The notes under the pieces are model-generated. The model was not told the DNA's origin, did no database searches, and saw only the letters and a program-made list of their open reading frames with translations. Positions 1 to 64,000 of a stretch of DNA of 64,000 bases are shown here, in pieces; the stretch's first letter is position 1, and every line of letters begins with the position of its first letter. Origin of the DNA: Tianweitania sediminis (GTDB lineage: Bacteria; Pseudomonadota; Alphaproteobacteria; Rhizobiales; Rhizobiaceae); the NCBI RefSeq assembly GCF_017813335.1, contig NZ_JAGIYY010000001.1, forward strand, positions 1,352,001 to 1,416,000, given 5' to 3'. Both the position numbers and the translations under genes were made by a program.

Positions 1-449
1 GCTTCGTCGATGATGGCTCGTGGCGTCGACAAGGCGAGAAAGCCACCGTTGCGTCCGCAGTTCGCTTCCCGCGCCTCGATCGACACTGCAACATTGTCGA
101 GCGCGGTCATTTCAAGGAACACGCGGGCGACCTGAAAGGAGCGACCCACGCCCTTGCGTACGCGCCGGTAGCCTTTTTGTGTCGAAACATCCTCGTTGCG
201 CAGCGTGATCGTGCCGGATGTCGGGGGGAGTTCGCCGGAAAGAACCTTGAACAAGGTCGACTTGCCCGCGCCATTCGGGCCGATGACCACATGGCGTTCA
301 CCTTGCGCCAGATCGAGGTTGACGTTTTTCAGAACCTTGATCGGCCCATAGTTCTTGAACACATCGCGCGCCTGAAGCAGCGTGCTGCCGTGGGCAGGCA
401 GCGCCCCAGCGGCGCGTGACGCTAAGCTGGTCTCGTTATGCAAGGTCAT
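1..449 (-). CDS. Liv-type ABC transporter ATP-binding protein (LivG-like), partial
   Basis: This is the first ATPase of a branched-chain-amino-acid-type importer, cut by the left window edge. The visible 149 residues hold a Walker A motif GPNGAGKST at about residues 57-65 and a Q-loop (SFQV) near residue 103, as in LivG; Walker B and the signature motif lie outside. The ATG at 449 overlaps the stop of the permease gene upstream in an ATGA arrangement, so the two are translationally coupled. It is the last visible gene of a minus-strand operon that begins with acyl-CoA dehydrogenases, so the imported compound is probably an organic acid degraded through CoA esters rather than an amino acid; that is inference from context. 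Confidence 0.9.
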   Translation of the reverse strand, partial: MTLHNETSLASRAAGALPAHGSTLLQARDVFKNYGPIKVLKNVNLDLAQGERHVVIGPNGAGKSTLFKVLSGELPPTSGTITLRNEDVSTQKGYRRVRKGVGRSFQVARVFLEMTALDNVAVSIEAREANCGRNGGFLALSTPRAIIDE

Positions 450-1462
450 TGGTGGACCTCCGAAGTTGCCACCGGCGTGGCGCCATTGTTCCGTCGGCCG
501 CCGAAACGGTTCCACAAGGTTGACAGCATGCCGAGGATGCCGCCGGGGACCGCCAGCACGACGGCAAGCAAAAGTCCGCCTACGAGAAGATCAGAAACAC
601 CGACCATGGTGCGCGTGCCGTAGTCCAGAAAGCCGAACAGGATGGCGCCAACCGCTGGTCCGAGAAAGAAGGCGGATCCGCCAAGCAGGGCGAAAAGGAC
701 CGGCATGGTCGACTGAGTCCAAAGGGCCACTTCTGGCGACACGATCTGCGCCCACGGCGCAAACAGCGCACCCGAAAGGGCGGCCATTGTGCCTGAAATC
801 GTAAACGCCTGCAGGCGCTTGGCATCGACGTCAATGCCGAGGAAATCGGCACGGGCAGGATCGGACTTCACTGCCTGCAAGGACCGTCCAAAGCGGTTCG
901 ACCACAGCCCCCACATCAAGAGGACCGCCAGCGCGCAGGTGACAATCAGGAAGTAATAGTAATTGTCACCGACGCCGAGAGGGATCGAAACCACGCCAAG
1001 GTCGAGCGGCGGGCGCGCGATCCCGGCCAGGCCATCGTTGCGACCGAGAACGGTGGTTTTCGTAATGATGACATGGATGAGGGCGCCGAGCGCAAGCGTG
1101 ATCACCGCAAAGGAAACGCCGCCGGCGCGACGGAGCGCCAGAAGCGCTGTGACAATTGCGAGCAGAGCACCGGCGGAAACGGCGACAAGCAGGATCAGCA
1201 GAAACGGCATCCAGTCTTGATTGATCGTCATGTAGCCGGTGGCATAGGCGCCTACCGCAAAGAACATGGCGTGTCCGAATGACAAAACGCCGGCCTTGGC
1301 GAAGGCAAAATTGAAGGCGATCCCGAAGACGATGTTGATCGCGACGATGCCGGCAAGAAAGATGATGCCACGATTGGCAAAGTGGGGCAGTAGCAGCGCC
1401 ACAACCAACAGCGCTGCCAAGCTGAGGAAGAAAGAAAGCGGGCGAACCGTGGTGATGCTCAT
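446..1462 (-). CDS. Liv-type ABC transporter permease (LivM-like)
   Basis: This 338-residue polytopic inner-membrane protein has the LivM hallmarks: a run of hydrophobic helices from residue 8, the conserved segment LSFGHAMFFAVGAYA near residues 60-75, and a C-terminal block with LGGSAFFLGPAVGAI. Length is typical for the family. It would form the translocation pore with the LivH-like partner. Its ATG at 1462 overlaps the end of the upstream permease gene by 4 bases and its stop overlaps the start of the ATPase gene, so the three transporter genes are tightly coupled. Confidence 0.92.
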   Translation of the reverse strand: MSITTVRPLSFFLSLAALLVVALLLPHFANRGIIFLAGIVAINIVFGIAFNFAFAKAGVLSFGHAMFFAVGAYATGYMTINQDWMPFLLILLVAVSAGALLAIVTALLALRRAGGVSFAVITLALGALIHVIITKTTVLGRNDGLAGIARPPLDLGVVSIPLGVGDNYYYFLIVTCALAVLLMWGLWSNRFGRSLQAVKSDPARADFLGIDVDAKRLQAFTISGTMAALSGALFAPWAQIVSPEVALWTQSTMPVLFALLGGSAFFLGPAVGAILFGFLDYGTRTMVGVSDLLVGGLLLAVVLAVPGGILGMLSTLWNRFGGRRNNGATPVATSEVHQ

Positions 1463-2346
1463 GCGGTTGCCTCCTTGCCAAGCAGGCCTTGCGGACGGAT
1501 CACAAGCACAAGGGCGATGGTGGCGAAGAACAGCACCCCGGGATAGTTCGGCAGATAGGTCGCGCTGACGGCTTCAACAAAGCCGAGGAAGATGGAGGCC
1601 ACGAAGGCTCCGCGGATCGAGCCCATGCCGCCGATGATCACGACGCCAAATGCCTGCAGGATGTAGATGTGAGCCAGTTCGGGAGACAGGCTCTGGTTGG
1701 CGACGAGCAGCCCGCCCGCCAGACCCGCAAGGGCGAAGCCGGCAACCACCGTCGCACGATACACCGCCGAAACGTCGATCCCGACTGCTCGTGCCATCCA
1801 GGGGTCGATGGCGATCGCCTGCAGGGTCCTTCCAACGGAGGTGTGGTTCAGAACGCCCTCGAGAAGAAGAAAGACAACGAGGCCGCAGCCGATCACGAAC
1901 AAGGAAAAGGTTGGCAGGATCGCATCGCCCATGAAGATGGCGTCGAGCAGGCCGTTGGGCGGCGACACGCTGAGATAGTTCAGGCCCCAGACGAGCTTGA
2001 CGAAGCCGTCGCACACCAGAAGCAGCGCATAGGTGGCGATCAGAACATAAACGCCTTCCACGTTCTGCAGGCGGCGAAACACCACTGCATCAACGCCTAC
2101 ACCCACAACTCCCATTGCGACCGCTGCGACAAGCGCGCCGCCGAGATAGGCATAAAGCGGGATCTCAAAGCCGAAATAATTCAGCACAGTGTAGGCGACA
2201 TAGGCGCCGATCATGAAGAAGCCGCCATGCGAAAAGTTCAGGACATGGAGAATGCCGAACACGATCGTCAGCCCGGAGGCTACCAGGAACGTGGCCATGG
2301 ACCAGGTCATCGCATTGAAAAGGATTGTAAGCAGGTCGCCAGTCAT
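1459..2346 (-). CDS. Liv-type ABC transporter permease (LivH-like)
   Basis: This is the second permease subunit, with the LivH signature GLTIVFGILHVLNFSHGGFFMIGAY and the C-terminal GVVIIGGMGSIRGAFVAS block. I place the start at the ATG at 2346 (protein MTGDLLTILFNAMTW, 295 aa), because the 24 extra residues available from a TTG at 2418 are not hydrophobic and fall outside the normal LivH N-terminus. The ribosome-binding site is weak, so the start is not certain. The gene lies between the binding-protein gene and the LivM-like gene of the same operon. Confidence 0.9.
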   Translation of the reverse strand: MTGDLLTILFNAMTWSMATFLVASGLTIVFGILHVLNFSHGGFFMIGAYVAYTVLNYFGFEIPLYAYLGGALVAAVAMGVVGVGVDAVVFRRLQNVEGVYVLIATYALLLVCDGFVKLVWGLNYLSVSPPNGLLDAIFMGDAILPTFSLFVIGCGLVVFLLLEGVLNHTSVGRTLQAIAIDPWMARAVGIDVSAVYRATVVAGFALAGLAGGLLVANQSLSPELAHIYILQAFGVVIIGGMGSIRGAFVASIFLGFVEAVSATYLPNYPGVLFFATIALVLVIRPQGLLGKEATA

Positions 2347-2426
2347 CGCCGTATTCGGTTGGTGAGCGCCATTAACTTCCGCCGGACAACAGGCATCCAG
2401 CGGAAGAGATTTGAGCAAAAGCCGGA

Positions 2427-3692
2427 TCAGGTTGGCTTGCGCAGTTCCATCTTCTGGCCTGGCATTGCGGGTTCGATCACCGTGTTGCCGTCGACCTTGA
2501 CGTAATCGGTCACCTTGTAGCCCTTGGGGTCAGATGCGTCCGGCTCGATGTAGATCATCTCGACATCCTTGATGACCTGATTGTCTTCAGCGCGCATGAT
2601 GCGCTTGCCGGTTGCGGTATCCCATTCCAGCCCCTTGAGGGCGGCGATCACGTCCGCCGTTTCCGTGGATCCCGCCTTCTCGATCGCAGCCTTATAGGCA
2701 TAAAGGGCCGCATGGGCTTCCGCGACCCAGCCCATCGGCTGCTCGTTGCCCGTCTTCTTGACGTAGTCGGCATAAAGCGCGTCCGAAAGCGGGTTGCCCT
2801 TGTTGGTCTCGTAATACCAGTGGATGCCGGTCCAGAAGGACGGCGTCTGCGCCTTCAGCGCTTCGGCGACAATAAACTCGTTTGCAGAGTCCATCAGGAT
2901 GCGGTCCTCGAACAGCTTGAAGGGCCTCGCCTGCTGGAACAGGGTCACGGAATCCCCGCCATAAGTGGAGTTGTAGATGCCATTGGCGGGCGTACGCGCC
3001 GCCTGCGTTACGAAGGTGCGGTAATCGCCGACGCCATAAGGAACGATGATCGGATCCAGGATCTCGACCTCCTTCTTGGCGATCTCGGGGTAGAACTGCA
3101 GCAGTCCGTCCATGAACACGGCCCAGGTGGTACGGCCATATTCGTGGTCGGGTACGAGGCCGGTCCAGGTTGTGACGTCGGGATTGCGCTGCGCCAGCAA
3201 CTGGGCTTCCGCGCGGTTGCGCATATACGGGCTATCGCCGGGGCGGAACACGTGATCGGAATAGTTCTCGTGGTTGAGCTTTTCCGTGCCAGCACCGCAG
3301 GTCAGCGCAATGCCGCCTTCCTGCTGCATCAGCGGCCCCATGGCCAGCGCGATGGCAGAGGAGATCGTTCCGAGCTGGAGATGGGCGCCGAGACCCACCA
3401 GTTCGCGGGCCGCGGTGGTCGCATCGGCCGGCGCGTTCCGGTCGTCGCGCACTTCAAGCTGGACCTGGCGACCGTTGATACCGCCCGCCGCGTTGATCTG
3501 GTCAGCGGCTATCTGTGCCCCGGTCAGAACGAAGTTGCCGATGAATTCTTGCGCGCCCGACAGGGCGGTGAGCACGCCGATCTTAATGGGATCGCTGCCT
3601 TGCGCAAAGCTCCGACGCGAGATGAAGGGCGTGGCGAGCGCGGATGCCCCCAGCGCGGTTAGAACTGTGCGTCTGTTGATACTGTTGATCAT
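2427..3692 (-). CDS. Periplasmic substrate-binding protein of a Liv-type ABC transporter
   Basis: This is a type-I periplasmic binding protein of the LivK/peripla_BP_6 kind (421 aa), starting with the usual IKIGVLTALSGAQEFIGNFVLTGAQ. The start at 3692 has a strong Shine-Dalgarno (GGGAGGAGAAGACC before ATG); a longer frame to 3764 lacks one. The N-terminus carries NRRTVLTALGASALATPFIS, a twin-arginine-like signal, so export may be through Tat. It follows the enoyl-CoA hydratase gene in the operon and supplies ligand specificity to the permeases and ATPases downstream. The ligand is not readable from the sequence. Confidence 0.9.
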   Translation of the reverse strand: MINSINRRTVLTALGASALATPFISRRSFAQGSDPIKIGVLTALSGAQEFIGNFVLTGAQIAADQINAAGGINGRQVQLEVRDDRNAPADATTAARELVGLGAHLQLGTISSAIALAMGPLMQQEGGIALTCGAGTEKLNHENYSDHVFRPGDSPYMRNRAEAQLLAQRNPDVTTWTGLVPDHEYGRTTWAVFMDGLLQFYPEIAKKEVEILDPIIVPYGVGDYRTFVTQAARTPANGIYNSTYGGDSVTLFQQARPFKLFEDRILMDSANEFIVAEALKAQTPSFWTGIHWYYETNKGNPLSDALYADYVKKTGNEQPMGWVAEAHAALYAYKAAIEKAGSTETADVIAALKGLEWDTATGKRIMRAEDNQVIKDVEMIYIEPDASDPKGYKVTDYVKVDGNTVIEPAMPGQKMELRKPT

Positions 3693-3773
3693 TGGTCTTC
3701 TCCTCCCAGGACGGAAAACGTTCGATGATAAAGGCTCGAGGGGACGGTTGTTTTCAGCGTGCACGCCAAAGCT

Positions 3774-4571
3774 TCAGCGGCCGGTGAACTTCGGTTGACG
3801 CTTGTTGCGGAACGCGTCGACGGCTTCGCGATGGTCTTCGCTGACATTCGACACGATTTCGAGCGCGAGACCCGCTTCAAAGGAGGCGTGCATGGCCGCC
3901 TTCAGTTGCAGCGTCGTGGCAATTTTGGTGAAATTGATGGCCTTCAGCGGGCCGGTGGCGAGGCGATCGGCCAGCCCATAGACTTCCGCGTCGAGCTGGT
4001 CTTCTGGCACCACCTTGGTGATCAGGCCGATCCGCTCTGCCTCGGTTGCGGTGATCAGGTCGCCTGTCATCAGGTAGTATTTCGCCTTGGCATAGCCGAT
4101 GTGCTGCGGCCACAAAACAGCGCCGCCGTCGCCGGCAACAAGGCCCATCAGCACATGTGGGTCGCCGATCTTGGCCCGCTCCGATGCGACGATGATGTCG
4201 CAGCACAGCATGATGGTGGCGCCGAGGCCGATGGCATGACCATTGACGCGGGCGATCACCGGCTTACCGATGTCGAGCAGACCGTAAACGATGTCGCGGG
4301 CTTCCTGAGCGGTCACCTCGAAGGAGGCGGGGTCGTCGATCCCTTCCTGCATCCAGTTGATGTCGCCACCGGCAGAAAAAGCACGTCCGGCACCGGTGAT
4401 GACGATGATGTCGGCATCCGCGTCATTGCGCAGTTCAGTCACGATGCGCGAAAACTCCGTGTGGAGCTTGGCGTCGGTCGCGTTCAATGCATCTGGTCGA
4501 TTGAAGGTGACCGTCAGGACGCGGTTCTTGCGCTCGGTTTTCAGCGTTTCGTAGTGATCGTAGCTTTTCAT
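3774..4571 (-). CDS. Enoyl-CoA hydratase/isomerase (crotonase family)
   Basis: This 265-residue cytoplasmic enzyme of the crotonase superfamily would hydrate a 2-enoyl-CoA made by the neighbouring acyl-CoA dehydrogenases. Visible family features are the oxyanion-hole segments GRAFSAGGDINWM and NGHAIGLGATIMLCCDIIVAS, followed by the GLVAGDGGAVLWP stretch. The start at 4571 is chosen for its GGGAGGAACA ribosome-binding site. It lies 43 bases downstream of the small acyl-CoA dehydrogenase gene and 81 bases upstream of the binding-protein gene, so one transcript is likely. Confidence 0.88.
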   Translation of the reverse strand: MKSYDHYETLKTERKNRVLTVTFNRPDALNATDAKLHTEFSRIVTELRNDADADIIVITGAGRAFSAGGDINWMQEGIDDPASFEVTAQEARDIVYGLLDIGKPVIARVNGHAIGLGATIMLCCDIIVASERAKIGDPHVLMGLVAGDGGAVLWPQHIGYAKAKYYLMTGDLITATEAERIGLITKVVPEDQLDAEVYGLADRLATGPLKAINFTKIATTLQLKAAMHASFEAGLALEIVSNVSEDHREAVDAFRNKRQPKFTGR

Positions 4572-4614
4572 TGTTCCTCCCAAAGCTCCTCCAAGCTCTT
4601 CTCGCATCCGCCGG

Positions 4615-5721
4615 TCAGGCTGGCGGGCGCAGAGCCTCGTAGCGCGCCGTGTAGTAGTCCTCGTCACCGAACAGGCTTTCGCACATCATCAAGCGCTTGA
4701 AGTAGCGGCTGATCTTGAGCTCATCGGTCACGCCGATGCCGCCGTGCAACTGCACCGACTGCTGGGCGACATAGCGGGCCGATCGTGCCGTGACCGTTTT
4801 GCACAAAGCTATGGCGCGAGCGCGGCGCGGCTGCTTGGCGTCTATGACCGCTTCCACGACACCGGCTGTTTCTTCCGTCGCCAGCAGCATGGAAACGATG
4901 CGATGCTGGAGAACCTGGAAGCGATCCAGCGTTTGACCGAACTGCTTGCGCGTTTTCAGGTAATCGGCCGTGACGTCCACAAGGTAGCGCATCGCGCCAA
5001 GGGCTTCGGCACAAACGAGGAAGGCGGCGGCATCGAGTGTCTCGTCCACCAGAGCGGCGATGTCGTCGCTGCCCGACAACCTTTCGGCCGACGCATCGGC
5101 CAGCGTCAGGCTTGCCGTCGTTCGGCCATCCACGGTTCTATAGATCTTAAGGGTCACGCCTTCAGCGGCCGGATCGATGCGGTAAAGACCGAGGCGGCCA
5201 TTCGCATCGAGACCCGTGACAAGCAGGGTATCGGCACCCGCAAGGTCGAGCGTGTTCGCCTTTTCCCCGGAAAGCCGCACGTCGGCGCCGTCCTGGCGCG
5301 CCCCGGTCGTAACGCTGCGATCAAAGCCCCGCGCCGACTCGTAGTGAGCAAGAACAGCCGTGCTTTCGCCGGCTACAAGCTGCGCCAAAAATGCGTCCGC
5401 TTCCGGTGTTTCGAGCCGGGCCAGCAACGGCGCGGCGATGCCGCCAACGCTCAAAACGGGTTCAGCCACAATGCCGCGCCCGACTGCTTCCATGATGCCA
5501 GCCATTTCGGCCAGACCGCCACCAGTGCCACCTTTGGCTTCGGGGACCATCACGCCTAGAAAGCCCTGCGCGGCAACTTCCCTGGCGATATCGGGATCGA
5601 AGCCCTGCGGATGCGCGCGGCCGGACAGTTCATGGAGATCGTCATAGGCCTGCTCGACCCAGCGCAAAGCATGCTCGCGCAGGAGTGCGGCGTCACTCGA
5701 TGTTTCGTCGGTGATGTCCAT
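4615..5721 (-). CDS. Acyl-CoA dehydrogenase, smaller partner of a probable heteromeric pair
   Basis: This FAD-dependent acyl-CoA dehydrogenase of 368 residues has the C-terminal QSVQLHGGIGVTDELKISRYFKR block of the family, an N-terminal helical domain and a shorter central domain than usual. It begins one base into the stop codon of the larger dehydrogenase gene (TGATG overlap), the arrangement seen for two-subunit acyl-CoA dehydrogenases such as the pimeloyl-CoA or steroid side-chain enzymes. The pair would introduce the 2,3 double bond for the hydratase next door. The substrate is unknown. Confidence 0.88.
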   Translation of the reverse strand: MDITDETSSDAALLREHALRWVEQAYDDLHELSGRAHPQGFDPDIAREVAAQGFLGVMVPEAKGGTGGGLAEMAGIMEAVGRGIVAEPVLSVGGIAAPLLARLETPEADAFLAQLVAGESTAVLAHYESARGFDRSVTTGARQDGADVRLSGEKANTLDLAGADTLLVTGLDANGRLGLYRIDPAAEGVTLKIYRTVDGRTTASLTLADASAERLSGSDDIAALVDETLDAAAFLVCAEALGAMRYLVDVTADYLKTRKQFGQTLDRFQVLQHRIVSMLLATEETAGVVEAVIDAKQPRRARAIALCKTVTARSARYVAQQSVQLHGGIGVTDELKISRYFKRLMMCESLFGDEDYYTARYEALRPPA

Positions 5722-6914
5722 CAGAAGCCGAACCGCGCTTTGGAAACGATGTTGTGCTGGATCTCGTTGGAGCCGCCATAAATCGTCGCGGCGCGCTGAA
5801 AGAGGTATTCGGAAAGCAGGGCCGAGGCCTCCGTGGGTTCCGCCTGTTCGCCATTGCTGCCTTCGGGCAAAGGTTCCGGCGACAGCGCCAGGCCCTTGCG
5901 TGCAGCTACCCGGGAGCCGAGTTCGGTGATGCTCTGCAGAAGTTCTGAACCGCGGATCTTCATGAGCGAGGCCTCAAAGCCCAGCACCTTGCCTTGAGCG
6001 ACCCCCTTGAGCTGGCGAGCGCAGAACGCTTCTAGCGTTTGCAACTGGACTTCGGCCTCTGTGAAGGCGCGACGGAAAGCGGATTGCTCAAACAGCGGCT
6101 TTCCCGCTTCGAGCGTGTTTTCGGCAACGGTGCGCACCTGGGAAAGAAGGCGGCGCGCCTTTCCGGTTTCCGCAACGATCAGGCGTTCCGTGGCGAGCAG
6201 GAACTTGGCGATCTTCCAGCCGTCGCCTTCGTCGCCGACCAGGTTCTCAACGGGCACTTCGACATTGTCGAAGAACACCTCATTGACGTGATGCTTCATG
6301 TCGAGGGTGATGATTGGTCGGATCGTGATGCCGGGCGTGTGCATGTCTGCAAGGATGAACGACACGCCCTTCTGCGGCCGGTCTTCCTGGCTGGTGCGCA
6401 CCAGAAGAAAGATCATATCTGCCCAGTGGGCATAACTCGTCCAAAGCTTCTGCCCGTTCAGGACATAGTGATCGCCCTTGCGCTCGGCACGAAGCTTAAG
6501 CCCCGCAAGATCCGAGCCCGCGCTTGGCTCGGAATAACCCTGGCACCAGAATTCAGTGGAATCGATGATCTTGGGCAAGAATCGCTGCTTCTGCGCGTCG
6601 GTGCCGTACTCGATGATCACCGGACCGACATAGGCTTGGCCGAACGGCTGCAGGGGTGGGGCGCCAGCTTCGGCCATCGCCTGCTCGAACACGTATCGCT
6701 TGAGCGGCGACCAGCCGGCACCACCCGCGTGAACCGGCCAATGGCCGCAGAACCAGCCATGACCGTTGAGGATTTGTTCCCAGCGATAAAGGTCGCTTTT
6801 CTCCGGCTCTATGTTCAGCCGAACCTTTTCGGCGATGTCGGCCGGAAGATTGGCTTCCACAAAGCGGATGACGTCCAGGCGGAAGGCCGACAGCTCGGGC
6901 AGCGGGTAATCCAA
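5721..6914 (-). CDS. Acyl-CoA dehydrogenase, larger partner
   Basis: This 397-residue acyl-CoA dehydrogenase has the FAD-contact motif WCQGYSEPSAGSDLA, the KLWTSYAHWADMIFLLVRT stretch and the C-terminal IYGGSNEIQHNI. The position of the classical medium-chain catalytic glutamate (YEGT) is YGGS here, so the base must lie elsewhere or in the partner subunit. The start is a TTG at 6914 with a strong GGGAGG Shine-Dalgarno six bases upstream; no ATG fits better. It is the first gene of the minus-strand operon, directly below the palindrome at 6936-6953. Confidence 0.88.
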   Translation of the reverse strand: MDYPLPELSAFRLDVIRFVEANLPADIAEKVRLNIEPEKSDLYRWEQILNGHGWFCGHWPVHAGGAGWSPLKRYVFEQAMAEAGAPPLQPFGQAYVGPVIIEYGTDAQKQRFLPKIIDSTEFWCQGYSEPSAGSDLAGLKLRAERKGDHYVLNGQKLWTSYAHWADMIFLLVRTSQEDRPQKGVSFILADMHTPGITIRPIITLDMKHHVNEVFFDNVEVPVENLVGDEGDGWKIAKFLLATERLIVAETGKARRLLSQVRTVAENTLEAGKPLFEQSAFRRAFTEAEVQLQTLEAFCARQLKGVAQGKVLGFEASLMKIRGSELLQSITELGSRVAARKGLALSPEPLPEGSNGEQAEPTEASALLSEYLFQRAATIYGGSNEIQHNIVSKARFGF

Positions 6915-6935
6915 GCGATGCCTCCCAACATCATA

Positions 6936-6953
6936 ATGACTGATGAGTCATCA
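6936..6953. promoter_or_regulatory. Overlapping palindromes, probable operator of the acyl-CoA dehydrogenase operon
   Basis: Two perfect inverted repeats overlap here: ATGACT-GATG-AGTCAT at 6936-6951 and TGATGA-G-TCATCA at 6941-6953. They lie 22 to 39 bases before the TTG start of the operon, where a repressor would block the promoter. Half-sites of this size suit a GntR or TetR protein, but no such regulator gene adjoins the operon. The cognate regulator is unknown. Confidence 0.55.
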
Positions 6954-7305
6954 ATCATGAGAGGCTCCGGCTTGTCAAGTGAGGGCAGGGTGCGAAAGGC
7001 GTGAGGACAACAGTGCTCTCGCCCGCGAAGGCTGCGAGATCAGCTCGGAAGTCCGCCTTGTGGGGAAACGAGAGCATCGATGATCGGGGCTGCCGCACGG
7101 ATTCTGCCCGAACGGCAACGCCTGGCTGATCTAGCGCGAGGCTTTGGAGGATGGTCCGGTCGGGCGGGTGATCACTTGCAGAGAGCTGCGCGGCTCTCGG
7201 TTGTTCTGGCTGGCGTTTGGGGTGGAAAGCGGACCGCCCTTGGCAACAGCCAAGCAACAACGCTGCCGCAGTCTCACTTCTCAAGTCTTCGTGCGTTCGT
7301 CCGGG
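6954..7305. other. Intergenic stretch without a supported gene
   Basis: This stretch lies between the start of the acyl-CoA dehydrogenase operon and the end of the esterase gene, both on the minus strand. Short open frames exist on both strands, but none has a plausible start with a ribosome-binding site or a recognisable domain. Apart from the promoter area next to the palindrome I see nothing in it. Confidence 0.4.
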
Positions 7306-8166
7306 CTAGGCGCTCGTCACGAGATCGCTCAAGCGGCGTCCGAGTGGGGTGTCCCGGTCTCCGAGGTCAAGCACCACGCTCATGTGGTTGCGCTCGGCAA
7401 TCGGCAGGATTTCGGCTTGGAGTGCCTGGCTCTTCAAGCGCTGCTGCAAGGCGAGGGCCTGATCGTGAAACGGTGCGGTTTCTTCCACACCATAGGCAAG
7501 AATGCGCCGGGCTACGGCGTGCTGCTTCGATGTAAGGGGTGACCAGGCCTCAGCTTCGTCCTGCGTCATCGCCGCTTCATGGCGCAGGAAGCTGTTCGGG
7601 ATATCCGACAGGTCATAGATTCCGCTGAGGAGAAGGAGACCGCGCAGATCAGGCAAGGTTGGAGCCTTGTCTTCTTCTTCGAAACCGGTTGCAGCGAGAT
7701 ACGAAGACAGATGCGCCCCGGCCGAGTGGCCACTGACCGTCAGGCGCCCTGGGTCAGCGCCGAAGGACTGCGCATTGTTTTGCAACCAGCACAGGGCACG
7801 CCGCACCTGATCAACGAGAACGGCAAGCCGCCGGCCGGGCATGAGGTCATATTCAACCAGGGCGCAGATGCCGCCGGCCGCCAAAACCGGAGCGGCGACA
7901 AAGCGGTAATCCTCCTTGTTGCCCGACCGCCAATAACCGCCGTGAACGAAGACATGCAGCGGCGCCCCTTCGGTCACTCGATCAGGGAAGATCAGGTCCA
8001 GCGTTTCGCGCGGGCGCGGACCATAGGCCACATCCACCCGCATGGTGGCGGTGGCCGACAGGCTGCGGCTGCGCGCGGCGAACTCGGCCGCGATAGCGTC
8101 GAAGTCGGGCACAAAGTCCCTGATGCGATAGGGGTCTGTTCCTCGAGTGTCCGCTTCGCCGTTCAT
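7306..8166 (-). CDS. Alpha/beta-hydrolase, esterase or arylformamidase-like
   Basis: This alpha/beta-hydrolase has the HGGYW oxyanion motif of the kynurenine-formamidase/esterase group and the nucleophile elbow GHSAGA. A late histidine (ERNHMSVV) fits the triad; the acidic residue is less clear, with a glutamate in YGVEETAPFHD. The ATG at 8166 (286 aa) follows the aldehyde dehydrogenase stop by two bases; a TTG at 8172 is the alternative start. It is the last gene of the alcohol dehydrogenase / aldehyde dehydrogenase operon, so it may release an alcohol or acid for those enzymes rather than act on formylkynurenine. Confidence 0.8.
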   Translation of the reverse strand: MNGEADTRGTDPYRIRDFVPDFDAIAAEFAARSRSLSATATMRVDVAYGPRPRETLDLIFPDRVTEGAPLHVFVHGGYWRSGNKEDYRFVAAPVLAAGGICALVEYDLMPGRRLAVLVDQVRRALCWLQNNAQSFGADPGRLTVSGHSAGAHLSSYLAATGFEEEDKAPTLPDLRGLLLLSGIYDLSDIPNSFLRHEAAMTQDEAEAWSPLTSKQHAVARRILAYGVEETAPFHDQALALQQRLKSQALQAEILPIAERNHMSVVLDLGDRDTPLGRRLSDLVTSA

Positions 8167-8168
8167 CG

Positions 8169-9632
8169 TCAAAGGTCTACCGCGTAGTATTTTGCTTCCA
8201 TGAACTCGAGAATGCCGGTGACGCCGCCTTCACGTCCCAACCCGCTCTGCTTGACGCCACCAAAGGGCGCAGCGGGATCGGACATCAGGCCCCGGTTGAT
8301 GCCGAGCATCCCGCTTTCCAGCGCTTTGCCGACTCGCATCGCGCGTTTCAGGTCGCGTGAATAGATATAGGCTGCAAGACCATATTCAGTGTCGTTGGCG
8401 AGCCGGATCGCTTCGTCGTCGGTTTCGAACTTGTACACGGGGGCAACGGGTCCGAAGATCTCCTCGAAGGCAATATCGGCATCGGCCGGAACATTCTCGA
8501 GCACCGTGGGCGGGTAGAAATAGCCGCTTCCCGCGAGTGGCGCGCCACCGGTGGTCGCCCGCGCGCCGCGCTGAAGCGCGTTGGTCACGAGCTGATCGAT
8601 CTTCTGGACCGCTTTCTGGGTGATCATCGGACCACACTGGGTTTCCTTGTCGGTGCCGGGCCCGATCTTCAACGCGGCCATGCGCTTCGTGAGCCCCGCC
8701 ACGAAGGCATCATGGATCCCGGCCTGGACATAGAAGCGGTTTGCAGCCGTACACGCTTCTCCCGCATTGCGCATCTTGGCGATCATGGCGCCGTCGAGCG
8801 CCGCCTCAAGATCGGCGTCATCGAAAACGAGAAAGGGTGCGTTGCCGCCAAGTTCCATCGAGCAGCTTACAACGGTTTTAGCGGCTTCCGCCAAGAGCGT
8901 GCGGCCCACGCCCGTAGAACCGGTGAAGGACAGTTTGCGCACCCGGGGATCGGCGAGCATTGCGTTGACCACCGGACCGGGATCGCGAGTGGTCAGGACG
9001 TTAACAACGCCGGAGGGAACGCCGGCTTCTTCGCCGAGCCGCGCCATTGCATAAGCCGTGAGCGGGGTTTCGGAAGCCGGTTTCAAGATCACGGTACAAC
9101 CGGCGGCGAGGGCGGGACCGATCTTCCGGGTGGCCATGGCAGCCGGGAAATTCCAGGGCGTGATCAGCACCGCGATGCCGATGGGCTCGTGGTCCACCAG
9201 GATCTTGTGGGAGCCGGAAGGGGTGTGCCGGTATTCGCCAGGGATCCGCGTTGCTTCCTCGGCATACCAGCGGAAGAACTCCGCAGCATAGGAAACCTCG
9301 CCGCGCGCGTCGGGCAGGGCTTTGCCGTTTTCGAGCGAAATCAGCATTGCCAGTTCTTCGGCATGCTCCGTCATCAGCTGGAACCAGCGGCGCAGGATCT
9401 CCGAGCGCTGGCGCGACGAGGTCGCACGCCATTGCGCAGCGGCTGCATGCGCGGCATCCACGGCGCGCATCGCATCCTCGACGCCGGCATCGGCGACATG
9501 GGCCAGCACTTCGCCGGTTGACGGGTTGACGACGGGAATGCCTGTGCCTTCTTCCCATTGGCCATTGATGTATAGGCCCTGAGCGTGAACGGCCGGGTCG
9601 GCAAAGCTGCGAGAGTTCAAGGTCTGGAGCAT
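8169..9632 (-). CDS. NAD(P)-dependent aldehyde dehydrogenase, succinate-semialdehyde dehydrogenase-like
   Basis: This 487-residue aldehyde dehydrogenase shows the family motifs in order: ITPWNFP, the nucleotide-binding FTGSTGVGR, the catalytic glutamate in MELGGNAP, the catalytic cysteine in NAGEACTAANRF, and EEIFGPVAPV near the C-terminus. Overall it resembles the succinate/glutarate-semialdehyde dehydrogenase branch. It lies 19 bases downstream of the iron alcohol dehydrogenase gene, so an alcohol-to-aldehyde-to-acid sequence is the natural reading. The true aldehyde is not determined. Confidence 0.88.
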   Translation of the reverse strand: MLQTLNSRSFADPAVHAQGLYINGQWEEGTGIPVVNPSTGEVLAHVADAGVEDAMRAVDAAHAAAAQWRATSSRQRSEILRRWFQLMTEHAEELAMLISLENGKALPDARGEVSYAAEFFRWYAEEATRIPGEYRHTPSGSHKILVDHEPIGIAVLITPWNFPAAMATRKIGPALAAGCTVILKPASETPLTAYAMARLGEEAGVPSGVVNVLTTRDPGPVVNAMLADPRVRKLSFTGSTGVGRTLLAEAAKTVVSCSMELGGNAPFLVFDDADLEAALDGAMIAKMRNAGEACTAANRFYVQAGIHDAFVAGLTKRMAALKIGPGTDKETQCGPMITQKAVQKIDQLVTNALQRGARATTGGAPLAGSGYFYPPTVLENVPADADIAFEEIFGPVAPVYKFETDDEAIRLANDTEYGLAAYIYSRDLKRAMRVGKALESGMLGINRGLMSDPAAPFGGVKQSGLGREGGVTGILEFMEAKYYAVDL

Positions 9633-9651
9633 GGAACGCGTCCTTTGGGGG

Positions 9652-10851
9652 TCAGTGAAGGGCGGCGATGTCGCCGGAATAGGCGGCGGTTACGAGCCGG
9701 GTCATGTCTTGGAGCGGGAGCGGGCGCGGATTGTTCTGGATCAGGCGGGCAATGCCGCAGCTTTGTTCGGCAACCCAAGTGATGCGGTCTTCCGCAAGCC
9801 CTAGCTCGCTGAGCGTCACCGGTATGCCAATGCGCTTGAACAAAGCGGCTATGGCCGGAACAACGGCTTCCCCGCTGGTGAGACCTGTAGCGTGAGCAAT
9901 TTGATCCAGCTCCGACTCGATGGCTGGACGGTTCCAGGTCATGACATAGGGCATGAGACAGGCAACGCCCGATCCATGCGCGGTGTGGGTGAGGGCGCCG
10001 ACCGGATACTGAATGGCGTGTGCAGCCGCCGTTCCGGCAACGCCGAATGCCAGGCCCGCCAATGTCGCGCCCATCATGACCTGCTCGCGTGCAGCGATGT
10101 CAGCGCCGTTGGTGCAGGCCGCTTCCAGCCCGTTCCAAAGAAGTTCAATGGCGCGCAGTGCGAAGTGGTCCGAGATCGCGTTCTTGCCCACGAAAACTCG
10201 ATCCTGAGCGATGCCCGGCACCGCCTCGCGACGGATCGCGGTGAAGGCTTCAATGGCGTGGGTCAAGGCGTCCGCGCCAGCGATCGCGGTCAAGCTACGC
10301 GGGCATGTGACTGTCAGGTCTGGATCGCAGATGGAAACGGTTGGTATGAGGTGAGGGCTGGAGATCCCGACCTTCAGGCTCCTTTCGGAATCGGAAAGAA
10401 CGGCAACGGGCGTCACTTCCGAGCCGGTACCAGCCGTGGTCGGTATGGCGATCAGCGGAACAACAGGACCGGGTACGTTGTACTCGCCATAATAGTCCTG
10501 GGGTCGCCCGCCATGGCGCAGGAGAACGGCGAGGCACTTCGCCATATCGAGGCAGGATCCGCCGCCAATCCCCACAACAAGATCAGGTTTGAAGGCGCTA
10601 GCGGCGGCGGCACTGGCCGCGGCAGACTCAACGGGAACATCGGGCAAGGTCGAGCTGTCAACCTGAACCTGCAAACCGGCGTCCCGCAGCTTTCCGACCA
10701 TGTCCTGAAAGTCCAGATCGCCGGACAAACGGTTGTCGGTCACCACCAATGCGCGCTTGCCCAAGCCCGCCGCGACTCGTCCGAGCGAGTGCCGCTGGCC
10801 TGATCCGAAGATCAGCTCCCGGGGTGCTCTGAGCGTCCCAAACAAATCCAT
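9652..10851 (-). CDS. Iron-containing alcohol dehydrogenase
   Basis: This is a group III (Fe-type) alcohol dehydrogenase of 399 residues. Visible features are the NAD-binding VGIGGGSCLDMAK, TTAGTGSEVTPVAV, and metal-binding aspartate and histidines in DALTHAIEAF and HAIQYPVGALTHTAHGSGVACLMP. I chose the ATG at 10851 because it has an AAGGGG ribosome-binding site; the frame extends to 10989 but that part crosses the divergent promoter. A maleylacetate reductase cannot be excluded from the fold alone. It starts a minus-strand operon facing the GntR regulator across the nested palindrome. Confidence 0.85.
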   Translation of the reverse strand: MDLFGTLRAPRELIFGSGQRHSLGRVAAGLGKRALVVTDNRLSGDLDFQDMVGKLRDAGLQVQVDSSTLPDVPVESAAASAAAASAFKPDLVVGIGGGSCLDMAKCLAVLLRHGGRPQDYYGEYNVPGPVVPLIAIPTTAGTGSEVTPVAVLSDSERSLKVGISSPHLIPTVSICDPDLTVTCPRSLTAIAGADALTHAIEAFTAIRREAVPGIAQDRVFVGKNAISDHFALRAIELLWNGLEAACTNGADIAAREQVMMGATLAGLAFGVAGTAAAHAIQYPVGALTHTAHGSGVACLMPYVMTWNRPAIESELDQIAHATGLTSGEAVVPAIAALFKRIGIPVTLSELGLAEDRITWVAEQSCGIARLIQNNPRPLPLQDMTRLVTAAYSGDIAALH

Positions 10852-10922
10852 TTCCACCCCTTCTACCCTCATCGGACGCAGCCTCTGCTCGCCCGAGCGG
10901 ACGGCACTGCTGCGGGACCCTA

Positions 10923-10960
10923 TATCAGATCCTATACGATATTGTATTTGACATCTGATA
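10923..10960. promoter_or_regulatory. Nested palindromic operator between the alcohol dehydrogenase and gntR transcripts
   Basis: An outer perfect inverted repeat, TATCAGAT at 10923-10930 with ATCTGATA at 10953-10960, encloses an inner imperfect one, ATACGATATTGTAT at 10934-10947. The inner ATAC-N6-GTAT form is typical of sites bound by FCD-type GntR proteins. A TTGACA hexamer (10948-10953) reading toward the regulator overlaps the site. The element sits between the two divergent genes, so the GntR protein probably controls both directions and its own gene. Confidence 0.65.
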
Positions 10961-11011
10961 GGGATTTTGCAACTTCTTTTCGTGGGCACTGGGGCGGGGA
11001 GGTTCGGCGCT

Positions 11012-11701
11012 GTGAGTTTGGCTACGGCAAAGCGAGACGCGAGGCAGGTGCTCCTGCGGCCAAGCAGTGTCGTTGAGGCTGTTTACGACAGTATCTATCA
11101 CCGGCTCATGGCGCTGGAGATTGCGCCCGGTTCGCGCATCCCGATCGACGTGCTGGCTCGCGAAATCGGTGTGTCACAAACACCGGTGCGCGAAGCTCTG
11201 ACCCGACTGGAGCGGGAAGGGCTGGTCCGCAAGGAGCACCTGATTGGCTACAGCGCAGCGCCGCAATGGACGCGCAAGCAGTTCGAAGATCTTTACGCGT
11301 TTCGTTTGTTGCTGGAACCGGAAGGCGCAAGGCTCGCGGCTCAGAACATGACGCCCACCGCCCTCCGTGACCTAGAAGCGGTTGCCGCCGACATGGAGCA
11401 CGGGGAGGGGCCGGTTGACCGGACAACCCGCTATTCGCGTTTCGCGCGGGCCGATGCCCATTTCCACGACGAAATTCTGAAAATCGCGGGAAACGAGGTT
11501 ATCCGCAGCACGCTTTCGGGCCAACATGTCCATCTGCATATCTTCCGGCTGATGTTCAACACGCGCGTCACCCAAGAAGCGCTGGAAGAGCATGAAAGCC
11601 TCCTCGATGCGTTTCGCGCCGGTGATCCTCGGGCAGCCATGGATGCCATGCGGGAACATGTCGAACGCTCGCGCGATCGACTTCTGATGGCTTTCGAATG
11701 A
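11012..11701 (+). CDS. GntR family transcriptional regulator, FCD subfamily
   Basis: This 229-residue regulator has an N-terminal winged helix (SVVEAVYDSIYHRLMALEIAPGSRI, then VLAREIGVSQTPVREALTRLEREGLV) and a C-terminal FCD ligand domain with metal-type residues (the FARADAHFHDEIL region and LEEHESLLDAFRAGD). The GTG at 11012 has a GGGGAGG Shine-Dalgarno nine bases upstream; the longer frame from a TTG at 10967 lacks one. Its end overlaps the ABC ATPase start (ATGA), so it is co-transcribed with the transporter whose substrate it may sense. Confidence 0.88.
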   Translation: MSLATAKRDARQVLLRPSSVVEAVYDSIYHRLMALEIAPGSRIPIDVLAREIGVSQTPVREALTRLEREGLVRKEHLIGYSAAPQWTRKQFEDLYAFRLLLEPEGARLAAQNMTPTALRDLEAVAADMEHGEGPVDRTTRYSRFARADAHFHDEILKIAGNEVIRSTLSGQHVHLHIFRLMFNTRVTQEALEEHESLLDAFRAGDPRAAMDAMREHVERSRDRLLMAFE

Positions 11702-13248
11702 CCGTGCAGGCTCTTGCCCATGCGCCATCCGGCGCAGCGCCGCTTGCGATGCGTGCCGAAGGTCTGTGCAAGGCTTATGGCGCCATCACAGTGCTGTCTG
11801 ACATCAGCTTGGACATCGAGGCAGGCGAGGTTCACGCGGTCATAGGCGAGAACGGCGCGGGCAAGTCCACGTTGATGAAGCTTCTGTCGGGTCATGTGGC
11901 GCCAACTGATGGGCGCCTGTTCATGGAGAATGGATCGGTCGCCTTTGCAGAAGCCACGGAAGCAGAACACGCCGGCGTGGTTCTGGTTCACCAGGAGATC
12001 CTTCTGGCAGCCGATCTGACCGTAGCGCAAAATCTCTTTCTTGGGCGGGAGTTGACGCGCGGCTTCATGGTCGATGACAAGACCATGAACCGACGCACCG
12101 CGGCGTTGCTCGCCCGTGTCGGATCAGTTGCCCGGCCCACGGACCGCGTGGGGGACTTGCCGTTGGCGCAGCGCCAGCTTGTCCAGATCGCGCGAGCGCT
12201 GCTTGAAGATCGCAAGATCATCATCCTGGACGAGCCGACGGCGGTTCTAGCCAATGACGAAGTTGCGGCCCTCCTCGAAATCGTCCGAAGCCTGCGCGAG
12301 CAGGGCGTTGGCATCCTTTACATCTCGCATCGCCTGAACGAGGTGCAGGCGCTCGCCGACCGCATCACCGTTCTGCGCGACGGGCGCATGGTGGGAACTT
12401 GGCCGGCAAGTGAACTCAGCCAGCGCCGCATGGCGGAACTGATGGTGGGTCGCGAACTGAGCATGCTTTATCCTGAGAAGCGCCCGGTGGTTGCTGGTGA
12501 GCCGGTGCTTTCGGTGACGGACCTCGTGGTTGATGACGGTGTGTCGCAGGGATCTTTCAGTCTCAGGGCGGGTGAGGTTCTGGGGATCGGGGGGATGATC
12601 GGCTCCGGCCGCACCGAACTGATCGAGGGCCTCCTTGGCTTGCGGCCTTCGCACGCCAGGCGCGTTGAGGTGAATGGGCGCGAAATCGTCCACCGGTCGG
12701 TCAGGAGCCTGATGGCGGCAGGCTTGGCCTACCTTACCGAAGATCGCAAAGGGAAGGGCCTGCTTGTTGATGCTTCGCTGGCCCCGAACCTGACCCTGCA
12801 GGCGCTGGATGGGGTCAACCCCGGCGTTGTCCTGCAACAGCGCCGCGAAGTGGCTGAGCTGAAGAAGGCCGTGTCAGACTACGACATCCGGGTGCGCTCC
12901 CTCACCTTGGATGCCGGCAAGCTTTCGGGCGGCAACCAGCAGAAGCTGCTTTTGGCCAAGATCATGATGTCCAGCCCGTCGATCATCATCATCGACGAGC
13001 CGACGCGCGGGATCGACATCGGCAACAAGAGCCAGATCTACGGCTTCATTGACGCAATGGTTCGTGCCGGCAAAGCCTGCATCATCATCTCGTCGGAAAT
13101 GCCCGAACTGGTGGGACTTTCAGATCGCGTGCTGGTGATGCGCGAAGGGCGGTTCGTGGCCGAACTCACCGGAGCCGAGATCAACGAAGAGAATGTCGCC
13201 TATGCCGCCACAACTGGCCGGCACACAGCGGCGGCAGGAGAAGCCTGA
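11698..13248 (+). CDS. Sugar ABC transporter ATP-binding protein (RbsA-like, duplicated)
   Basis: This 516-residue protein carries two fused nucleotide-binding domains, as in RbsA/XylG/MglA. The first has Walker A GENGAGKST, the degenerate signature LPLAQRQ and Walker B IIILDEPT. The second has a weakened P-loop (GMIGSGRTE), signature LSGGNQQK and IIIIDEPTRGIDIG. The start overlaps the gntR stop and the stop overlaps the permease start. The import substrate should be a sugar, polyol or related small molecule oxidised by the divergent dehydrogenases. Confidence 0.93.
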   Translation: MTVQALAHAPSGAAPLAMRAEGLCKAYGAITVLSDISLDIEAGEVHAVIGENGAGKSTLMKLLSGHVAPTDGRLFMENGSVAFAEATEAEHAGVVLVHQEILLAADLTVAQNLFLGRELTRGFMVDDKTMNRRTAALLARVGSVARPTDRVGDLPLAQRQLVQIARALLEDRKIIILDEPTAVLANDEVAALLEIVRSLREQGVGILYISHRLNEVQALADRITVLRDGRMVGTWPASELSQRRMAELMVGRELSMLYPEKRPVVAGEPVLSVTDLVVDDGVSQGSFSLRAGEVLGIGGMIGSGRTELIEGLLGLRPSHARRVEVNGREIVHRSVRSLMAAGLAYLTEDRKGKGLLVDASLAPNLTLQALDGVNPGVVLQQRREVAELKKAVSDYDIRVRSLTLDAGKLSGGNQQKLLLAKIMMSSPSIIIIDEPTRGIDIGNKSQIYGFIDAMVRAGKACIIISSEMPELVGLSDRVLVMREGRFVAELTGAEINEENVAYAATTGRHTAAAGEA

Positions 13249-14243
13249 TGACAATGACAGCTGTCGCGCCGGCAACGCCTGCTACCGGAAGCCGTATTCG
13301 CTGGGCGGATTTTGCCCCCTTCATCGCGCTTGCCTTGATCATCCTTATCGGAACGCTGATCAATTCGAACTTCGCTTCCCATGCGAACCTGATGAATGTG
13401 ATCACCCGCAGCGCGTTTGTCGCCATCATTGCCATTGGCGCGACCTTTGTGATCGCCGCTGGAGGCCTGGACCTTTCGGTTGGCTCAATGATGGCTTTCG
13501 TCACGGGCATCATGATCATGGCCATGAACGGCTTGGCGCCTGCTTATGGCGATTGGGCCATCGCCATGGGGGCGGGCGTCGCGCTTGTGGTGGGCGGATT
13601 GTGCGGCCTGTTCAATGGCCTCATCGTCACTGTTGGTCGGATCGAACCGTTCATCGTGACGCTCGGAACCATGGGCATCTTCCGCGCCTTCATCACCTTC
13701 ATGACCGATGGTGGATCGCTGCCGCTCGACCGCAGTTTGCGCGATGCCTACCGACCCGTTTATTTCGGCAGCTTTTTCGGGATCCCTTATCCCGTACTGA
13801 TCACGCTCGTGGTCGTGCTGCTCGGCGCTTTCCTTCTTTACAAGACGAAATACGGTCGCCGCGTGACGTCGGTGGGTTCGAACGCCGAGGTGGCCCGGTT
13901 TTCGGGTGTCAGCGTGGGTCGGGTAAGGACGCTGACCTACGTCATCCAGGGGCTTTGCGTCGCCGTTGCCGCCATCTGCTACGTGCCGCGGCTGGGTGCA
14001 GCCACGCCGACCACCGGCCAGCTTTGGGAACTGCAGGTCATCACCGCAGTCGTGATCGGCGGCACGTTGCTGCGCGGCGGCAAGGGCCGGATCTGGGGCA
14101 CCGTGGCCGGCGCGCTGATCCTGGAAATCATCGCCAACGTGATGGTGCTGTCGGACCTCGTTTCGGAATACCTCGTGGCTGCCGTCCAGGGCGCGATCAT
14201 CATCATCGCCATGCTTGCGCATCGCTTTACCAGCAGCCGCTGA
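13248..14243 (+). CDS. Sugar ABC transporter permease (RbsC-like)
   Basis: This inner-membrane permease of 331 residues has the CUT2-family pattern: a hydrophobic N-terminal helix, IGATFVIAAGGLDLSVGSMMAF near residues 64-85, GLFNGLIVTVGRIEPFIVTLGTM, and the C-terminal VIGGTLLRGGKGRIWGTVAGALIL. The ATG shares one base with the RbsA-like stop codon. It would dimerise as the pore for the duplicated ATPase encoded upstream. Confidence 0.93.
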   Translation: MTMTAVAPATPATGSRIRWADFAPFIALALIILIGTLINSNFASHANLMNVITRSAFVAIIAIGATFVIAAGGLDLSVGSMMAFVTGIMIMAMNGLAPAYGDWAIAMGAGVALVVGGLCGLFNGLIVTVGRIEPFIVTLGTMGIFRAFITFMTDGGSLPLDRSLRDAYRPVYFGSFFGIPYPVLITLVVVLLGAFLLYKTKYGRRVTSVGSNAEVARFSGVSVGRVRTLTYVIQGLCVAVAAICYVPRLGAATPTTGQLWELQVITAVVIGGTLLRGGKGRIWGTVAGALILEIIANVMVLSDLVSEYLVAAVQGAIIIIAMLAHRFTSSR

Positions 14244-14279
14244 GAGGGCGGCTGTTTTTCATAACGGAGGAGAAGAACC

Positions 14280-15248
14280 ATGACACTGAACTGCCTGAAA
14301 AAACGCATGCTCCTGTCGGCTGCGGCAATTGCCGTTGCCATGCCCTTGAGCGCTGGACATGCTCAGGAACGCGACGTGAAGATCGCAGTTTCCATCCCTG
14401 CTGCCACCCACGGTTGGACTGGTGGCGTGGTTTACCATGCCGAGCAGGCGGAGAAGGAAGTCGAAGCCGCATTCCCGAACATCGACGTCATCGTTTCCAC
14501 GGCCTCTTCGGCCTCGGCACAGGTGTCTTCGCTTGAAGATCTTTCGGCAACGCAGGACCTCGACGCACTGGTGATCCTGCCGTTCACGTCGGAAGAACTC
14601 ACCGGGCCCGTGGAGCAGGTGAAGGCCAAGGGCACCTTCGTCGCCGTGGTGGACCGCGGCCTCACCGATCCGTCGGTGCAGGACCTTTATGTCGCCGGCG
14701 ACAACATCGCCGTTGGCGCTAACACCGCCACCTGGCTTTCGGAGAAACTGGGCGGCGAGGGCGAGATCGTGGTTCTTCGCGGCATCCCCACCGTGATCGA
14801 CGACGAACGCATCAAGGGCTTCTCGGATGTGATCGCCAAGTCCAACATCAAGATTCTCGACATCCAGTATGCGAACTGGAATCAGGACGAAGCCTTTCAG
14901 TTGATGCAGGATTACCTTGCGAAGTATCCGAAGATCGACGCTGTTTGGGCCAACGACGACGACATGCTGCTCGGGGTGATCGAAGCCGTGGAGCAGGCTG
15001 GCCGCAGCGACATCAAGTACATGCTCGGCGGCAATGGCATGAAGCAGGTCATCGAGATGGTGAAGGAAGGCGACGAGCGCACGCCGATCTCCACCCCTTA
15101 TCCGCCGTCCATGATCAAGTCGGCCGTTTACATGGTTGCGGGCCAGTTTAACGGACAGGCCCCGATGCGCGGTTCGTTCCTTCTGGATGCACCGCTGATC
15201 ACACCGGAAAACGCCGACCAGTTCTATTTCCCAGACTCGCCATTCTGA
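14280..15248 (+). CDS. Periplasmic sugar-binding protein (RbsB-like)
   Basis: This 322-residue peripla_BP_4-type binding protein begins with a Sec signal peptide (positive start, hydrophobic LLSAAAIAVAMPLSAGHA, cleavage probably after GHA) and then VKIAVSIPAATHGWTGGVVYHAE. The ribosome-binding site GGAGGAGAAG is strong. The order ATPase, permease, binding protein is normal for this transporter class. A hairpin at 15257-15282 follows at once and may raise the level of this part of the transcript relative to the next gene. Confidence 0.92.
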   Translation: MTLNCLKKRMLLSAAAIAVAMPLSAGHAQERDVKIAVSIPAATHGWTGGVVYHAEQAEKEVEAAFPNIDVIVSTASSASAQVSSLEDLSATQDLDALVILPFTSEELTGPVEQVKAKGTFVAVVDRGLTDPSVQDLYVAGDNIAVGANTATWLSEKLGGEGEIVVLRGIPTVIDDERIKGFSDVIAKSNIKILDIQYANWNQDEAFQLMQDYLAKYPKIDAVWANDDDMLLGVIEAVEQAGRSDIKYMLGGNGMKQVIEMVKEGDERTPISTPYPPSMIKSAVYMVAGQFNGQAPMRGSFLLDAPLITPENADQFYFPDSPF

Positions 15249-15256
15249 TCAACGAG

Positions 15257-15282
15257 AAGGTGTCCCTTTAACGGGGCACCTT
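15257..15282 (+). terminator. Intercistronic hairpin after the binding-protein gene
   Basis: AAGGTGTCCC and GGGGCACCTT form a 10-bp stem with one G-U pair around a short loop, followed by TTTC. It lies in the 62-base gap between the binding protein and the DJ-1 family gene, so it probably acts as a partial terminator or as a 3' stabiliser for the transporter message. Confidence 0.6.
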
Positions 15283-15310
15283 TCATCGCAGCACACAACA
15301 GGAGACCACC

Positions 15311-15898
15311 ATGAGCGGCAAGAAGATCCTCATGCTGACCGGTGAATTCACCGAGGAATACGAAATCTTTGTTTTCCAGCAGGGGATGGAGGCAGTCGGT
15401 CATACCGTTCACGTCGTTTGCCCTGACAAGAACGCGGGCGATCGCATCAAGACGTCCCTGCACGATTTCGAGGGCGACCAGACCTACACGGAAAAGCTCG
15501 GCCACTACGCTGACATCAACAAGACCTTTTCCGAGATCAACATCGAGGAATATGACGCGATCTATGCGGCTGGCGGCCGCGGGCCTGAATACATCCGCAC
15601 GGACAAGCGGATCCAGGGCTTCGTTCGCTATTTCCATGAGAGCGGCAAGCCCATCTTCACGATCTGCCACGGCGTGCAGATCCTGATGGCAGTTCCCGGC
15701 GTGTTGAAGGGTCGCAAGGTTGCAGGACTTGGCGCCTGCGAGCCGGAAGTCACCGCGGTGGGCGGCATCTATGTCGATGTGAGCCCGACCGAAGCCTATG
15801 TGGACGGCAACATGGTTTCCGCAAAAGGCTGGACTGCGCTTGCTGCCTTCATGCGCGAATGCATGAATGTACTCGGCACGAAGATCACCCACAGCTGA
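15311..15898 (+). CDS. DJ-1/PfpI family protein
   Basis: This 195-residue protein has the class-I glutamine-amidotransferase-like fold of the DJ-1/PfpI superfamily: KKILMLTGEFTEEYE at the N-terminus with a conserved-type glutamate, the loop AAGGRGPEYIR, and the nucleophile elbow TICHGVQIL with the reactive cysteine followed by histidine. Members act as glyoxalases, deglycases, hydratases or proteases. Its place at the end of a sugar-type ABC operon suggests a role in processing the imported compound or a reactive carbonyl derived from it; this is inference. The ribosome-binding site is AGGAG. Confidence 0.82.
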   Translation: MSGKKILMLTGEFTEEYEIFVFQQGMEAVGHTVHVVCPDKNAGDRIKTSLHDFEGDQTYTEKLGHYADINKTFSEINIEEYDAIYAAGGRGPEYIRTDKRIQGFVRYFHESGKPIFTICHGVQILMAVPGVLKGRKVAGLGACEPEVTAVGGIYVDVSPTEAYVDGNMVSAKGWTALAAFMRECMNVLGTKITHS

Positions 15899-15936
15899 TC
15901 TATGTCGGCAGGAGGCGCAGCAATCGAGCCGCGCTT

Positions 15937-15963
15937 CCGGCCGCACTCTCGCGGAGCGGCCGG
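15937..15963 (+). terminator. Candidate terminator hairpin after the DJ-1 family gene
   Basis: CCGGCCGC at 15937-15944 pairs perfectly with GCGGCCGG at 15956-15963 around an 11-base loop. Only a short TTTA follows, so termination strength is uncertain. It lies about 40 bases after the stop codon. Confidence 0.45.
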
Positions 15964-16152
15964 TTTAGATACCTGAGCAGGCTACATCAGGGTCGACGTA
16001 GTCTCCCCGGCGGGCCGCTCAGGACTGCGCCAAACACCTATAAGTATCTCGGCCGCGCAGATGGCGCTTGGCAGGTCAGGAAGAACGAGGACCTCGACAA
16101 GCCGCGGCGTCGGCGCATGGGTCTGGCCGAAGCAGAAATCTTTAGCTTTTGA

Positions 16153-16242
16153 CACGCTGAATCAGGGACGTCTGCAAACCGGCTGCAGACTCAGGTGCCG
16201 CAGAAGAAGCGAAGAGCAAATCCCACAAAGACAAAAGTCTAA
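16153..16242 (+). pseudogene. Remnant of a tyrosine-integrase C-terminus, left side
   Basis: A short open stretch after a stop at 16150 ends SANRLQTQVPQKKRRANPTK and stops at 16240-16242, one base before the partial tRNA copy. The ANRLQT element also occurs in the fragment beside the intact tRNA (43968-44114). In tRNA-borne elements the integrase gene commonly ends next to the attachment site, which is the position here. Only the tail is left; the DNA from the DJ-1 gene to here shows no other recognisable coding part. That it derives from an integrase is inference from the repeat and the position. Confidence 0.45.
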
Positions 16243-16243
16243 A

Positions 16244-16292
16244 TGGCGCGTCCGAAGAGATTCTAATACCTGACCCCCAGATTCGTAGTCTG
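16244..16292 (-). repeat. Partial tRNA-Arg copy, probable left attachment site of the island
   Basis: These 49 bases match the 3' part of tRNA-Arg(ACG) at 44134-44182 at 45 positions and have the same orientation, running from the CCA end through the T-arm to the anticodon stem. The four changes fall in the acceptor and T-arm, so this copy cannot be a working tRNA and it has no 5' half. A duplicated tRNA 3' end at a distance is the standard trace of site-specific integration. Confidence 0.8.
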
Positions 16293-16418
16293 AAGTAAGG
16301 TGCCCAAGTTTAGCATGTCGAGCGGCAGCTTTGCGCCCTTATCGGACGTGCAGCCGCGCTCGATTCTGCCTGAAAGCGGGCGTTTGAGTTAGCGCTGATG
16401 TCGGTCAGCTTCGCGTCC

Positions 16419-16727
16419 TCATTTCAGCTGTTTAGGCAGCATTGGCAGGTTGTTCTTCAGTTCGGCCGCTGATTTCACCTCGTGCGTCCAACGACCCGCC
16501 AAGGATTCCCCAGGTCCAAACCACCGCACGAGATAGATGCGCTGTTGTGAGGCATCAGGATGACTTCTGTAGCGCTCGTGCAGTTGCGCGGATGCTGCTG
16601 TGAAGAGTTCACGATGCGATTGGCCTTTGACCTCGACAACAGCAGGCGTCGCGCTCCATCGATCATCGCTGTGGCGGTAATGCGCCCGCCTTTTGCTAGC
16701 GGTCGCGTCCAAAACCTGCAACTGCAT
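16419..16727 (-). pseudogene. C-terminal fragment of a nuclease-like (PD-(D/E)XK type) protein
   Basis: The 102-residue frame contains a VEVKGQSHRELFTAASAQLHERY segment, in which the D-x(n)-E-x-K arrangement is that of restriction-nuclease-like folds, and YLVRWFGPGE after it. I recall similar tails at the C-terminus of much larger proteins of defence type, but cannot name a family. The frame has no convincing start: upstream it runs directly into the promoter of the next, divergent gene. It is therefore probably the leftover 3' end of a longer gene lost at the island edge. Confidence 0.45.
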
Positions 16728-16732
16728 CTACC

Positions 16733-16790
16733 GTGTCATCTGGTAAAACGCATTTTATTCGTTGGCAGGACCTGCCACGGGTGCTAGCAT
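16733..16790 (+). promoter_or_regulatory. IclR-type site and promoter of the MBL-isomerase-lyase operon
   Basis: The 17-base GTGTCATCTGGTAAAAC at 16733-16749 keeps the left half-site TGTCAT of the two better IclR sites in this island, while its right half is degenerate (10 of 17 bases match ATGTCATACTGTGACAT). Exactly 12 bases later comes TTGGCA (16762-16767), then a 17-base spacer and TAGCAT (16785-16790). The GTG start follows at 16824. The 12-base spacing equals that at the other two sites, which is why I accept this weaker one. Confidence 0.6.
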
Positions 16791-16823
16791 CACCCCGTTC
16801 AACGCTGTTCGGGGAGGAGCACG

Positions 16824-17717
16824 GTGGTGCGGTTTCGAATTGGCGAGATTACGGTTACGCGTATCGAGGAAGTGCTGGAGAAAGGTTTCCGTCCGGAGAA
16901 CCTGTTCCCGGGTTTCGATTCCGCAATCTTCGATCAGCATCCCATCCTGCGTGACTTCTTTGACGAAGAAAGCGGTCAGGTTTGGTCAAGCATCCATTCC
17001 TGGCTGGTGCAGGTCGATGGCCTGAACATCCTCGTTGATACGTGCTCGGGCAACGGCAAGGTGCGCGCGCTGCCGCGCTTCCAGCGCTTCCACATGCTCG
17101 ACTTCCCCTTCATCGACACTCTGGCGGCAGCTGGCATTACGCCGGAAGAGGTCGACATCGTCTTCTGCACGCATTTGCACATCGATCATGTCGGGTGGAA
17201 CACCCGGCTTGAGAACGGTCGCTGGGTACCAGCGTTTCCAAATGCTCGTTATATCTTCGGTCGCGCCGAGTTCGACCATTGGACGAACGGCGACGGGCCA
17301 CGGCTCTTCCCTGATAACGTGGCGGTGATTGAGGACAGCGTGCTGCCGGTGGTTGAGGCAGGCTTGGTGGAATTCGTAGAGGACGGCGACGAGATTGTGC
17401 CCGGGTTGCGCGTCGAGCTGGCGCCTGGCCATACCGCCACGCAGCTCATCCTAAAGCACGAGGCGCCGGGTGGTGGCTTCGTGATCTCGGCCGACGTCAT
17501 CCACCAGCCGATCCAGGTGTACGCGCCGCATCTCAACTCCTGCTTCTGCGAGATACAGGATGCCGCGCGCACCACGCGGCGCAAGCTTCTCGATCATTGT
17601 GCAGGCACCGGCGCGATTCTTTTGCCTATGCATTTCGGCCCACCGCATGCCGGCAAAATCCATCGTGCCGGCATGGGCTTTGCCTTCGAACCCGCAGAGG
17701 CCGCCGTTCCGGCCTGA
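16824..17717 (+). CDS. Metallo-beta-lactamase-fold hydrolase
   Basis: This 297-residue MBL-fold protein has the metal motif HLHIDH at residues 117-122 and the later ELAPGHTATQ and FVISADVIH segments that provide further metal ligands. The family includes lactonases, thioesterases and phosphodiesterases; the layout here (long N-terminal part, HSWLVQVDGLNILVDTC) is that of quorum-type lactonase-like hydrolases. The GTG at 16824 has a GGGGAGG Shine-Dalgarno. It is the first gene of the operon behind the IclR-type site, so it may open a lactone intermediate for the isomerase that follows. Confidence 0.82.
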   Translation: MVRFRIGEITVTRIEEVLEKGFRPENLFPGFDSAIFDQHPILRDFFDEESGQVWSSIHSWLVQVDGLNILVDTCSGNGKVRALPRFQRFHMLDFPFIDTLAAAGITPEEVDIVFCTHLHIDHVGWNTRLENGRWVPAFPNARYIFGRAEFDHWTNGDGPRLFPDNVAVIEDSVLPVVEAGLVEFVEDGDEIVPGLRVELAPGHTATQLILKHEAPGGGFVISADVIHQPIQVYAPHLNSCFCEIQDAARTTRRKLLDHCAGTGAILLPMHFGPPHAGKIHRAGMGFAFEPAEAAVPA

Positions 17718-17773
17718 CGCTCAGACCTGCCAAGCGGCGCAGACTCCCGCGCCAAGCTAAATTCGAGGAAACA

Positions 17774-19030
17774 ATGGGCTACACGATTACCGAAAAGATC
17801 CTCGCCCGCGTCTCGGGACGCGTTGCCGTAAAAGCCGGCGACGAAGTCATGGCCAAGCCCGACTACGTCATCGCCTACGATTTCCCCGGCTATACTGATG
17901 TGTATTTCCGTCAAATGAAGGAGGATTTCGGCATCGAGCGGGTGGCTGAGCCCGACCGCTATGCGATCTTCATCGACCATATGGTGCCGGCGACCTCGCC
18001 AAAGGAAGAGGAACTGCATATCGGCACCCGCACATGGTGTGCCGAAAACAACGTCGCCCTTTATGAGCGCAAGGGCATCGGCCACCAGGTCGCTTCCGAG
18101 GTCGGCTATGCCGTGCCCGGCGCTTTTGTCGTGCACTTCGATGGCCATATCAGCCAGCTTGGGACTTTCGGCACACTTGCCATGGGCATCCGCCGCAACC
18201 TGCTCGAGGCGTTCGTACGCGAGCGCATCTCGATCAAGGTACCCCAGACAGTGCGGGTGAACTTAACCGGTACGTTGCGGAAGGGAGTGATGGCCCGCGA
18301 CGTGTTCCACCATCTCGTGCGCGTTATGGGTCCGGCCTCATGTCGTTTCCAGGTGCTGGAGATAGGCGGGCCGGCTTTGTCGCAGATTTCTACCGAGGGC
18401 CTCCAGACCATCACCGGGCTGGCGATGTTTACCGGCGCGGTAACGGCGATCGTCAACCCGGACAAGGAGAGGCTTGATTATGCGCTTGCCCGCGCGAAAA
18501 AGCAGCTTGAGCCGGTTTATAGCGACCCAGAGGCCAGCTATTCGGCGGTTTACGAGATCGACCTCGACAATTTAGAGCCGCTGGTGGTGATCCCGCCCAC
18601 GCCGGCCAACTCGCGCAATCTCTCGGAGTTCCTGGGCTTGGAGATCCACGCCGGCTATCTGGGTTCCTGCGCCTCTGGCCGCCTCGACGACCTGCGCATC
18701 GCTGCGAAAATCCTCGAAGGTCGTCAGGTGAAGTCAGGCTTCCAGCTTAACGTGGTGCCGACCAGTCAAGAGATCATGGCGGCAGCTGGCCGTGAGGGGC
18801 TGATCTCGACGTTGGCTGAGGCCGGCGCTTTCATCTCTTCGCCGAGCTGCGACTACTGCTTCGGCCGCATCGCTACAATGACCGAGAAGCAGCGCGCCGT
18901 TTCCACCGGTACCCTCAACGTACGCGGCCGAATGGGTAGCCCGGACTCGGAAATCTATCTCTGCAACGCGGCAACGGTCGCCGCCTCGGCGATCGAAGGC
19001 GCGCTGGCCGACCCGCGCAAGTATCTGTGA
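17774..19030 (+). CDS. Aconitase-superfamily hydratase/isomerase, large subunit (LeuC-like, divergent)
   Basis: This 418-residue protein follows the LeuC plan and keeps the three cluster cysteines, C299 in GSCASGRLDDL and C359 and C362 in SCDYCFG, so a 4Fe-4S cluster is expected. Other signature parts differ: the usual DSHT is DGHI at residue 123, and SCTNGR is SCASGR. It lies 10 bases before its small subunit and just upstream of a C-C lyase gene. Known relatives isomerise or dehydrate isopropylmalate, homocitrate, citramalate or dimethylmalate; the altered residues argue for another hydroxy-acid. The ATG at 17774 has a GAGGAAA ribosome-binding site. Confidence 0.85.
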   Translation: MGYTITEKILARVSGRVAVKAGDEVMAKPDYVIAYDFPGYTDVYFRQMKEDFGIERVAEPDRYAIFIDHMVPATSPKEEELHIGTRTWCAENNVALYERKGIGHQVASEVGYAVPGAFVVHFDGHISQLGTFGTLAMGIRRNLLEAFVRERISIKVPQTVRVNLTGTLRKGVMARDVFHHLVRVMGPASCRFQVLEIGGPALSQISTEGLQTITGLAMFTGAVTAIVNPDKERLDYALARAKKQLEPVYSDPEASYSAVYEIDLDNLEPLVVIPPTPANSRNLSEFLGLEIHAGYLGSCASGRLDDLRIAAKILEGRQVKSGFQLNVVPTSQEIMAAAGREGLISTLAEAGAFISSPSCDYCFGRIATMTEKQRAVSTGTLNVRGRMGSPDSEIYLCNAATVAASAIEGALADPRKYL

Positions 19031-19040
19031 GCCCTGTGCG

Positions 19041-19553
19041 ATGACCCTTCAGAACCTGCGCGGCCGCGTTGCCTTCATCTTCGATGAAATCAATTTCGAC
19101 GTCGACCAGATCGTCGGTGTCAAGAACATCAAGATTACCGACATCGAGGAACTGTCGGCCGCCGCGATGACCTCGTACGATCCAGATTTTCATGCCTCGG
19201 TGAAGCCCGGCGACGTGCTCGTCGGCAACCACAATTTTGGTTACGGCCACCCGCACTACCCGCCTATGCGCGCCATGCGCCACCTCGGCATCAAGGGTGT
19301 GATCGCGGAGTCCTTCTCTCCTGGCTATTGGCGCGGCGAGATCTCCATGGGCTTCCCCCAGGCAAGCTGCCCCGGCATCTTGGAACTGGTGAACCGCTGG
19401 GACGAGGTGGAAGTCGACTGGGACAAAAACGAGGTGCGCAACCTCACGACCGGCAAGTCTCTGCCGATTGAGCCGCTGTCATTTGCCGACCGCGAGATGC
19501 TCGATGCTGGCGGCCTCACGGAATATCTCAAACGCCCCGTCCCCGCCTCCTGA
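19041..19553 (+). CDS. Aconitase-superfamily hydratase/isomerase, small subunit (LeuD-like, divergent)
   Basis: This 170-residue swivel-domain subunit would complete the active site of the LeuC-like protein. It keeps the NFG turn at residues 65-67 and the later GVIAESFSPGYWR, which stands where LeuD has the 'AxSFARIF' strand. The canonical GSSREHA, whose serine and arginine hold the substrate carboxylate, is replaced by GHPHYPP (residues 69-75). Loss of that arginine should change substrate recognition. Length and position right after the large subunit are normal for the family. Confidence 0.82.
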   Translation: MTLQNLRGRVAFIFDEINFDVDQIVGVKNIKITDIEELSAAAMTSYDPDFHASVKPGDVLVGNHNFGYGHPHYPPMRAMRHLGIKGVIAESFSPGYWRGEISMGFPQASCPGILELVNRWDEVEVDWDKNEVRNLTTGKSLPIEPLSFADREMLDAGGLTEYLKRPVPAS

Positions 19554-19576
19554 CCTTCCTTTGAAAGGATTTCAAC

Positions 19577-20470
19577 ATGCGAGAGCATATCCAGAGCGAC
19601 TACAAGCAGCGCGTGCTGGCCCAGAAGACCGTCTGGGCTGCCGGTGCCTACGATGCGCTTTCGGCCCTCTATATACAAAATGCCGGCTTCGATGCAGTCA
19701 TGACCAGCGGCTTCGGCGTGTCGGCCTCCTATCTGGGCATGCCCGATGCCGAACTCTACACCATGACCGAGAACCTCACGGTCGTGCGCAACGTCTCGGC
19801 CGTGCTGAAGGTGCCGCTGATCGCGGACATCGACACGGCCTATGGCAACGCCATCAACGCCATGCGAACGGTGCGTGAGTTCGAGGCTGCGGGCTGTGCC
19901 GCTGTGATCATGGAGGATCAGGTTTCGCCAAAACGCTGCCCGATCTGCGTCGGCGGCGTCGAAATCGTTTCGGTCGACGAGGCAGTCGGCAAGATTGCAG
20001 CGGCCGTAGAAGCGCGCAGCAATCCTAACATGCTGATCATCGCGCGCACCGATGCCGCGACCGAGGAAGAGGCGATCCATCGCGCAAAGGCCTACGTCGC
20101 TGCCGGCGCCGATGTGATCCAGCCAATCAGCAAGTGCTTCAAGTCGATCGAGGGACTGCGCGCGCTGCGCGAAGCCTGCGGCGTGCCACTGTCGCTGCAG
20201 GTTCTGGGATGGCTGGAAAAGAACCTGTCACCTGAAGAGATTGAGAGCGTTGCCGGCATGGCAACCTTTGCGTTGGTGCCGCTGATGAGCGCGGCCCAGG
20301 CGCTCGAAGAAAACCTTGCCGTTCTTGCCCGCGACAAGACCTCACGTAATCTGCCGCGCCCGGTCGCCGCGCATGATCCGTTTGTTGAGTTCATCGGCTT
20401 CAAGGAAATCGAGGAAAAGCAGCTCAAATATCTGCCCGAGCAGAACACGACCACCTGGAAGGCCGCGTAA
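19577..20470 (+). CDS. Isocitrate lyase / PEP mutase family carbon-carbon lyase
   Basis: This 297-residue TIM-barrel enzyme belongs with methylisocitrate, 2,3-dimethylmalate and related lyases. The metal motif DIDTAYG (84-90) and EDQ (113-115) are present, and the catalytic cysteine is in KRC (119-121). The usual KRCGH loop is KRCPI here, so the histidine that follows in the classical lyases is missing. Products would be an oxo-acid such as pyruvate or glyoxylate plus a second acid. Pairing with an aconitase-type isomerase mirrors the methylcitrate and dimethylmalate routes. The ribosome-binding site is GAAAGGA. Confidence 0.85.
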   Translation: MREHIQSDYKQRVLAQKTVWAAGAYDALSALYIQNAGFDAVMTSGFGVSASYLGMPDAELYTMTENLTVVRNVSAVLKVPLIADIDTAYGNAINAMRTVREFEAAGCAAVIMEDQVSPKRCPICVGGVEIVSVDEAVGKIAAAVEARSNPNMLIIARTDAATEEEAIHRAKAYVAAGADVIQPISKCFKSIEGLRALREACGVPLSLQVLGWLEKNLSPEEIESVAGMATFALVPLMSAAQALEENLAVLARDKTSRNLPRPVAAHDPFVEFIGFKEIEEKQLKYLPEQNTTTWKAA

Positions 20471-20550
20471 GCGATCTGAACCTTTGCAAAAGGAAAACCC
20501 GGCGCCGGCGGGGTCGGGCTTCCTCGTGCGCCACTTTCTCGGAGCGCCCC

Positions 20551-22134
20551 ATGCCTGACCGTGCGACGCCGCATTACCTGACACTGGCCAACGGACAGAT
20601 CAGGCTTTGGCAGCGTGGGGCAGGACCCGACCTTGTCGTGCTCGGCGGCTTGACTCGCGCCGCGGAAGTTCTGGCGAACGAACTTGCTCTCGCCAATCCC
20701 GGTTGCCGCGTGACGGCGCTTGAACTGCCTGGCATCGGCGGCTCGCGCATAGAGCCGAGCGGCGATGCTGAAATGGCTGCCGACCATGTCGTGAAGGCAC
20801 TTGCAAGCTTTGCGGAGCTCGCACTGATAGCTCATGAGATGGCAGCGGGCCTTCTGCCGGCGATTCTGCGCAAGCTCGGACGCGAAGTGCCGGTTATCAC
20901 CGTGGGCTTGGAACGGTCCCTTGCCTGGAGGGGGAGCGTTTCAGCCGAACTAGACATCACGCCACGGCAAGACGGTACACACCTCACCCTGCTTTGGCAC
21001 CATCTGCGCGATCGCGAACTGCTGGAGCCGGAAAATACAGGTCAACCTGCGAAAGTGGGCGAGCCGATTTCTCCGGCGGAAGATCTGAGTGCGACCTTTG
21101 TTGCGGCAGCCACCATGCCGTCGGGCTATGCGCGGTTGTGGTCGCTCTGCCATCGGACGATCGGCGAGGCCGCGAAGCTCGAAGGCTGCCGACATGTGGC
21201 ACTGCTTTCGGACGTGGCGGGCGCGCTCGCCGGCTTGCGCATATCGGTTTCGGGCAACGCACTGCCGCCCGCTCGGGCGCTGCCGAACAACGCCATCTGG
21301 CACGACTCGATCATGACGAGCCGCGGGCTCATGCATCTGCGCCGTGCTGGCGAGGGCGGAAGGCCGCTGCTCGTTATTCCGACCGGCGGCGGCTCCTCGG
21401 CGCAATTCGCGCCCGTGGTGAGCGGGCTTGCGCGCGGGCGGCAGGTCTTTGCCGTCGACTACTTTGGCAACGGCTTGTCTGAAAAGCTCGATCGTGACGT
21501 GACCATCGACATGCTGGCCGAGGACATGGCGGCGCTGATCGAAGCACTAGGCTTCCAAGAGGTCGATGTCTGGGGCTCTCATACAGGCTCGCTGGTCGCG
21601 CTGGAACTTGCTGTCACGCGTCCCGACCTCGTGCGCCGCGCCGTGCTGGAAGGCCCGGTCTTCATTGATCCGGATTTTCAGGCTGATCTTCTCGACAACT
21701 ACTTCCCACAGATTCGTCCAGACAAATGGGGCCTGCACCTCCAACTTGCGTGGCACTGGCGGCGCGACATGTTCATGTACTGGCCGTGGTATCGCGTCGA
21801 CCGCGCTGCTGCGCGCGACCTCGGCGTGCCGAGCGCGGAGGACCTGCACCTTTATACCATTGGCATCTTGGAGAGCGGACTCACGTATGACCAAGCCTAT
21901 CGATCCGCCTTCAAATACGACACCGTCAGACGCCTACCCTTGCTCAAGCGGCAGGCGCTGATCTGCGCGGGACCAAACGACATGCTTGTCAACGGCGTGG
22001 AGGAGTCGGCGAAACTGAACGTGCCGAGTGTGGAAACAACGTTAACCCCTACGACCGTTTGGTGGCCCGCGCCGGAGGCTGCGGCCGCTCAAGCCACGCT
22101 CGACCTTTACGACGCGTTTCTCAGCCGACCCTGA
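20551..22134 (+). CDS. Two-domain alpha/beta-hydrolase-fold protein lacking the catalytic serine
   Basis: The 527 residues split into two alpha/beta-hydrolase-like halves. In the first (about 1-250) the nucleophile elbow reads A-H-E-M-A with glutamate at residue 96. In the second (about 258-527) it reads G-S-H-T-G with histidine at residue 344 where the serine of GxSxG should be. The second half otherwise looks intact, with VDYFGNGLSEK and VWGSHTGSLVALELAVTRPDLVRRAVL. It could be a lyase-like or binding member of the fold. It is the last gene of the operon, 80 bases after the lyase; that gap holds an imperfect GC-rich hairpin. Its stop lies within the palindrome shared with the facing gene. 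Confidence 0.75.
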   Translation: MPDRATPHYLTLANGQIRLWQRGAGPDLVVLGGLTRAAEVLANELALANPGCRVTALELPGIGGSRIEPSGDAEMAADHVVKALASFAELALIAHEMAAGLLPAILRKLGREVPVITVGLERSLAWRGSVSAELDITPRQDGTHLTLLWHHLRDRELLEPENTGQPAKVGEPISPAEDLSATFVAAATMPSGYARLWSLCHRTIGEAAKLEGCRHVALLSDVAGALAGLRISVSGNALPPARALPNNAIWHDSIMTSRGLMHLRRAGEGGRPLLVIPTGGGSSAQFAPVVSGLARGRQVFAVDYFGNGLSEKLDRDVTIDMLAEDMAALIEALGFQEVDVWGSHTGSLVALELAVTRPDLVRRAVLEGPVFIDPDFQADLLDNYFPQIRPDKWGLHLQLAWHWRRDMFMYWPWYRVDRAAARDLGVPSAEDLHLYTIGILESGLTYDQAYRSAFKYDTVRRLPLLKRQALICAGPNDMLVNGVEESAKLNVPSVETTLTPTTVWWPAPEAAAAQATLDLYDAFLSRP

Positions 22135-22151
22135 TCGCATGCGCGATCAGG
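22130..22151. terminator. Bidirectional palindromic terminator containing both stop codons
   Basis: CCTGATCGC and GCGATCAGG form a perfect 9-bp stem around ATGC. The TGA of the plus-strand hydrolase lies in the left arm and the TGA of the minus-strand LivF-like gene in the right arm. No U-tract follows on either side. The genes are convergent and only 12 bases apart. Confidence 0.6.
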
Positions 22152-22839
22152 ACATGTAGGCCTCAAGAACTTCCGGGTTTTCCTTTAGGACCGACGCCGT
22201 TCCTTCAATCACGATCTGACCGCGCTTCATGACGTAACCATAGTCGCACACAGAAAGCGCAATCGCCGCGTTCTGCTCAACCAGCAGAATCGACTGACCT
22301 TCCTTGTGGAGTTCGACGATCGACTGGAAAACAAGATCGACGATGGCCGGCGCCAAGCCCATCGAGGGCTCATCCAGCACCAGCATCTGCGGTTTGGTCA
22401 TGAGTGCCCGGCCGATCGCAAGCATCTGCTGTTCGCCGCCGCTCATCAGGCCGGCGAGTTGGCGCCGTCGATCGGCAAGGCGAGGGAAAAGCGTGTAGAC
22501 CTTGTCGAGCAGCGACGGCTCAGAGCGGCCCGAGAAGTGGCTGAGCTTGAGATTTTCTTCAACGGTCAGAGGCGCAACGACCATCCTGCCTTCCGGAACA
22601 AAGGCGAGGCCGGACTTAACCACGCGGTGCAAGGAAAGTCGGGAAATCTCCTGGTCGTTGAGCTTCACGGAACCGCCGATCGGGCGATGCAAGCCAGCGA
22701 TGCTCCTCAGCGTCGTCGACTTGCCAGCTCCATTGGCGCCTAGCAGAACGCAAAGGGAGCCGGCGCTGACCTGCAGATCAACGCCGCGCACGGCGTTGAT
22801 TGCGCCGTAGCTAGCGGAGAGACTTGATACGTTCAGCAT
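22147..22839 (-). CDS. Liv-type ABC transporter ATP-binding protein (LivF-like)
   Basis: This 230-residue ATPase shows Walker A GANGAGKST, the LivF-type VPEGRMVVAPLTVEENL, signature MSGGEQQM, Walker B MLVLDEPSMGL and the H-loop region ILLVEQNAAIAL. I take the start at 22839 (MLNVSSLSASYG); it overlaps the LivG-like gene by 29 bases. It is the last gene of the island's importer operon, which is probably controlled by the IclR-type promoter at 26803-26860. Confidence 0.93.
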   Translation of the reverse strand: MLNVSSLSASYGAINAVRGVDLQVSAGSLCVLLGANGAGKSTTLRSIAGLHRPIGGSVKLNDQEISRLSLHRVVKSGLAFVPEGRMVVAPLTVEENLKLSHFSGRSEPSLLDKVYTLFPRLADRRRQLAGLMSGGEQQMLAIGRALMTKPQMLVLDEPSMGLAPAIVDLVFQSIVELHKEGQSILLVEQNAAIALSVCDYGYVMKRGQIVIEGTASVLKENPEVLEAYMS

Positions 22840-23620
22840 CGTTCTTCCGTCCGAAATAGGCTTCCTGCACGTCTGGATTGGCAATGCAGCTTCTTGGGTC
22901 CCCTTCAGCAAGCAACTGGCCGAAGTTCATCACTGTGCAGCTATCGCAGAACTCGGTCACGAGACCCATGTTGTGCTCCACCATCAGGATCGTGATTCCG
23001 GCGTCGCGCAGTTCGTGCACGAGGAGGCCAACTGCGGTGGCCTCGGCATGGTTCATGCCCGCGGTTGGCTCGTCGAGCAGCAGGAGCCGAGGATTAGAAC
23101 CAAGCGCCCGGGCAATCTCGATACGGCGCTGCTCGCCATATGACAAAGTCTCTGCAAGCTCGTCAGCTGTATGATCCATTGCCACCCGCTTCAGAAGGTG
23201 CATGGCGTGTTCACGCACGCGCTTCCAGTCGTTGCGGGCCGACGGTAGGCCTAGGAAGGAACTGAATAGACCCGCCTTGCGCTCAAGAAAACAGCCGGTC
23301 ATCACCTGTTCCAACACGGACATGCCGCTGAAAAGGCGAACGTTCTGGTAGGTGCGGGTTATTCCGAGCCCGGCGATCTGCTGCGGCTTCATCTTCTCCA
23401 GGTGGCGACCGGCAAAGTGGATCTGACCCTCATCGGGGTGGAGCAAGCCTGTGATCAGATTTATCAGCGTGGTCTTGCCTGCGCCATTGGGGCCGATCAG
23501 GCCGTGCACGCTGCCTTGGCGCACATGCGCAGTCAGCCCACCAACGGCCGCCACGCCGCCAAAGCGCTTAACCACGCTGTTTACTTCTAGCAGAAGGGGT
23601 TGGGAAGCGACCTCAAGCAT
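22811..23620 (-). CDS. Liv-type ABC transporter ATP-binding protein (LivG-like)
   Basis: This 269-residue ATPase has Walker A GPNGAGKTT, the LivG-type GITRTYQNVRLFSGMSVLEQVM, signature LSYGEQRR, Walker B LLLLDEPTAGMN and the H-loop ILMVEHNMGLV. The ATG at 23620 has a GGAGAAG ribosome-binding site; ten further residues are possible upstream but add nothing to the domain. It overlaps the LivM-like gene by 8 bases. Confidence 0.93.
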   Translation of the reverse strand: MLEVASQPLLLEVNSVVKRFGGVAAVGGLTAHVRQGSVHGLIGPNGAGKTTLINLITGLLHPDEGQIHFAGRHLEKMKPQQIAGLGITRTYQNVRLFSGMSVLEQVMTGCFLERKAGLFSSFLGLPSARNDWKRVREHAMHLLKRVAMDHTADELAETLSYGEQRRIEIARALGSNPRLLLLDEPTAGMNHAEATAVGLLVHELRDAGITILMVEHNMGLVTEFCDSCTVMNFGQLLAEGDPRSCIANPDVQEAYFGRKNDAERIKSLR

Positions 23621-24506
23621 GGGTCTTCTCCGCTTCATGCTCGATGTCACGACGGCGCTTGGCCGCGCGGCGCAACCCGATGGCTCGTGGGTCGATCAGC
23701 CCGCGAGGCAGGAAAACCATAATGAGGATCAGCACGACGCCTTTGGCGACATCCTCGACGGCGGGCACCACGGCCTGCATGGCGGCTGGTAACGCTGTGA
23801 AGATCAGTGCGCCCACGATCGGCCCAAACCAGTGGAAGGAGCCGCCGAGCACCGTCGATGCGATCATGGTGAAGGCGATGCCGATGAAGTAAGTGTCGGG
23901 GGAGATGAACTGCAGCGTAAAAGCCAGGGCTGCGCCACCCAATCCGCCTACGGCGCCGCTGATTAGAAAAGCCGTGAACTGGATACGGTAAGGGCTGATA
24001 CCCATGGTTGAGGCGACGGCAGCATCTTCACGAACGGCCCGCGAAGCCAAGCCGTACCAGCTGTTGTGAAGGCGGTAGAAAACCAGGGTGGTGACGGTGA
24101 GCAGCACAAACAGTTCGAATTGGGAGATCGTGACCGGAACAACGAGGCCGTTGACGCCACCGGTCAAGCCCGGCGTGTTGAGGGCGGTTACACGGGTGAT
24201 AAGCACCAGGGCGAGGCTCGCGAGCGCCATCCAGTGGGATTCAAGACGCAAGAACAGCGAGGCGACAACAGCCGCCCCCAACCCGCCGCCGATCCCGGCG
24301 ATGAGAAAGGCAAGGTAAACATGCAGCCCGAATTGACCAACCATCTGGGCGGCCAGGAAGCCACCAATTGCAGCGAAAGTGACGGTGGTGAAGCTCAGTA
24401 CTCCGGTTGACAGAACCGCATAGGTTGAGAGCGCAAAAAAGGCGTTAGCCATCGCAAAGGTGACAGTGCTGCCATAGGCGGCCCAGAAGTCGAAAAGGGC
24501 TTCCAT
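23613..24506 (-). CDS. Liv-type ABC transporter permease (LivM-like)
   Basis: This permease of 297 residues has the LivM pattern, with about eight to ten hydrophobic segments, STGVLSFTTVTFAAIGGFLAAQ near residue 35 and the C-terminal STVLGGSFHWFGPIVGALIFTALP block. The usual FGHA(A/M) element is replaced by FTTV, an odd variation. A TTG three codons upstream overlaps the LivH-like stop (TTGA), so either start would couple the two genes. Confidence 0.88.
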   Translation of the reverse strand: MEALFDFWAAYGSTVTFAMANAFFALSTYAVLSTGVLSFTTVTFAAIGGFLAAQMVGQFGLHVYLAFLIAGIGGGLGAAVVASLFLRLESHWMALASLALVLITRVTALNTPGLTGGVNGLVVPVTISQFELFVLLTVTTLVFYRLHNSWYGLASRAVREDAAVASTMGISPYRIQFTAFLISGAVGGLGGAALAFTLQFISPDTYFIGIAFTMIASTVLGGSFHWFGPIVGALIFTALPAAMQAVVPAVEDVAKGVVLILIMVFLPRGLIDPRAIGLRRAAKRRRDIEHEAEKTHA

Positions 24507-24508
24507 GT

Positions 24509-25396
24509 TCAAGCTCTCGAAAAGTTGGCGCTGCCGAACAGCCCGCGTGGGCGGATGATCAGGAATGCGAGCAGCAGAGTGTAGGTCACGCCGTCCCGGA
24601 ATGCAGTGGAGATGTACTGCGCCACGAACACCTCAATGATGCCGAGCATGATGCCCGCGACCGCTGTTCCCCGCACATCGTTGAAACCGCCAACAACTAC
24701 GGCCGCAAAGCCCTTCAGCATCAGCCCTTCACCAAGCGTGTAGGAGACGTTTGAAGTCGCGATGCCACCGAGCACACCCGCGAGACCTGACGTCGCGCCC
24801 GCCATGAAGGCGGTCAGAAGGATGATGACGCGTGAGTTGACGCCGGAAATGGCTGCCGCGACATCGTTCCACCCCACCGCGCGCATGGCTGCTCCAATCC
24901 TCGCGCGCTGGATCAGGAGATGTATCGCAATCGTGCAGATTATCAGCGACAGGATGATGATGATCTGCATCTGCGGGACGCGCAGGGGCCCAATCTGGAC
25001 CATGGCATTCGGGTAGCTGCTTGCGGGGAAGGCGAGGCTCTGGTGACCGGTCGCACTTCCCGCCAAGCTGTCGAGGATAATCCAGAAGCCGATGCTGGTG
25101 ATCAAGGCGCCCAGCATGCCCATGCGCCTTGACCGCAACGGCTGGAAGCCGATCTGGTCGACGAGGATGGCGAGAATGCCACCCCCGAAGACACCGCAAA
25201 GAACAGCGACAGGAAAAGGAACCCCATACCACTGGAACACATAATAGCCGACAATGGCTGCCCAGCTGGCATAGGCTCCGTGTGCAGCGTTCAGGATGCC
25301 GAGCGTCGAAAACACCAGGCCAAAGCCAATGCCAAAAAGGGCATAAAGCGAACCAAGAGCCCAGCCGTTGATCAGCTGCTCGACAAAAAGCTGCAT
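24509..25396 (-). CDS. Liv-type ABC transporter permease (LivH-like)
   Basis: This 295-residue inner-membrane permease carries the LivH markers FGIGFGLVFSTLGILNAAHGAYASWAA and, near the C-terminus, GFAAVVVGGFNDVRGTAVAGIMLG. The ATG at 25396 follows an AAGG-type ribosome-binding site and is two bases from the stop of the binding-protein gene; six further codons upstream would overlap that gene. It pairs with the LivM-like protein to form the channel. Confidence 0.92.
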   Translation of the reverse strand: MQLFVEQLINGWALGSLYALFGIGFGLVFSTLGILNAAHGAYASWAAIVGYYVFQWYGVPFPVAVLCGVFGGGILAILVDQIGFQPLRSRRMGMLGALITSIGFWIILDSLAGSATGHQSLAFPASSYPNAMVQIGPLRVPQMQIIIILSLIICTIAIHLLIQRARIGAAMRAVGWNDVAAAISGVNSRVIILLTAFMAGATSGLAGVLGGIATSNVSYTLGEGLMLKGFAAVVVGGFNDVRGTAVAGIMLGIIEVFVAQYISTAFRDGVTYTLLLAFLIIRPRGLFGSANFSRA

Positions 25397-25398
25397 GC

Positions 25399-26556
25399 TT
25401 AGTTGCCTTCCCAAGTCGTAATCTTGCCGTCCTTGGTCCAGGCGGCAATCAGCGCCTTGTCGACATCGGCCTGACCTTCCTTCATCGGCAGACCGCCATA
25501 TACGTTTGGCGTGATTTCGGCGATCGAAGCCATGGCATTGGCGAGAGCTTCACGGGTCGGCTCGCCGTCAAGTGACTTCAGGCCTTGGGCAATGTAGCGC
25601 ATCGCAGTATAGCCTTGAGCGGCGTAGGTGTCTGGCGACCCGTTGAACTTCGCTTCGTAGGCTTCTGCGAACGCTTTTGCTTCCGGGGACGTGGAGATCT
25701 CTGCTGCGAAGCTGGTCGGGAAGGGAATACCAGCCAAGGGCTCGCCGATGCGCTCAAATACTGGAGCAGGCGAGATAACGTCGGATGCACTGATGTGCCC
25801 CTCGTAACCACGTGCACGAAGTGCGGCGATGATGCCGGCCGCTGGTGTCTGCGTAGTCCAAACCATGATCAAGTCTGGGTTTGTGGCGATCGCCTGTGTA
25901 GCCGGCGCGGTAAAGTCGGTGTCTGCCGAAAGGATGCTGACAACTCCGCCGGTCTTGATGCCAGCTTCTTCCATGACCTCCTGTGCGGCCTTGAAGCGGC
26001 CCTGAAAGCCGTCATTGTCGGCATTCACGAAGTAGGTGACCGTCTTCGGCGCCAGCTTTTCCGCCAGCATCTTGGTCATCTTCACTTCTTGCGGCCCAGG
26101 CAGAACGACGATGGAGGTGACGTAAGGCAGTTCCGGCAAGCCCGGGCGGGTGGCGCCGTAAAGCACAAGTGGCATTTTCTGGGCGATGGCTACGGGCTTT
26201 ACCGCGCCGGCGACCGGCGAAAGGATGCAGCAACTGACCGCCAGCACATCACGGTCGGCGATGAACTGTGTGAGCGCCTGAACCGAACGCGCGGCATCCG
26301 AGCCGCTTTCCTTTTCAACCAGCTCGAGCTCGACACCCTTACCCGCAGACTCTTCGGCGTTGATCTGTTCGATTGCGAGCTGTGCGCCATGGAGATACGA
26401 ATTGCCGGCCGCGGCAAGAGGGCCGGTCGCTTCCGAGATAAAGCCGATCTTGTATTCGCCGGCGTCTGGCTCGGCGAAGGCCGCATTGGGCGCCATCGCC
26501 CCGCTGAGCGCCAGGATCGAGGCGGCAAACCTCAAGCTGAATTTGCGAATTCTCAT
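25399..26556 (-). CDS. Periplasmic substrate-binding protein of the island's Liv-type transporter
   Basis: This 385-residue peripla_BP_6-type protein starts with a clear Sec signal peptide (MRIRKFSLRFAASILALSGAMAPNAAFA) and then EYKIGFISEATGPLAAAGNSYLHGAQLAIEQINAEES. The GGGAGGAG ribosome-binding site just before 26556 fixes the start; the longer frame to 26727 has no such site. It begins the importer operon, about 240 bases after the predicted transcription start, so the leader is long. Co-regulation with the isomerase-lyase operon suggests that it binds the pathway's substrate. Confidence 0.9.
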   Translation of the reverse strand: MRIRKFSLRFAASILALSGAMAPNAAFAEPDAGEYKIGFISEATGPLAAAGNSYLHGAQLAIEQINAEESAGKGVELELVEKESGSDAARSVQALTQFIADRDVLAVSCCILSPVAGAVKPVAIAQKMPLVLYGATRPGLPELPYVTSIVVLPGPQEVKMTKMLAEKLAPKTVTYFVNADNDGFQGRFKAAQEVMEEAGIKTGGVVSILSADTDFTAPATQAIATNPDLIMVWTTQTPAAGIIAALRARGYEGHISASDVISPAPVFERIGEPLAGIPFPTSFAAEISTSPEAKAFAEAYEAKFNGSPDTYAAQGYTAMRYIAQGLKSLDGEPTREALANAMASIAEITPNVYGGLPMKEGQADVDKALIAAWTKDGKITTWEGN

Positions 26557-26802
26557 GGAAACTCCTCCCGTTTTACCCGGCGCGGCCTGCGAGCCACCCG
26601 GCATGCGACCCGGACCCGTTCCGCGAACGGTGCCCGTATCATTCTCGATCGAACAAGCGCCGTCTTTCACGGGCGGAAATTCCGCGCGCGGCACTCTTCC
26701 GACATTGTTCTGGAATGAAGCCGCCACAGCGGCGAATAGGGACCGTGGCTGCAGCCAATTCTGGCTACTTTGGCTTCGTTCCTCCCTTAATCCTCACGAC
26801 GA

Positions 26803-26860
26803 AGTAAAGTCGAATCCCACAGGGCTGTCAATGAACAATACGCGTGTCACTGCATGACAT
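26803..26860 (-). promoter_or_regulatory. IclR-type site and promoter of the importer operon
   Basis: Read on the minus strand, ATGTCATGCAGTGACAC (26860-26844) is an inverted repeat matching the site in front of the oxidase gene at 14 of 17 bases. Twelve bases further is a perfect TTGACA (26831-26826), a 17-base spacer, and TTTACT (26808-26803). The operator centre falls near -56, which fits activation. The rest of the 321-base gap between the binding-protein gene and iclR is leader sequence without a gene. Confidence 0.72.
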
Positions 26861-26877
26861 GATGCTGGGCCGGGCGG

Positions 26878-27717
26878 TCAGTGGCCGGCGCGTAGACGGC
26901 GCTCCAGTTCGCCGGCCGCCCTTTGCATCCGCTCAAGGTGAACGGGCTTGCCACGGTTAACCAGTTGCGGGGTCAGGCCGGCAATGGACAGCGCGCAGAC
27001 GATCTCGCCGGCCGTGTCGCGCACTGGAACGGCAATCGCGGAGAGGCCCAAAGCCACGTCATCCACGGCCAGTTCCCAACCGCGCTTGCGTATCCTCATC
27101 AGTTCCGCGCGCAGCTTTTCCGGCTCGACGATGCTCTTAGACGTCAGCGCCGCCATCGGGCGCTTAAGCACCTCATCAATCTCGTTGTCAGGGCGAAAGG
27201 CTAGCAGCAGCTTTGGCGCGCCGCCGCAGTTGAACTGAAGGACGCCGCCCACCGCCCACCAGTGAACCTCGATGCCACGCATGTCGTGGATGCGTTCCAA
27301 GCAGACCGCGTCGTTGTTGTCGTAAACCGACAGGAAGGCGGTGATGTGCAGTTCGGCCGCCAGCTCGTTCAGGATCGGCAGGGCCAACGCGCGCAGGTCA
27401 AAATCGCCGGTCACGTCGGCTGCCAGTTCGCGGATCGCAAAGCCGAGGCGATATTGCTGAGTCTGCGCATCCTGCATAATAAAGCCGTTGTCCATCAGCG
27501 TCAGCAGCAGGCGACGCGTGGTGCCCTTGTCGAGGCCAGTCGCGACAGTCACCTCCGCCAACGTTTGGCCGCTCTTGCCGGCAAAGGATTTCAACACGCG
27601 CAACGCGCGCGACACCGCCCTGACATTGTGCGTGGCCGCGCCTTTGTCTTCCACCTGACTAATCTTGCTCACCGGCTCTCCGCGTTTCAATGTTCGACCT
27701 CCTGCCGCCTGAGCCAT
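26878..27717 (-). CDS. IclR family transcriptional regulator
   Basis: This 279-residue regulator has an N-terminal winged helix (VSRALRVLKSFAGKSGQTLAEVTVATGLDKGTTRRLLLTLMDNGFI) and a C-terminal IclR effector domain with GIEVHWWAVGGVLQFNCGGAPKLLLAF and VDDVALGLSAIAVPVRDTAGEIVCALSIAGLTPQ. The ATG at 27717 has a GGGAG site; a TTG two codons earlier is possible. It lies between the importer operon and the divergent FAD oxidase, and three matching sites in the island point to a local regulon with this protein as the likely activator. The effector is unknown. Confidence 0.9.
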   Translation of the reverse strand: MAQAAGGRTLKRGEPVSKISQVEDKGAATHNVRAVSRALRVLKSFAGKSGQTLAEVTVATGLDKGTTRRLLLTLMDNGFIMQDAQTQQYRLGFAIRELAADVTGDFDLRALALPILNELAAELHITAFLSVYDNNDAVCLERIHDMRGIEVHWWAVGGVLQFNCGGAPKLLLAFRPDNEIDEVLKRPMAALTSKSIVEPEKLRAELMRIRKRGWELAVDDVALGLSAIAVPVRDTAGEIVCALSIAGLTPQLVNRGKPVHLERMQRAAGELERRLRAGH

Positions 27718-27755
27718 GCCCAATCTCCACTCCCGGTTACAAGCCCAGAGATACT

Positions 27756-27790
27756 ATGTCATACTGTGACATGTAAATCGCGGTTTGACA
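27756..27790 (+). promoter_or_regulatory. IclR-type site and -35 box of the FAD oxidase gene
   Basis: ATGTCATACTGTGACAT (27756-27772) is a perfect inverted repeat, ATGTCA-N5-TGACAT. Twelve bases later lies TTGACA (27785-27790) reading toward the oxidase. No good -10 box is seen at 16-18 bases, where the 24-base tandem repeat begins, so the promoter may depend on an activator. The site is also about 40-55 bases upstream of the iclR start and could mediate autoregulation. Confidence 0.7.
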
Positions 27791-27807
27791 CAGTTCACTA
27801 ACAGTGC

Positions 27808-27855
27808 TTCGTTGGAAAAGTTTTCGAGAAATTCGTTGGAAACGTTGTCGAGAAA
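27808..27855 (+). repeat. Tandem 24-base direct repeat in the oxidase leader
   Basis: Two adjacent 24-base units (27808-27831 and 27832-27855) differ at two positions only. Each begins TTCGTTGGAAA and ends TCGAGAAA, and the first contains the palindrome GAAAAGTTTTC. They start at the expected -10 position of the oxidase promoter and fill the leader to about 50 bases before the ATG. A second regulator site or a leader element is possible. Confidence 0.75.
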
Positions 27856-27905
27856 GAAGCGACCGGAATTTTCGGGCGTGATCTGAACGCTCACAGGGGG
27901 GCAGG

Positions 27906-29513
27906 ATGTCAATGACGTCACACGTCCGTGCGGACGATTTTATGGCGGTGGAGAAGCTTCGTCAGACACTGGGCGAAGAGCGTGTGCTGGCCGACCAGCC
28001 AACGCGGGACTTCTATGCCAACGACATCTTCTGGCAGCCGGGCATTCCCCCTCTGGCGATCGTCATGCCACAATCGGCCGAGGACGTGGTGGCCGCCGTG
28101 AAGCTTGCAACGGAGGAGGGGCTTTCCGTAGTCCCGCGTGGCGGCGGCATGTCCTATACCAAAGGATACTTGCCCGATCGCGCCGATTCCGTCGTGATTG
28201 ATACACGCAAGATCGACGACATCATCGAGCTCAGCGCCGACGATCTTTATGTGACCGTCGGCGCCGGCTGCACTTGGGACAAGCTGAACGCCGCACTCGA
28301 ACCGAGCGGACTGCGAACCGGCTACTGGGGGCCGCTTTCCGGCGTCAACGCCACGATCGGAGGCGCGTTGTCGCAAAACAGCGCCTTTTTTGGCTCGGCG
28401 CTGAACGGCACAGTGGCCGAAACGGTGCTGGGCGTGACAGTTGTTTTGGCCGATGGTCGCAAGGTCACCACGGGTTCGGGCGGGCGCACGGGTGCCAAGC
28501 CATTCTCGCGCTATGGCGGGCCGGATTTCACCGGCATCTTCCTCGGCGACAATGGCGCCTTCGGCATCAAGGTTTCGGCGACGCTGCGGCTCTGGCCGCG
28601 CCCAAAGGAGGTCGGCTACCTGTCCTTCGGCTTCAAGTCGATGCTAGACATGGCGCTCACCCAAACCGAGATGGCGCGCACGCGATACGTAGCGGAAGGC
28701 TTCGGCATCGACCGCAACAAGGCTGGCCATTCTGCGAGCGTCAACCGCATCTCCGACGGGCTGAAGACGTTGGCGAACGTGGCGGGCGCCGGCAAGACCA
28801 TGTTCCAGGGCCTGAAGGATGCCGCAGCTGTTGTGGCTGGCGGCACGTCCTTTCTGAAGGCGCACAATTTCACGTTGCACATCGTCACCGAGGCGGATTC
28901 GCCCGAGGCGCTGGCCGTCAAGATGAAGCGGCTGCGCGAGATCGGCGGCAAGGCAGGCACAGAGATCGAGAACACGGTGCCCAAGGTTATGCGCTCCAAG
29001 CCGTTCTCGCCGGTGCGCGGCATGCTCGGCCTCAACGGCGAGCGCTGGGTGCCGATCCATGCCGTCTTCCCACTAAGCGCGGCAAAACAGGTGATAGAGG
29101 TCAACGACGGCTTCTTCGAAGAGCGCAAAGCCTTCATGGAAGAGCATGGTATTCTTTATTCCGTGATGAGCATGACTGTGGGCAACGAGTTCTTCCTGGA
29201 GCCCGCCTTCTACTGGGAGGACGAGATCACCCCGCTGCATGCGAAAAGCATAGGTGAGGAAACGGTGCGCCCCTGGATGAACCGCCCCGCCAACCCGCGA
29301 TCGCGCAACGCCGTCGCCAAGCTGCGCCGCCGCACGCAGGAGCTCTACGCCAGCCTTGGCGGCGTCAGCTGGCAGGTCGCACGCGACTACCCGTACGCGG
29401 AGCTGCTCGAGCCCGAAACGCTGTCCTTCGCGGAAAGCATCAAGAAGGCTCTCGACCCTTCCGGCCTGATGAACCCGGCTTCGCTGGGGCTAACTGGCCG
29501 GCAGCCCGACTAG
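27906..29513 (+). CDS. FAD-dependent oxidase/dehydrogenase (GlcD/VAO fold)
   Basis: This 535-residue flavoenzyme has a PCMH-type FAD-binding domain in the first half (IVMPQSAEDVVAAVKLATEEGLSVVPRGGGMSYTKGY, then NATIGGALSQNSAFFGSALNG and the late GIFLGDNGAFGI) and a C-terminal cap ending DPSGLMNPASLGL. That end is typical of the glycolate-oxidase/D-lactate/vanillyl-alcohol-oxidase superfamily. A soluble oxidoreductase for a 2-hydroxy-acid or hydroxylated aromatic is likely. It is transcribed away from iclR behind the IclR-type site, so it probably catalyses a step of the same pathway. Purine-rich GGGGGGCAGG precedes the ATG. Confidence 0.85.
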   Translation: MSMTSHVRADDFMAVEKLRQTLGEERVLADQPTRDFYANDIFWQPGIPPLAIVMPQSAEDVVAAVKLATEEGLSVVPRGGGMSYTKGYLPDRADSVVIDTRKIDDIIELSADDLYVTVGAGCTWDKLNAALEPSGLRTGYWGPLSGVNATIGGALSQNSAFFGSALNGTVAETVLGVTVVLADGRKVTTGSGGRTGAKPFSRYGGPDFTGIFLGDNGAFGIKVSATLRLWPRPKEVGYLSFGFKSMLDMALTQTEMARTRYVAEGFGIDRNKAGHSASVNRISDGLKTLANVAGAGKTMFQGLKDAAAVVAGGTSFLKAHNFTLHIVTEADSPEALAVKMKRLREIGGKAGTEIENTVPKVMRSKPFSPVRGMLGLNGERWVPIHAVFPLSAAKQVIEVNDGFFEERKAFMEEHGILYSVMSMTVGNEFFLEPAFYWEDEITPLHAKSIGEETVRPWMNRPANPRSRNAVAKLRRRTQELYASLGGVSWQVARDYPYAELLEPETLSFAESIKKALDPSGLMNPASLGLTGRQPD

Positions 29514-30261
29514 ACGGCGAGCCTAACCAACAACTTGCCTCACAATCGACCCGCCGGATCCGCCGGCAGGCCGGAGGAGCGGGCTGCGGTCGGCGCTGTT
29601 CGTTTGATCGCGCGACGCAACCAAGGTCTGAGGCCAGGCACTCACCTTCGATGGCGGCTGGACGACAACGCCCTACCCAAAGTAGGCCATAAGCTGCTAA
29701 CCGCTCGCGTCTGCGAAATAGGCTGGGGCAATATTGCTGAACTAATGTTTTCGCCACGGCGGCTTTTGGGCGTTGGACATTCGACGGACGATGTCCGCTT
29801 CGGGGTCGAAAGAAGAACGCCTGCTTCCGCCCTCTAATCGCTCAACAGCAGACGGTCCGCTGACGGCCCCGTTTCAGCTGCAGGAAATCGTTTCCCACGG
29901 GCGACGGTAAGCGGGCACCAATGACTGAGATTGGATGGCGAACGGACCATCTGCTCAGGCGGAACGAATCTCACGTTCAAATCATTGGCAACAGTGAACA
30001 GCCTCGCGGCCTTCGCCGCGTATGGTCCGCCGGCGGCGCGGGTTGCGACCTCCCGGGATGGTCGCGCGGCAGCCCGCGCGTAGAGCGCAAATGTGGTGGT
30101 GTTCACAAGAGTCTCTCGCGCGGCTTCGGCAAGCATTGCCGGCCAAACCCGGCGAGACGCAGTGCAGACGGGCCCAGTTCGGCTAGCGGCGCTGTCGTCC
30201 GCTCCGGCAAGTCATCGTTCAAGCCGCCTGAGGCCCTGAGAGAGTCTCGAAAGGAGAAGAC
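29514..30261. other. Intergenic region with insertion-element-like remnant
   Basis: These 750 bases separate the IclR-controlled set from the stress/metabolic set. No frame has a convincing start or domain. A minus-strand frame at 29834-30136 looks coding-like by composition (ARETLVNTTTFALYARAA) but begins without a ribosome-binding site and crosses the dispersed repeat, so I read it as debris. Besides that repeat I see nothing certain. Confidence 0.4.
29864..29939 (+). repeat. Dispersed non-coding repeat, copy 1
   Basis: About 76 bases starting CGGCCCCGTTTCAG and including GGCGACGGTAAGCGGG recur at 40199-40274 in the same orientation with roughly 80 percent identity and one indel. Neither copy is coding. 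The form suggests the end of a degraded insertion sequence, but no transposase frame is recognisable beside either copy. Confidence 0.65.
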
Positions 30262-30714
30262 ATGCTGACGCGACCGTTGAATGAACATGGAGGCTTGCGC
30301 ACCATCCTCGCGGTACTTGAAAAGGGTGACGAGGCGATGGACTGCCTCCGGCGCCTTGCGGAGGTGGAAAACATCTCGGCCGCGCAGCTGACGGCGCTGG
30401 GAGCCTTCCGAACTGCCGAGCTCAGTTTCTTCGAGTGGGACACCAAGGAATACCTTTCGATCCCTGTCAACGAGCAGGTGGAGGTCGCGACCATGGTCGG
30501 CGACATCGCGCTCGACGGTGAGGGCAAGCCGGCCGTCCACGTTCACGCTGTGCTGGGCAAGAGGGATGGAAGGGCAATCGCGGGCCATCTCGCCCGTGGC
30601 GAGGTCCGGCCAACCCTGGAGGTGGTCATCACCGAGACCGAGGCGCACCTCCATCGCGTGAAGGATGACGAAACGGGACTTCCGTTGATCAAACCGCACC
30701 GAGCCGGCCCATGA
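30262..30714 (+). CDS. PPC (DUF296) domain protein
   Basis: This 150-residue protein is a single PPC/DUF296 domain, the trimeric fold also found in plant AT-hook proteins. Recognisable parts are LTALGAFRTAELSFFEWDTKEYLSIPV, VEVATMVGDIALDGEGKPAVHVHAVLG and GHLARGEVRPTLEVVITE. The clustered histidines in VHVHAVLG and GHL suit metal binding. Bacterial members have no settled function. The ribosome-binding site is AAAGGAG, and the glucosidase gene follows within about 220 bases on the same strand. Confidence 0.82.
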   Translation: MLTRPLNEHGGLRTILAVLEKGDEAMDCLRRLAEVENISAAQLTALGAFRTAELSFFEWDTKEYLSIPVNEQVEVATMVGDIALDGEGKPAVHVHAVLGKRDGRAIAGHLARGEVRPTLEVVITETEAHLHRVKDDETGLPLIKPHRAGP

Positions 30715-30933
30715 CAATCGGAAGCCTCCACTGGACGATTGTCAAAGGCAACATACCAGGTGACAGCCTCCGCAGCGCCCCGGCCTCCGTCTCGGGCGAA
30801 ACGGATTTCACTCCTGGGGCAGAGGCGGGCGCAGCGATTGTCGTCCCGTGCACGCGGCTCATTCTACGACACCCTGACGTGGCGGTTCTCTCGTCCGCCG
30901 CGTTTAGTTGAAGCTGAGGTCACTCCGGATTTC

Positions 30934-32739
30934 ATGCCCGCCGCCATTGACGATTACGCCCTGATTGGGGACTGCGAAACTGCCGCGCTCGTCGGTCGCG
31001 ACGGTTCGATCGACTGGCTGTGCTGGCCTCGCTTCGACTCGGGAGCCTGCTTCGCGGCGCTACTGGGGACGGAAGACCACGGCCGCTGGCGCATGGCGCC
31101 TCGCGACCAGGTGCGCTCAACCAGCAGACGATATCGCGGCGACACGCTGATCCTCGAGACCAGCTTCGAGACCGAGGAAGGCGAGGTCTTGATCATTGAC
31201 TTCATGCCGGTTCGCGCCGCCAGCCACATTTCCGATCTTGTGCGGATTGTCGTCGGCAGGCGCGGCCAGGTGCGCATGCGGATGGATCTCACCGTCCGCT
31301 TCGACTACGGCCGCATCATCCCATGGGTAACTCAGGCGGCGAACGGGGAAGCGTTGCGCGCCATCGCCGGCCCGCATTCGATCATGCTGACCACCCCTAT
31401 CGAAACGCGTGGCGAAGGCCTTTCCACGGTTGCCGAGTTCCGCGTCAGCGAGGGCGAGCGGATCCCCTTTGTTCTCACATACGGGGCGTCACACTTCGCT
31501 CCTCCCGAGGCGGGGAACGCGGAGGATGCTCTTGCGGAAACGGAAGCCTTCTGGAGCGACTGGTCAGGTCGTTGCCAGTACAAGGGGGAATGGCGCGAGC
31601 CGGTCATGCGGTCATTGATCACCGTTAAGGCGCTCAGCTATCGGCCCACCGGCGGGATCGTTGCCGCGCCAACGACCTCACTGCCGGAACGGCTCGGCGG
31701 CGAGCGCAACTGGGACTACCGGTTCTGCTGGCTGCGAGACGCGACCTTCACGCTCCTGTCGCTGATTGACGCGGGTTATCGTCAGGAAGCCGAAGCCTGG
31801 TGTGACTGGCTCCTGCGGGCCGTCGCGGGCGCCGCTTCGCAAACGCAGCCGCTCTACGGCGTCGCCGGCGAACACCGCAACGACGAGGTCGAAATCGGCT
31901 GGCTGCCCGGCTACCGCGACTCCCGACCGGTGCGCATAGGCAACGCCGCCTATTCCCAACTGCAGATCGACGTCTTCGGCAGCATCCTCGACACCCTGCA
32001 TGCGGCGCGGGAGTCCGGTTTGACATTGCACGAGGCATCGTCGAGCCTTCAGACTGAGCTCCTGAAACATCTTGAGGACCTTTGGCGCGAGCCGGACGAC
32101 GGTATTTGGGAAATCCGCAGCGACAGGCGGCACTTCGTACATGCCAAGCTCATGTCCTGGGTCGCCTTTGACCGAGCTGTGAAATCCTCGGAGAAGTTCG
32201 GTCTTGGCGGACCTGTCGATAGATGGCGCAAGCTGAGGGACGAGGTGCGCGCGGAAATACTTGAGCACGGGTTTGACGCGGAAAGAGGCGCGTTCGTTCA
32301 GGCCTACGGCTCGAGAGCGCTCGATTCTGCCCTGCTGCTGATGCCCACCTATGGGTTTCTTCCACACAACGATCCCCGTATGGTTTCAACAGTCGAGGCC
32401 ATCGAGAAGAACTTGATGCGCGACGGCCTTCTGCTTCGCTACGACACAAACGAGACGGTCGATGGCGTGCCGGGAGAGGAAGGAGCCTTCCTCGCCTGCA
32501 GCTTCTGGCTCGCCGACAACATGATCCTGCAGGGGAGACATGCGGATGCACGCCGCCTGTTCGAACGCCTCCTATCGTTGCGCAACGATGTCGGCTTGTT
32601 GTCGGAACAATATGATCTGAAAGCAGGGGCGCTGATCGGGAATTTCCCGCAGGCTTTCTCGCATTTCGCCCTGATTGAAACCGCGTTCAACTTCGCCGGA
32701 CCAAGAGGCGCGGTGGGGGAATCCGCAGAGAGCGAGTGA
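30934..32739 (+). CDS. Glycoside hydrolase family 15 protein (glucoamylase/trehalase-like)
   Basis: This protein of 601 residues has an N-terminal beta-rich part (YALIGDCETAALVGRDGSIDWLCWPRFDSGACFAALLG) and a C-terminal (alpha/alpha)6 barrel. GH15 landmarks are RNWDYRFCWLRDATFTL, GWLPGYRDSRPVRIGNAA, the acid segment GIWEIR, and EEGAFLACSFWLADN with the second glutamate. No signal peptide is seen, so it acts in the cytoplasm, probably on trehalose or a short alpha-glucan. I start it at 30934 (MPAAIDDYALIGDC), which matches the family N-terminus; the frame is open back to 30739, and the ribosome-binding site is poor. Confidence 0.85.
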   Translation: MPAAIDDYALIGDCETAALVGRDGSIDWLCWPRFDSGACFAALLGTEDHGRWRMAPRDQVRSTSRRYRGDTLILETSFETEEGEVLIIDFMPVRAASHISDLVRIVVGRRGQVRMRMDLTVRFDYGRIIPWVTQAANGEALRAIAGPHSIMLTTPIETRGEGLSTVAEFRVSEGERIPFVLTYGASHFAPPEAGNAEDALAETEAFWSDWSGRCQYKGEWREPVMRSLITVKALSYRPTGGIVAAPTTSLPERLGGERNWDYRFCWLRDATFTLLSLIDAGYRQEAEAWCDWLLRAVAGAASQTQPLYGVAGEHRNDEVEIGWLPGYRDSRPVRIGNAAYSQLQIDVFGSILDTLHAARESGLTLHEASSSLQTELLKHLEDLWREPDDGIWEIRSDRRHFVHAKLMSWVAFDRAVKSSEKFGLGGPVDRWRKLRDEVRAEILEHGFDAERGAFVQAYGSRALDSALLLMPTYGFLPHNDPRMVSTVEAIEKNLMRDGLLLRYDTNETVDGVPGEEGAFLACSFWLADNMILQGRHADARRLFERLLSLRNDVGLLSEQYDLKAGALIGNFPQAFSHFALIETAFNFAGPRGAVGESAESE

Positions 32740-32877
32740 CGTGCTCACCCGCCTCTGGGCCCTGCGGATTGCCCAGACGCGAAGGGTGGTTGGAGGAACA
32801 TAATTCAAAGGTCGATGCTGGAGAGCTGCGGATCGCTTGCCGGCATTCCTTACGCAGTGGCTACGAGAGGATCAGCG

Positions 32878-35844
32878 ATGCCATTCAAACTCACTGCCGC
32901 AAAATCGCGGAACCAAGGCACCGACGAAGTGCGCGTCCACTCCTCGGGCGCGCGGATCGCAGCCGCGTTTCATCGAGAGCCCCGCGCAGTGTCAAAGCTC
33001 GCGGCGGAACTGAAACAGGCGATCAAGGGCGAGGTCCGCTTTTCGACCGGCGATCGTGCGCTCTACGCCACGGACGCCTCGAACTATCGTCAGGTCCCGG
33101 CAGGCGTGGTTCTGCCGCAGACGGCCGAAGACGTCAGTCGCTGCCTGAGCATCTGCCGACGACACGATGCGCAGGTCACGTCGCGTGGGGGCGGCACGAG
33201 CCTCGCCGGTCAGACCATCAACACAGGCGTCATCATCGATTTCTCCAAGTACATGAACCGCATTTTGGAGCTCGACCTGACGGAGCGCACGGCTCGGGTC
33301 GAGCCGGGGTGTATTCTGGACCATTTGAGAGACGCGGCTGGCGAACATGGCCTCACCTTTGGTCCCGATCCGGCAACCCATAACCACAACACGCTGGGCG
33401 GCATGATCGGCAACAATTCATGCGGTGTGCACTCTGTCAGCAGCGGCCGCACTGCTGACAACGTGATTAGGCTCACAGCGCTGACCTATCGCGGCCTTCA
33501 ACTGAATGTCGGTCCGACAAGCCAGCAAGAGTTCGAGTCTATTCTGGCGGCTGGCGGCCCTCGAGCTGACATCTACCGGGCGCTTGATAATCTGCGGCAG
33601 AAATATGGTGATCTGATCCGCGACCGCTTCCCGAATATTCCGCGTCGGGTCTCGGGCTATGCAGACCTCGACAAGCTGCTGCCGGAGAATGGTTTCGACG
33701 TAGCCAAGGCGCTGGTCGGCACCGAGGGCACCTGCGTCACGGTTTTGGAAGCGAAGCTCAGGCTGGTGCCAAGCCCCGCCACGCGGGTTCTCGTCATCCT
33801 CGGCTTCCGTGACATCGCCGAGGCAGCGGACGCGGTACCGGAGGTGCTGCGGTTCGAGCCGCTCGCCATCGAGGGGTTCGACGCCTTCCTCGTCGACGCG
33901 ATGAAACGCAAGGACCTGCATGTCGACAAGCTCGATATCCTGCCCGACGCCAGTGACTGGCTTTTCGTGGAACTGGGCGCGGATTCTTTGGAGGAAGCTG
34001 AAGAACGGGCGCGGAAGCTCACGGGCCATTTCGAGAAGATGCCGTCTGTCACGGCCAACATGGTGGCCGATCCCGACCGGCAGGCTCAGGCTTGGCTGAT
34101 CCGCGAGGCAGGGTTGCCAGCCAGCGCCTATGTTCCGGATAGACCTGAAGCCTGGGAAGCCTGGGAGGATTCGGCGGTGCCACCCGATCGGCTCGGCGAC
34201 TACATCCGTGAACTGAGGGCGCTCTACGAACGATTCGGCTATGTGTCCCCGATGTACGGCCATTTCGGCGATGGCCTCGTCCGTTGCCGGGTAAGCTTCG
34301 ATCCCAAGAGCGAAGGTGGCATCCGAGACTGGCGGCGGTTCATGGAGGAGGCTGCCGATCTTGTGGTTCGGTTTGGCGGCTCGCTATCTGGCGAGCATGG
34401 CGACGGCCAGGCGCGGGCCGAACTCCTGGAACGGATGTACGGCGCCGAACTCGTTCAGGCCTTCAACGAATTCAAGGCTATCTGGGATCCGGATGGTCGG
34501 ATGAACCCTGGCAAAATCGTGCATCCCTATCCGCTCACCTCAAACCTCCGGCTTGGTCCCAGCTACAAGCCGCCACCACTCGAGACGACCTTCGCTTTTG
34601 GTGACGAGGGCGGGTTCGCGGGCGCGGCGGAACGTTGCGTCGGCGTAGGCAAGTGTAGGCGCGTCGACAGCGAGGAGCAGGTGATGTGCCCCAGCTACAT
34701 CGCCACGCGCGAGGAGAAGCACAGCACCCGCGGGCGGGCGCGCCTGCTGTTCGAGATGCTTCACGGTGGCCCGATCGACAAGGGCTGGCGCAGCGACCAG
34801 GTGGAGGACGCGCTTAGCCTGTGCTTGGCCTGCAAAGGCTGCAAGAGCGATTGCCCGGTCAACGTTGACATGGCGACCTACAAAGGGGAGTTCCGGTCGC
34901 ACTATTATTCCGGCCGACTTCGTCCGCGCTCCGCCTACTTCATGGGCTTGATCCACCGGTGGTCGCGCGCGGCGACGCTTGCGCCGGGCCTCGTCAACTT
35001 CATCTTTCGCGCGCCGGGCCTGTCGACGGCGGCCAAGTTCATCGGCGACATCGCTCCCCAGCGTGATATGCCGAAGTTTGCGCGCGAAAGCTTCGTCTCG
35101 CGTTTCAGAAAAAGGCCGCCGCACGCGGGTGGCCGCCGCGTAATCCTGTGGCCCGACACGTTCAACAATTATCTGCGGCCGGACACAGCGATGGCAGCCG
35201 TCAAATGTCTGGAGAGCGCCGGTTTTACCGTTGTCGTCCCCGAACAACCGCTCTGCTGCGGCAGACCGCTCTACGACTGGGGCATGCTGTCGACCGCGAA
35301 GGGCCTGTGGCGGCGGACCTTCGACGCACTGGCGGAGGAGATCGAGGCGGGTACACCCTTGGTGGGCCTAGAACCCGCTTGTGTGGCCGCGTTCAAGGAC
35401 GAACTCGTGAACCTGTTTCCTGATGACCCGCCGGCTCGTCGACTGGCCTCACAAACGCACTACTTTTCGGACTTTATGGCAGAATGCCTCCCCAAGGGGC
35501 TCGCTTCTCCACGCAACGTCTCGGCCCTCGTCCACATCCACTGCAATCACCACGCAGTCATCGGCAAGGAGGGGGAACGCAGGCTGTTCGATCTGTTGAA
35601 CATCGACCACCGCGTGATGCCGTCGGGATGTTGCGGGATGGCAGGCGCGTTCGGCTTTGAGCGGGACAAGTATCAGATCTCCATGGATCTCGCGGAACGC
35701 GTGCTGCTGCCCGCCGTGCGCGAGGCGCCTGAGGACCAACTCATCATCGCGAGCGGCTTCAGCTGCCGGGAGCAGATCGAGCAGGGCACGAACCGCAAGA
35801 CACTGCACGCGGCCGAGGCAGTGGCAATGCAACTTGGCCTGTAG
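32878..35844 (+). CDS. FAD and Fe-S cluster 2-hydroxy-acid dehydrogenase (D-lactate/D-2-hydroxyglutarate type)
   Basis: This 988-residue fusion combines three parts. The FAD-binding PCMH domain (VVLPQTAEDVSRCL to TVLEAKLRLVPSPA) is followed by an FAD-oxidase C-terminal domain with GHFGDGLVRCRVSF, GGSLSGEHGDGQAR and DPDGRMNPGKIV. The C-terminal iron-sulfur part has CVGVGKCRR and CLACKGCKSDCP, then cysteine-rich CCG motifs (PEQPLCCGRPLYD, MPSGCCGMAGAFG). It should oxidise a D-2-hydroxy-acid and pass electrons to the quinone pool. The ATG at 32878 has a GAGGA site. A pyruvate-oxidase-like gene follows, giving a possible lactate-to-acetate route. Confidence 0.88.
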   Translation: MPFKLTAAKSRNQGTDEVRVHSSGARIAAAFHREPRAVSKLAAELKQAIKGEVRFSTGDRALYATDASNYRQVPAGVVLPQTAEDVSRCLSICRRHDAQVTSRGGGTSLAGQTINTGVIIDFSKYMNRILELDLTERTARVEPGCILDHLRDAAGEHGLTFGPDPATHNHNTLGGMIGNNSCGVHSVSSGRTADNVIRLTALTYRGLQLNVGPTSQQEFESILAAGGPRADIYRALDNLRQKYGDLIRDRFPNIPRRVSGYADLDKLLPENGFDVAKALVGTEGTCVTVLEAKLRLVPSPATRVLVILGFRDIAEAADAVPEVLRFEPLAIEGFDAFLVDAMKRKDLHVDKLDILPDASDWLFVELGADSLEEAEERARKLTGHFEKMPSVTANMVADPDRQAQAWLIREAGLPASAYVPDRPEAWEAWEDSAVPPDRLGDYIRELRALYERFGYVSPMYGHFGDGLVRCRVSFDPKSEGGIRDWRRFMEEAADLVVRFGGSLSGEHGDGQARAELLERMYGAELVQAFNEFKAIWDPDGRMNPGKIVHPYPLTSNLRLGPSYKPPPLETTFAFGDEGGFAGAAERCVGVGKCRRVDSEEQVMCPSYIATREEKHSTRGRARLLFEMLHGGPIDKGWRSDQVEDALSLCLACKGCKSDCPVNVDMATYKGEFRSHYYSGRLRPRSAYFMGLIHRWSRAATLAPGLVNFIFRAPGLSTAAKFIGDIAPQRDMPKFARESFVSRFRKRPPHAGGRRVILWPDTFNNYLRPDTAMAAVKCLESAGFTVVVPEQPLCCGRPLYDWGMLSTAKGLWRRTFDALAEEIEAGTPLVGLEPACVAAFKDELVNLFPDDPPARRLASQTHYFSDFMAECLPKGLASPRNVSALVHIHCNHHAVIGKEGERRLFDLLNIDHRVMPSGCCGMAGAFGFERDKYQISMDLAERVLLPAVREAPEDQLIIASGFSCREQIEQGTNRKTLHAAEAVAMQLGL

Positions 35845-35850
35845 ACCTTG

Positions 35851-35875
35851 AGGTCCCGGTCGCGACCGGGAACCT
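35851..35875 (+). terminator. Hairpin between the dehydrogenase and ThDP-enzyme genes
   Basis: AGGTCCCGGTC and GACCGGGAACCT form a long GC-rich stem with one bulged base directly after the dehydrogenase stop. There is no U-tract. Its right arm contains the GGAAC of the EcfG-type promoter. Confidence 0.5.
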
Positions 35876-35893
35876 TGGTGTGCCGGGTCCGTT
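35869..35893 (+). promoter_or_regulatory. EcfG-type (general stress sigma factor) promoter
   Basis: GGAAC at 35869-35873 and CGTT at 35890-35893 are separated by exactly 16 bases, an exact match to the alphaproteobacterial EcfG consensus GGAAC-N16/17-CGTT. It lies about 70 bases before the ATG of the ThDP enzyme, in a 117-base gap. Nothing comparable was found in front of the neighbouring genes. Confidence 0.55.
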
Positions 35894-35961
35894 GACGGCA
35901 TGACCTTCGGCACCGCAACGCGGAATAACTGTCGATCCTAAACAGCAACTGGAGGTTCAAA

Positions 35962-37734
35962 ATGGCCAGCACCGTCGCGGACTTTATGCTCTCACGCCTG
36001 CAGGAATGGGGTGTGAAACGGATCTACGGATTTCCGGGAGACGGCATCAATGGACTCATGACAGCGCTGGACAACGCCGGCGACGCAATCGAATTCATCC
36101 AGACCCGCCACGAGGAATCGGCTGCCTTTATGGCTGGTGGCCACGCCAAATACAGCGGCGAACTCGGGGTGTGCATGGCAACCTCCGGCCCTGGAGCAAT
36201 CCACCTCCTCAACGGCCTCTACGACGCCAAGCTGGACCACCAGCCGGTGCTCGCTATCGTCGGCCACCAAGCCCGCGCGGCGCTGGGCGGCGATTATCAG
36301 CAGGAAGTTGATCTGAAGACGCTTTTCAAGGATGTCGCCAGCGAATACGTGCATGTCTGCATGGATCCAGCGCAGATGCGGCATCTCGTTGATCGCGCCG
36401 CCCGTATCGCGCTCAGCATGAGGACCGTGACCTGCATCATCGTCCCCAACGACGTTCAGGAACTCGACGCTGTGGAAAAGCCGCCGCGCGAGCACGGCAC
36501 GATCCATTCAGGCGTGGGCTACCGGCGGCCGCGGGTCGTGCCAGAGGAAAACGATCTGAGGCGCGCCGCCGAGATACTCAACAATGGCAAGAAGGTTGCC
36601 ATGTTGGTTGGCGCGGGCGCACTGCAAGCCACGGATGAGGTCATTGAAGTTGCCGAGGTTCTCGGCGCCGGTGTGGCCAAGGCGCTGCTCGGGCGCGCCG
36701 CTGTGCCTGACGACCTGCCCTTCGTCACGGGTCAGATGGGCCTGCTGGGTACCGAGCCATCTGATACCATGATGCAGGAATGCGATACGCTGCTGATGGT
36801 CGGTTCCAGCTTTCCTTATTCGGAGTTCCTGCCGAAGGAAGGGCAGGCGCGCGGCATTCAGATCGACATCGATCCGAAGATGCTGTCGATCCGTTACCCG
36901 ATGGAACTGGGGCTGGTTGGCGACGCGGCGCTGACGTTGCGGTCGCTCCTGCCATACCTGAAGCCGAAGGAAGACAGGAGTTGGCGCGCGTCGATTGAGT
37001 CGAACGTCGACAAGTGGTGGAAGAGCGTCGAGAAGAAAAGCCTGATGGAGGCTGACCCGATAAACCCTGAACTCCTTTTCTGGGAGCTGTCGAGCCGCCT
37101 ACCGGAAAACTGCATCATCAGCGCGGATTCGGGATCATCGGCGAACTGGTTCGCCCGGGCGCTCCGGCTCCGCCGCGGCATGAAGGCCTCGCTTTCGGGC
37201 AACCTCGCCACGATGTGTCCCGGCGTGCCCTATGCCACCGCCGCGAAATTCGTGCATCCGGACCGCGTCTCCATTGCATTCGTAGGTGACGGCGCCATGC
37301 AGATGCTAGGCATCAACGGGCTTATCACGATCGGGAAGTACTGGCGCAAGTGGAGCGATCCGCGCCTCGTCATCGCGGTGCTCAATAACCAGGATCTCAA
37401 CCAGGTGACGTGGGAGCAGCGGGCGATGGCGGGGTCGCGCAAGACCGAACGCACGCAGAACGTCCCGGAGTTCCCCTATGCCGCCTTCGCCGAAATGGTC
37501 GGGCTGCGCGGCATCAGGGTGGAGACGCCCGACCAGATCGGACCGGCGTGGGACCAGGCGCTTGCCGCTGACCGACCAGTCGTCATCGACGCCGTTACCG
37601 ACGCGAACGTGCCGACCTTGCCACCCCACATCACCGCCTCGCAGGCGAAAAGCTATGTGAAGGCGCTCGCGAAAGGCGATCCGAACGCGGGAGCAATTGT
37701 CTGGCAGACCTTCAAGCGGTCCTTCCTGGGGTAG
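35962..37734 (+). CDS. Thiamine-diphosphate enzyme, pyruvate oxidase (PoxB)-like
   Basis: This 590-residue ThDP enzyme has the three-domain plan of pyruvate oxidase and acetolactate synthase. The N-terminal Pyr domain has the catalytic glutamate in TRHEESAAFMAGGHAKYSG. The central domain follows, and the PP domain has the ThDP motif from GDGAMQML to VLNN. The order of features fits PoxB-type decarboxylation of pyruvate to acetate and CO2, but other 2-oxo-acid decarboxylases look alike. CTGGAGG precedes the ATG. The EcfG-type promoter suggests induction in stress or stationary phase. Confidence 0.82.
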   Translation: MASTVADFMLSRLQEWGVKRIYGFPGDGINGLMTALDNAGDAIEFIQTRHEESAAFMAGGHAKYSGELGVCMATSGPGAIHLLNGLYDAKLDHQPVLAIVGHQARAALGGDYQQEVDLKTLFKDVASEYVHVCMDPAQMRHLVDRAARIALSMRTVTCIIVPNDVQELDAVEKPPREHGTIHSGVGYRRPRVVPEENDLRRAAEILNNGKKVAMLVGAGALQATDEVIEVAEVLGAGVAKALLGRAAVPDDLPFVTGQMGLLGTEPSDTMMQECDTLLMVGSSFPYSEFLPKEGQARGIQIDIDPKMLSIRYPMELGLVGDAALTLRSLLPYLKPKEDRSWRASIESNVDKWWKSVEKKSLMEADPINPELLFWELSSRLPENCIISADSGSSANWFARALRLRRGMKASLSGNLATMCPGVPYATAAKFVHPDRVSIAFVGDGAMQMLGINGLITIGKYWRKWSDPRLVIAVLNNQDLNQVTWEQRAMAGSRKTERTQNVPEFPYAAFAEMVGLRGIRVETPDQIGPAWDQALAADRPVVIDAVTDANVPTLPPHITASQAKSYVKALAKGDPNAGAIVWQTFKRSFLG

Positions 37735-37738
37735 CGGG

Positions 37739-38836
37739 ATGGTAGCGGAAACAGCGGTTACTTCCGTTTCCGCCTCAGCCTATGCGGTGCCCACGGAAAT
37801 GACTGAGGCGGACGGGACGTTGTCTTGGGATCAGACCACGATCGTCATCTGCGAAGTGGAGGCCGGTGGCCTGAGAGGGCTGGGCTACACGTATGCAGAC
37901 TCGTCTACGGCCAGGCTGATCAACGATGTTCTGGCGGATGCGGTGGAAGGTATTGAAGCCACCGACATCCCCGCCGCCTCCACGGCAATGTATCAGGTGA
38001 TCCGCAATCTAGGGCGGCCGGGAATCGCCTCCATGGCGATTTCGGCAGTGGACGTTGCGCTCTGGGACCTCAAGGGCAAGCTGTTTGGCAGGCCCGTCCG
38101 CGATCTCCTCGGTGGAAGTCGCTCCGAAATCGACCTGTATGGCAGCGGCGGCTTCACAAACTACAGCGATGACCAATTGCGGGCGCAGCTTGGGGGTTGG
38201 GCCGAGGAGGGTTTTCGCGCCGTCAAGATGAAGATCGGCGGCAGCTGCGAGGAGGAAGGGCGGCGGATGGCCTTGATCCGCAGCGAGATTGGGGACGCAG
38301 TCAAGCTGATGATCGACGCCAACGGCGCCTATCGCCGGAAGCAGGCGCTTCAGATTGCCGAAGTGGCCAGCGCGCTGGGCGTTGTCTGGTTCGAGGAACC
38401 TGTCTCCTCCGACGATCTTTCGGGGCTGCGCCTGCTTCGCGATCGCGCGCCCACGCCGGTCGAAATCTCAGCAGGTGAATATGCCTATGATATCTTCTAC
38501 TTCCGACGGATGCTGGAAGCGGGCGCGGTTGACATCCTGCAAGCCGATGCGACGCGCTGTGGCGGCATTACCGGCTTCATGAAGGCGGCGTCGCTTGCTG
38601 AGGCGTTCTCAGTCCCACTGTCGGCGCACTGCGCGCCTGCCTTGCATGTCCACCCAGGTTGCGCAGTGAGCAACATGGTTCATTTGGAGTGGTTCCACGA
38701 TCACTCAATCATAGAGGCGAAATTCTTCGAAGGCGCTCCGCGTCCCGTGAGCGGGTCCTTAGCAGTTCTAAGCGAAGCCGGTCTTGGCCTGCGGCTTCGT
38801 CGCGCAGACCTCGAACCGTATAGCGTGCGAGAATAG
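37739..38836 (+). CDS. Enolase-superfamily (mandelate racemase/muconate lactonizing type) enzyme
   Basis: This 365-residue protein shows the superfamily arrangement: the base motif VKMKIG (KxK), metal ligands in MIDANGAY, WFEEPVSSDD and EISAGE, then LQADATRCGGITGF and LSAHCAPALHVHPG. These point to the mandelate racemase subgroup, many of whose members dehydrate sugar acids. The active-site pattern alone does not give the substrate. The ATG at 37739 follows the ThDP enzyme stop by four bases, so the two are translated from one message. Confidence 0.85.
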   Translation: MVAETAVTSVSASAYAVPTEMTEADGTLSWDQTTIVICEVEAGGLRGLGYTYADSSTARLINDVLADAVEGIEATDIPAASTAMYQVIRNLGRPGIASMAISAVDVALWDLKGKLFGRPVRDLLGGSRSEIDLYGSGGFTNYSDDQLRAQLGGWAEEGFRAVKMKIGGSCEEEGRRMALIRSEIGDAVKLMIDANGAYRRKQALQIAEVASALGVVWFEEPVSSDDLSGLRLLRDRAPTPVEISAGEYAYDIFYFRRMLEAGAVDILQADATRCGGITGFMKAASLAEAFSVPLSAHCAPALHVHPGCAVSNMVHLEWFHDHSIIEAKFFEGAPRPVSGSLAVLSEAGLGLRLRRADLEPYSVRE

Positions 38837-39097
38837 CAGACAGTGTTCTCCATCTTGCCAGCAGCCGAGCGGCAGGAGTCGAGCGGCCAAGGTGGGACAC
38901 GAGGGGCTGTGCTTTCTACTGGGCCACTAAGACGTGCCCAAAGAAGCGCTCCGGCTGAGGTTACCGAGATTTAACGCAACCCTCGTCTCCTCAGCGCATT
39001 CACTATTTATGACGCTCGGAAACAAAGTCGTGCGTCCCCCAGCCATCCGGATTGCGTCCGGATGTAAACGGTTCAGTCAAAACGGAAGGATTTCCCA

Positions 39098-39910
39098 ATG
39101 CGAACCCTGACAACTGCTCTCATGACGTCGGCGGCGATGCTGGCCAGCGTTTCCGTGGCCTCGGCCCAGACCGCTACCACTCCGGCTCCGGCCGCTACCA
39201 CTCCGGCCGCCACTGCGACGAACACCGCCGCCGTCGAACCCAGAATAACACCCCTGTCCGAGTGGAATCCCGCAATCACCGCTGAGACATCCATGAGCGT
39301 CGAGGAGATCCTCGACATGGACGTTTACGATACCACCGGCGAGGAGATCGGCGAAGTCGAGAACGTCCTGTTCGGCGCTGACGGGAAGGTCCTGTCGGTG
39401 ATCGCCGAGGTCGGAGGCCTTTGGGATATCGGTGATACGCACGTGAACGTGCCGTGGGAGGAGGTTGACGTGGATCCTGTGGCGGAGCGCGTCGTGCTGC
39501 CACTGACCGAGGAGATCCTCGAGGACTACACCCTCTTCAAGAACGAGGTGGTTACTGCCTCTGCTGCCGCAACGGCAGTCCAGGAGGTTTCTGGTGACGG
39601 CGCCGGTTTGGTCGAGACCGCTCCCCGCGTTTGGCAGGCCCGCGAACTCATGGACGACTACGCGCGCCTGCGGGACGGCGACACTTTCGTCAACTACGGC
39701 TATGTGGATGACCTCATTATCCAGAACGGCCAAGTGTCGGCCGTCATCGTACGTCCGGACGTGGGCTTCGGAGCCCGTGGCTCGTACGCTTACCCTTTCT
39801 ATGGGTATAATTATGGATGGAGGCCGGGCGCGACCACCTATGACCTGCCTTACACCCGGGCCGACGTGGCGGGGCTTCAGCCGTACGACGATGACATCTG
39901 GGACGACTGA
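39098..39910 (+). CDS. Exported protein with two PRC-barrel domains
   Basis: This 270-residue protein starts with a Sec signal peptide (MRTLTTALMTSAAMLASVSVASA) and an alanine/threonine/proline-rich linker with short TTPAPAATTPAAT repeats. A PRC-barrel domain follows (LDMDVYDTTGEEIGEVENVLFGADGKVLSVIAEVGG), then a second, less regular one (DGDTFVNYGYVDDLIIQNGQVSAVIVRP). The tail is tyrosine/glycine-rich (SYAYPFYGYNYGW). Such proteins are common in the rhizobial envelope and often stress-induced, but their role is unclear. The upstream 260 bases hold no other gene. Confidence 0.85.
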   Translation: MRTLTTALMTSAAMLASVSVASAQTATTPAPAATTPAATATNTAAVEPRITPLSEWNPAITAETSMSVEEILDMDVYDTTGEEIGEVENVLFGADGKVLSVIAEVGGLWDIGDTHVNVPWEEVDVDPVAERVVLPLTEEILEDYTLFKNEVVTASAAATAVQEVSGDGAGLVETAPRVWQARELMDDYARLRDGDTFVNYGYVDDLIIQNGQVSAVIVRPDVGFGARGSYAYPFYGYNYGWRPGATTYDLPYTRADVAGLQPYDDDIWDD

Positions 39911-39937
39911 TCACGGGGTCTGAATGGTGTACCTTTG

Positions 39938-39963
39938 CCGCCCGGGCAACGACGCTCGGGCGG
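39938..39963 (+). terminator. Candidate terminator after the PRC-barrel gene
   Basis: CCGCCCG at 39938-39944 pairs with CGGGCGG at 39957-39963 around a 12-base loop. It lies 28 bases after the stop codon. No U-tract follows, so the call rests on stem and position. Confidence 0.4.
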
Positions 39964-40579
39964 TGCCCAATCTACGTAGAAACACGGCATGACCGACGGG
40001 CAACATCGTTCTCATCATGGGAGCCTTCCAGGTTGCTCTCCGCGCAAAGAGGCCGCCGAAGCTTCGGCGAGACCGTGGATGGCAGCCCTCGCCTGACCGA
40101 AAAGGGTCGTAAGCTGACAGGGCAAACTTTGCCCGATCACGCAGATCCAAACGGCAGCTTACGGCCTAGCATTTCCCAAAAGCGGACCATCGGCTGCCCG
40201 GCCCCGTTTCAGCCGTGAAAAATGATTCCCACAGGCGACGGTAAGCGGGGGCCGATGGCTGAGACTGGGTGGGAAACCCGACAGGCGCTTCCTGCCCTTC
40301 CTCGTAGAACGGCGGCGTGCTGAGTTGGGACGGAGGCCGCTGATATCAAACTCGGCCTAGGTGGAGGCATCAGCCCGCTGCTAGACCTAATCGCAAATGA
40401 CAGATTTGGCGCAGCTCCACCTACGCCGGATATGGTCGATATGGGGTCGGTTGCCGTTCAACCGCTTCCCCTGGTCTCGCTCTACCGGTGCCGACTCGTT
40501 AGCGGGGGTAGCGGCGTAGAGCGAGCAGATCAAGGAAGCCATGCGAGGCGACCTCCTTGGAGGATGCCTCTGGGTGCGC
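39964..40579. other. Intergenic region with dispersed repeat copy 2
   Basis: This 616-base stretch lies between the PRC-barrel gene and the GST gene, which run toward each other. It contains the second dispersed repeat. Beyond that, only short frames without starts or domains are present, so it is probably decayed insertion-element DNA. Confidence 0.4.
40199..40274 (+). repeat. Dispersed non-coding repeat, copy 2
   Basis: This is the counterpart of 29864-29939 in the same orientation, 10.3 kb away. The core GGCGACGGTAAGCGGG is identical in both; flanking parts have diverged. The two copies bracket the stress/metabolic gene set (30262-39910), which could have been moved as a unit; that is speculation. 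Confidence 0.65.
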
Positions 40580-41263
40580 CTACTTGGGGCCTTCTGAAGA
40601 ATGCTGGGACAGGTTTGCCTCGCGCCCTTGTGATATTGACAAGCGACTTTGGACGCTCGGTCGCTCCTGCATTCTCGTCCACCAATCGCGGAGAGAGTGG
40701 CATTCTTCGGGCACCTGCAAATGTACGATCTCGGCAAAGATCATACCGCCGATCACTGTGATATCGGCAGTGGAGAATGCCTCACCAGCGATGAATGGCT
40801 GGCTTTTTAGTACATTGTCGAAGTAGCGCATTCCTTTGACTGCCCGGTCGCGCTGCCGAAAACCCCACTCCGCATTCTGATAGGTTTCGACCAGGGGTCC
40901 GAGCCCTGCGGTCGCATGATGAAAGTAGACGCTTATCGCGTCGAGTAGCTCGATCTCCGCGCGCTTGCTCATCATGCTGATGACGCCCCTTTCGCGTGGT
41001 GAATCACCCGTAAGCACGGGCCGACCCTCTAGTGCGTCAAGATATTCAATAATAGCCGTGCATTCAGCAAGGAAAGTACCGTCCTCCAGTTCGAGCACCG
41101 GCAGTGTACCGGAATAGTTTTTGACGAGAAACTCCGGTGCCTTGTGCTCACCTTTACGAAGATCCACTGAGACGAATACCACGCGCGATTGTAGTCCCTT
41201 CTCAGCCAATGCAATGCGAACCCGCGCGGGATACGGCCCCGTATGCCAATCATAAATCTTCAT
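40580..41263 (-). CDS. Glutathione S-transferase
   Basis: This 227-residue protein has the thioredoxin-like N-terminal domain (MKIYDWHTGPYPARVRIALAEKGL, with SGTLPVLELEDGTFLAECTAIIEYLD containing the cis-proline and the glutathione-binding acidic residue) and an all-helical C-terminal domain with FIAGEAFSTADITVIGGM. That last part is the N-capping box of GST folding. It probably conjugates or reduces electrophiles. It is divergent from a TetR gene across two matching operators, so it is the likely regulated target. Confidence 0.85.
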   Translation of the reverse strand: MKIYDWHTGPYPARVRIALAEKGLQSRVVFVSVDLRKGEHKAPEFLVKNYSGTLPVLELEDGTFLAECTAIIEYLDALEGRPVLTGDSPRERGVISMMSKRAEIELLDAISVYFHHATAGLGPLVETYQNAEWGFRQRDRAVKGMRYFDNVLKSQPFIAGEAFSTADITVIGGMIFAEIVHLQVPEECHSLRDWWTRMQERPSVQSRLSISQGREANLSQHSSEGPK

Positions 41264-41279
41264 CCTCGGAGCTCCATCT

Positions 41280-41297
41280 ACCTGTCACTTGATAGGT
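41280..41297. promoter_or_regulatory. TetR-type operator 1
   Basis: ACCTGTCA-CT-TGATAGGT is an 18-base inverted repeat with one mismatch between the arms, 17 bases from the GST start. It matches the site at 41335-41352. Its place at the GST promoter suggests repression. Confidence 0.65.
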
Positions 41298-41334
41298 GAA
41301 GTTATCGCTGTCGTTTCTCGGTTGGTCAACGGCT

Positions 41335-41352
41335 GCCTGTCATGTGGTAGGT
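41335..41352. promoter_or_regulatory. TetR-type operator 2
   Basis: GCCTGTCA-TG-TGGTAGGT has the same 18-base layout as the site 55 bases away and lies 28-45 bases before the tetR start. Two sites, one near each gene, are typical for a divergent tetR/target pair with autoregulation. Confidence 0.62.
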
Positions 41353-41379
41353 GGATTTACGATTTAGTGGGAAGGCGGA

Positions 41380-41943
41380 ATGAGATCAAATTCCAAGGAG
41401 GCGATCCTGGCAGCGGCCAAGAAGGTCGCACAGACGCGTGGCTTCAAAGGCTTGAATTTCCGAGACCTCGCGGCCGAGGTAGGCATAAAGGCTGCGAGCA
41501 TCCACTATCATTTCCCTAGCAAAGCCGATCTGGGGGTAGCGGTAGTGAGGCGCTATTGGGAGGATGCATTAATCTGTCTGGAAGCCCTGTCAGCCCAGGC
41601 GCCGGATCCGGTCAGTTCCCTTCATCTCTACCCCAACATGTTTCGCAGGGCACTCGAAAGCGGAAATCGCATGTGTCTCTGCAGTTGCATGGCCAGCGAA
41701 TATCACGACCTGCCAGACGCGGTGAAGCAGGAGGTTCAGACCTTCGCTGACATCAATGTTGCATGGCTGAAGAAGGCGCTCGTCGCCTCGGAACTGGTCA
41801 GTGTTGAGCAGAGTGAACAGCGAAGCCGCGCAATCTTCGCGGCTGTTGCGGGCGCCCAACTGATCGCAAGGAGCCGCTCAGACATATCGGTTTATGACGC
41901 TGCGATCGAGAGCTATCGCGCGACAGGACTCCTGCCAGCGTGA
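41380..41943 (+). CDS. TetR family transcriptional regulator
   Basis: This 187-residue regulator has a helix-turn-helix in EAILAAAKKVAQTRGFKGLNFRDLAAEVGIKAASIHYHFPSKADL (residues 6-50) and a helical ligand domain with NRMCLCSCMASEYHDLP, which is cysteine-rich and could sense an electrophile. That would suit control of the divergent GST; the link is inference. GGAAGGCGGA precedes the ATG. Confidence 0.88.
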   Translation: MRSNSKEAILAAAKKVAQTRGFKGLNFRDLAAEVGIKAASIHYHFPSKADLGVAVVRRYWEDALICLEALSAQAPDPVSSLHLYPNMFRRALESGNRMCLCSCMASEYHDLPDAVKQEVQTFADINVAWLKKALVASELVSVEQSEQRSRAIFAAVAGAQLIARSRSDISVYDAAIESYRATGLLPA

Positions 41944-42104
41944 GCGGATCGCTTGATGTTGAAATCGCCGCATCCCTGAAGCGGATACTGAACTGGCTTC
42001 CGGTGGTTGAGCGAAACCCCACCTAAGAACATACAGCTCAATTCCGAACGGGCGCTTTCGGGCATGTCAAGCGTGCTGCCGAACCGACTCTACGCAGCGG
42101 TTCG

Positions 42105-42464
42105 CTAAGCCATTGTCGCTTCGTGCGACCGCCTTTGCACAATCATGGCGACCTCGGCGATGTGAAGGGTTCCCCATTGGCACAACGGAGCGAGAACGTC
42201 GGCTAGGCTTCGACCAAAGCCGGTCAACTCATACTCGACATGTGGCGGTACGGTCTGGAAGTCCACCCGGCGAAGAACGCCATCCTCCGCTAGCTCCTTG
42301 AGGTGCTGGATCAGCATCTTCTCGCTCACATTCGTGACGAGCCTGCGGAGTTGTCCCGTGCGCTTGGGCCCACTGGCCAAGTGATAAACAATGAGCGGCT
42401 TCCATTTGCCCCCAAGGATAGCCAGAACCGCTTCCAGTCCGCATTGGAAATTCGTCTCGGTCAT
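42105..42464 (-). CDS. HxlR family transcriptional regulator
   Basis: This 119-residue protein is a single winged-helix domain of the HxlR type: CGLEAVLAILGGKWKPLIVYHLASGPKRTGQLRRLV, then VSEKMLIQHLKELAEDGVLRRVDFQTVPPHVEYELTGFGRSL. The near-N-terminal cysteine (C8) is the redox- or quinone-sensing residue in relatives such as YodB and QorR. It is divergent from the NmrA-type oxidoreductase, the usual partner of this regulator class. Confidence 0.88.
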   Translation of the reverse strand: MTETNFQCGLEAVLAILGGKWKPLIVYHLASGPKRTGQLRRLVTNVSEKMLIQHLKELAEDGVLRRVDFQTVPPHVEYELTGFGRSLADVLAPLCQWGTLHIAEVAMIVQRRSHEATMA

Positions 42465-42494
42465 CGCCGATCCTTTATGCAGATACTTACCAAA

Positions 42495-42506
42495 TAGTCT
42501 GTACTA
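42495..42506. promoter_or_regulatory. Palindrome in the hxlR / nmrA-type promoter region
   Basis: TAGT-CTGT-ACTA is a perfect short inverted repeat, 31 bases from the hxlR start and 116 before the divergent gene. TACT and AGTA-like half-sites are usual for HxlR proteins, and a further ACT-N8-AGT lies just to its left. Confidence 0.45.
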
Positions 42507-42621
42507 GACCGTGGGTCTGCTGGGTTCTAACTGAGTACCGGCGCCGATGTCCACGGGAAGGAGGTGACGGTTCGCCGTCACGAGATCGTCGCCTGACCGT
42601 TCATCAACCGAAAGGATGACC

Positions 42622-43500
42622 ATGAGCAGGACCCTCGTTACAGGCGCAACCGGCAACATCGGCCGACTGACGCTGCAACACCTCCTGAAGCGCCGACCTG
42701 CGAGTGATCTTGTCGGCCTCGCCCGCAATCCCGCCAACGGAGCCGATCTCGCCGCCGAAGGGATCGAAATCCGTCAGGGCGACTATTTCGATCATGACGG
42801 AATGGTGCGAGCGTTGCGAGGAATCGACAATATGATGCTGGTGTCCGCCACGGCCTTTACCGACCGGAACACGCAGCATCGAAATGCCATCAGCGCCGCA
42901 GGGCAAGCGGGCGTACAGCACATCGTCTACATGCCGATTATCCGAAAGGAGGGATCCAACTTCGTCCTGCCCCAGGTCACCGAGCAGGACATGATCGCAC
43001 AGGAAATGATCGAGGCTTCGGGGCTTCAATTCACAACCGTCCGCCATCCGCCATTCCTCGAAAGCATCGAGTTCTACATCGGTGGAAACGCCCTGGAGAC
43101 CGGCGTCCACGCGCCCGTTGGAACGGGTAAGGCGGCCTTTGCCTCCCGTAGCGATCTGGCCGAGGCACATGCGGTTGTGCTCAGTGAAGCGGGCCACGAA
43201 AACAAGACCTACTCGCTATACGGTGATCCCGCCGTTTCCTTTGCCGATGTTGCACAGATCCTGTCGGACATCAGTGGCAAGCCGGTGCCTTTCGTTGCCA
43301 GGTCGGACGAGGGCTACATCGCTCACCTTGTGGCCGCGGGCCTGCCGGAGCCCGCTGCCGGCTTCGCGCTCGCGTGGGTGCATGGCATCAACGCCGGCGA
43401 GTGGGACGGCAAGACGGGTGACCTGGAGAAACTCCTCGGCCGCAAACCGACAACAGCGGCCGAGTTCCTGGACGCCAGCTATGCCGCACACCCAGACTGA
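42622..43500 (+). CDS. NmrA-type NAD(P)H-dependent oxidoreductase (QorB/SDR-like)
   Basis: This 292-residue atypical short-chain dehydrogenase has the dinucleotide motif TGATGNIGRLTLQHLL at the N-terminus, followed by GIEIRQGDYFDHDGMVRALRGIDNMMLVSA as in QorB and NmrA-like proteins. Relatives reduce quinones or sense NADP. I prefer the ATG at 42622, six bases after AAAGG; an ATG two codons earlier is too close. Its regulator is probably the divergent HxlR protein. Confidence 0.84.
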   Translation: MSRTLVTGATGNIGRLTLQHLLKRRPASDLVGLARNPANGADLAAEGIEIRQGDYFDHDGMVRALRGIDNMMLVSATAFTDRNTQHRNAISAAGQAGVQHIVYMPIIRKEGSNFVLPQVTEQDMIAQEMIEASGLQFTTVRHPPFLESIEFYIGGNALETGVHAPVGTGKAAFASRSDLAEAHAVVLSEAGHENKTYSLYGDPAVSFADVAQILSDISGKPVPFVARSDEGYIAHLVAAGLPEPAAGFALAWVHGINAGEWDGKTGDLEKLLGRKPTTAAEFLDASYAAHPD

Positions 43501-43644
43501 TGGCCTCTTGGGGCACCCACAGCCTGCCTTCATTTCGGTGGTCCGAAATGGGCCAGGCCCTCCGAGAGGAGGACGCCACTGAACCAGGTTCCGCGCGCTT
43601 TCCCGTAATTATCAAAGAAATCGACGCCGACGCTTGCCAGACCC

Positions 43645-43860
43645 TCACATGACCCTGCTCGCTCGCAGGGCCTCCTTGAACAGTTCGAAGGCCGTCGTGC
43701 CGTGCCGATCAGGGTGATACAGGTGGTCGCCCGCGAATGGCTCGCAGCACGGCCCGAGCAGACGCGTGAGACGGCCATAGGCAATTAGGCCCACCACCAG
43801 ATCCTCTAGGAGGCAAAGAATGCCGAACCCGACTGCGGCGAGCTGCGGACAAGCTCGATC
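43645..43860 (-). pseudogene. Fragment of a LysR regulator C-terminus
   Basis: Read on the minus strand, the 71 codons before the stop at 43645 give AAVGFGILCLLEDLVVGLIAYGRL and later PFAGDHLYHPDRHGTTAFELF, the end of a LysR substrate-binding domain. A stop codon precedes the frame and no DNA-binding domain lies nearby, so only the last quarter of the gene remains. It is close to the right island border. Confidence 0.65.
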
Positions 43861-43967
43861 TCATACCAAAACGCCACGACTTAAGCCCTGATGACGCGCT
43901 GGCGGCGTGGGAGACTGGCGATGGTCGGGATCAAGCTTCAGGCTAACATCGGTCACACGCTGCAGTC

Positions 43968-44114
43968 GTGACGCGCATTCTGGAGCGCTATCTTGCCCGC
44001 ACTAAGCGCGTGGCGGAGGCTGCGATCTACGCTTTCGAGCACGCAGACGCGACTGCGTTTGCAAACCGCCTGCAAACCACGCCGTCGGATGAGAAGAACC
44101 GTAAAATTGTCTGA
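43968..44114 (+). pseudogene. Remnant of a tyrosine-integrase C-terminus, right side
   Basis: A 48-codon frame reads RILERYLARTKRVAEAA and ends FANRLQTTPSDEKNRKIV, stopping 19 bases before the tRNA 3' end. The YLARTKRVAEAAI style and the ANRLQT end recall the tail of rhizobial phage-type integrases, and the location beside the attachment site is where an integrase gene usually ends. The catalytic tyrosine domain is missing upstream. Confidence 0.55.
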
Positions 44115-44133
44115 GTGAAAACCGAAGCTTATA

Positions 44134-44182
44134 TGGCGCGCCCGAAGAGATTCGAACTCCTGACCCCCAGATTCGTAGTCTG
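44134..44182 (-). repeat. Right attachment site (tRNA-Arg 3' part)
   Basis: These 49 bases inside the tRNA gene are repeated at 16244-16292. Because the tRNA is complete on this side, the element's own copy of the 3' part probably became the present tRNA end at integration, as is usual. Confidence 0.75.
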
Positions 44183-44210
44183 GTGCTCTATCCAGCTGAG
44201 CTACGGGCGC
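44134..44210 (-). tRNA. tRNA-Arg (anticodon ACG)
   Basis: The 77 bases fold as a full cloverleaf with a 7-bp acceptor stem (GCGCCCG with CGGGCGC), D-arm from TAGCTCAGC, anticodon stem CCAGA/TCTGG around loop CTACGAA with anticodon ACG, T-arm with GTTCGAATC, and an encoded 3' CCA. ACG reads the CGU/CGC/CGA arginine codons after conversion to inosine. Its 3' part is the right attachment site of the island and stayed intact after integration. Confidence 0.95.
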
Positions 44211-44230
44211 GCATCAGGCAAAGCCTGAAG

Positions 44231-44249
44231 GCGGGAGCGTCGCTCCCGC
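44231..44249 (-). terminator. Hairpin after the hydrolase gene
   Basis: GCGGGAGC and GCTCCCGC form a perfect 8-bp stem around GTC. It lies 16 bases beyond the stop of the minus-strand hydrolase and just upstream of the tRNA, so it probably ends the hydrolase transcript. Confidence 0.55.
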
Positions 44250-44264
44250 GTCGGTGACGGCTAA

Positions 44265-45155
44265 CTACCCATTCGCCGGGTAAAAGGCAAGCGGACTTCT
44301 CGTATTTTTCAAGCCCGCAGAACCGTCGTCCTGCAGCAAACAGGTCAACAGCGGACTGCTCGGTGCCAGCAAGCCCTCAACCACATCGAAATGGTGGCGA
44401 TCGGGTTCCTCCACCACACGCGTGCCGGCGCCAAGGCCTGTCCAGACGTTGCCCAGAAGCGCGTTTTGCCGGATGAACTCCGCGCGCTCAGATGCTCCAA
44501 CCCAACAGGTCAGCCGCACGCCGGTCCTTGGTTGCAAAAGGGCCGGGCTTTCTTCCAACGCTTCTGTTTCGTCGATCTTCAGCGTCGTGTTGAGGGTGGT
44601 GCGCATCAGCGGCCGCAGATCATGCAAACCGGAAATCGACAGCGTTTCCCCGATCCGCGCGCCAACCTCTTCCGGCAGCGGCGTTGTTGTTGTCACCATG
44701 CGCGTCACCAGATGGCCGCCCGCGGAATGACCCACCAGGTGGATCGGGCCGGCAACCCGCGCCGCCGTCTGCACGATCGCCTGCGCGATCTCTCGGCTGA
44801 TGTCGCGGATACGGACCTCTGGGCAAAGCGTATAGCTCGGCACGGCCACGGCAAAACCCATCTCCACGCAACCGGCCGCCAGATGCGACCACATGCTCTT
44901 GTCGAACCGCATCCAGAAGCCGCCGTGAACGACGACCACGAGGCCCTTCGCTTCGCAAGCCGGCCAGAAAAGGTCGAAGCGTTGGCGGGAGCCTGCGCCA
45001 TAGACCTGGTCGAGTTGCGCCCGACCCTGGCTTACCATGCGCTCGCGAAAGGCTTGCGCCATGGCAGCCCACCTGGCGGGCCATTGATCGCCATTCGGGA
45101 TGTTGGGCGCATTGGCGTAGGCATTGTCCCAGTCGGTGATCGGCAGCAGAAACAT
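44265..45155 (-). CDS. Alpha/beta-hydrolase, kynurenine-formamidase-like
   Basis: This 296-residue alpha/beta-hydrolase has the HGGFW oxyanion motif and the nucleophile elbow GHSAGG, with a late DRHHFDVVEG supplying the histidine. The HGG(F/Y)W plus GHSAG pattern is that of arylformamidases and related esterases. It differs clearly in sequence from the paralogue at 7306-8166. It is divergent from the binding-protein gene of the third Liv-type transporter across a 129-base promoter region, so it may hydrolyse the amide or ester that this system imports. Confidence 0.8.
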   Translation of the reverse strand: MFLLPITDWDNAYANAPNIPNGDQWPARWAAMAQAFRERMVSQGRAQLDQVYGAGSRQRFDLFWPACEAKGLVVVVHGGFWMRFDKSMWSHLAAGCVEMGFAVAVPSYTLCPEVRIRDISREIAQAIVQTAARVAGPIHLVGHSAGGHLVTRMVTTTTPLPEEVGARIGETLSISGLHDLRPLMRTTLNTTLKIDETEALEESPALLQPRTGVRLTCWVGASERAEFIRQNALLGNVWTGLGAGTRVVEEPDRHHFDVVEGLLAPSSPLLTCLLQDDGSAGLKNTRSPLAFYPANG

Positions 45156-45284
45156 GCGGGTTTCCTCGTGGTTGTTTCCAAAGATTCTGCGCTGGGCTGC
45201 GCAAAATCATCGCTTCGGGCTGGAAAAACACTGATAATTCGGCTTCTAGAAAGGGAACGATCAAGACTTCAAGGGGGAACAACG

Positions 45285-46418
45285 ATGAAGCAGATGATGG
45301 CAGCCGCGCTTGTGGCTCTTTGCGCCGGCACAGCCGGGGCTTTCGCAGAGCCGGTGAAGATCGGCATGATCACCACGCTTTCGGGTGGCGGTGCCGGTCT
45401 TGGCGTGGACACGCGCGACGCGTTTTTGCTCGCGATCAAGAAGTCCGGCAACAAGGACATCGAGGTCGTGGTCGAGGACGACGCGCAGAAGCCGGAGCTT
45501 GCCGTGCAGATCGCCGACAAGATGATCCAGAGCGAGAAGGTCGACCTGCTCACGGGCATCATCTGGTCGAACCTTGCCATGGCCGTGGTTCCGAGCGTCA
45601 CCGCACAGGACGTCATTTACCTGTCGCCCAATGCCGGCCCATCGCCGCTGGCGGGCGCAGGCTGCAACGCCAATTACTTCAACGTCGCCTACCAGAACGA
45701 CAACTTCCACGAGGCGATGGGTCAGTATGCCAATGGCGACTACAAGAAGACCTTCATCCTTGCCCCGAACTACCCGGCCGGCAAGGACTCGCTGACGGGC
45801 TTCAAGCGCTACTACAAGGGCGAACTGGCGGGCGAGGTTTATACGCAACTCGGCCAAACCGATTACGCCGCCGAAATCGCGCAGATTCGCGCGTCCGGTG
45901 CGGACTCCGTGTTCTTTTTCCTGCCGGGCGGAATGGGGATCGCCTTCACCAAGCAATATGGCCAATCCGGTGTGACCATCCCATTGATGGGGCCCGGCTT
46001 CTCCTTCAGCCAGGACGTTCTGGGTGCGATCGGCGATGCGGCGGTTGGGGTGCGCAATTCGGCGTCCTGGTCAAAGGATCTCGATAACGAAGCCAATAAG
46101 ACCTTTGTCGCCGATTTCCAGGCCGAGTACGGTCGTTTGCCTTCGATCTATGCCGCGCAAGGCTATGATACGGCGAACCTCATCCTGTCCGCCGTCGCCA
46201 AGGCCAGCGTGACGGACAAGGAGGCGTTTCGCGCAGCCTTGAAGGAAGCCGATTTCCCGAGCGTTCGCGGCAAGTTCAAGTTCAACACCAACAACCACCC
46301 GATCCAGGACATTTATGTGCGGGAGGTGGTGAAGGAAGGCGACGTGATCACCAACAAGATCATCGCGACTGCCTTCACGGATCACAGCGACGCTTACGCC
46401 AAAGACTGCAAGATGTAA
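45285..46418 (+). CDS. Periplasmic substrate-binding protein of the third Liv-type transporter
   Basis: This 377-residue peripla_BP_6-type protein has a Sec signal peptide (MKQMMAAALVALCAGTAGAFA) followed by VKIGMITTLSGGGAGLGVDTRDAFLLAIKKSG. The start at 45285 has a GGGGGA ribosome-binding site; the long open frame upstream on this strand is the shadow of the divergent hydrolase. Two cysteines (C123-type in GAGCNAN and C-terminal DCKM) could form a disulfide. It leads the operon of two permeases and two ATPases. Confidence 0.9.
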   Translation: MKQMMAAALVALCAGTAGAFAEPVKIGMITTLSGGGAGLGVDTRDAFLLAIKKSGNKDIEVVVEDDAQKPELAVQIADKMIQSEKVDLLTGIIWSNLAMAVVPSVTAQDVIYLSPNAGPSPLAGAGCNANYFNVAYQNDNFHEAMGQYANGDYKKTFILAPNYPAGKDSLTGFKRYYKGELAGEVYTQLGQTDYAAEIAQIRASGADSVFFFLPGGMGIAFTKQYGQSGVTIPLMGPGFSFSQDVLGAIGDAAVGVRNSASWSKDLDNEANKTFVADFQAEYGRLPSIYAAQGYDTANLILSAVAKASVTDKEAFRAALKEADFPSVRGKFKFNTNNHPIQDIYVREVVKEGDVITNKIIATAFTDHSDAYAKDCKM

Positions 46419-46452
46419 GCGCTTCCGAGCGCCAGATCTCGACGAACGCGCG

Positions 46453-46470
46453 GCGCCGGTGACCCGGCGC
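46453..46470 (+). promoter_or_regulatory. Hairpin immediately before the LivH-like start
   Basis: GCGCCGG-TGAC-CCGGCGC is a perfect 7-bp stem ending one base before the GTG start at 46472. It could stabilise the binding-protein message and at the same time hide the initiation region of the permease, lowering its translation. Confidence 0.5.
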
Positions 46471-46471
46471 G

Positions 46472-47428
46472 GTGCGTTCAGCCGCTACGGATATCCCCAA
46501 ACCCTTGCAGATCCCCCTTCTTCTTGAACAACTGCTCAATGGGCTCCAGTTCGGCTTCATGCTGTTTCTGATGGCGTCGGGTTTGACGCTGATCTTCGGC
46601 GTCATGGGGCTGATCAACCTGGCCCATGGCTCGCTCTACATGGTGGGCGCCTTTGCATGCGCGGCCGTTGCCGCGGCCACGGGATCGTTCTGGCTCGGCC
46701 TCGTTGCCAGTCTCGCCGGCGCGGCAGCGGCGGGCGCCTTGGTTGAGGTGCTCGTGATCCGGCGGCTTTACGGGCGCGATCATCTTGACCAAGTCTTGGC
46801 GACATTCGCGTTGATCCTGATCTTTTCGGAAGGCACGCGCTGGCTGTTCGGCTCGTTTCCGCTTTACCTGGACATTCCGCCACTGCTTGGAGGCGCGCTG
46901 ACGCTGCCTGGCAGCGCACCTTACCCGATTTACCGGCTGGCGATCATCGGCGCAGGCCTTCTGGTTGCACTTGGCCTTTATCTCCTTATCAGCCGCACAC
47001 GCCTCGGCATGCGCATTCGCGCGGGCGAAGCGGATCGCGAAATGATTGCGGCCCTCGGTATCGACATTCGCACGCTTTACACGATCGTGTTTGCGCTGGG
47101 TGCTGCCCTTGCCGGCATGGCGGGCGCCCTGGTGGGAGCCCTGCAATCGGTGCAGGTCGGAATGGGTGAGCCGGTGCTCATCCTCGCGTTCGTGGTGATC
47201 GTGATCGGAGGGATCGGGTCCATTCGCGGCGCGCTGTTTGGTGCGCTGCTTGTCGGTGTGGTGGATACGACCGGCCGCTTGCTGCTTCCGTTGGCGCTTT
47301 CAAGCTTCATTTCGCCGTCCGCAGCGGCGTCCACTGGCGCAGCGCTGGCCTCCATGCTGATCTACGTTCTTATGGCGTTGATCCTTGCACTTCGGCCGCG
47401 CGGCCTGTTTCCGGCGGCAGCAGGCTGA
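46472..47428 (+). CDS. Liv-type ABC transporter permease (LivH-like)
   Basis: This 318-residue permease has the LivH features FMLFLMASGLTLIFGVMGLINLAHGSLYMVGAF and the late AFVVIVIGGIGSIRGALFGALLVG. The GTG at 46472 is the best start available, although no ribosome-binding site is seen and a hairpin lies directly upstream; a TTG twelve codons in is an alternative. It is followed by the LivM-like gene with a TGATG overlap. Confidence 0.88.
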   Translation: MRSAATDIPKPLQIPLLLEQLLNGLQFGFMLFLMASGLTLIFGVMGLINLAHGSLYMVGAFACAAVAAATGSFWLGLVASLAGAAAAGALVEVLVIRRLYGRDHLDQVLATFALILIFSEGTRWLFGSFPLYLDIPPLLGGALTLPGSAPYPIYRLAIIGAGLLVALGLYLLISRTRLGMRIRAGEADREMIAALGIDIRTLYTIVFALGAALAGMAGALVGALQSVQVGMGEPVLILAFVVIVIGGIGSIRGALFGALLVGVVDTTGRLLLPLALSSFISPSAAASTGAALASMLIYVLMALILALRPRGLFPAAAG

Positions 47429-48399
47429 TGGCGCGCGAAACCGTTTTCAACGGTCTCATGATCCTTGTTCTGGCCGCCATTCCCGCTGCGGCGTTGCTTT
47501 TCGAAGAGCCCTTCTACCTCACCCTGGCCACTCGGCTTGCGATTTTGGCGCTGGCTGCGGTCGGGTTGAACGTCGCGCTTGGCTTGGGTGGGCTTGTTTC
47601 CTTCGGGCATGCCGCGTTCTTCGGCATCGGCGGCTATGTTGCGGGGATCCTTGCGGTGCACGCATTCAACATGGAGCCGCTGCTCCCCGGGCTTCCCGGG
47701 ACCAAGTCCATGCCGGTGATCTGGGTCGTTTCGATGCTGCTGGCCGCCTTGATCGCGCTGCCGATGGGGGCGATCAGCCTGCGCACGTCGGGCGTGTACT
47801 TCATCATGATCACACTGGCTTTCGCCCAGATGATCTACTATTTTGCGATTTCCTGGCCGGCCTATGGCGGCGAAGATGGCCTGTCGTTTTACGTGCGAAA
47901 CGGGTTCCCAGGCGTGAACACGCTGCAGCCGCTGCCATTCCTGTTGGTCTGCTACGGCTTGCTGGCGGCGGCGCTGTTGTTTTTCTGGCGTTTGCAACAT
48001 TCCCCGTTTGGAGCCGCGTTGCAGGCAGCACGGCAAAACGATGTGCGGCTTGCTGCCGTCGGCATTCGGCCGTTCAAGATCCGTTTGACAGCGTTCGCGC
48101 TGTCGGCCGCGATCACCGGGGTGGCTGGAGCGCTGTTTGCCGACCTGAACCGCTTCGTAAGCCCGTCCATGCTGTCCTGGCACCTGTCTGGCGAACTCAT
48201 CGTGCTGATCATCCTCGGCGGGGTCGGCCGGCTTTTCGGGCCCGTGGCGGGCGCCACGGTCTACGTGTTTCTCGAATATGGGCTCGGCGGGATAACCGAG
48301 CGCTGGCAGTTCTTCCTCGGACTGATCCTGTTGGGGGTAGTGCTTTTTGCGCGCGGCGGGATCATCGGGCTGTTTGCCGGCAGGCCGCGCCATGGCTGA
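47428..48399 (+). CDS. Liv-type ABC transporter permease (LivM-like)
   Basis: This 323-residue inner-membrane protein shows the LivM markers LGGLVSFGHAAFFGIGGYVAGIL and the C-terminal LIVLIILGGVGRLFGPVAGATVYVFLEY. The ATG shares one base with the preceding stop, and its own end overlaps the LivG-like gene by 8 bases, so the operon is very compact. Confidence 0.92.
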   Translation: MARETVFNGLMILVLAAIPAAALLFEEPFYLTLATRLAILALAAVGLNVALGLGGLVSFGHAAFFGIGGYVAGILAVHAFNMEPLLPGLPGTKSMPVIWVVSMLLAALIALPMGAISLRTSGVYFIMITLAFAQMIYYFAISWPAYGGEDGLSFYVRNGFPGVNTLQPLPFLLVCYGLLAAALLFFWRLQHSPFGAALQAARQNDVRLAAVGIRPFKIRLTAFALSAAITGVAGALFADLNRFVSPSMLSWHLSGELIVLIILGGVGRLFGPVAGATVYVFLEYGLGGITERWQFFLGLILLGVVLFARGGIIGLFAGRPRHG

Positions 48400-49141
48400 A
48401 CCGCTTCTCCAACTGCGCGGGTTAAAGAAAAGCTTCGGCGCGCTCCTGGCAACGGACAACGTGAGCCTGACGCTGCGCCCGGGCGAGATTCACGCTCTGA
48501 TCGGTCCAAACGGCGCGGGCAAGACAACGCTTATCCACCAGATCGCCGGCACCCTTCAGCCGGACGAGGGCGAGTTGCGCTTTGCTGGCCAGGACATCAC
48601 GAGCCTCCACATGGCCGATCGCGTGCAACTCGGCCTTGCCCGTACCTTTCAGGTTTCGTCGGTGCTTCCGGAGTTTTCCGCCCTCCGCAACGTCATGCTC
48701 GCCGTGCAGGCGCGGCAGGGGACGAGCTTCCGCTTCTTTGCCGATGTGCGCCGCGACGCGCGGCTGACCGATGCGGCCGCGGAATGCCTTGCACGGGCAG
48801 GGCTCGACGGTCGTGCTGCCGTTCCGGCGGCCGAACTGTCGCATGGGGAACGCCGCCGGCTTGAAATCGCGATCGCGCTCGCCACCGGGCCGCGCGCTCT
48901 TCTGCTGGACGAGCCCATGGCTGGGCTCGGGCCGGAAGGGTCCAAGGATCTCGTGGTTCTGCTGAATGCGCTGCGAAGCGAGGTGCCGATGCTTCTGGTG
49001 GAGCACGACATGGACGCAGTGTTTGCGCTTGCCGACCGCATCTCGGTTCTTGTCTACGGCAGGGTGATCGCAACGGGCACAGCCGATGAGATCCGCCGCC
49101 ATCCGGAGGTACGCGCAGCCTACCTTGGGGATGACGCATGA
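48392..49141 (+). CDS. Liv-type ABC transporter ATP-binding protein (LivG-like)
   Basis: This 249-residue ATPase has Walker A GPNGAGKTT, GLARTFQVSSVLPEFSALRNVM, signature LSHGERRR, Walker B ALLLDEPMAGLG and the H-loop MLLVEHDMDAV. I start it at 48392 (MAEPLLQLRGLKKSFG), inside the end of the LivM-like gene; the longer frame from 48347 would overlap that gene further without adding to the domain. Confidence 0.92.
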   Translation: MAEPLLQLRGLKKSFGALLATDNVSLTLRPGEIHALIGPNGAGKTTLIHQIAGTLQPDEGELRFAGQDITSLHMADRVQLGLARTFQVSSVLPEFSALRNVMLAVQARQGTSFRFFADVRRDARLTDAAAECLARAGLDGRAAVPAAELSHGERRRLEIAIALATGPRALLLDEPMAGLGPEGSKDLVVLLNALRSEVPMLLVEHDMDAVFALADRISVLVYGRVIATGTADEIRRHPEVRAAYLGDDA

Positions 49142-49827
49142 GCCTCCTCCTGCAGGTCGAGGGCCTCGAAGCGTTTCATGGCGTCAGCCAGGCTCTGTTT
49201 GGCGTTGACCTTGCCGTCGGCGAAGGCGAGGTCGTCGCGCTCATGGGGCGCAACGGCATGGGCAAGACCACCACGATCCGCTCCGTGTTCGGCTTGACGC
49301 GTACTCGCGCGAAAACGCTGCGCTTCGCCGGCGAGGACCTGGTCGGCGTCGCGCCGCATCGGGTTGCGCGCATGGGAATCGGCCTTGTTCCCGAAGGGCG
49401 CCGATGCTTCGCCACGCTGACGGTTGCTGAAAACCTCCTGGCTGCTGCGCGATCTGGCGCCTGGACTCTGCCGCGCGTTTACGCGCTTTTTCCGCGGCTG
49501 GAGGAGCGGCAAAAGCAGTCCGCCAAGACGCTTTCAGGCGGCGAGCAGCAGATGCTGGCGATCGGCCGAGCGCTGATGACCAATCCACGATTGCTCGTTC
49601 TCGATGAGGCCACGGAAGGACTGGCGCCGGTGATCCGCGCCGACATCTGGAGCGCCATCAGGAGCTTGAAGGCGGAAGGGCAGTCGATCCTGCTCGTGGA
49701 CAAGACTCTGCGCGAGCTTCTTCCGGTGGCCGATAGCTGTGTCGTGCTTGAAAACGGTCGCAGCGCTTGGAGCGGGCGGCCAGACGACCTGACCGCCGCG
49801 ATCCGGGATCGATACCTCGGCGTATAG
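49138..49827 (+). CDS. Liv-type ABC transporter ATP-binding protein (LivF-like)
   Basis: This 229-residue ATPase shows Walker A GRNGMGKTT, VPEGRRCFATLTVAENL, signature LSGGEQQM and Walker B LLVLDEATEGL. Where LivF proteins normally have ILLVEQN before the switch region this one has ILLVDKT, and the H-loop histidine is not evident, which is unusual though not unknown in LivF. The ATGA overlap joins it to the LivG-like gene. It ends the operon, convergent with gmaS 15 bases away. Confidence 0.9.
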   Translation: MSLLLQVEGLEAFHGVSQALFGVDLAVGEGEVVALMGRNGMGKTTTIRSVFGLTRTRAKTLRFAGEDLVGVAPHRVARMGIGLVPEGRRCFATLTVAENLLAAARSGAWTLPRVYALFPRLEERQKQSAKTLSGGEQQMLAIGRALMTNPRLLVLDEATEGLAPVIRADIWSAIRSLKAEGQSILLVDKTLRELLPVADSCVVLENGRSAWSGRPDDLTAAIRDRYLGV

Positions 49828-49842
49828 CCGCGCCCGATGGGC

Positions 49843-51150
49843 TCAGATGTCGAGCGTGTTTTCACGCTCCCAATCGGTGAAATGGCCGCAGAAGCTGTTC
49901 CATTCCCGCTGCTTGAGCTTGAGGTAGGCTGCCGAAAACTCCGTTCCCAGCGCTTCCTGCAGTTCCGTGTCCTTCTCGTATTCGCGCAAGGCGTCCAGCA
50001 GGTTGAGCGGCAGCTTCGGCGCATTGGTGACCGTATGGCCGTCCTTGTACATGTCGATGTCATGGTGCGGACCGGGATCGGCACGGTGATGCAGGCCGGA
50101 CAAGCCGGCCGCAATGATCACGGCCTGAAGGAGGTATGGGTTCACCGCGCCGTCCGGCAAACGCAGCTCGAAGCGCCCAGGGGCCGGCACGCGCACCATG
50201 TGGGTTCGGTTGTTGCCGGTCCAGGTCACCGTGTTTGGGGCCCAGGTCGCGCCGGATACCGTGCGCGGCGCATTGATGCGCTTGTAGGAGTTCACGGTAG
50301 GGTTGGTGATGGCCGCAAGTGCCGAAGCATGACGCATGATGCCGCCCAGGAACTCCTTGCCCTGCGCTGACAGGCCGAACGGCATCGCCTTGTCGGCAAA
50401 GGCGTTGGTGGTGCCTTTATTGTTCCACACGGAAATATGCGCATGGCAGCCGCTGCCCGTTAGCCCCTTGAAGGGCTTCGGCATGAAGGTCGCGCGCAGG
50501 CCGTGCTTTTCGGCGATGGACCGAACCATGAACTTGAAAAAGGAGTGCTTGTCGGCGGTCGCGAGCGCGTCGTCATATTCCCAGTTCATTTCGAACTGGC
50601 CGTTCGCGTCCTCGTGGTCGTTCTGGTACGGCTTCCAGCCGAGTTCCAGCATGCAATCGCAGATTTCGGCGATAACGTCGTAGCGGCGCATCACCGCCTG
50701 CTGGTCGTAGCAGGGCTTCTCTGCGGTGTCGTAATCGTCCGAGATACGGCTGCCGTCCGGGCAAACCAGAAAGAATTCCGGCTCGACGCCCGTTTTGACG
50801 CGAAGATCCTTGGCGGCGGCTTCTTCAACAAGCCGCTTCAGCATGACGCGGGGAGCCTGCGCCACCGGCTGGTCTTCCATGACGCAGTCTGCCGCAACCC
50901 AGGCGACATCGCGTTTCCAGGGCAGCTGAATCACGGAACTTGCGTCCGGCACCGCGAACAGGTCCGGATGAGCGGGGGTCAGGTCGAGCCAGGTTGCGAA
51001 ACCGGCAAAACCCGCACCGTCCTTCTGCATATCGGCAATGGCTTGTGCCGGCACCAGCTTGGCACGCTGACCTCCAAAAAGGTCGGTGAAGCTGATCATG
51101 AAATAGCGAATGCCGCGTTCGGCGGCGAAATCGGATAGCTGGAGCGTCAC
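49843..51150 (-). CDS. gmaS: Gamma-glutamylmethylamide synthetase (glutamine-synthetase family, GlnT type)
   Basis: In the N-methylglutamate pathway this enzyme joins methylamine to glutamate with ATP. The sequence is a glutamine synthetase of the rhizobial GlnT kind: FTDLFGGQRAKLVP near the start, TGVEPEFFLV, NDHEDANGQFEMNW, the ATP-binding KPFKGLTGSGCHAHISVW, and NRTHMVRVPAPGRFELRLPDGAVNPYL. The GTG at 51150 gives 435 residues, the usual GlnT length; an ATG at 51183 adds eleven atypical residues. Adjacent mgsCBA support gmaS rather than ordinary ammonia assimilation. Confidence 0.85.
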   Translation of the reverse strand: MTLQLSDFAAERGIRYFMISFTDLFGGQRAKLVPAQAIADMQKDGAGFAGFATWLDLTPAHPDLFAVPDASSVIQLPWKRDVAWVAADCVMEDQPVAQAPRVMLKRLVEEAAAKDLRVKTGVEPEFFLVCPDGSRISDDYDTAEKPCYDQQAVMRRYDVIAEICDCMLELGWKPYQNDHEDANGQFEMNWEYDDALATADKHSFFKFMVRSIAEKHGLRATFMPKPFKGLTGSGCHAHISVWNNKGTTNAFADKAMPFGLSAQGKEFLGGIMRHASALAAITNPTVNSYKRINAPRTVSGATWAPNTVTWTGNNRTHMVRVPAPGRFELRLPDGAVNPYLLQAVIIAAGLSGLHHRADPGPHHDIDMYKDGHTVTNAPKLPLNLLDALREYEKDTELQEALGTEFSAAYLKLKQREWNSFCGHFTDWERENTLDI

Positions 51151-51239
51151 TCCGGGTCCCCTTTTTGGTCTGCTTGACTGCATATGGTGATCAGGCCGGA
51201 GCGGTTCTCCCGTCGCTCCGGCCTGGTCGTGTTCCTATT

Positions 51240-52568
51240 CTAGAAGCTTCCCTTTCCAGGATACCAGCTTGTCCCTGCAAGCGGCACCTGCGCCATGGCG
51301 GCTGCTTCCATGGTCAGTGCGCACAAGTCCTCTGGCTCGAGATTGTGAAGGTGGTTCTTGCCGCAAGCACGCGCGATCGTTTGCGCTTCCAGCGTCATGA
51401 CCTTCAGGTAATTAGCGAGGCGGCGGCCGGCGAGAACCGGGTCAAGCCGCTGGGCGAGCTCCGGATCCTGCGTGGTGATGCCGGCCGGATCCTTGCCTTC
51501 GTGCCAATCGTCATAAGCCCCGGCCGTGCTGCCGAGCTTGCGGTATTCTTCTTCCCATTTAGGATCGTTGTCGCCGATCGCCACCAGCGCGGCGGTGCCG
51601 ATCGCTACGGCATCGGCACCCAGCGCCAGCGCCTTGGCCACATCTGCACCCGAGCGGATCCCGCCGGAGACGATCAGCTGAACTTCACGATGCATCCCGA
51701 GATCCTGCAACGCCTGTACGGCGGGGCGGATGCAAGCCAGGGTCGGCATTCCCACGTTCTCGATGAAGACGTCCTGCGTGGCGGCCGTGCCGCCCTGCAT
51801 GCCATCCAGCACCACAACGTCTGCGCCGGACTTCACGGCAAGTGCCGTATCGTAATAGGGGCGGGCGCCGCCCACCTTCACATAGATCGGCTTCTCCCAA
51901 TCCGTGATTTCGCGCAGCTCGTTGATCTTGATTTCGAGATCGTCCGGTCCCGTCCAGTCTGGGTGACGGCAGGCAGAGCGCTGATCGATGCCTTCGGGCA
52001 AGTTGCGCATCTTGGCGACGCGGGGGCTGATCTTCTGGCCAAGCAGCATGCCGCCGCCGCCAGGCTTTGCGCCCTGGCCAACCACAACCTCGATCGCGTC
52101 GGCGCGGCGCAGATCCTTCGGATTCATGCCGTAGCGGGAGGGGAGATACTGGTAGACAAGCGACTGGCTATGGCCGCGTTCTTCATCCGTCATGCCGCCG
52201 TCGCCCGTCGTCGTCGACGTTCCGGCCAGGGTAGCGCCTCGTCCCAGCGCTTCCTTGGCATTGCCGGACAAGGCACCGAAGCTCATGCCGGCGATTGTGA
52301 TCGGGATCTTCAAGTGGATCGGCTTCTTGGCAAAGCGGGTGCCAAGCGTGACCGAGGTCTCACAGCGCTCGCGGTAGCCTTCCAGCGGGTAGCGCGAAAT
52401 GGATGCGCCAAGAAACAGCAGATCGTCGAAATGCGGGACCTTGCGCTTCGTGCCACCGCCGCGAATGTCGTAAATGCCAGTTGCTGCCGCCCGGCGGATT
52501 TCCGCCATGGTCGCGTCGTCGAAGGTGGCGGACTTGCGCGGCGGCGTGGGTGGATTGTGGTAGCTCAT
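51240..52568 (-). CDS. mgsC: N-methylglutamate synthase, FMN / glutamate-synthase-like subunit
   Basis: This 442-residue protein is the FMN-binding TIM-barrel part of a glutamate synthase standing alone. Recognisable segments are IAGMSFGALSGNAKEALGRGA, GMNPKDLRRADAIEVVVGQGAKPGGGGMLLGQKIS, ADVVVLDGMQGGTAATQDVF, and ISGLVSGGIRSGADVAKALALGADAV-like VSGGIRSGAD. Cysteines near GKNHLHNLEPEDLCAL fall where the 3Fe-4S cluster of GltB would be, but that site looks reduced. The rhizobial name is glxD. It acts with MgsA and MgsB to transfer methylamine to 2-oxoglutarate. Confidence 0.88.
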   Translation of the reverse strand: MSYHNPPTPPRKSATFDDATMAEIRRAAATGIYDIRGGGTKRKVPHFDDLLFLGASISRYPLEGYRERCETSVTLGTRFAKKPIHLKIPITIAGMSFGALSGNAKEALGRGATLAGTSTTTGDGGMTDEERGHSQSLVYQYLPSRYGMNPKDLRRADAIEVVVGQGAKPGGGGMLLGQKISPRVAKMRNLPEGIDQRSACRHPDWTGPDDLEIKINELREITDWEKPIYVKVGGARPYYDTALAVKSGADVVVLDGMQGGTAATQDVFIENVGMPTLACIRPAVQALQDLGMHREVQLIVSGGIRSGADVAKALALGADAVAIGTAALVAIGDNDPKWEEEYRKLGSTAGAYDDWHEGKDPAGITTQDPELAQRLDPVLAGRRLANYLKVMTLEAQTIARACGKNHLHNLEPEDLCALTMEAAAMAQVPLAGTSWYPGKGSF

Positions 52569-52610
52569 GTGGCGGATTCTTTCCCCTTCACTTCAACGGA
52601 GCCGGGCGGC

Positions 52611-53297
52611 TCAGTAAGCGTCGGCATTGTCGATGTTGAAGGTGTAGAGCTTGCGGGCCGAGCCGTAGCGCTTGAACTCTTCCGGCTTGACGTCGGTGAC
52701 GCCAGCCTTTTCGAGAAGACCCGAAAGGACCTCGATGTGTTCGGGGCGCATCTCCTTCTCGATGCAATCTGCGCCCAGGCTTTTCACCGATCCGCGCACA
52801 AACAGGCGAGCCTCATAAAGCGAGTCGCCTAGCGCTTCACCAGCATCGCCCAGGACCACGAGATTGCCCGACTGCGCCATGAAGGCGGACATGTGCCCGA
52901 TCGAGCCATGCACGACGATGTCGATGCCTTTCATGGAGATGCCGCAGCGTGAGGCCGCGTTGCCCTTGATGACGAGCAGGCCACCACGTCCGGTGGCCCC
53001 CGCATATTGCGAGGCGTCGCCTTCGATGACCACAGTGCCCGACATCATGTTTTCGGCCACGCCTGGTCCGGCTGAGCCATGCACCGTCACGGTCCCGCCG
53101 TCGTTCATGCCGGCGCAGTAGTACCCAACTGAGCCGCGCACATCGACCACCACCGGCGCATCGATGCCGACCGCCACGGAATGGTGGCCGCGCGGGTTCA
53201 CCACCTCGAAGGCTGTGTCGTTGGCACCACTCTTCACATCGTGGAGCGCCTGGTTGAATTCGCGCAAAGGCGTCGCGGTAAGGTCAAAAACGGGCAT
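52611..53297 (-). CDS. mgsB: N-methylglutamate synthase, GXGXG-domain subunit
   Basis: This 228-residue protein is the right-handed beta-helix (GXGXG) domain of glutamate synthase as a separate subunit, with the repeated turns GSVGYYCAGMNDGGTVTVHGSAGPGVAENMMSGTVVIEG, GRGGLLVIKGNAASRCG and GSIGHMSAFMAQSGNLVVLGDAGEALGD. The equivalent in Sinorhizobium is GlxC. It lies between mgsA and mgsC with gaps of about 30-40 bases, so the three are co-transcribed. Confidence 0.88.
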   Translation of the reverse strand: MPVFDLTATPLREFNQALHDVKSGANDTAFEVVNPRGHHSVAVGIDAPVVVDVRGSVGYYCAGMNDGGTVTVHGSAGPGVAENMMSGTVVIEGDASQYAGATGRGGLLVIKGNAASRCGISMKGIDIVVHGSIGHMSAFMAQSGNLVVLGDAGEALGDSLYEARLFVRGSVKSLGADCIEKEMRPEHIEVLSGLLEKAGVTDVKPEEFKRYGSARKLYTFNIDNADAY

Positions 53298-53330
53298 GCG
53301 TGGCGTGTCCTGGAAGAAGAAGGCAGGGGT

Positions 53331-54242
53331 TCAGGCGGCAGCCTTTTCGTGATCCCAAAAATAGACCGTGGCGGGTTCAGGCTCCCATACACGGGCTGTT
53401 TCGATGCCCGGCAGGTTGACCAGCGCCCGGTATTCCGAGCCGAACGCGACATACTGATCCGTTTCGGCCATCACGGCAGGCTTGCAGGCGATCGGATCGC
53501 GCACCACGCCGAAGCCCGACTTGGTTCCGACCACAAAGGTGAAGAAACCATCCAGATCATCCAGCGCGCCTTCCAGCGCTTCGCCGAGATCCTTGCCGGT
53601 GTTCATTTCGGCCGTGAGGTAAGCAGCAGCAACTTCCGAGTCGTTCTCCGTTTCGAAGCGCATGCCCTTCTTGCGCAGGGTGCGGCGCAGATTGTTGTGG
53701 TTGGACAACGAGCCGTTGTGGACGAGGCACTGGTCCGCGCCGGTGGAGAAAGGATGCGCACCCAGCGTTGTCACCGCGGACTCCGTGGCCATCCGCGTAT
53801 GGCCGATGCCGTGGCTGCCGCTCATGGAACGAACGCCAAAGCGCTCCACCACTTCCTTCGGCAATCCCACTTCCTTGTAGATTTCGACGCTTTCACCGGC
53901 GCCCATGACGCGCAAATTGGGCGCAACCGTCGCCAAGGCTTCGCGAACCGCATCCACGCGCGCTGCCGGCAACGAAATCACCGCATGGGTGCTCTTGATC
54001 TCGACGGTGGCTTCGCCGCCGGACGCTTCCTTGAGCTTTTCCTGCAAGCCGGCGAAGTCCTGGTCCGGATCGGCGGACTGCACCGTGATCTTGGCCAAAC
54101 CATCACGCGTGCCGCCATAGATCGCGATGCCAGCAGAGTCCGGACCGCGATCCGTCATCGTGATGAGCATGTCCGACAGAAGCGCGCCGAGTTGCGGCTC
54201 AAGCGACTTGTCCTTGAGAAAGAGTCCGACGATCCCGCACAT
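53331..54242 (-). CDS. mgsA: N-methylglutamate synthase, class-II glutamine-amidotransferase-like subunit
   Basis: This 303-residue protein has the Ntn-hydrolase amidotransferase fold with the catalytic cysteine at position 2 (MCGIVGLFLKD), followed by MTDRGPDSAGIAIYGG and GIGHTRMATESAVTTLGAHPFS. In the pathway it releases methylamine from gamma-glutamylmethylamide and channels it to MgsB/MgsC. The Sinorhizobium name is GlxB. It is the first gene of the minus-strand operon and faces the XRE-cupin regulator across 197 bases with two palindromes. Confidence 0.88.
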   Translation of the reverse strand: MCGIVGLFLKDKSLEPQLGALLSDMLITMTDRGPDSAGIAIYGGTRDGLAKITVQSADPDQDFAGLQEKLKEASGGEATVEIKSTHAVISLPAARVDAVREALATVAPNLRVMGAGESVEIYKEVGLPKEVVERFGVRSMSGSHGIGHTRMATESAVTTLGAHPFSTGADQCLVHNGSLSNHNNLRRTLRKKGMRFETENDSEVAAAYLTAEMNTGKDLGEALEGALDDLDGFFTFVVGTKSGFGVVRDPIACKPAVMAETDQYVAFGSEYRALVNLPGIETARVWEPEPATVYFWDHEKAAA

Positions 54243-54305
54243 GACCGAGTTCCCTGAAGTGGCTGAGATGGAAAATGGATATCACGTCCACCAGCACTTT
54301 CAACT

Positions 54306-54400
54306 GTGAAGAATGTTTTTTTCACTTGAGGTAACGCGATGAGCTTGCTGCCGTTTTCCTCCGGCGGTAACAATGGCCGTGTTCGTTCACCCTGGGTGAA
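54306..54400. promoter_or_regulatory. Two inverted repeats between mgsA and the XRE-cupin regulator
   Basis: TTCACC-CTG-GGTGAA at 54386-54400 is a perfect palindrome 40 bases before the regulator start. GTGAA at 54306-54310 and TTCAC at 54321-54325 form a second inverted pair 64 bases before the mgsA start. The common GTGAA half-site suggests that one protein, probably the adjacent XRE-cupin regulator, acts on both promoters. Confidence 0.55.
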
Positions 54401-54439
54401 TCATGCCCCAGCAAGACGAGGAATGGAGCCGCAGTCATC

Positions 54440-55135
54440 ATGGCGAAGAACAAGCTCGTCGCGGAGGGTTCCACTTCATCCGCCGCTGCTGCCCCGAAGC
54501 CCCGCCTGCCGCTGAAGCAAGATCCGCATGCGGTTCGTGATGCGCCTGAGAATGTCCTCGAAGTTGCGATTGGACGGGAAGTTCGGGCCATTCGTAAGAA
54601 GCTGGACCTGACTGTTGCAGACCTTGCGGTGGCAACCGGGATATCCATCGGCATGCTGTCGAAGATCGAGAACGGGGTGACCTCGCCTTCGCTCACCACG
54701 TTGCAAACCTTGTCGCGTGCGCTGGGCGTTCCGGTTACCGGCTTTTTCCGCCGCTTCGAGGAAGAGCACAACGCCGTCTTCGTAAAGGCGGGCGCTGGGG
54801 TAGATGTAGAACGGCGCGGCACGCGGGCAGGGCACCAGTACACGCTGCTCGGCCATATCGGGCCAAATTCAAGCGGCGTCGTGGTGGAGCCCTATCTGAT
54901 CTCGTTGAGCGAAGACTCCGACGTTTTCCCTACGTTCCAGCACGGCGGCATGGAGTTCCTTTACATGCTGGAAGGATCGGTCACCTACCGGCACGGCCGC
55001 AACCTCTTCAACATGGAGCCGGGAGACAGCCTGTTCTTCGACGCCGATGCACCGCACGGGCCGGAAGAACTTAAGGACCGGCCGATCCGCTATCTGTCCA
55101 TCATCGCATACCCGGACACGGCAGTCGGTGACTGA
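54440..55135 (+). CDS. XRE-cupin transcriptional regulator
   Basis: This 231-residue regulator has an acidic/alanine-rich leader, a helix-turn-helix (VGREVRAIRKKLDLTVADLAVATGISIGMLSKIENGVTSPSLTTLQTLSRALG, residues about 46-100) and a C-terminal cupin (GGMEFLYMLEGSVTYRHGRNLFNMEPGDSLFFDADAPHGPEEL). XRE-cupin proteins usually control the uptake and breakdown of amines or amino acids, which fits this locus. The divergent mgsA-mgsB-mgsC-gmaS operon is the likely target. Confidence 0.88.
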   Translation: MAKNKLVAEGSTSSAAAAPKPRLPLKQDPHAVRDAPENVLEVAIGREVRAIRKKLDLTVADLAVATGISIGMLSKIENGVTSPSLTTLQTLSRALGVPVTGFFRRFEEEHNAVFVKAGAGVDVERRGTRAGHQYTLLGHIGPNSSGVVVEPYLISLSEDSDVFPTFQHGGMEFLYMLEGSVTYRHGRNLFNMEPGDSLFFDADAPHGPEELKDRPIRYLSIIAYPDTAVGD

Positions 55136-55288
55136 TCAGTTCCCCTTCCAAGACGCGATCGCACAACAGAGTTGGTGCGATGCAGCACATCGGGCGCTTG
55201 ACAAGTTGTCGCGGCTGGCCTGACATTCCTCGCAGGCAAATCTTATTCGCCTAAGGGAACAAGGCAGCCAAAGCTGCCGGGAGGAAAC

Positions 55289-55609
55289 ATGGATCAGACT
55301 TCCGAGCAGGGCGCTGCTGCGCCCGGCATGGCTGCGCGCATCGATCGCATGCATGGCCGCGACCGAATCGGTGCCTTGGTGTTCGTTCTGGTTCTTTGGT
55401 GCGTCATCCTGTTCGTGCTTTTCAGCATCTGGCCAAACATCAACAATGGAGCGATCCGCACGATCCTTGCCATCTGCGGCGCGGGCGTCCTCGTTCTCAA
55501 CACGGCTGCCATCGTGGCCATGCTCCGGCATTACGAGAGCGACAAGCAGTTCATCTACAGCCTCGATCTGATGCATCTCGACGAGATGCGTCGGCGCAAG
55601 CGATCATAA
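55289..55609 (+). CDS. Small membrane protein, function unknown
   Basis: This 106-residue protein has a polar N-terminus and two hydrophobic segments at about residues 28-50 and 58-80 (IGALVFVLVLWCVILFVLFSIW and TILAICGAGVLVLNTAAIVAML), then a charged tail ending RRRKRS. I do not recognise a family. It is the first of three small membrane proteins in front of an APC permease, 13 bases from the next. A GGGAGGAAAC ribosome-binding site precedes the ATG. Confidence 0.75.
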   Translation: MDQTSEQGAAAPGMAARIDRMHGRDRIGALVFVLVLWCVILFVLFSIWPNINNGAIRTILAICGAGVLVLNTAAIVAMLRHYESDKQFIYSLDLMHLDEMRRRKRS

Positions 55610-55622
55610 GGGGGAGGGGATC

Positions 55623-56000
55623 ATGGCTTATCAGCCGCCAAGGCAGGGTCTTGCCGCACAAATCATCGATGTCGCCGTGCTTCTGGTGATGACGGTCGGG
55701 GCGCTCTACCTGCCGCTTTATCTCGGCCTCGCAGGTGCGGCCAAGAACCCGCAGCCAATCGACAATCCCACCTGGGAAGCCTTGGGCCAGAACGCGGCGG
55801 AGCAGGCGCAATGGCAGGCGCTCGGCATCACCGATCCTGCCGCGGCAAACGACATCATCACCGCGCGTTTCGATTACAGCTTTTCGTGGGCGGCGCTGAT
55901 CATCATGGCGGTTCTCGTGATCGGCTATTTCGTTCTGGTGGTGCGCTTGTCGGACAAGGAATACCGCGAGGTCATCGACGAGCGCTTCGGCGGCCAATAG
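55623..56000 (+). CDS. Small membrane protein, function unknown
   Basis: This 125-residue protein has two predicted membrane helices, near residues 12-40 (IIDVAVLLVMTVGALYLPLYLGLAGAA) and 88-108 (WAALIIMAVLVIGYFVLVV), joined by a loop of about 48 residues with NPQPIDNPTWEALGQNAAEQAQW that should face the periplasm if the ends are inside. The C-terminus is charged. A GGGGGAGGGG ribosome-binding site precedes it. Its fixed place before the permease suggests a shared complex. Confidence 0.75.
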   Translation: MAYQPPRQGLAAQIIDVAVLLVMTVGALYLPLYLGLAGAAKNPQPIDNPTWEALGQNAAEQAQWQALGITDPAAANDIITARFDYSFSWAALIIMAVLVIGYFVLVVRLSDKEYREVIDERFGGQ

Positions 56001-56027
56001 CCGTTCAGCGACCTTGGGAGGGGTACA

Positions 56028-56195
56028 ATGGATTTCTGGAATTATCTTGAATACGCGGCCTGGGTGCTGATCGTGCTCTTTGGCGGTCACATGCTGATCG
56101 ACCTGGCACGCGTCGATTCGACCTATGACAACGACCTGCTGACCTCATCGCGCGAAGGCGAGATCGAGCGGACGCAGGAATTGCACAAATTGTGA
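56028..56195 (+). CDS. Very small single-helix membrane protein (55 aa)
   Basis: The frame starts MDFWNYLEYAAWVLIVLFGGHMLIDLARVD and ends EIERTQELHKL. One membrane helix spans about residues 9-27 and a charged tail follows. A GGGAGGGG ribosome-binding site before the ATG and the tight position between the 125-residue membrane protein and the permease (13 bases before its ATG) support a real gene despite the size. Confidence 0.72.
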   Translation: MDFWNYLEYAAWVLIVLFGGHMLIDLARVDSTYDNDLLTSSREGEIERTQELHKL

Positions 56196-56208
56196 GGGCG
56201 GGGTTGTC

Positions 56209-57630
56209 ATGACGGTCACATCCGTACCAAGCGGCGCTCCGATCCCCGGCACCGCCGGACAGGGACAGCGCCTGCAACTGCTGCGCGTCCTTGGACCCGG
56301 CCATGTCTGGGCACTCGGCGTCGGCATCGTCCTTGTCGGCGAATACATGGGCTGGAACTTTTCTGTCGGCAAAGGCGGCATGATCGCGGGCTTGGTCGCC
56401 TGCTGGCTCGCAGGCCTCCTTTACACCTGCGTCGCCATGATCGACTCGGAGGTCACCTCGACAGTGGCAGCGGCCGGCGGCCAATATGCGCAAGCCAAGC
56501 ACATCGTAGGTCCGCTGATGGCGTTCAACGTCGGGCTCTTCCTTGTCATGGCCTACACGATGCTGGAAGCAGCCAACGCGATCACCATAGGCTTCCTGCT
56601 CGACACGGTGGCGGGATTGCAGGGGCATGAAGGCCTCAACCAGCAGCCGTTTATCATCCTCACCGTGATGTTCCTCGCCTGGCTCAACTATCGGGGCGTT
56701 CTCGCAACGCTCACCTTCAACCTGGTGATTACGGCGATCGCTTTCCTCGCCATCATCATCCTTTTCGTAGCCGTGCAACTCGGTGCATCCGCTGTTCCGC
56801 TGGAGTTCTCGGCGGTGACGACCGACCCGCTGCCTTACGGCTGGCTCGGCATCATTGCGGCGCTGCATTTCGGGCTCTGGTATTACCTGGGCATCGAGGG
56901 AACCTGCCAGGCGGCAGAGGAAGTGCGGTCGCCCGCGCGTTCCCTGCCTTACGGCACCATGGCAGGGATCATGACGCTGCTGATTGCAGCCACGCTGACC
57001 TGGTATGTGTGTTCAGGCCTGATCCCCTGGGAATATCTTGGCCAGGCCGGAACGCCGCTGTTTGATGCCGCACGCGTAACCGGTTCGACTCCGCTGATGG
57101 TGCTGTTGTTCGTCGGCACGATCTTCTCGACCCTTGCTTCCGCAAATGGTTGCATCAACGATGCATCGCGCGCCTGGTTCTCCATGGGCCGCGACCGGTA
57201 CCTGCCGATCTGGTTCGGCGCGGTGCACCCGAAATACCGCACGCCCTACCGCTCGATCGTGTTTCTCGTGCCGATCGCGCTGATCTTTGCGCTCGGTGCA
57301 CCGCTCGACCAGGTGGTGACCTTCTCGATCCTGTCGGGGCTGCTCGGTTACACGTTCATGACCTTCAATATGGTCATGTTCCGCCGCAAATGGCCGCTGG
57401 GCACGATCAAGCGTGGCTACGTGCATCCGTTTCACCCACTCCCCGCGATCCTTCTGCTGGCAATCTGTTCGGCCACTTACTTCGCGGTATTGCTGGGTTA
57501 CGGATCACAGCTCATCTCCATGATGTGCTTCTATATCCTGGCCTCGCTGTGGTTCCACTTCTGGCGGTATCGCTTTGTTCGCCGTGGTGACCAGTTCACC
57601 ATGCCCTGGCCGCGGCCAATCGGGTACTGA
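56209..57630 (+). CDS. APC superfamily amino-acid/amine permease
   Basis: This 473-residue transporter has about twelve hydrophobic segments and the APC pattern at the N-terminus (LGPGHVWALGVGIVLVGEYMGWNFSVGKGG), then EGTCQAAEEVRSPARSLPYG in the middle, which is close to ethanolamine/glutamate-type permeases, and a late ASANGCINDASRAWFSMGRDRYLP. Uptake of methylamine-related compounds, N-methylglutamate or an amino acid would suit the locus; the substrate is inferred only. Three small membrane proteins precede it in the same transcript. Confidence 0.88.
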   Translation: MTVTSVPSGAPIPGTAGQGQRLQLLRVLGPGHVWALGVGIVLVGEYMGWNFSVGKGGMIAGLVACWLAGLLYTCVAMIDSEVTSTVAAAGGQYAQAKHIVGPLMAFNVGLFLVMAYTMLEAANAITIGFLLDTVAGLQGHEGLNQQPFIILTVMFLAWLNYRGVLATLTFNLVITAIAFLAIIILFVAVQLGASAVPLEFSAVTTDPLPYGWLGIIAALHFGLWYYLGIEGTCQAAEEVRSPARSLPYGTMAGIMTLLIAATLTWYVCSGLIPWEYLGQAGTPLFDAARVTGSTPLMVLLFVGTIFSTLASANGCINDASRAWFSMGRDRYLPIWFGAVHPKYRTPYRSIVFLVPIALIFALGAPLDQVVTFSILSGLLGYTFMTFNMVMFRRKWPLGTIKRGYVHPFHPLPAILLLAICSATYFAVLLGYGSQLISMMCFYILASLWFHFWRYRFVRRGDQFTMPWPRPIGY

Positions 57631-57639
57631 GCGCAGGCC

Positions 57640-58320
57640 ATGCTCAGCGCCGCCGCATTCGTTGTTTCCATCCTTGCCGCCATATGGCTTTGGCGGCAGG
57701 GGAAGCGTGAACGGGCCGCGATGCTTTCCCACCGCGCTCATCTTCTCGACGAAACGGCGAAGCTTTTTCCGTCAGCACAATACAGCCTCGAGCCTGACGG
57801 TTTCCCGGTGGTGGTCGTGCCTCGTCCAGAGGGCGGGGAGCTCGTCCTCGGCCTTGTTGCCGACACGCTGGTGACCCGCCGCTTGCCGCAACTCTGGCTC
57901 AAGCTCACCTTGCGCGAGGGCGAAGGTATCCGCGATTTCTCCCTCGGCGCTTTGGCGAGACCTGCGGGCTCGGAGTTCTACGCGATCACGCATGATCTGC
58001 CGGATTGGCTGCCGCCGCCGAAGGGCGACGTGGCCTTGCTCGTGAGGGGCAAGACGATCTCCCCCGGTTCCGAACACATAGCCGAACTCGGTAGTTTGTT
58101 TGCCGACACTCAGCTCAAGGAAGCGGTAGTCACCCCGGGTGGCGTCAGGATCGTGCGACAAGCCTGCGAAGGCGATCGCGGCACGCATCTCCTGTTGCGG
58201 CAGGCGCGGTTTGCCATCCAGGCCGTTCCGTCGGAAACGATCCTTCAGGCCCTGCGCCATGCAGAACAGCTCAGCGCATCCATGCGGTCGCAGGCACCTA
58301 CCCTTGCAGAGGCCGCATAG
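57640..58320 (+). CDS. Membrane-anchored protein, function unknown
   Basis: This 226-residue protein has one N-terminal hydrophobic helix (SAAAFVVSILAAIWLW) and a hydrophilic domain of about 200 residues with AQYSLEPDGFPVVVVPRPEGGELVLGLVADTLVTRRLPQLWLKLTL. No family is recognised. It follows the permease by nine bases and precedes another small membrane protein by one base, so it belongs to the same operon and may be part of the transport function. Confidence 0.75.
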   Translation: MLSAAAFVVSILAAIWLWRQGKRERAAMLSHRAHLLDETAKLFPSAQYSLEPDGFPVVVVPRPEGGELVLGLVADTLVTRRLPQLWLKLTLREGEGIRDFSLGALARPAGSEFYAITHDLPDWLPPPKGDVALLVRGKTISPGSEHIAELGSLFADTQLKEAVVTPGGVRIVRQACEGDRGTHLLLRQARFAIQAVPSETILQALRHAEQLSASMRSQAPTLAEAA

Positions 58321-58321
58321 G

Positions 58322-58603
58322 ATGACCGACGCTCCCCTGTCCGAGACCGCCCGCAAGCCGATCAACCCGCGTCTTGTGCTGCTGCTTGCCGTTGTGGTTC
58401 CCGGCGGCGGGCACGTGGCGGTGGGTCAACCTCTGCGTGGGCTGATTTTTGTGTTCTTTATCGTGTTGTTCGGACTTCTGACCTTCGCCACCACGACGCC
58501 CGACCAGTCCTTTGTTGCGCGGCATGCGGGCGGACTTTTCATCTGGGCCCTGTCCATCCCCGACAGCTACCGTCGCGCCCGGATGCTGGCGTCGCGCGCC
58601 TAG
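58322..58603 (+). CDS. Small membrane protein with two predicted helices
   Basis: This 93-residue protein starts at the ATG at 58322, one base after the preceding stop codon. It has hydrophobic parts near residues 18-31 (RLVLLLAVVVPGGGHV) and 38-56 (LRGLIFVFFIVLFGLLTFA) and a positively charged end (SYRRARMLASRA). No family is recognised. It closes the operon and overlaps the end of the convergent glxA gene by four bases. Confidence 0.72.
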   Translation: MTDAPLSETARKPINPRLVLLLAVVVPGGGHVAVGQPLRGLIFVFFIVLFGLLTFATTTPDQSFVARHAGGLFIWALSIPDSYRRARMLASRA

Positions 58604-59562
58604 GTTCTGCCGCTCCGCGCTTGCGTTGGCGTCGTTCCGAACTGCGCCTTGAATTGCCGGGCCAGATGACCGGAGCTGGAAAAGCCCGTCGCATAGGCGA
58701 TCTCGGCAATTCCCAACGCACTTTGCTGGAGGAGACGCATCGCATAGTCGAGGCGCAGGCGGCGATACTCGTCGGAAAAGGTCGAGGTCATGTGGCCGGC
58801 AAAAAGCCGGTCGAGATGCCGCTCGGAAATGCCGGCAAACCGCGCCATGGCTGCACGGGAAAGGGGCCGCTCCACGGTCGCAGCCATTTTCTCCAGAACC
58901 AGAAGCAGGATCGGGTGGTGCACACGATAGCGCTCGGCAAGTGCCGCCCGCTGCGGCCCTGCGGGCGCCCCGATCTCCGTATGGAGAAACCAGTCCGACA
59001 CCCGGCGGGCGAAACTTGCCCCCATGCGGTCGGCAATCAACGCATGCATCATGTCGATCGGGGCCACGCCACCGCCGCAGGTGAGCCGGTCGCCATCGAT
59101 CACGAAGCGGGTTTGTTCCGGTGCCAGCATCGGGAAGGCTTCGGCCAAAGCTGGCGCATGCTCCCAGTGGATGGTGAAGCGTCGGTTTGCCAGCAGGCCG
59201 GCCGCGGCCAACAGATAGGGCCCGCCGGATATGCCTCCCATGCGAACGCCATCGGCCGCAAGACGCCGCAACGCTGCATGGATCTTTGGACGGTGCCAAT
59301 CGGCTGGTCCGCCGCCGGCACAAACAAACACCGCATCAAGGTTCTCGCCGCGGTCCGGGAGTGGCTCCGACGGGACCATTGCCCCGGAAGACGCTGGCAC
59401 CTCCTGCAATTCGCCAAAGAAGCGCAGGTTGTAGATCGACCGGCCAGCAAGGCGATTGGCGGCCCGCAGTGGTTCAGTGGCTGACGCAAACGACATCAGG
59501 GCAAAACCCGGCACGAGAATGAAACCGATGTCGCGAAGCTGACTGTCTGTTGGAACGCTCAT
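58600..59562 (-). CDS. glxA: GlxA family AraC-type regulator with DJ-1/PfpI-like domain
   Basis: This 320-residue regulator joins an N-terminal DJ-1/PfpI-like domain (IGFILVPGFALMSFASATEPLRAANRLAG) to a C-terminal pair of AraC helix-turn-helices (LSRAAMARFAGISERHLDRLFAGHM and LGIAEIAYATGFSSSGHLARQFKAQFGTTP). The elbow that is cysteine in active DJ-1 proteins reads GGISGGPYLLA, so it is a ligand sensor rather than an enzyme. The same regulator type accompanies glxBCD in Sinorhizobium. It is divergent from mgdA with 85 bases between, so the mgd operon is the probable target. Confidence 0.85.
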   Translation of the reverse strand: MSVPTDSQLRDIGFILVPGFALMSFASATEPLRAANRLAGRSIYNLRFFGELQEVPASSGAMVPSEPLPDRGENLDAVFVCAGGGPADWHRPKIHAALRRLAADGVRMGGISGGPYLLAAAGLLANRRFTIHWEHAPALAEAFPMLAPEQTRFVIDGDRLTCGGGVAPIDMMHALIADRMGASFARRVSDWFLHTEIGAPAGPQRAALAERYRVHHPILLLVLEKMAATVERPLSRAAMARFAGISERHLDRLFAGHMTSTFSDEYRRLRLDYAMRLLQQSALGIAEIAYATGFSSSGHLARQFKAQFGTTPTQARSGRT

Positions 59563-59647
59563 GTCTCGATCGTGCCACTGAACGTCCTATGGGTGCAAGA
59601 TCGCCTACTCGATTGCTTCTAAGGAAAGGACATCATCGGACACAGCC

Positions 59648-60898
59648 ATGCGCTATTCAGCTTTATCCGTTTTCCTCAACGGCCTTCGCGGCAACAGCAA
59701 CTGGGCGGCAGCCTGGCGGCAGCCTGAGCCCAAGCCGCATTACGACGTGGTGATTGTCGGAGGCGGCGGCCACGGCCTGGCGACGGCCTATTACCTCGCC
59801 AAGCAGCATGGCATCCGCAACGTTGCAGTTCTGGAAAAAAGCTGGCTTGGTGCGGGCAATATCGGTCGCAACACCACGATCATCCGCTCAAACTACCTCC
59901 TGCCAGGCAACAACCCGTTCTACGAATTGTCCATGAAGCTCTGGGAGGGGCTGGAACAGGACTTCAATTACAACGCAATGGTGAGCCAGCGCGGCGTCTT
60001 GAACCTGTACCACACGGATGCGCAGCGCGACGCCTATACCCGTCGCGGCAACGCCATGCGTCTGCATGGGGTGGATGCCGAGCTGCTCGATCGTGAGGCG
60101 GTTCGCGAGCGGCTGCCTTTCTTCGACTATGACAATGCGCGCTTTCCGATCAAAGGCGGCCTTCTCCAGCCGCGTGGCGGCTCGGTGCGCCACGACGCCG
60201 TGGCCTGGGGCTATGCACGTGGTGCGGACGAGCGCGGCGTGGACATCATCCAGCATTGCGAAGTCACCGGCATCCGCCGCGAAAACGGGCGGGTCGTGGG
60301 GGTGGAAACCACCAAGGGCTTCATCGGCACAAACAAGCTTGCTCTGGCCACGGCCGGCCATTCCTCGCAAACCGCGCGCATGGTGGACATGACGCTTCCG
60401 CTGGAAAGCCATGTGCTGCAGGCGTTCGTGTCGGAGGGACTGAAGCCCTTCATCGACTCCGTTGTCACCTATGGTGCCGGGCACTTCTACGTATCGCAGT
60501 CTAACAAGGGTGGCCTCGTGTTTGGCGGCGACATCGACGGCTACAACTCCTATGCGCAGCGCGGCAACCTCGCGACGGTCGAGCATGTGGCAGAAGCGGG
60601 CGTCGCCATGATCCCTAGCCTGTCGCGGGTGCGCGTGCTCCGCTCCTGGGGTGGCGTTATGGACATGTCGATGGACGGTTCACCCATCATCGACCGCACC
60701 CACATCGACAATCTCTACCTGAATGCCGGCTGGTGCTATGGAGGCTTCAAGGCAACGCCTGCGTCTGGCTTCTGCTTTGCTCATCTGATTGCGACCGGCG
60801 AACCGCACGCGACGGCGCGGGCTTTCCGCCTTGATCGCTTCCGCCGCGGCTATGTGATCGATGAAAAAGGGCAGGGCCCGCAGCCGAACCTCCATTAA
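59648..60898 (+). CDS. mgdA: N-methylglutamate dehydrogenase subunit A (sarcosine oxidase beta-like)
   Basis: This 416-residue flavoprotein resembles the SoxB subunit of heterotetrameric sarcosine oxidase. The N-terminal dinucleotide motif is VVIVGGGGHGLATAYYLAKQHG, followed by SWLGAGNIGRNTTIIRSNYL and the late SWGGVMDMSMDGSPIIDRT and AGWCYGGFKATPASGFCFAHLIA. With MgdB, MgdC and MgdD it would oxidise N-methylglutamate to glutamate and a one-carbon unit. Sequence alone cannot separate this from true sarcosine oxidase; the mgs/gmaS neighbours decide the call. Confidence 0.85.
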   Translation: MRYSALSVFLNGLRGNSNWAAAWRQPEPKPHYDVVIVGGGGHGLATAYYLAKQHGIRNVAVLEKSWLGAGNIGRNTTIIRSNYLLPGNNPFYELSMKLWEGLEQDFNYNAMVSQRGVLNLYHTDAQRDAYTRRGNAMRLHGVDAELLDREAVRERLPFFDYDNARFPIKGGLLQPRGGSVRHDAVAWGYARGADERGVDIIQHCEVTGIRRENGRVVGVETTKGFIGTNKLALATAGHSSQTARMVDMTLPLESHVLQAFVSEGLKPFIDSVVTYGAGHFYVSQSNKGGLVFGGDIDGYNSYAQRGNLATVEHVAEAGVAMIPSLSRVRVLRSWGGVMDMSMDGSPIIDRTHIDNLYLNAGWCYGGFKATPASGFCFAHLIATGEPHATARAFRLDRFRRGYVIDEKGQGPQPNLH

Positions 60899-60910
60899 GG
60901 AACAGCCGAT

Positions 60911-61186
60911 ATGGCAAGCTTGATCCGCTGCCCGCATTGTGGGGCGCGACCCAAGGAAGAGTTCACCATCCGCGGCGCAGCCGTGACGCGCCCGCAGCCG
61001 GACGCCGGCGAGGATGCGTGGTACGCGTATGTTTACCTGCGCGACAACCCAATGGGTCCCTTCGACGAATATTGGCACCACACGTCCGGCTGCCGGCGCT
61101 GGCTGGTTGTGTCGCGCGACACGCGCACGCACGAGACCTACGGCGTTCGCGATGCAGCGGCTGTTGCCGGGGAGAGCCGCTCATGA
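60911..61186 (+). CDS. mgdB: N-methylglutamate dehydrogenase subunit B (sarcosine oxidase delta-like)
   Basis: This 91-residue protein is the small zinc-binding SoxD-like subunit, with cysteines in IRCPHCGARP and the later DEYWHHTSGCRRWLVVSRDT motif, which together supply three cysteines and a histidine. It starts 12 bases after mgdA and its stop overlaps the mgdC ATG, the same order as soxBDA. Confidence 0.88.
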   Translation: MASLIRCPHCGARPKEEFTIRGAAVTRPQPDAGEDAWYAYVYLRDNPMGPFDEYWHHTSGCRRWLVVSRDTRTHETYGVRDAAAVAGESRS

Positions 61187-64000
61187 CCGCGTATCGTCTC
61201 GGGCAAGGCGGACGCATCGACCGCTCCCGCACCCTGGGCTTCACCTTCGACGGCACGGCTCTTTCGGGGCATCCTGGTGACACTCTAGCTTCCGCGCTGC
61301 TGGCCAACAACCGCCTCCTTGTAGGCCGCTCCTTCAAGTACCACCGTCCGAGGGGCGTTGTTGCGGCCGGTGCAGCCGAACCGAACGCGCTGGTGACCGT
61401 AGGGTCCGCGGGGCGCCGCGAGCCCAACAGCCGCGCCACCATGGTGGAACTGCATGACGGTTTGCGTGCCGAAAGCCAGAACCGCTGGCCCTCCCTGAAC
61501 TGGGATGTGGGCGCGCTCAATGGCTTCCTGTCGCCCTTCCTGTCGGCCGGTTTCTATTACAAGACCTTTATGTGGCCGGCTTCCTTCTGGGAGAAGCTTT
61601 ACGAGCCTTTCATCCGCCGTGCGGCGGGGCTTGGGCGCGCTTCCTACCATGCCGATCCCGACCGCTATGAAAAGGTCTGGGCGCATTGCGACCTTCTTGT
61701 TGTGGGCGCAGGGCCGACCGGTCTTGCCGCTGCGCTCACTGCAGGGCGCGCCGGAGCCGAAGTCATTCTTGCCGATGAAGCGTCGGAGCCGGGCGGGTCT
61801 CTCCTGTTCGACAGCGCTTCCGTTGATGGCCAGCCCGCCGGGCAGTTTGCAACCCAGATCCTCGCCGAACTTGCGACGCTGCCCAATGTCCGCCTGATGA
61901 CGCGCACCACTGTGTTCGGCTGGTTCGACGACATGGTGTTTGGAGCCGCGGAGCGTGTTTCGCGCCACGTGTCGCAGCCTCTGCCCGGCCAGCCGCAGGA
62001 ACGCTTGTGGCGCATCGTGGCCAAGCGCGCCATCCTGGCAACCGGCGCCGAGCAGCGGCCGCTGGTGTTTCCCGGCAATGACCGGCCCGGCGTGATGCTG
62101 GCGGATGCTGCCGTTTCCTATGCCCGCCGCTTCGGTGTGGGCGTCGGGCGGAAGGTTGCGGTTTTCGCGAACTCCGATGCAGGCGCACGTACGGCCGCCA
62201 GCTTGCAGGCGGCCGGGATCAATGTGGTGGCGCTGGTTGATGCCCGCGTAGGGCATCCCGCTGCCGTGACCGTGCCTCGTATCTTCAGCGGTGGCGTTGT
62301 TTCCGGGACGTCCGGGTCACGCGCGCTCGGCGCAATCACAGTGCGCCACGCCGGCGGCGAAGACCGGTTCGAAGCCGATGCGCTTGCCATGGCTGGCGGC
62401 TACAGCCCCCGGATCCATCTCGCCTGCCATCGCGGCGGCAAGCCGCGCTGGAGCGACGCGCATCAGGCGTTTCTCGCCCCGGAAGGGCTTGCCGGCTTGA
62501 CACTAGCCGGCTCTGCTGCGGGCGCGCGTACTTTGGGCGAATGCCTGTCCCAGGGAGCAGCCGAAGCAGCTGCAGTGGTCGCCGATCTTGGACACACCGG
62601 AACGGCGGCACAGTTCGGCGCCGTGGACGGCGACGTGCCGGAAGGATCGGTGCGTGCGCTGTGGCACGTCCCCGGTGGCAAAGCCTTTGTGGACTTCCAG
62701 AACGACGTGACGGTCAAGGATCTCGGCCTTGCGGTGCGAGAAGGCTTTTCCGATGTGGAACTTGCCAAGCGCTACACCACCACGGGCATGGCAACTGACC
62801 AGGGCAAGCTTTCCAACGTCAATGCCATCGGCATCCTTGCGGAAGCGCGGGGCGTGTCTCCTGCAGAGGTCGGAACCACAACCTTCCGGCCTTTCTACAC
62901 GCCCGTGTCGTTTGGCGCCCTGACAGGTTCTTCCACGGGCCACCATTTCCAGCCGGTGCGACGCTCGCCCTTGCACGGCTGGGCCGAGAAGCACAACGCG
63001 GTTTTTGTTGAAACCGGGCTCTGGGTGCGCTCAAGCTGGTTTCCCCGCCAAGGCGAAACCCATTGGCGGCAGAGTGTCGATCGTGAAGTGAAGACGGTTC
63101 GCGAGGCGGCTGGGCTTTGCGACGTCTCAACACTCGGCAAGATCGAGATCTTTGGCGCGGATGCAGCCGAGTTCCTCAATCGCGTTTATTGCAATGCCTT
63201 CGCCAAGCTGCCGGTCGGTAAGGCGCGCTATGGCCTCATGCTGCGCGAAGACGGCATGATCTACGACGACGGCACCACCAGCCGTTTGGACGAGAACCAC
63301 TTCTTCATGACCACCACCACGGCGCTTGCCGCTGGTGTCATGAACCACCTCGAGTTCTGTGCGCAAACGCTGTGGCCGGATCTTGATGTCCGGATGGCGT
63401 CGTCCACTGATCAGTGGGCACAGATGGCAATCGCCGGACCTTTGTCGCGCGCCATTCTGCAGGTGATCGTGGACGAGGACCTGTCGGACGAGAACGTGCC
63501 GTTCCTCGCAGCAAAGACGGTGAGCCTGTTTGGCGGACAGCTCGAAGGCCGGCTTTACCGCATCTCGTTTTCGGGAGAGCTTGCTTATGAACTCGGCGTT
63601 CCGGCAGGCTTCGGCGAAGCGGTGGCCGATGCGCTGATGGAAGCAGGCGAGCCGCACGGCATCTGTGCCTATGGCGCGGAAGCGCTCGGCGTGCTGCGCA
63701 TCGAAAAGGGTCACGTCACCCACGCAGAAATCAATGGTACGGTGACCGCTGAGGATCTCGGCTTCGGCCGCATGGTTTCGCAAAAGAAGGTCGATTTTAT
63801 CGGCAAGCATATGCTGGAGCGGGAAGGGCTGGTGGATGCCGAGCGGCCACGGCTGGTTGGCGTCAAGCCGCTGAACCCGGAACAGAGCTTCCGCACCGGA
63901 GCGCATATCCTGGCCAAGGGCGCCGAAGCGACGCTGGAAAACGACCAGGGTTACGTCACTTCTTCGGCCTTCTCGCCGCATGTGGGCTCCACGATTGGCC
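61183..64000 (+). CDS. mgdC: N-methylglutamate dehydrogenase subunit C (sarcosine oxidase alpha-like), partial
   Basis: The open frame runs through the right window edge with about 939 codons visible, which is most of a SoxA-like subunit (about 980-1000 residues). It begins with a ferredoxin-like segment (LGFTFDGTALSGHPGDTLASALLANN) and then an NAD/FAD motif (LLVVGAGPTGLAAALTAGRAGAE). The C-terminal part is a GcvT-like folate-binding domain with AEFLNRVYCNAF and GKARYGLMLREDGMIYDDGT. That domain would pass the released one-carbon unit to tetrahydrofolate. The fourth subunit gene (mgdD) would lie just outside the window. Confidence 0.9.
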   Translation, partial: MTAYRLGQGGRIDRSRTLGFTFDGTALSGHPGDTLASALLANNRLLVGRSFKYHRPRGVVAAGAAEPNALVTVGSAGRREPNSRATMVELHDGLRAESQNRWPSLNWDVGALNGFLSPFLSAGFYYKTFMWPASFWEKLYEPFIRRAAGLGRASYHADPDRYEKVWAHCDLLVVGAGPTGLAAALTAGRAGAEVILADEASEPGGSLLFDSASVDGQPAGQFATQILAELATLPNVRLMTRTTVFGWFDDMVFGAAERVSRHVSQPLPGQPQERLWRIVAKRAILATGAEQRPLVFPGNDRPGVMLADAAVSYARRFGVGVGRKVAVFANSDAGARTAASLQAAGINVVALVDARVGHPAAVTVPRIFSGGVVSGTSGSRALGAITVRHAGGEDRFEADALAMAGGYSPRIHLACHRGGKPRWSDAHQAFLAPEGLAGLTLAGSAAGARTLGECLSQGAAEAAAVVADLGHTGTAAQFGAVDGDVPEGSVRALWHVPGGKAFVDFQNDVTVKDLGLAVREGFSDVELAKRYTTTGMATDQGKLSNVNAIGILAEARGVSPAEVGTTTFRPFYTPVSFGALTGSSTGHHFQPVRRSPLHGWAEKHNAVFVETGLWVRSSWFPRQGETHWRQSVDREVKTVREAAGLCDVSTLGKIEIFGADAAEFLNRVYCNAFAKLPVGKARYGLMLREDGMIYDDGTTSRLDENHFFMTTTTALAAGVMNHLEFCAQTLWPDLDVRMASSTDQWAQMAIAGPLSRAILQVIVDEDLSDENVPFLAAKTVSLFGGQLEGRLYRISFSGELAYELGVPAGFGEAVADALMEAGEPHGICAYGAEALGVLRIEKGHVTHAEINGTVTAEDLGFGRMVSQKKVDFIGKHMLEREGLVDAERPRLVGVKPLNPEQSFRTGAHILAKGAEATLENDQGYVTSSAFSPHVGSTIG

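Follow-up and report, generated by a model that had tools for sequence, protein, structure and literature searches.

Co-occurring altered active-site loops in an aconitase-type isomerase and an ICL-family lyase: a candidate catabolic module for an organic acid

The DmdA, DmdB and Dml genes are a LeuC-, LeuD- and PrpB-like set. A serine alkoxide and the GSSRE loop count as defining features of the aconitase superfamily. Ser642 is described as the base in aconitase (PMC8184944), and GSSRE as conserved in every small IPMI subunit and in related aconitases (PMC7308503, which also assigns a role to the recognition loop of the small subunit). For isocitrate lyase (ICL), published accounts give Asp108, Cys191 and Arg228 as core cleavage residues (PMC7609661) and include Glu285 and Asn313 among the succinate contacts (PMC8099091).

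A gene trio with altered isomerase loops

The Dmd-type gene make-up, with LeuC-, LeuD- and PrpB-like genes together, is present in the window, the whole stretch of 64,000 nucleotides of Tianweitania sediminis DNA that we analysed. Three consecutive intact reading frames on the forward strand, separated by 10 and 23 bases, encode a LeuC-like (aconitase-family) large subunit of 418 residues (17774..19030), a LeuD-like small, or swivel, subunit of 170 residues (19041..19553) and an ICL/PEP-mutase-family lyase of 297 residues (19577..20470). All three were assigned from the reading frame, NCBIfam models and PDB alignment, supplemented by Pfam, conservation and a tree for the large subunit and by a predicted fold for the lyase. 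The family memberships are clear, at 210.8 bits for the large subunit against Pfam Aconitase (cut-off 28.7) and 143 bits for the lyase against PEP_mutase (cut-off 31.5). At the level of curated NCBIfam cut-offs the large subunit falls below all 19 models listed (best 357.8 against 385), the small subunit below all seven listed, with TIGR02087 a near miss (108.2 against 108.95, or 0.75 bit), and the lyase, which is without KRCGH, below TIGR02317 (PrpB; 183.7 against 354.4 bits). In four annotated plasmid records the trio is labelled just 'aconitase family protein', '3-isopropylmalate dehydratase' and 'isocitrate lyase/PEP mutase family protein', and one of the four gives the small subunit alone. 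Such labels mask the difference. No paper on the altered-loop trio was found in the open-access literature searched, though one may exist outside it. A role in leucine biosynthesis was rejected, as other LeuC- and LeuD-like genes are present elsewhere in the host genome.

The substrate loop of the small subunit has the sequence NFGYGHPHYPPM in the window. Alignment to PDB entries and conservation place GHPHYPP (residues 69-75; 19245..19265, + strand) at the site of GSSREHA or GSSREQA, as the first-pass annotation had noticed, with Ser642 replaced by His70, Ser643 by Pro71 and Arg644 by His72. HPHYPP does not vary among the 81 aligned small subunits, window included, and is identical in a Rhodococcus plasmid relative of about 45% identity. 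The serine general base is absent in all 81, with His70 in its place. The substrate-recognition loop, VGVKNIK (residues 25-31; 19113..19133, + strand), was located by alignment with 2pkp and by conservation. Here Lys31, at the position of the homoaconitase arginine, is found in 80 of the 81 (arginine in one), Asn29 in every one and Lys28 in 75.

In the large subunit the window motifs are VHFDGHISQ, SCASGR and SCDYC. The cluster cysteines C299, C359 and C362 align to those of aconitase and are retained in 79/79 large subunits, a set that includes the window and omits L052, which lies at a contig end and has short coverage. We number aconitase residues as the pig aconitase chain index in the alignment plus one. 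DGHI (residues 123-126; 18140..18151, + strand) stands against DSHT of aconitase, with Ser166 replaced by Gly124. The glycine is present in 78 of the 79, with proline in L107, and D123 and H125 are invariant. SCASGR (298-303; 18665..18682, + strand) stands against SCTNGR and retains the first cluster cysteine; its Cys, Ser301, Gly and Arg are found in every large subunit and Ala300 in 74. Both assignments, from PDB alignment and conservation, bear out the earlier reading of this subunit. A further change, seen in the pig aconitase alignment and in conservation, is GTLN (379-382; 18908..18919, + strand) against YNRN, with Arg447 replaced by Leu381 and Asn446 by Thr380, while Arg452 is retained as Arg386; T380, L381, N382 and R386 occur in 79/79. 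The Asp/His set round the open iron (H147, D165 and H167 in aconitase) is likewise complete as H104, D123 and H125 in all 79, and with the three cysteines the large subunit would be expected to bind a [4Fe-4S] cluster.

The lyase and the co-occurrence of the altered loops

The lyase has KRCPI (residues 119-123; 19931..19945, + strand; PDB alignment and conservation), within the motif PKRCPI, where PrpB and ICL have KRCGH. Our counts cover 76 aligned lyases, window included, L056 (broken frame) and L107 (different subfamily) being omitted for short coverage. Lys119 and Cys121 are present in every one and Pro122 in 73, with alanine in three; position 123 is Ile in 27, Ala in 39, Cys in nine and Leu in one. 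The first-pass annotation had reported KRCPI correctly, and on these counts the signature is better written K-[RKS]-C-[PA]. The catalytic and metal residues D57, D84, D86, E113, C121 and R157 are each retained in 76/76, D57, C121 and R157 being the equivalents of ICL Asp108, Cys191 and Arg228. The product-binding glutamate is gone, the window reading QPIS, and the asparagine is replaced by Gln208; Q182-P183-I184 and S206-L207-Q208 are invariant in the 76. In this comparison we take the ICL positions to match PrpB-type positions, with Glu188 and Asn210 of PrpB presumably the acid-pocket residues. The predicted fold (pLDDT 87) has methylisocitrate lyases as its top PDB matches.

At 81 small-subunit loci a large subunit was found in 80 and a lyase homologue in 78, and the four missing partners are all at contig ends (the large subunit of L073 and the lyases of L086, L098 and L106). 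The lyase lies about 5 kb off in L089 and L102 and about 5 kb upstream in L067. The altered loops of isomerase and lyase occur together. Among 77 pattern-readable GHPHxP loci the lyase has KxCP in 69, KxCA in two and KxCG in none, with six unreadable, whereas a KxCG lyase is present in 17/17 GSSREQ loci. The position of Arg447 is leucine in 77/77 GHPHxP loci and arginine in all 13 readable of the 17 GSSREQ loci. The GHPHxP loci are one clade, and the co-segregation may stem from one ancestral event. L107 is the sole locus, among the 78 with a lyase match, in which that lyase is of another subfamily (KHTN), and the sole aligned locus to deviate at the isomerase residues G124 (Pro), K31 (Arg) and R98 (Trp). 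That both enzymes deviate there would be expected if they share an intermediate. L107 is a single case and a true exception.

In the first, quick trees long branches joined, and the trees were rebuilt with more care. The clade was sampled as every fourth locus and a few more. A Rhodococcus row was added to both careful trees; L161_8, L163_4, L069 and L048 were dropped from that of the large subunit, in which the L145 and Rhodococcus rows were flagged as long branches, and L107, L119, L158_4, L169_3, L069 and L048 from that of the lyase. The L067 lyase, prelabelled 'odd', had grouped inside the clade in the quick tree and was relabelled. The 23 clade rows of the large subunit and the 22 of the lyase each form one clade with bootstrap/SH-aLRT support of 100/99, giving the co-occurring clade that had been suggested as a check. 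Among the references placed, both are separate from biosynthetic LeuC, the archaeal isomerases, PrpB and the GSSREQ/KRCGH trio, the characterised DmdA/DmdB/Dml enzymes of nicotinate fermenters being represented solely by unnamed GSSREQ/KRCGH trios; neither protein fell inside a characterised LeuCD or PrpB clade with the same loops. The nearest relatives in the tree are unnamed HHSHPH and GSIHSHP LeuCD-like families (L012, L015 and L017; L145/L169), with supports of 99/86 and 97/86. The altered-loop trio occurs in at least two bacterial phyla. In 398 phylum-wide genomes the clade is at least 61% identical and other matches at most 37%, with none between; outside those genomes we found one relative at 45.5%, in which the altered loops are present.

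Gene neighbourhood, proposed function and alternatives

Upstream of the trio is a metallo-beta-lactamase-fold (MBL), lactonase-like hydrolase (16824..17717, + strand; cluster in 31/81 loci), and downstream an alpha/beta hydrolase of 527 residues (20551..22134, + strand; 21/81), both named from NCBIfam/Pfam. These are followed by a branched-chain-amino-acid-type ABC importer with two ATPases, two permeases and a binding protein (22147..26727, - strand), its parts named by sequence, cluster and synteny. NCBIfam/Pfam also identify an IclR-family regulator (26878..27723, - strand), from one of two IclR clusters found in 50/81 loci, and an FAD-dependent oxidoreductase of the glycolate oxidase/D-lactate dehydrogenase superfamily (27906..29513, + strand; 30/81). 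An importer cluster stands beside the trio in 69/81 loci. Its type varies, being Liv-type ABC in the window and TRAP, NitT-type ABC, Bug/TctC or MHS elsewhere, and the accessory genes vary by lineage, from MBL hydrolase, flavin oxidase and alpha/beta hydrolase to hydantoinase A/B with an OYE-type reductase or CoA ligases with SCP2-type thiolases. As both differ by lineage, the substrate could differ too, and we dropped the attempt to name it from neighbouring genes. Searches with the importer binding protein gave no specific ligand. The AlphaFold model of a neighbouring protein, c23, was too poor for use (pLDDT 45). Two Comamonadaceae plasmids have fumarylacetoacetate-hydrolase family genes annotated beside the trio, a poor fit with one obvious pathway. 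The Rhodococcus locus has a CoA ligase and thiolase pair, from which came the idea of a beta-keto acid product. That idea was not adopted, as evidence was lacking, and nor for the same reason were substituted maleates from maleimides or tetrapyrroles, aryl- or alkylmalates, or itatartarate.

On balance we favour the view that the trio serves in the catabolism of an organic acid outside the known substrates of such an enzyme pair; judged from its residues, it probably breaks down an acid that is not among them. The first-pass annotation had taken the coordinated loop changes to suggest a different hydroxy-acid. The trees and locus counts support the coordination, and as both enzymes are changed where the shared part of a substrate would bind, it is most simply explained by a different substrate. 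The importer would take up the acid or a precursor, and in many genomes the lactonase-like MBL hydrolase, the alpha/beta hydrolase and the flavin oxidase may prepare or finish it. The LeuC-like/LeuD-like heterodimer, with its putative [4Fe-4S] cluster, would dehydrate and/or rehydrate the acid in the manner of aconitase. The roles of the serine that abstracts the proton and of the arginine clamp would pass to the histidine/tyrosine loop and the new recognition residues, with His70 or His72 as candidate base. The Mg-dependent lyase would then split the C2-C3 bond of the resulting product to give a second acid and, presumably, a 2-oxo acid of the glyoxylate or pyruvate type. This scheme assumes both the order of the reactions and one intermediate common to isomerase and lyase.

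A substrate without the carboxylate that a lost arginine would bind had also been proposed. The arginine is indeed lost, as His72, but this understated the change, since Ser642, Ser643, Arg447 and Ser166 are replaced too; the largest changes, the catalytic Ser to His, the second Arg to Leu and the replaced product-binding Glu and Asn of the lyase, had been missed. The missing carboxylate itself is conceivable but unsupported, and Lys31, at the homoaconitase arginine position, may still bind a negatively charged group.

We also consider, tentatively, a broader possibility. In the large-subunit tree the GSIHSHP, HHSHPH and GHPHYPP types follow one another as neighbours, and the window trio may be part of a 'histidine-loop' branch within the aconitase superfamily. 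In that branch a His-rich loop would have replaced the serine base and arginine clamp, giving iron-sulphur hydro-lyases whose acid-base mechanism is new; the GHPHYPP family and its matched lyase would then serve catabolism of a hydroxy acid outside the known isomerase-lyase routes. If true, this two-phylum family would show how iron-sulphur chemistry of this kind can take on another base and another substrate, with the lyase pocket changed to match. With an importer and a regulator conserved near the trio, the missing substrate can be tracked down.

Dehydratase chemistry cannot be taken for granted once the base serine has been lost. It is conceivable, though rather unlikely, that the heterodimer has given up isomerisation by dehydration and hydration: the Ser642 and Arg644 equivalents are missing throughout while the cluster cysteines and Asp/His set are kept, the nearest relatives have no GSSRE (HHSHPH) or just its Gly-Ser (GSIHSHP), and hydantoinase/caprolactamase-type genes are close to the trio in 9/81 loci. 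However, the conserved partnership with an ICL-family lyase favours a 2-hydroxy-acid product, and AcnX, distant in sequence from other aconitases, still has serine as its proposed dehydration base (PMC8184944, in the extract available).

It is improbable that the trio is a conventional pair of the 2,3-dimethylmalate/alkylmalate (Dmd-Dml-like) or methylcitrate type that tolerates loop variation. Its layout matches the GSSREQ/KRCGH trio of the same family and class, to whose subunits those of the window are about 27-37% identical, and its lyase fold is nearest methylisocitrate lyase. Yet no window protein reaches a curated NCBIfam cut-off for LeuC, LeuD, PrpB or related enzymes; the base serine, two arginines and the Glu, Asn and His of the lyase are replaced across the whole aligned clade; and the identity gap holds no intermediates in the 398 genomes, the one 45.5% relative from elsewhere itself carrying the altered loops.

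Very improbable is a third enzyme that is a hydrolase, decarboxylase or mutase of the PEP-mutase superfamily, with no C-C lyase and no isomerase-lyase route. The superfamily is functionally diverse, the second-carboxylate pocket is altered and the fold matches include PEP mutase and phosphonopyruvate hydrolase, but the Lys-x-Cys, Asp, Glu and Arg of lyases are retained in 76/76, Asn occupies the Cys site in the sole PEP mutase row, and pairing with the isomerase is almost universal (78/81). Decayed, non-catalytic copies, suggested by the loss of residues regarded as catalytic, are hardly credible: open frames, replacement residues that never vary among the 76-81 homologues and identical loops in members of different phyla, at about 45% identity, suggest strong purifying selection, so drift or a pseudogene was rejected and, by the same conservation, the altered loops are not drift.

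Comparison with known systems

The HHSHPH and GSIHSHP families resemble the window in having a His-rich small-subunit loop without GSSRE, but their large subunits are only about 36-38% identical to that of the window. In the HHSHPH type D-E-P-N stands at the site of D-S-H-T and the roughly 3.5 kb examined contains no lyase, and the GSIHSHP type, unlike the window, retains Gly-Ser and the Arg447-type arginine. A sequence search found no relative with altered loops among solved structures. The best PDB sequence matches of both window subunits are the isopropylmalate/citramalate isomerase (4nqy/4kp1 large, 3vba small) of an organism which, for these entries and for 4kp2 and 2pkp, we take to be Methanocaldococcus jannaschii. 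It shares the two-subunit plan, the three cluster cysteines and the Asp/His residues round the open iron, and differs from the window in GSSRE (GHPHY), YLVYT (NIKIT), NRN (TLN) and DSHT (DGHI). The homoaconitase of this organism (4kp2, 2pkp) has a basic residue at the same recognition-loop site, Arg for Lys31 of the window, but its remaining loops differ as for the isopropylmalate isomerase and it falls outside the clade.

PrpB (1o5q, 3eoo, 1mum) has its fold (TM about 0.8) and cleavage residues in common with the window lyase at 31-34% identity, but KRCGH becomes K[RKS]C[PA]x, the acid-pocket Glu is lost and Asn becomes Gln208. The GSSREQ LeuCD and KRCGH lyase trio of Alphaproteobacteria, presumably of DmdA/DmdB/Dml-like architecture, has its three genes adjacent as in the window and occurs in the same bacterial family. 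Unlike the window trio, it keeps the canonical serine/arginine loop and the lyase Gly-His, and both its proteins belong to other clades.

Gene set and distribution

The LeuC-like large subunit (17774-19030), the LeuD-like small subunit (19041-19553) and the ICL/PEP-mutase-family lyase (19577-20470) are encoded by consecutive open reading frames on the + strand, separated by 10 and 23 bases. An MBL-fold hydrolase (16824-17717) precedes the trio and an alpha/beta hydrolase (20551-22134) follows it, with a Liv-type ABC importer, an IclR regulator and a flavin oxidase farther out. Farther upstream, 11698-15898 encodes an ABC importer of the sugar type and a DJ-1/PfpI-family protein, which do not appear to be conserved alongside the trio (ABC ATPase cluster in 3/81 loci, the window plus the best 80 of 102 relatives). 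The isomerase pair is single copy in the T. sediminis genome. Remaining matches to the large subunit are local (26-35% identity): a LeuC, which groups with biosynthetic LeuC in our trees, and a protein labelled AcnA-like by its length. A separate LeuD-like gene is also present, and the sole additional match to the lyase is weak and on a different contig.

Relatives were sought in one genome per species using two small-subunit motifs, neither spanning the altered loop, which gave 102. Among the best 80 of these, used here, every stated group is Pseudomonadota, and two are named only as 'uncultured bacterium'. An orthologue with 70% identity or more occurs in 6 of 151 genomes of the window's own family, its own included, and in neither of two other genomes of the genus. 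Phylum-wide we found an orthologue in 4 of 398 genomes including the window's own, the others being 61-65% identical and all further matches at or below 37%. Identity was 60-80% in seven plasmid records and 45.5% in one from Rhodococcus opacus. The Rhodococcus set retains YDFPGYTD, DGHIS, SCASGR, STGVLN, NFGYGHPHYPPM and ESFSPGFWRGE, and its lyase motif is PKSCPI. Annotation of the trio is generic in the plasmid records examined, and a search of open-access papers found none on it.

Conservation, co-segregation and trees

The 81 loci (window plus best 80 of 102) gave 80 large-subunit, 81 small-subunit and 78 lyase matches, of which 79, 81 and 76, window included, had sufficient coverage for alignment (L052 was left out for the large subunit, L056 and L107 for the lyase). 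Missing partners coincide with a contig ending nearby (large subunit in L073; lyase in L086, L098 and L106). Within these alignments HPHYPP is invariant in the small subunit (81/81), as are T380-L381 and the cluster cysteines in the large subunit (79/79) and K119, C121, QPI and SLQ in the lyase (76/76). Two deeper small subunits vary slightly, with GHPHAPP in L160 and GHPHYPA in L159/L147.

We tabulated co-segregation by regular expressions over 100 loci. The lyase of the 77 GHPHxP loci reads KxCP in 69, KxCA in 2, KxCG in none and is unreadable in 6, and that of the ordinary-loop GSSREQ loci reads KxCG in 17/17. The R447 place is Leu in 77/77 GHPHxP loci; in the GSSREQ loci it is Arg wherever the pattern could read it (13 of 17). 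The GHPHxP loci make up a single clade, so the table is evidence of joint retention and not of many independent changes. In Paraburkholderia humisilvae (L107) the lyase-family protein that comes after the GHPHYPP pair is from a different subfamily (KHTN). The isomerase of this locus, alone among those aligned, has G124 replaced by Pro, K31 by Arg and R98 by Trp. As a single case, this joint departure is what a shared intermediate would predict. A second substrate is possible in L107.

Trees built under a mixture model with bootstrapping place the large subunit (23 sampled rows including Rhodococcus) and the lyase (22 rows) each in one clade (100/99). Together with the co-segregation above, this gives the co-occurring clade that the first-pass annotation proposed to look for. 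The lyase clade is separate from PrpB (4 rows), the GSSREQ/KRCGH trio (15 rows) and other lyases (11 rows). Closest to the large-subunit clade are an HHSHPH type (99/86; two rows), without GSSRE, and a GSIHSHP type (97/86; one row), keeping only its Gly-Ser. That the histidine loop arose only once may be taken as a lead, not a result, because the branches are long and sampling is of two rows and one.

Other LeuCD-like types were also observed. Three loci of the window's bacterial family (L012, L015, L017) carry a second divergent type with small-subunit loop NFGHHSHPHA, and the large subunits of L012 and L015 have DEPN in place of DSHT. Neighbours, named by eye, are fumarase/tartrate-dehydratase-like and 2-hydroxyacid-dehydrogenase genes in L012 and L015 and Tct transporter genes in L017; no lyase was found in the roughly 3.5 kb covered at these loci. 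A LYASE-LeuC-LeuD trio (L145/L169, genome G639) has the loop NFATGSIHSHPF and SCASGT, retains the R447-type Arg and adjoins the window clade on a long branch. The GSSREQ LeuCD plus KRCGH lyase trio occurs in 22 loci (L011, L013, L014, L016, L018-L022, L024, L025, L128-L138), and its small subunit exceeds the TIGR02087 cut-off in 12/142 class-wide genomes. A haloarchaeal Halomarina plasmid (L175), known from annotation alone, has an annotated LeuCD and lyase trio beside Liv importer genes.

Genomic neighbourhood

Neighbours were counted with a simple ORF caller over the same 81 loci (window plus best 80 of 102), many on contigs ending close by. Importer clusters of the Liv, TRAP or NitT type are present in 69/81 (Liv ATPase 46, TRAP permease 19, NitT-type ATPase 10, the latter two labelled partly by eye), either of two IclR clusters in 50, MBL in 31, flavin oxidase in 30 and alpha/beta hydrolase in 21. 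Some lineages have hydantoinase A/B genes and an OYE-type reductase near the trio, and some CoA ligases and an SCP2-type thiolase. Taken together, these neighbours point to the uptake and degradation of a carboxylic compound, without indicating which.

On Rhodococcus opacus pRho-G13 (L171:3750-6904) an acetate/acetoacetate-CoA-ligase-like gene and an SCP2-type thiolase lie near the trio, with MHS-type transporters, which hints at CoA activation of a lyase product. TRAP-type loci also carry a conserved protein of 519-545 aa (L092:11424-13043 and eight other loci), a representative of which had no match in Pfam/NCBIfam (E <= 0.001) or PDB sequences (E <= 1); its predicted structure was too poor for use. 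A 390 aa protein lies immediately downstream of the lyase in L073 (1536-2708) and L050 (11311-12483), in L050 near a P450-like gene; the L073 copy matched nothing in Pfam, nor any NCBIfam model at E <= 1e-20.

Active-site residues and proposed reaction

Aligned to solved chains (aconitase numbering being chain index + 1), the large subunit retains the three cluster cysteines and the equivalents of aconitase H147, D165, H167 and R452, with Gly124 for S166 and Leu381 for R447. In the small subunit His70, Pro71 and His72 replace Ser642, Ser643 and Arg644, which we take to be the GSSRE motif positions. These alignments and the conservation among homologues confirm the altered loops reported at first pass. 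The 'lost arginine' proposed there was correct in that the Arg644 equivalent is gone (His72), and understated the change: what is lost is therefore the base and the carboxylate clamp, beyond one arginine. Published work names Ser642 as the aconitase general base and its serine equivalent as the proposed base of AcnX (PMC8184944).

The predicted lyase structure (pLDDT 87; runs below 50 confined to two loops and the C-terminus) best matches methylisocitrate lyases (TM 0.81). Asp108, Cys191, Arg228 and Glu182 of isocitrate lyase are retained as D57, C121, R157 and E113, each in 76/76 aligned lyases. With isocitrate lyase positions matched to those of the PrpB type, Glu285 and Asn313 fall where the clade carries QPIS, which contains no Glu, and Gln208 (Met in L164, outside the 76). 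Published studies list Asp108, Cys191 and Arg228 as core residues for C2-C3 cleavage, judging participation of Glu182 unlikely (PMC7609661), and include Glu285 and Asn313 among succinate contacts (PMC8099091). The cleavage engine of the lyase is thus kept and its pocket for the acid half changed, because the first four residues are retained and the equivalents of the latter two replaced.

The coordinated substrate change in isomerase and lyase suggested at first pass is well supported by sequence. The most probable mechanism would be a hydro-lyase/isomerase of the iron-sulphur type, its base a histidine (or tyrosine), that feeds the ICL-type lyase. That the same iron-sulphur pair catalyses a different reaction seems to us rather unlikely. 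A substrate lacking a carboxylate, as guessed at first pass, is not established, because Lys31 and His72 could hold one. Homoaconitase (chain 2pkp) has an Arg in its recognition loop, and in the window small subunit, where this loop reads VGVKNIK, Lys31 aligns at that place.
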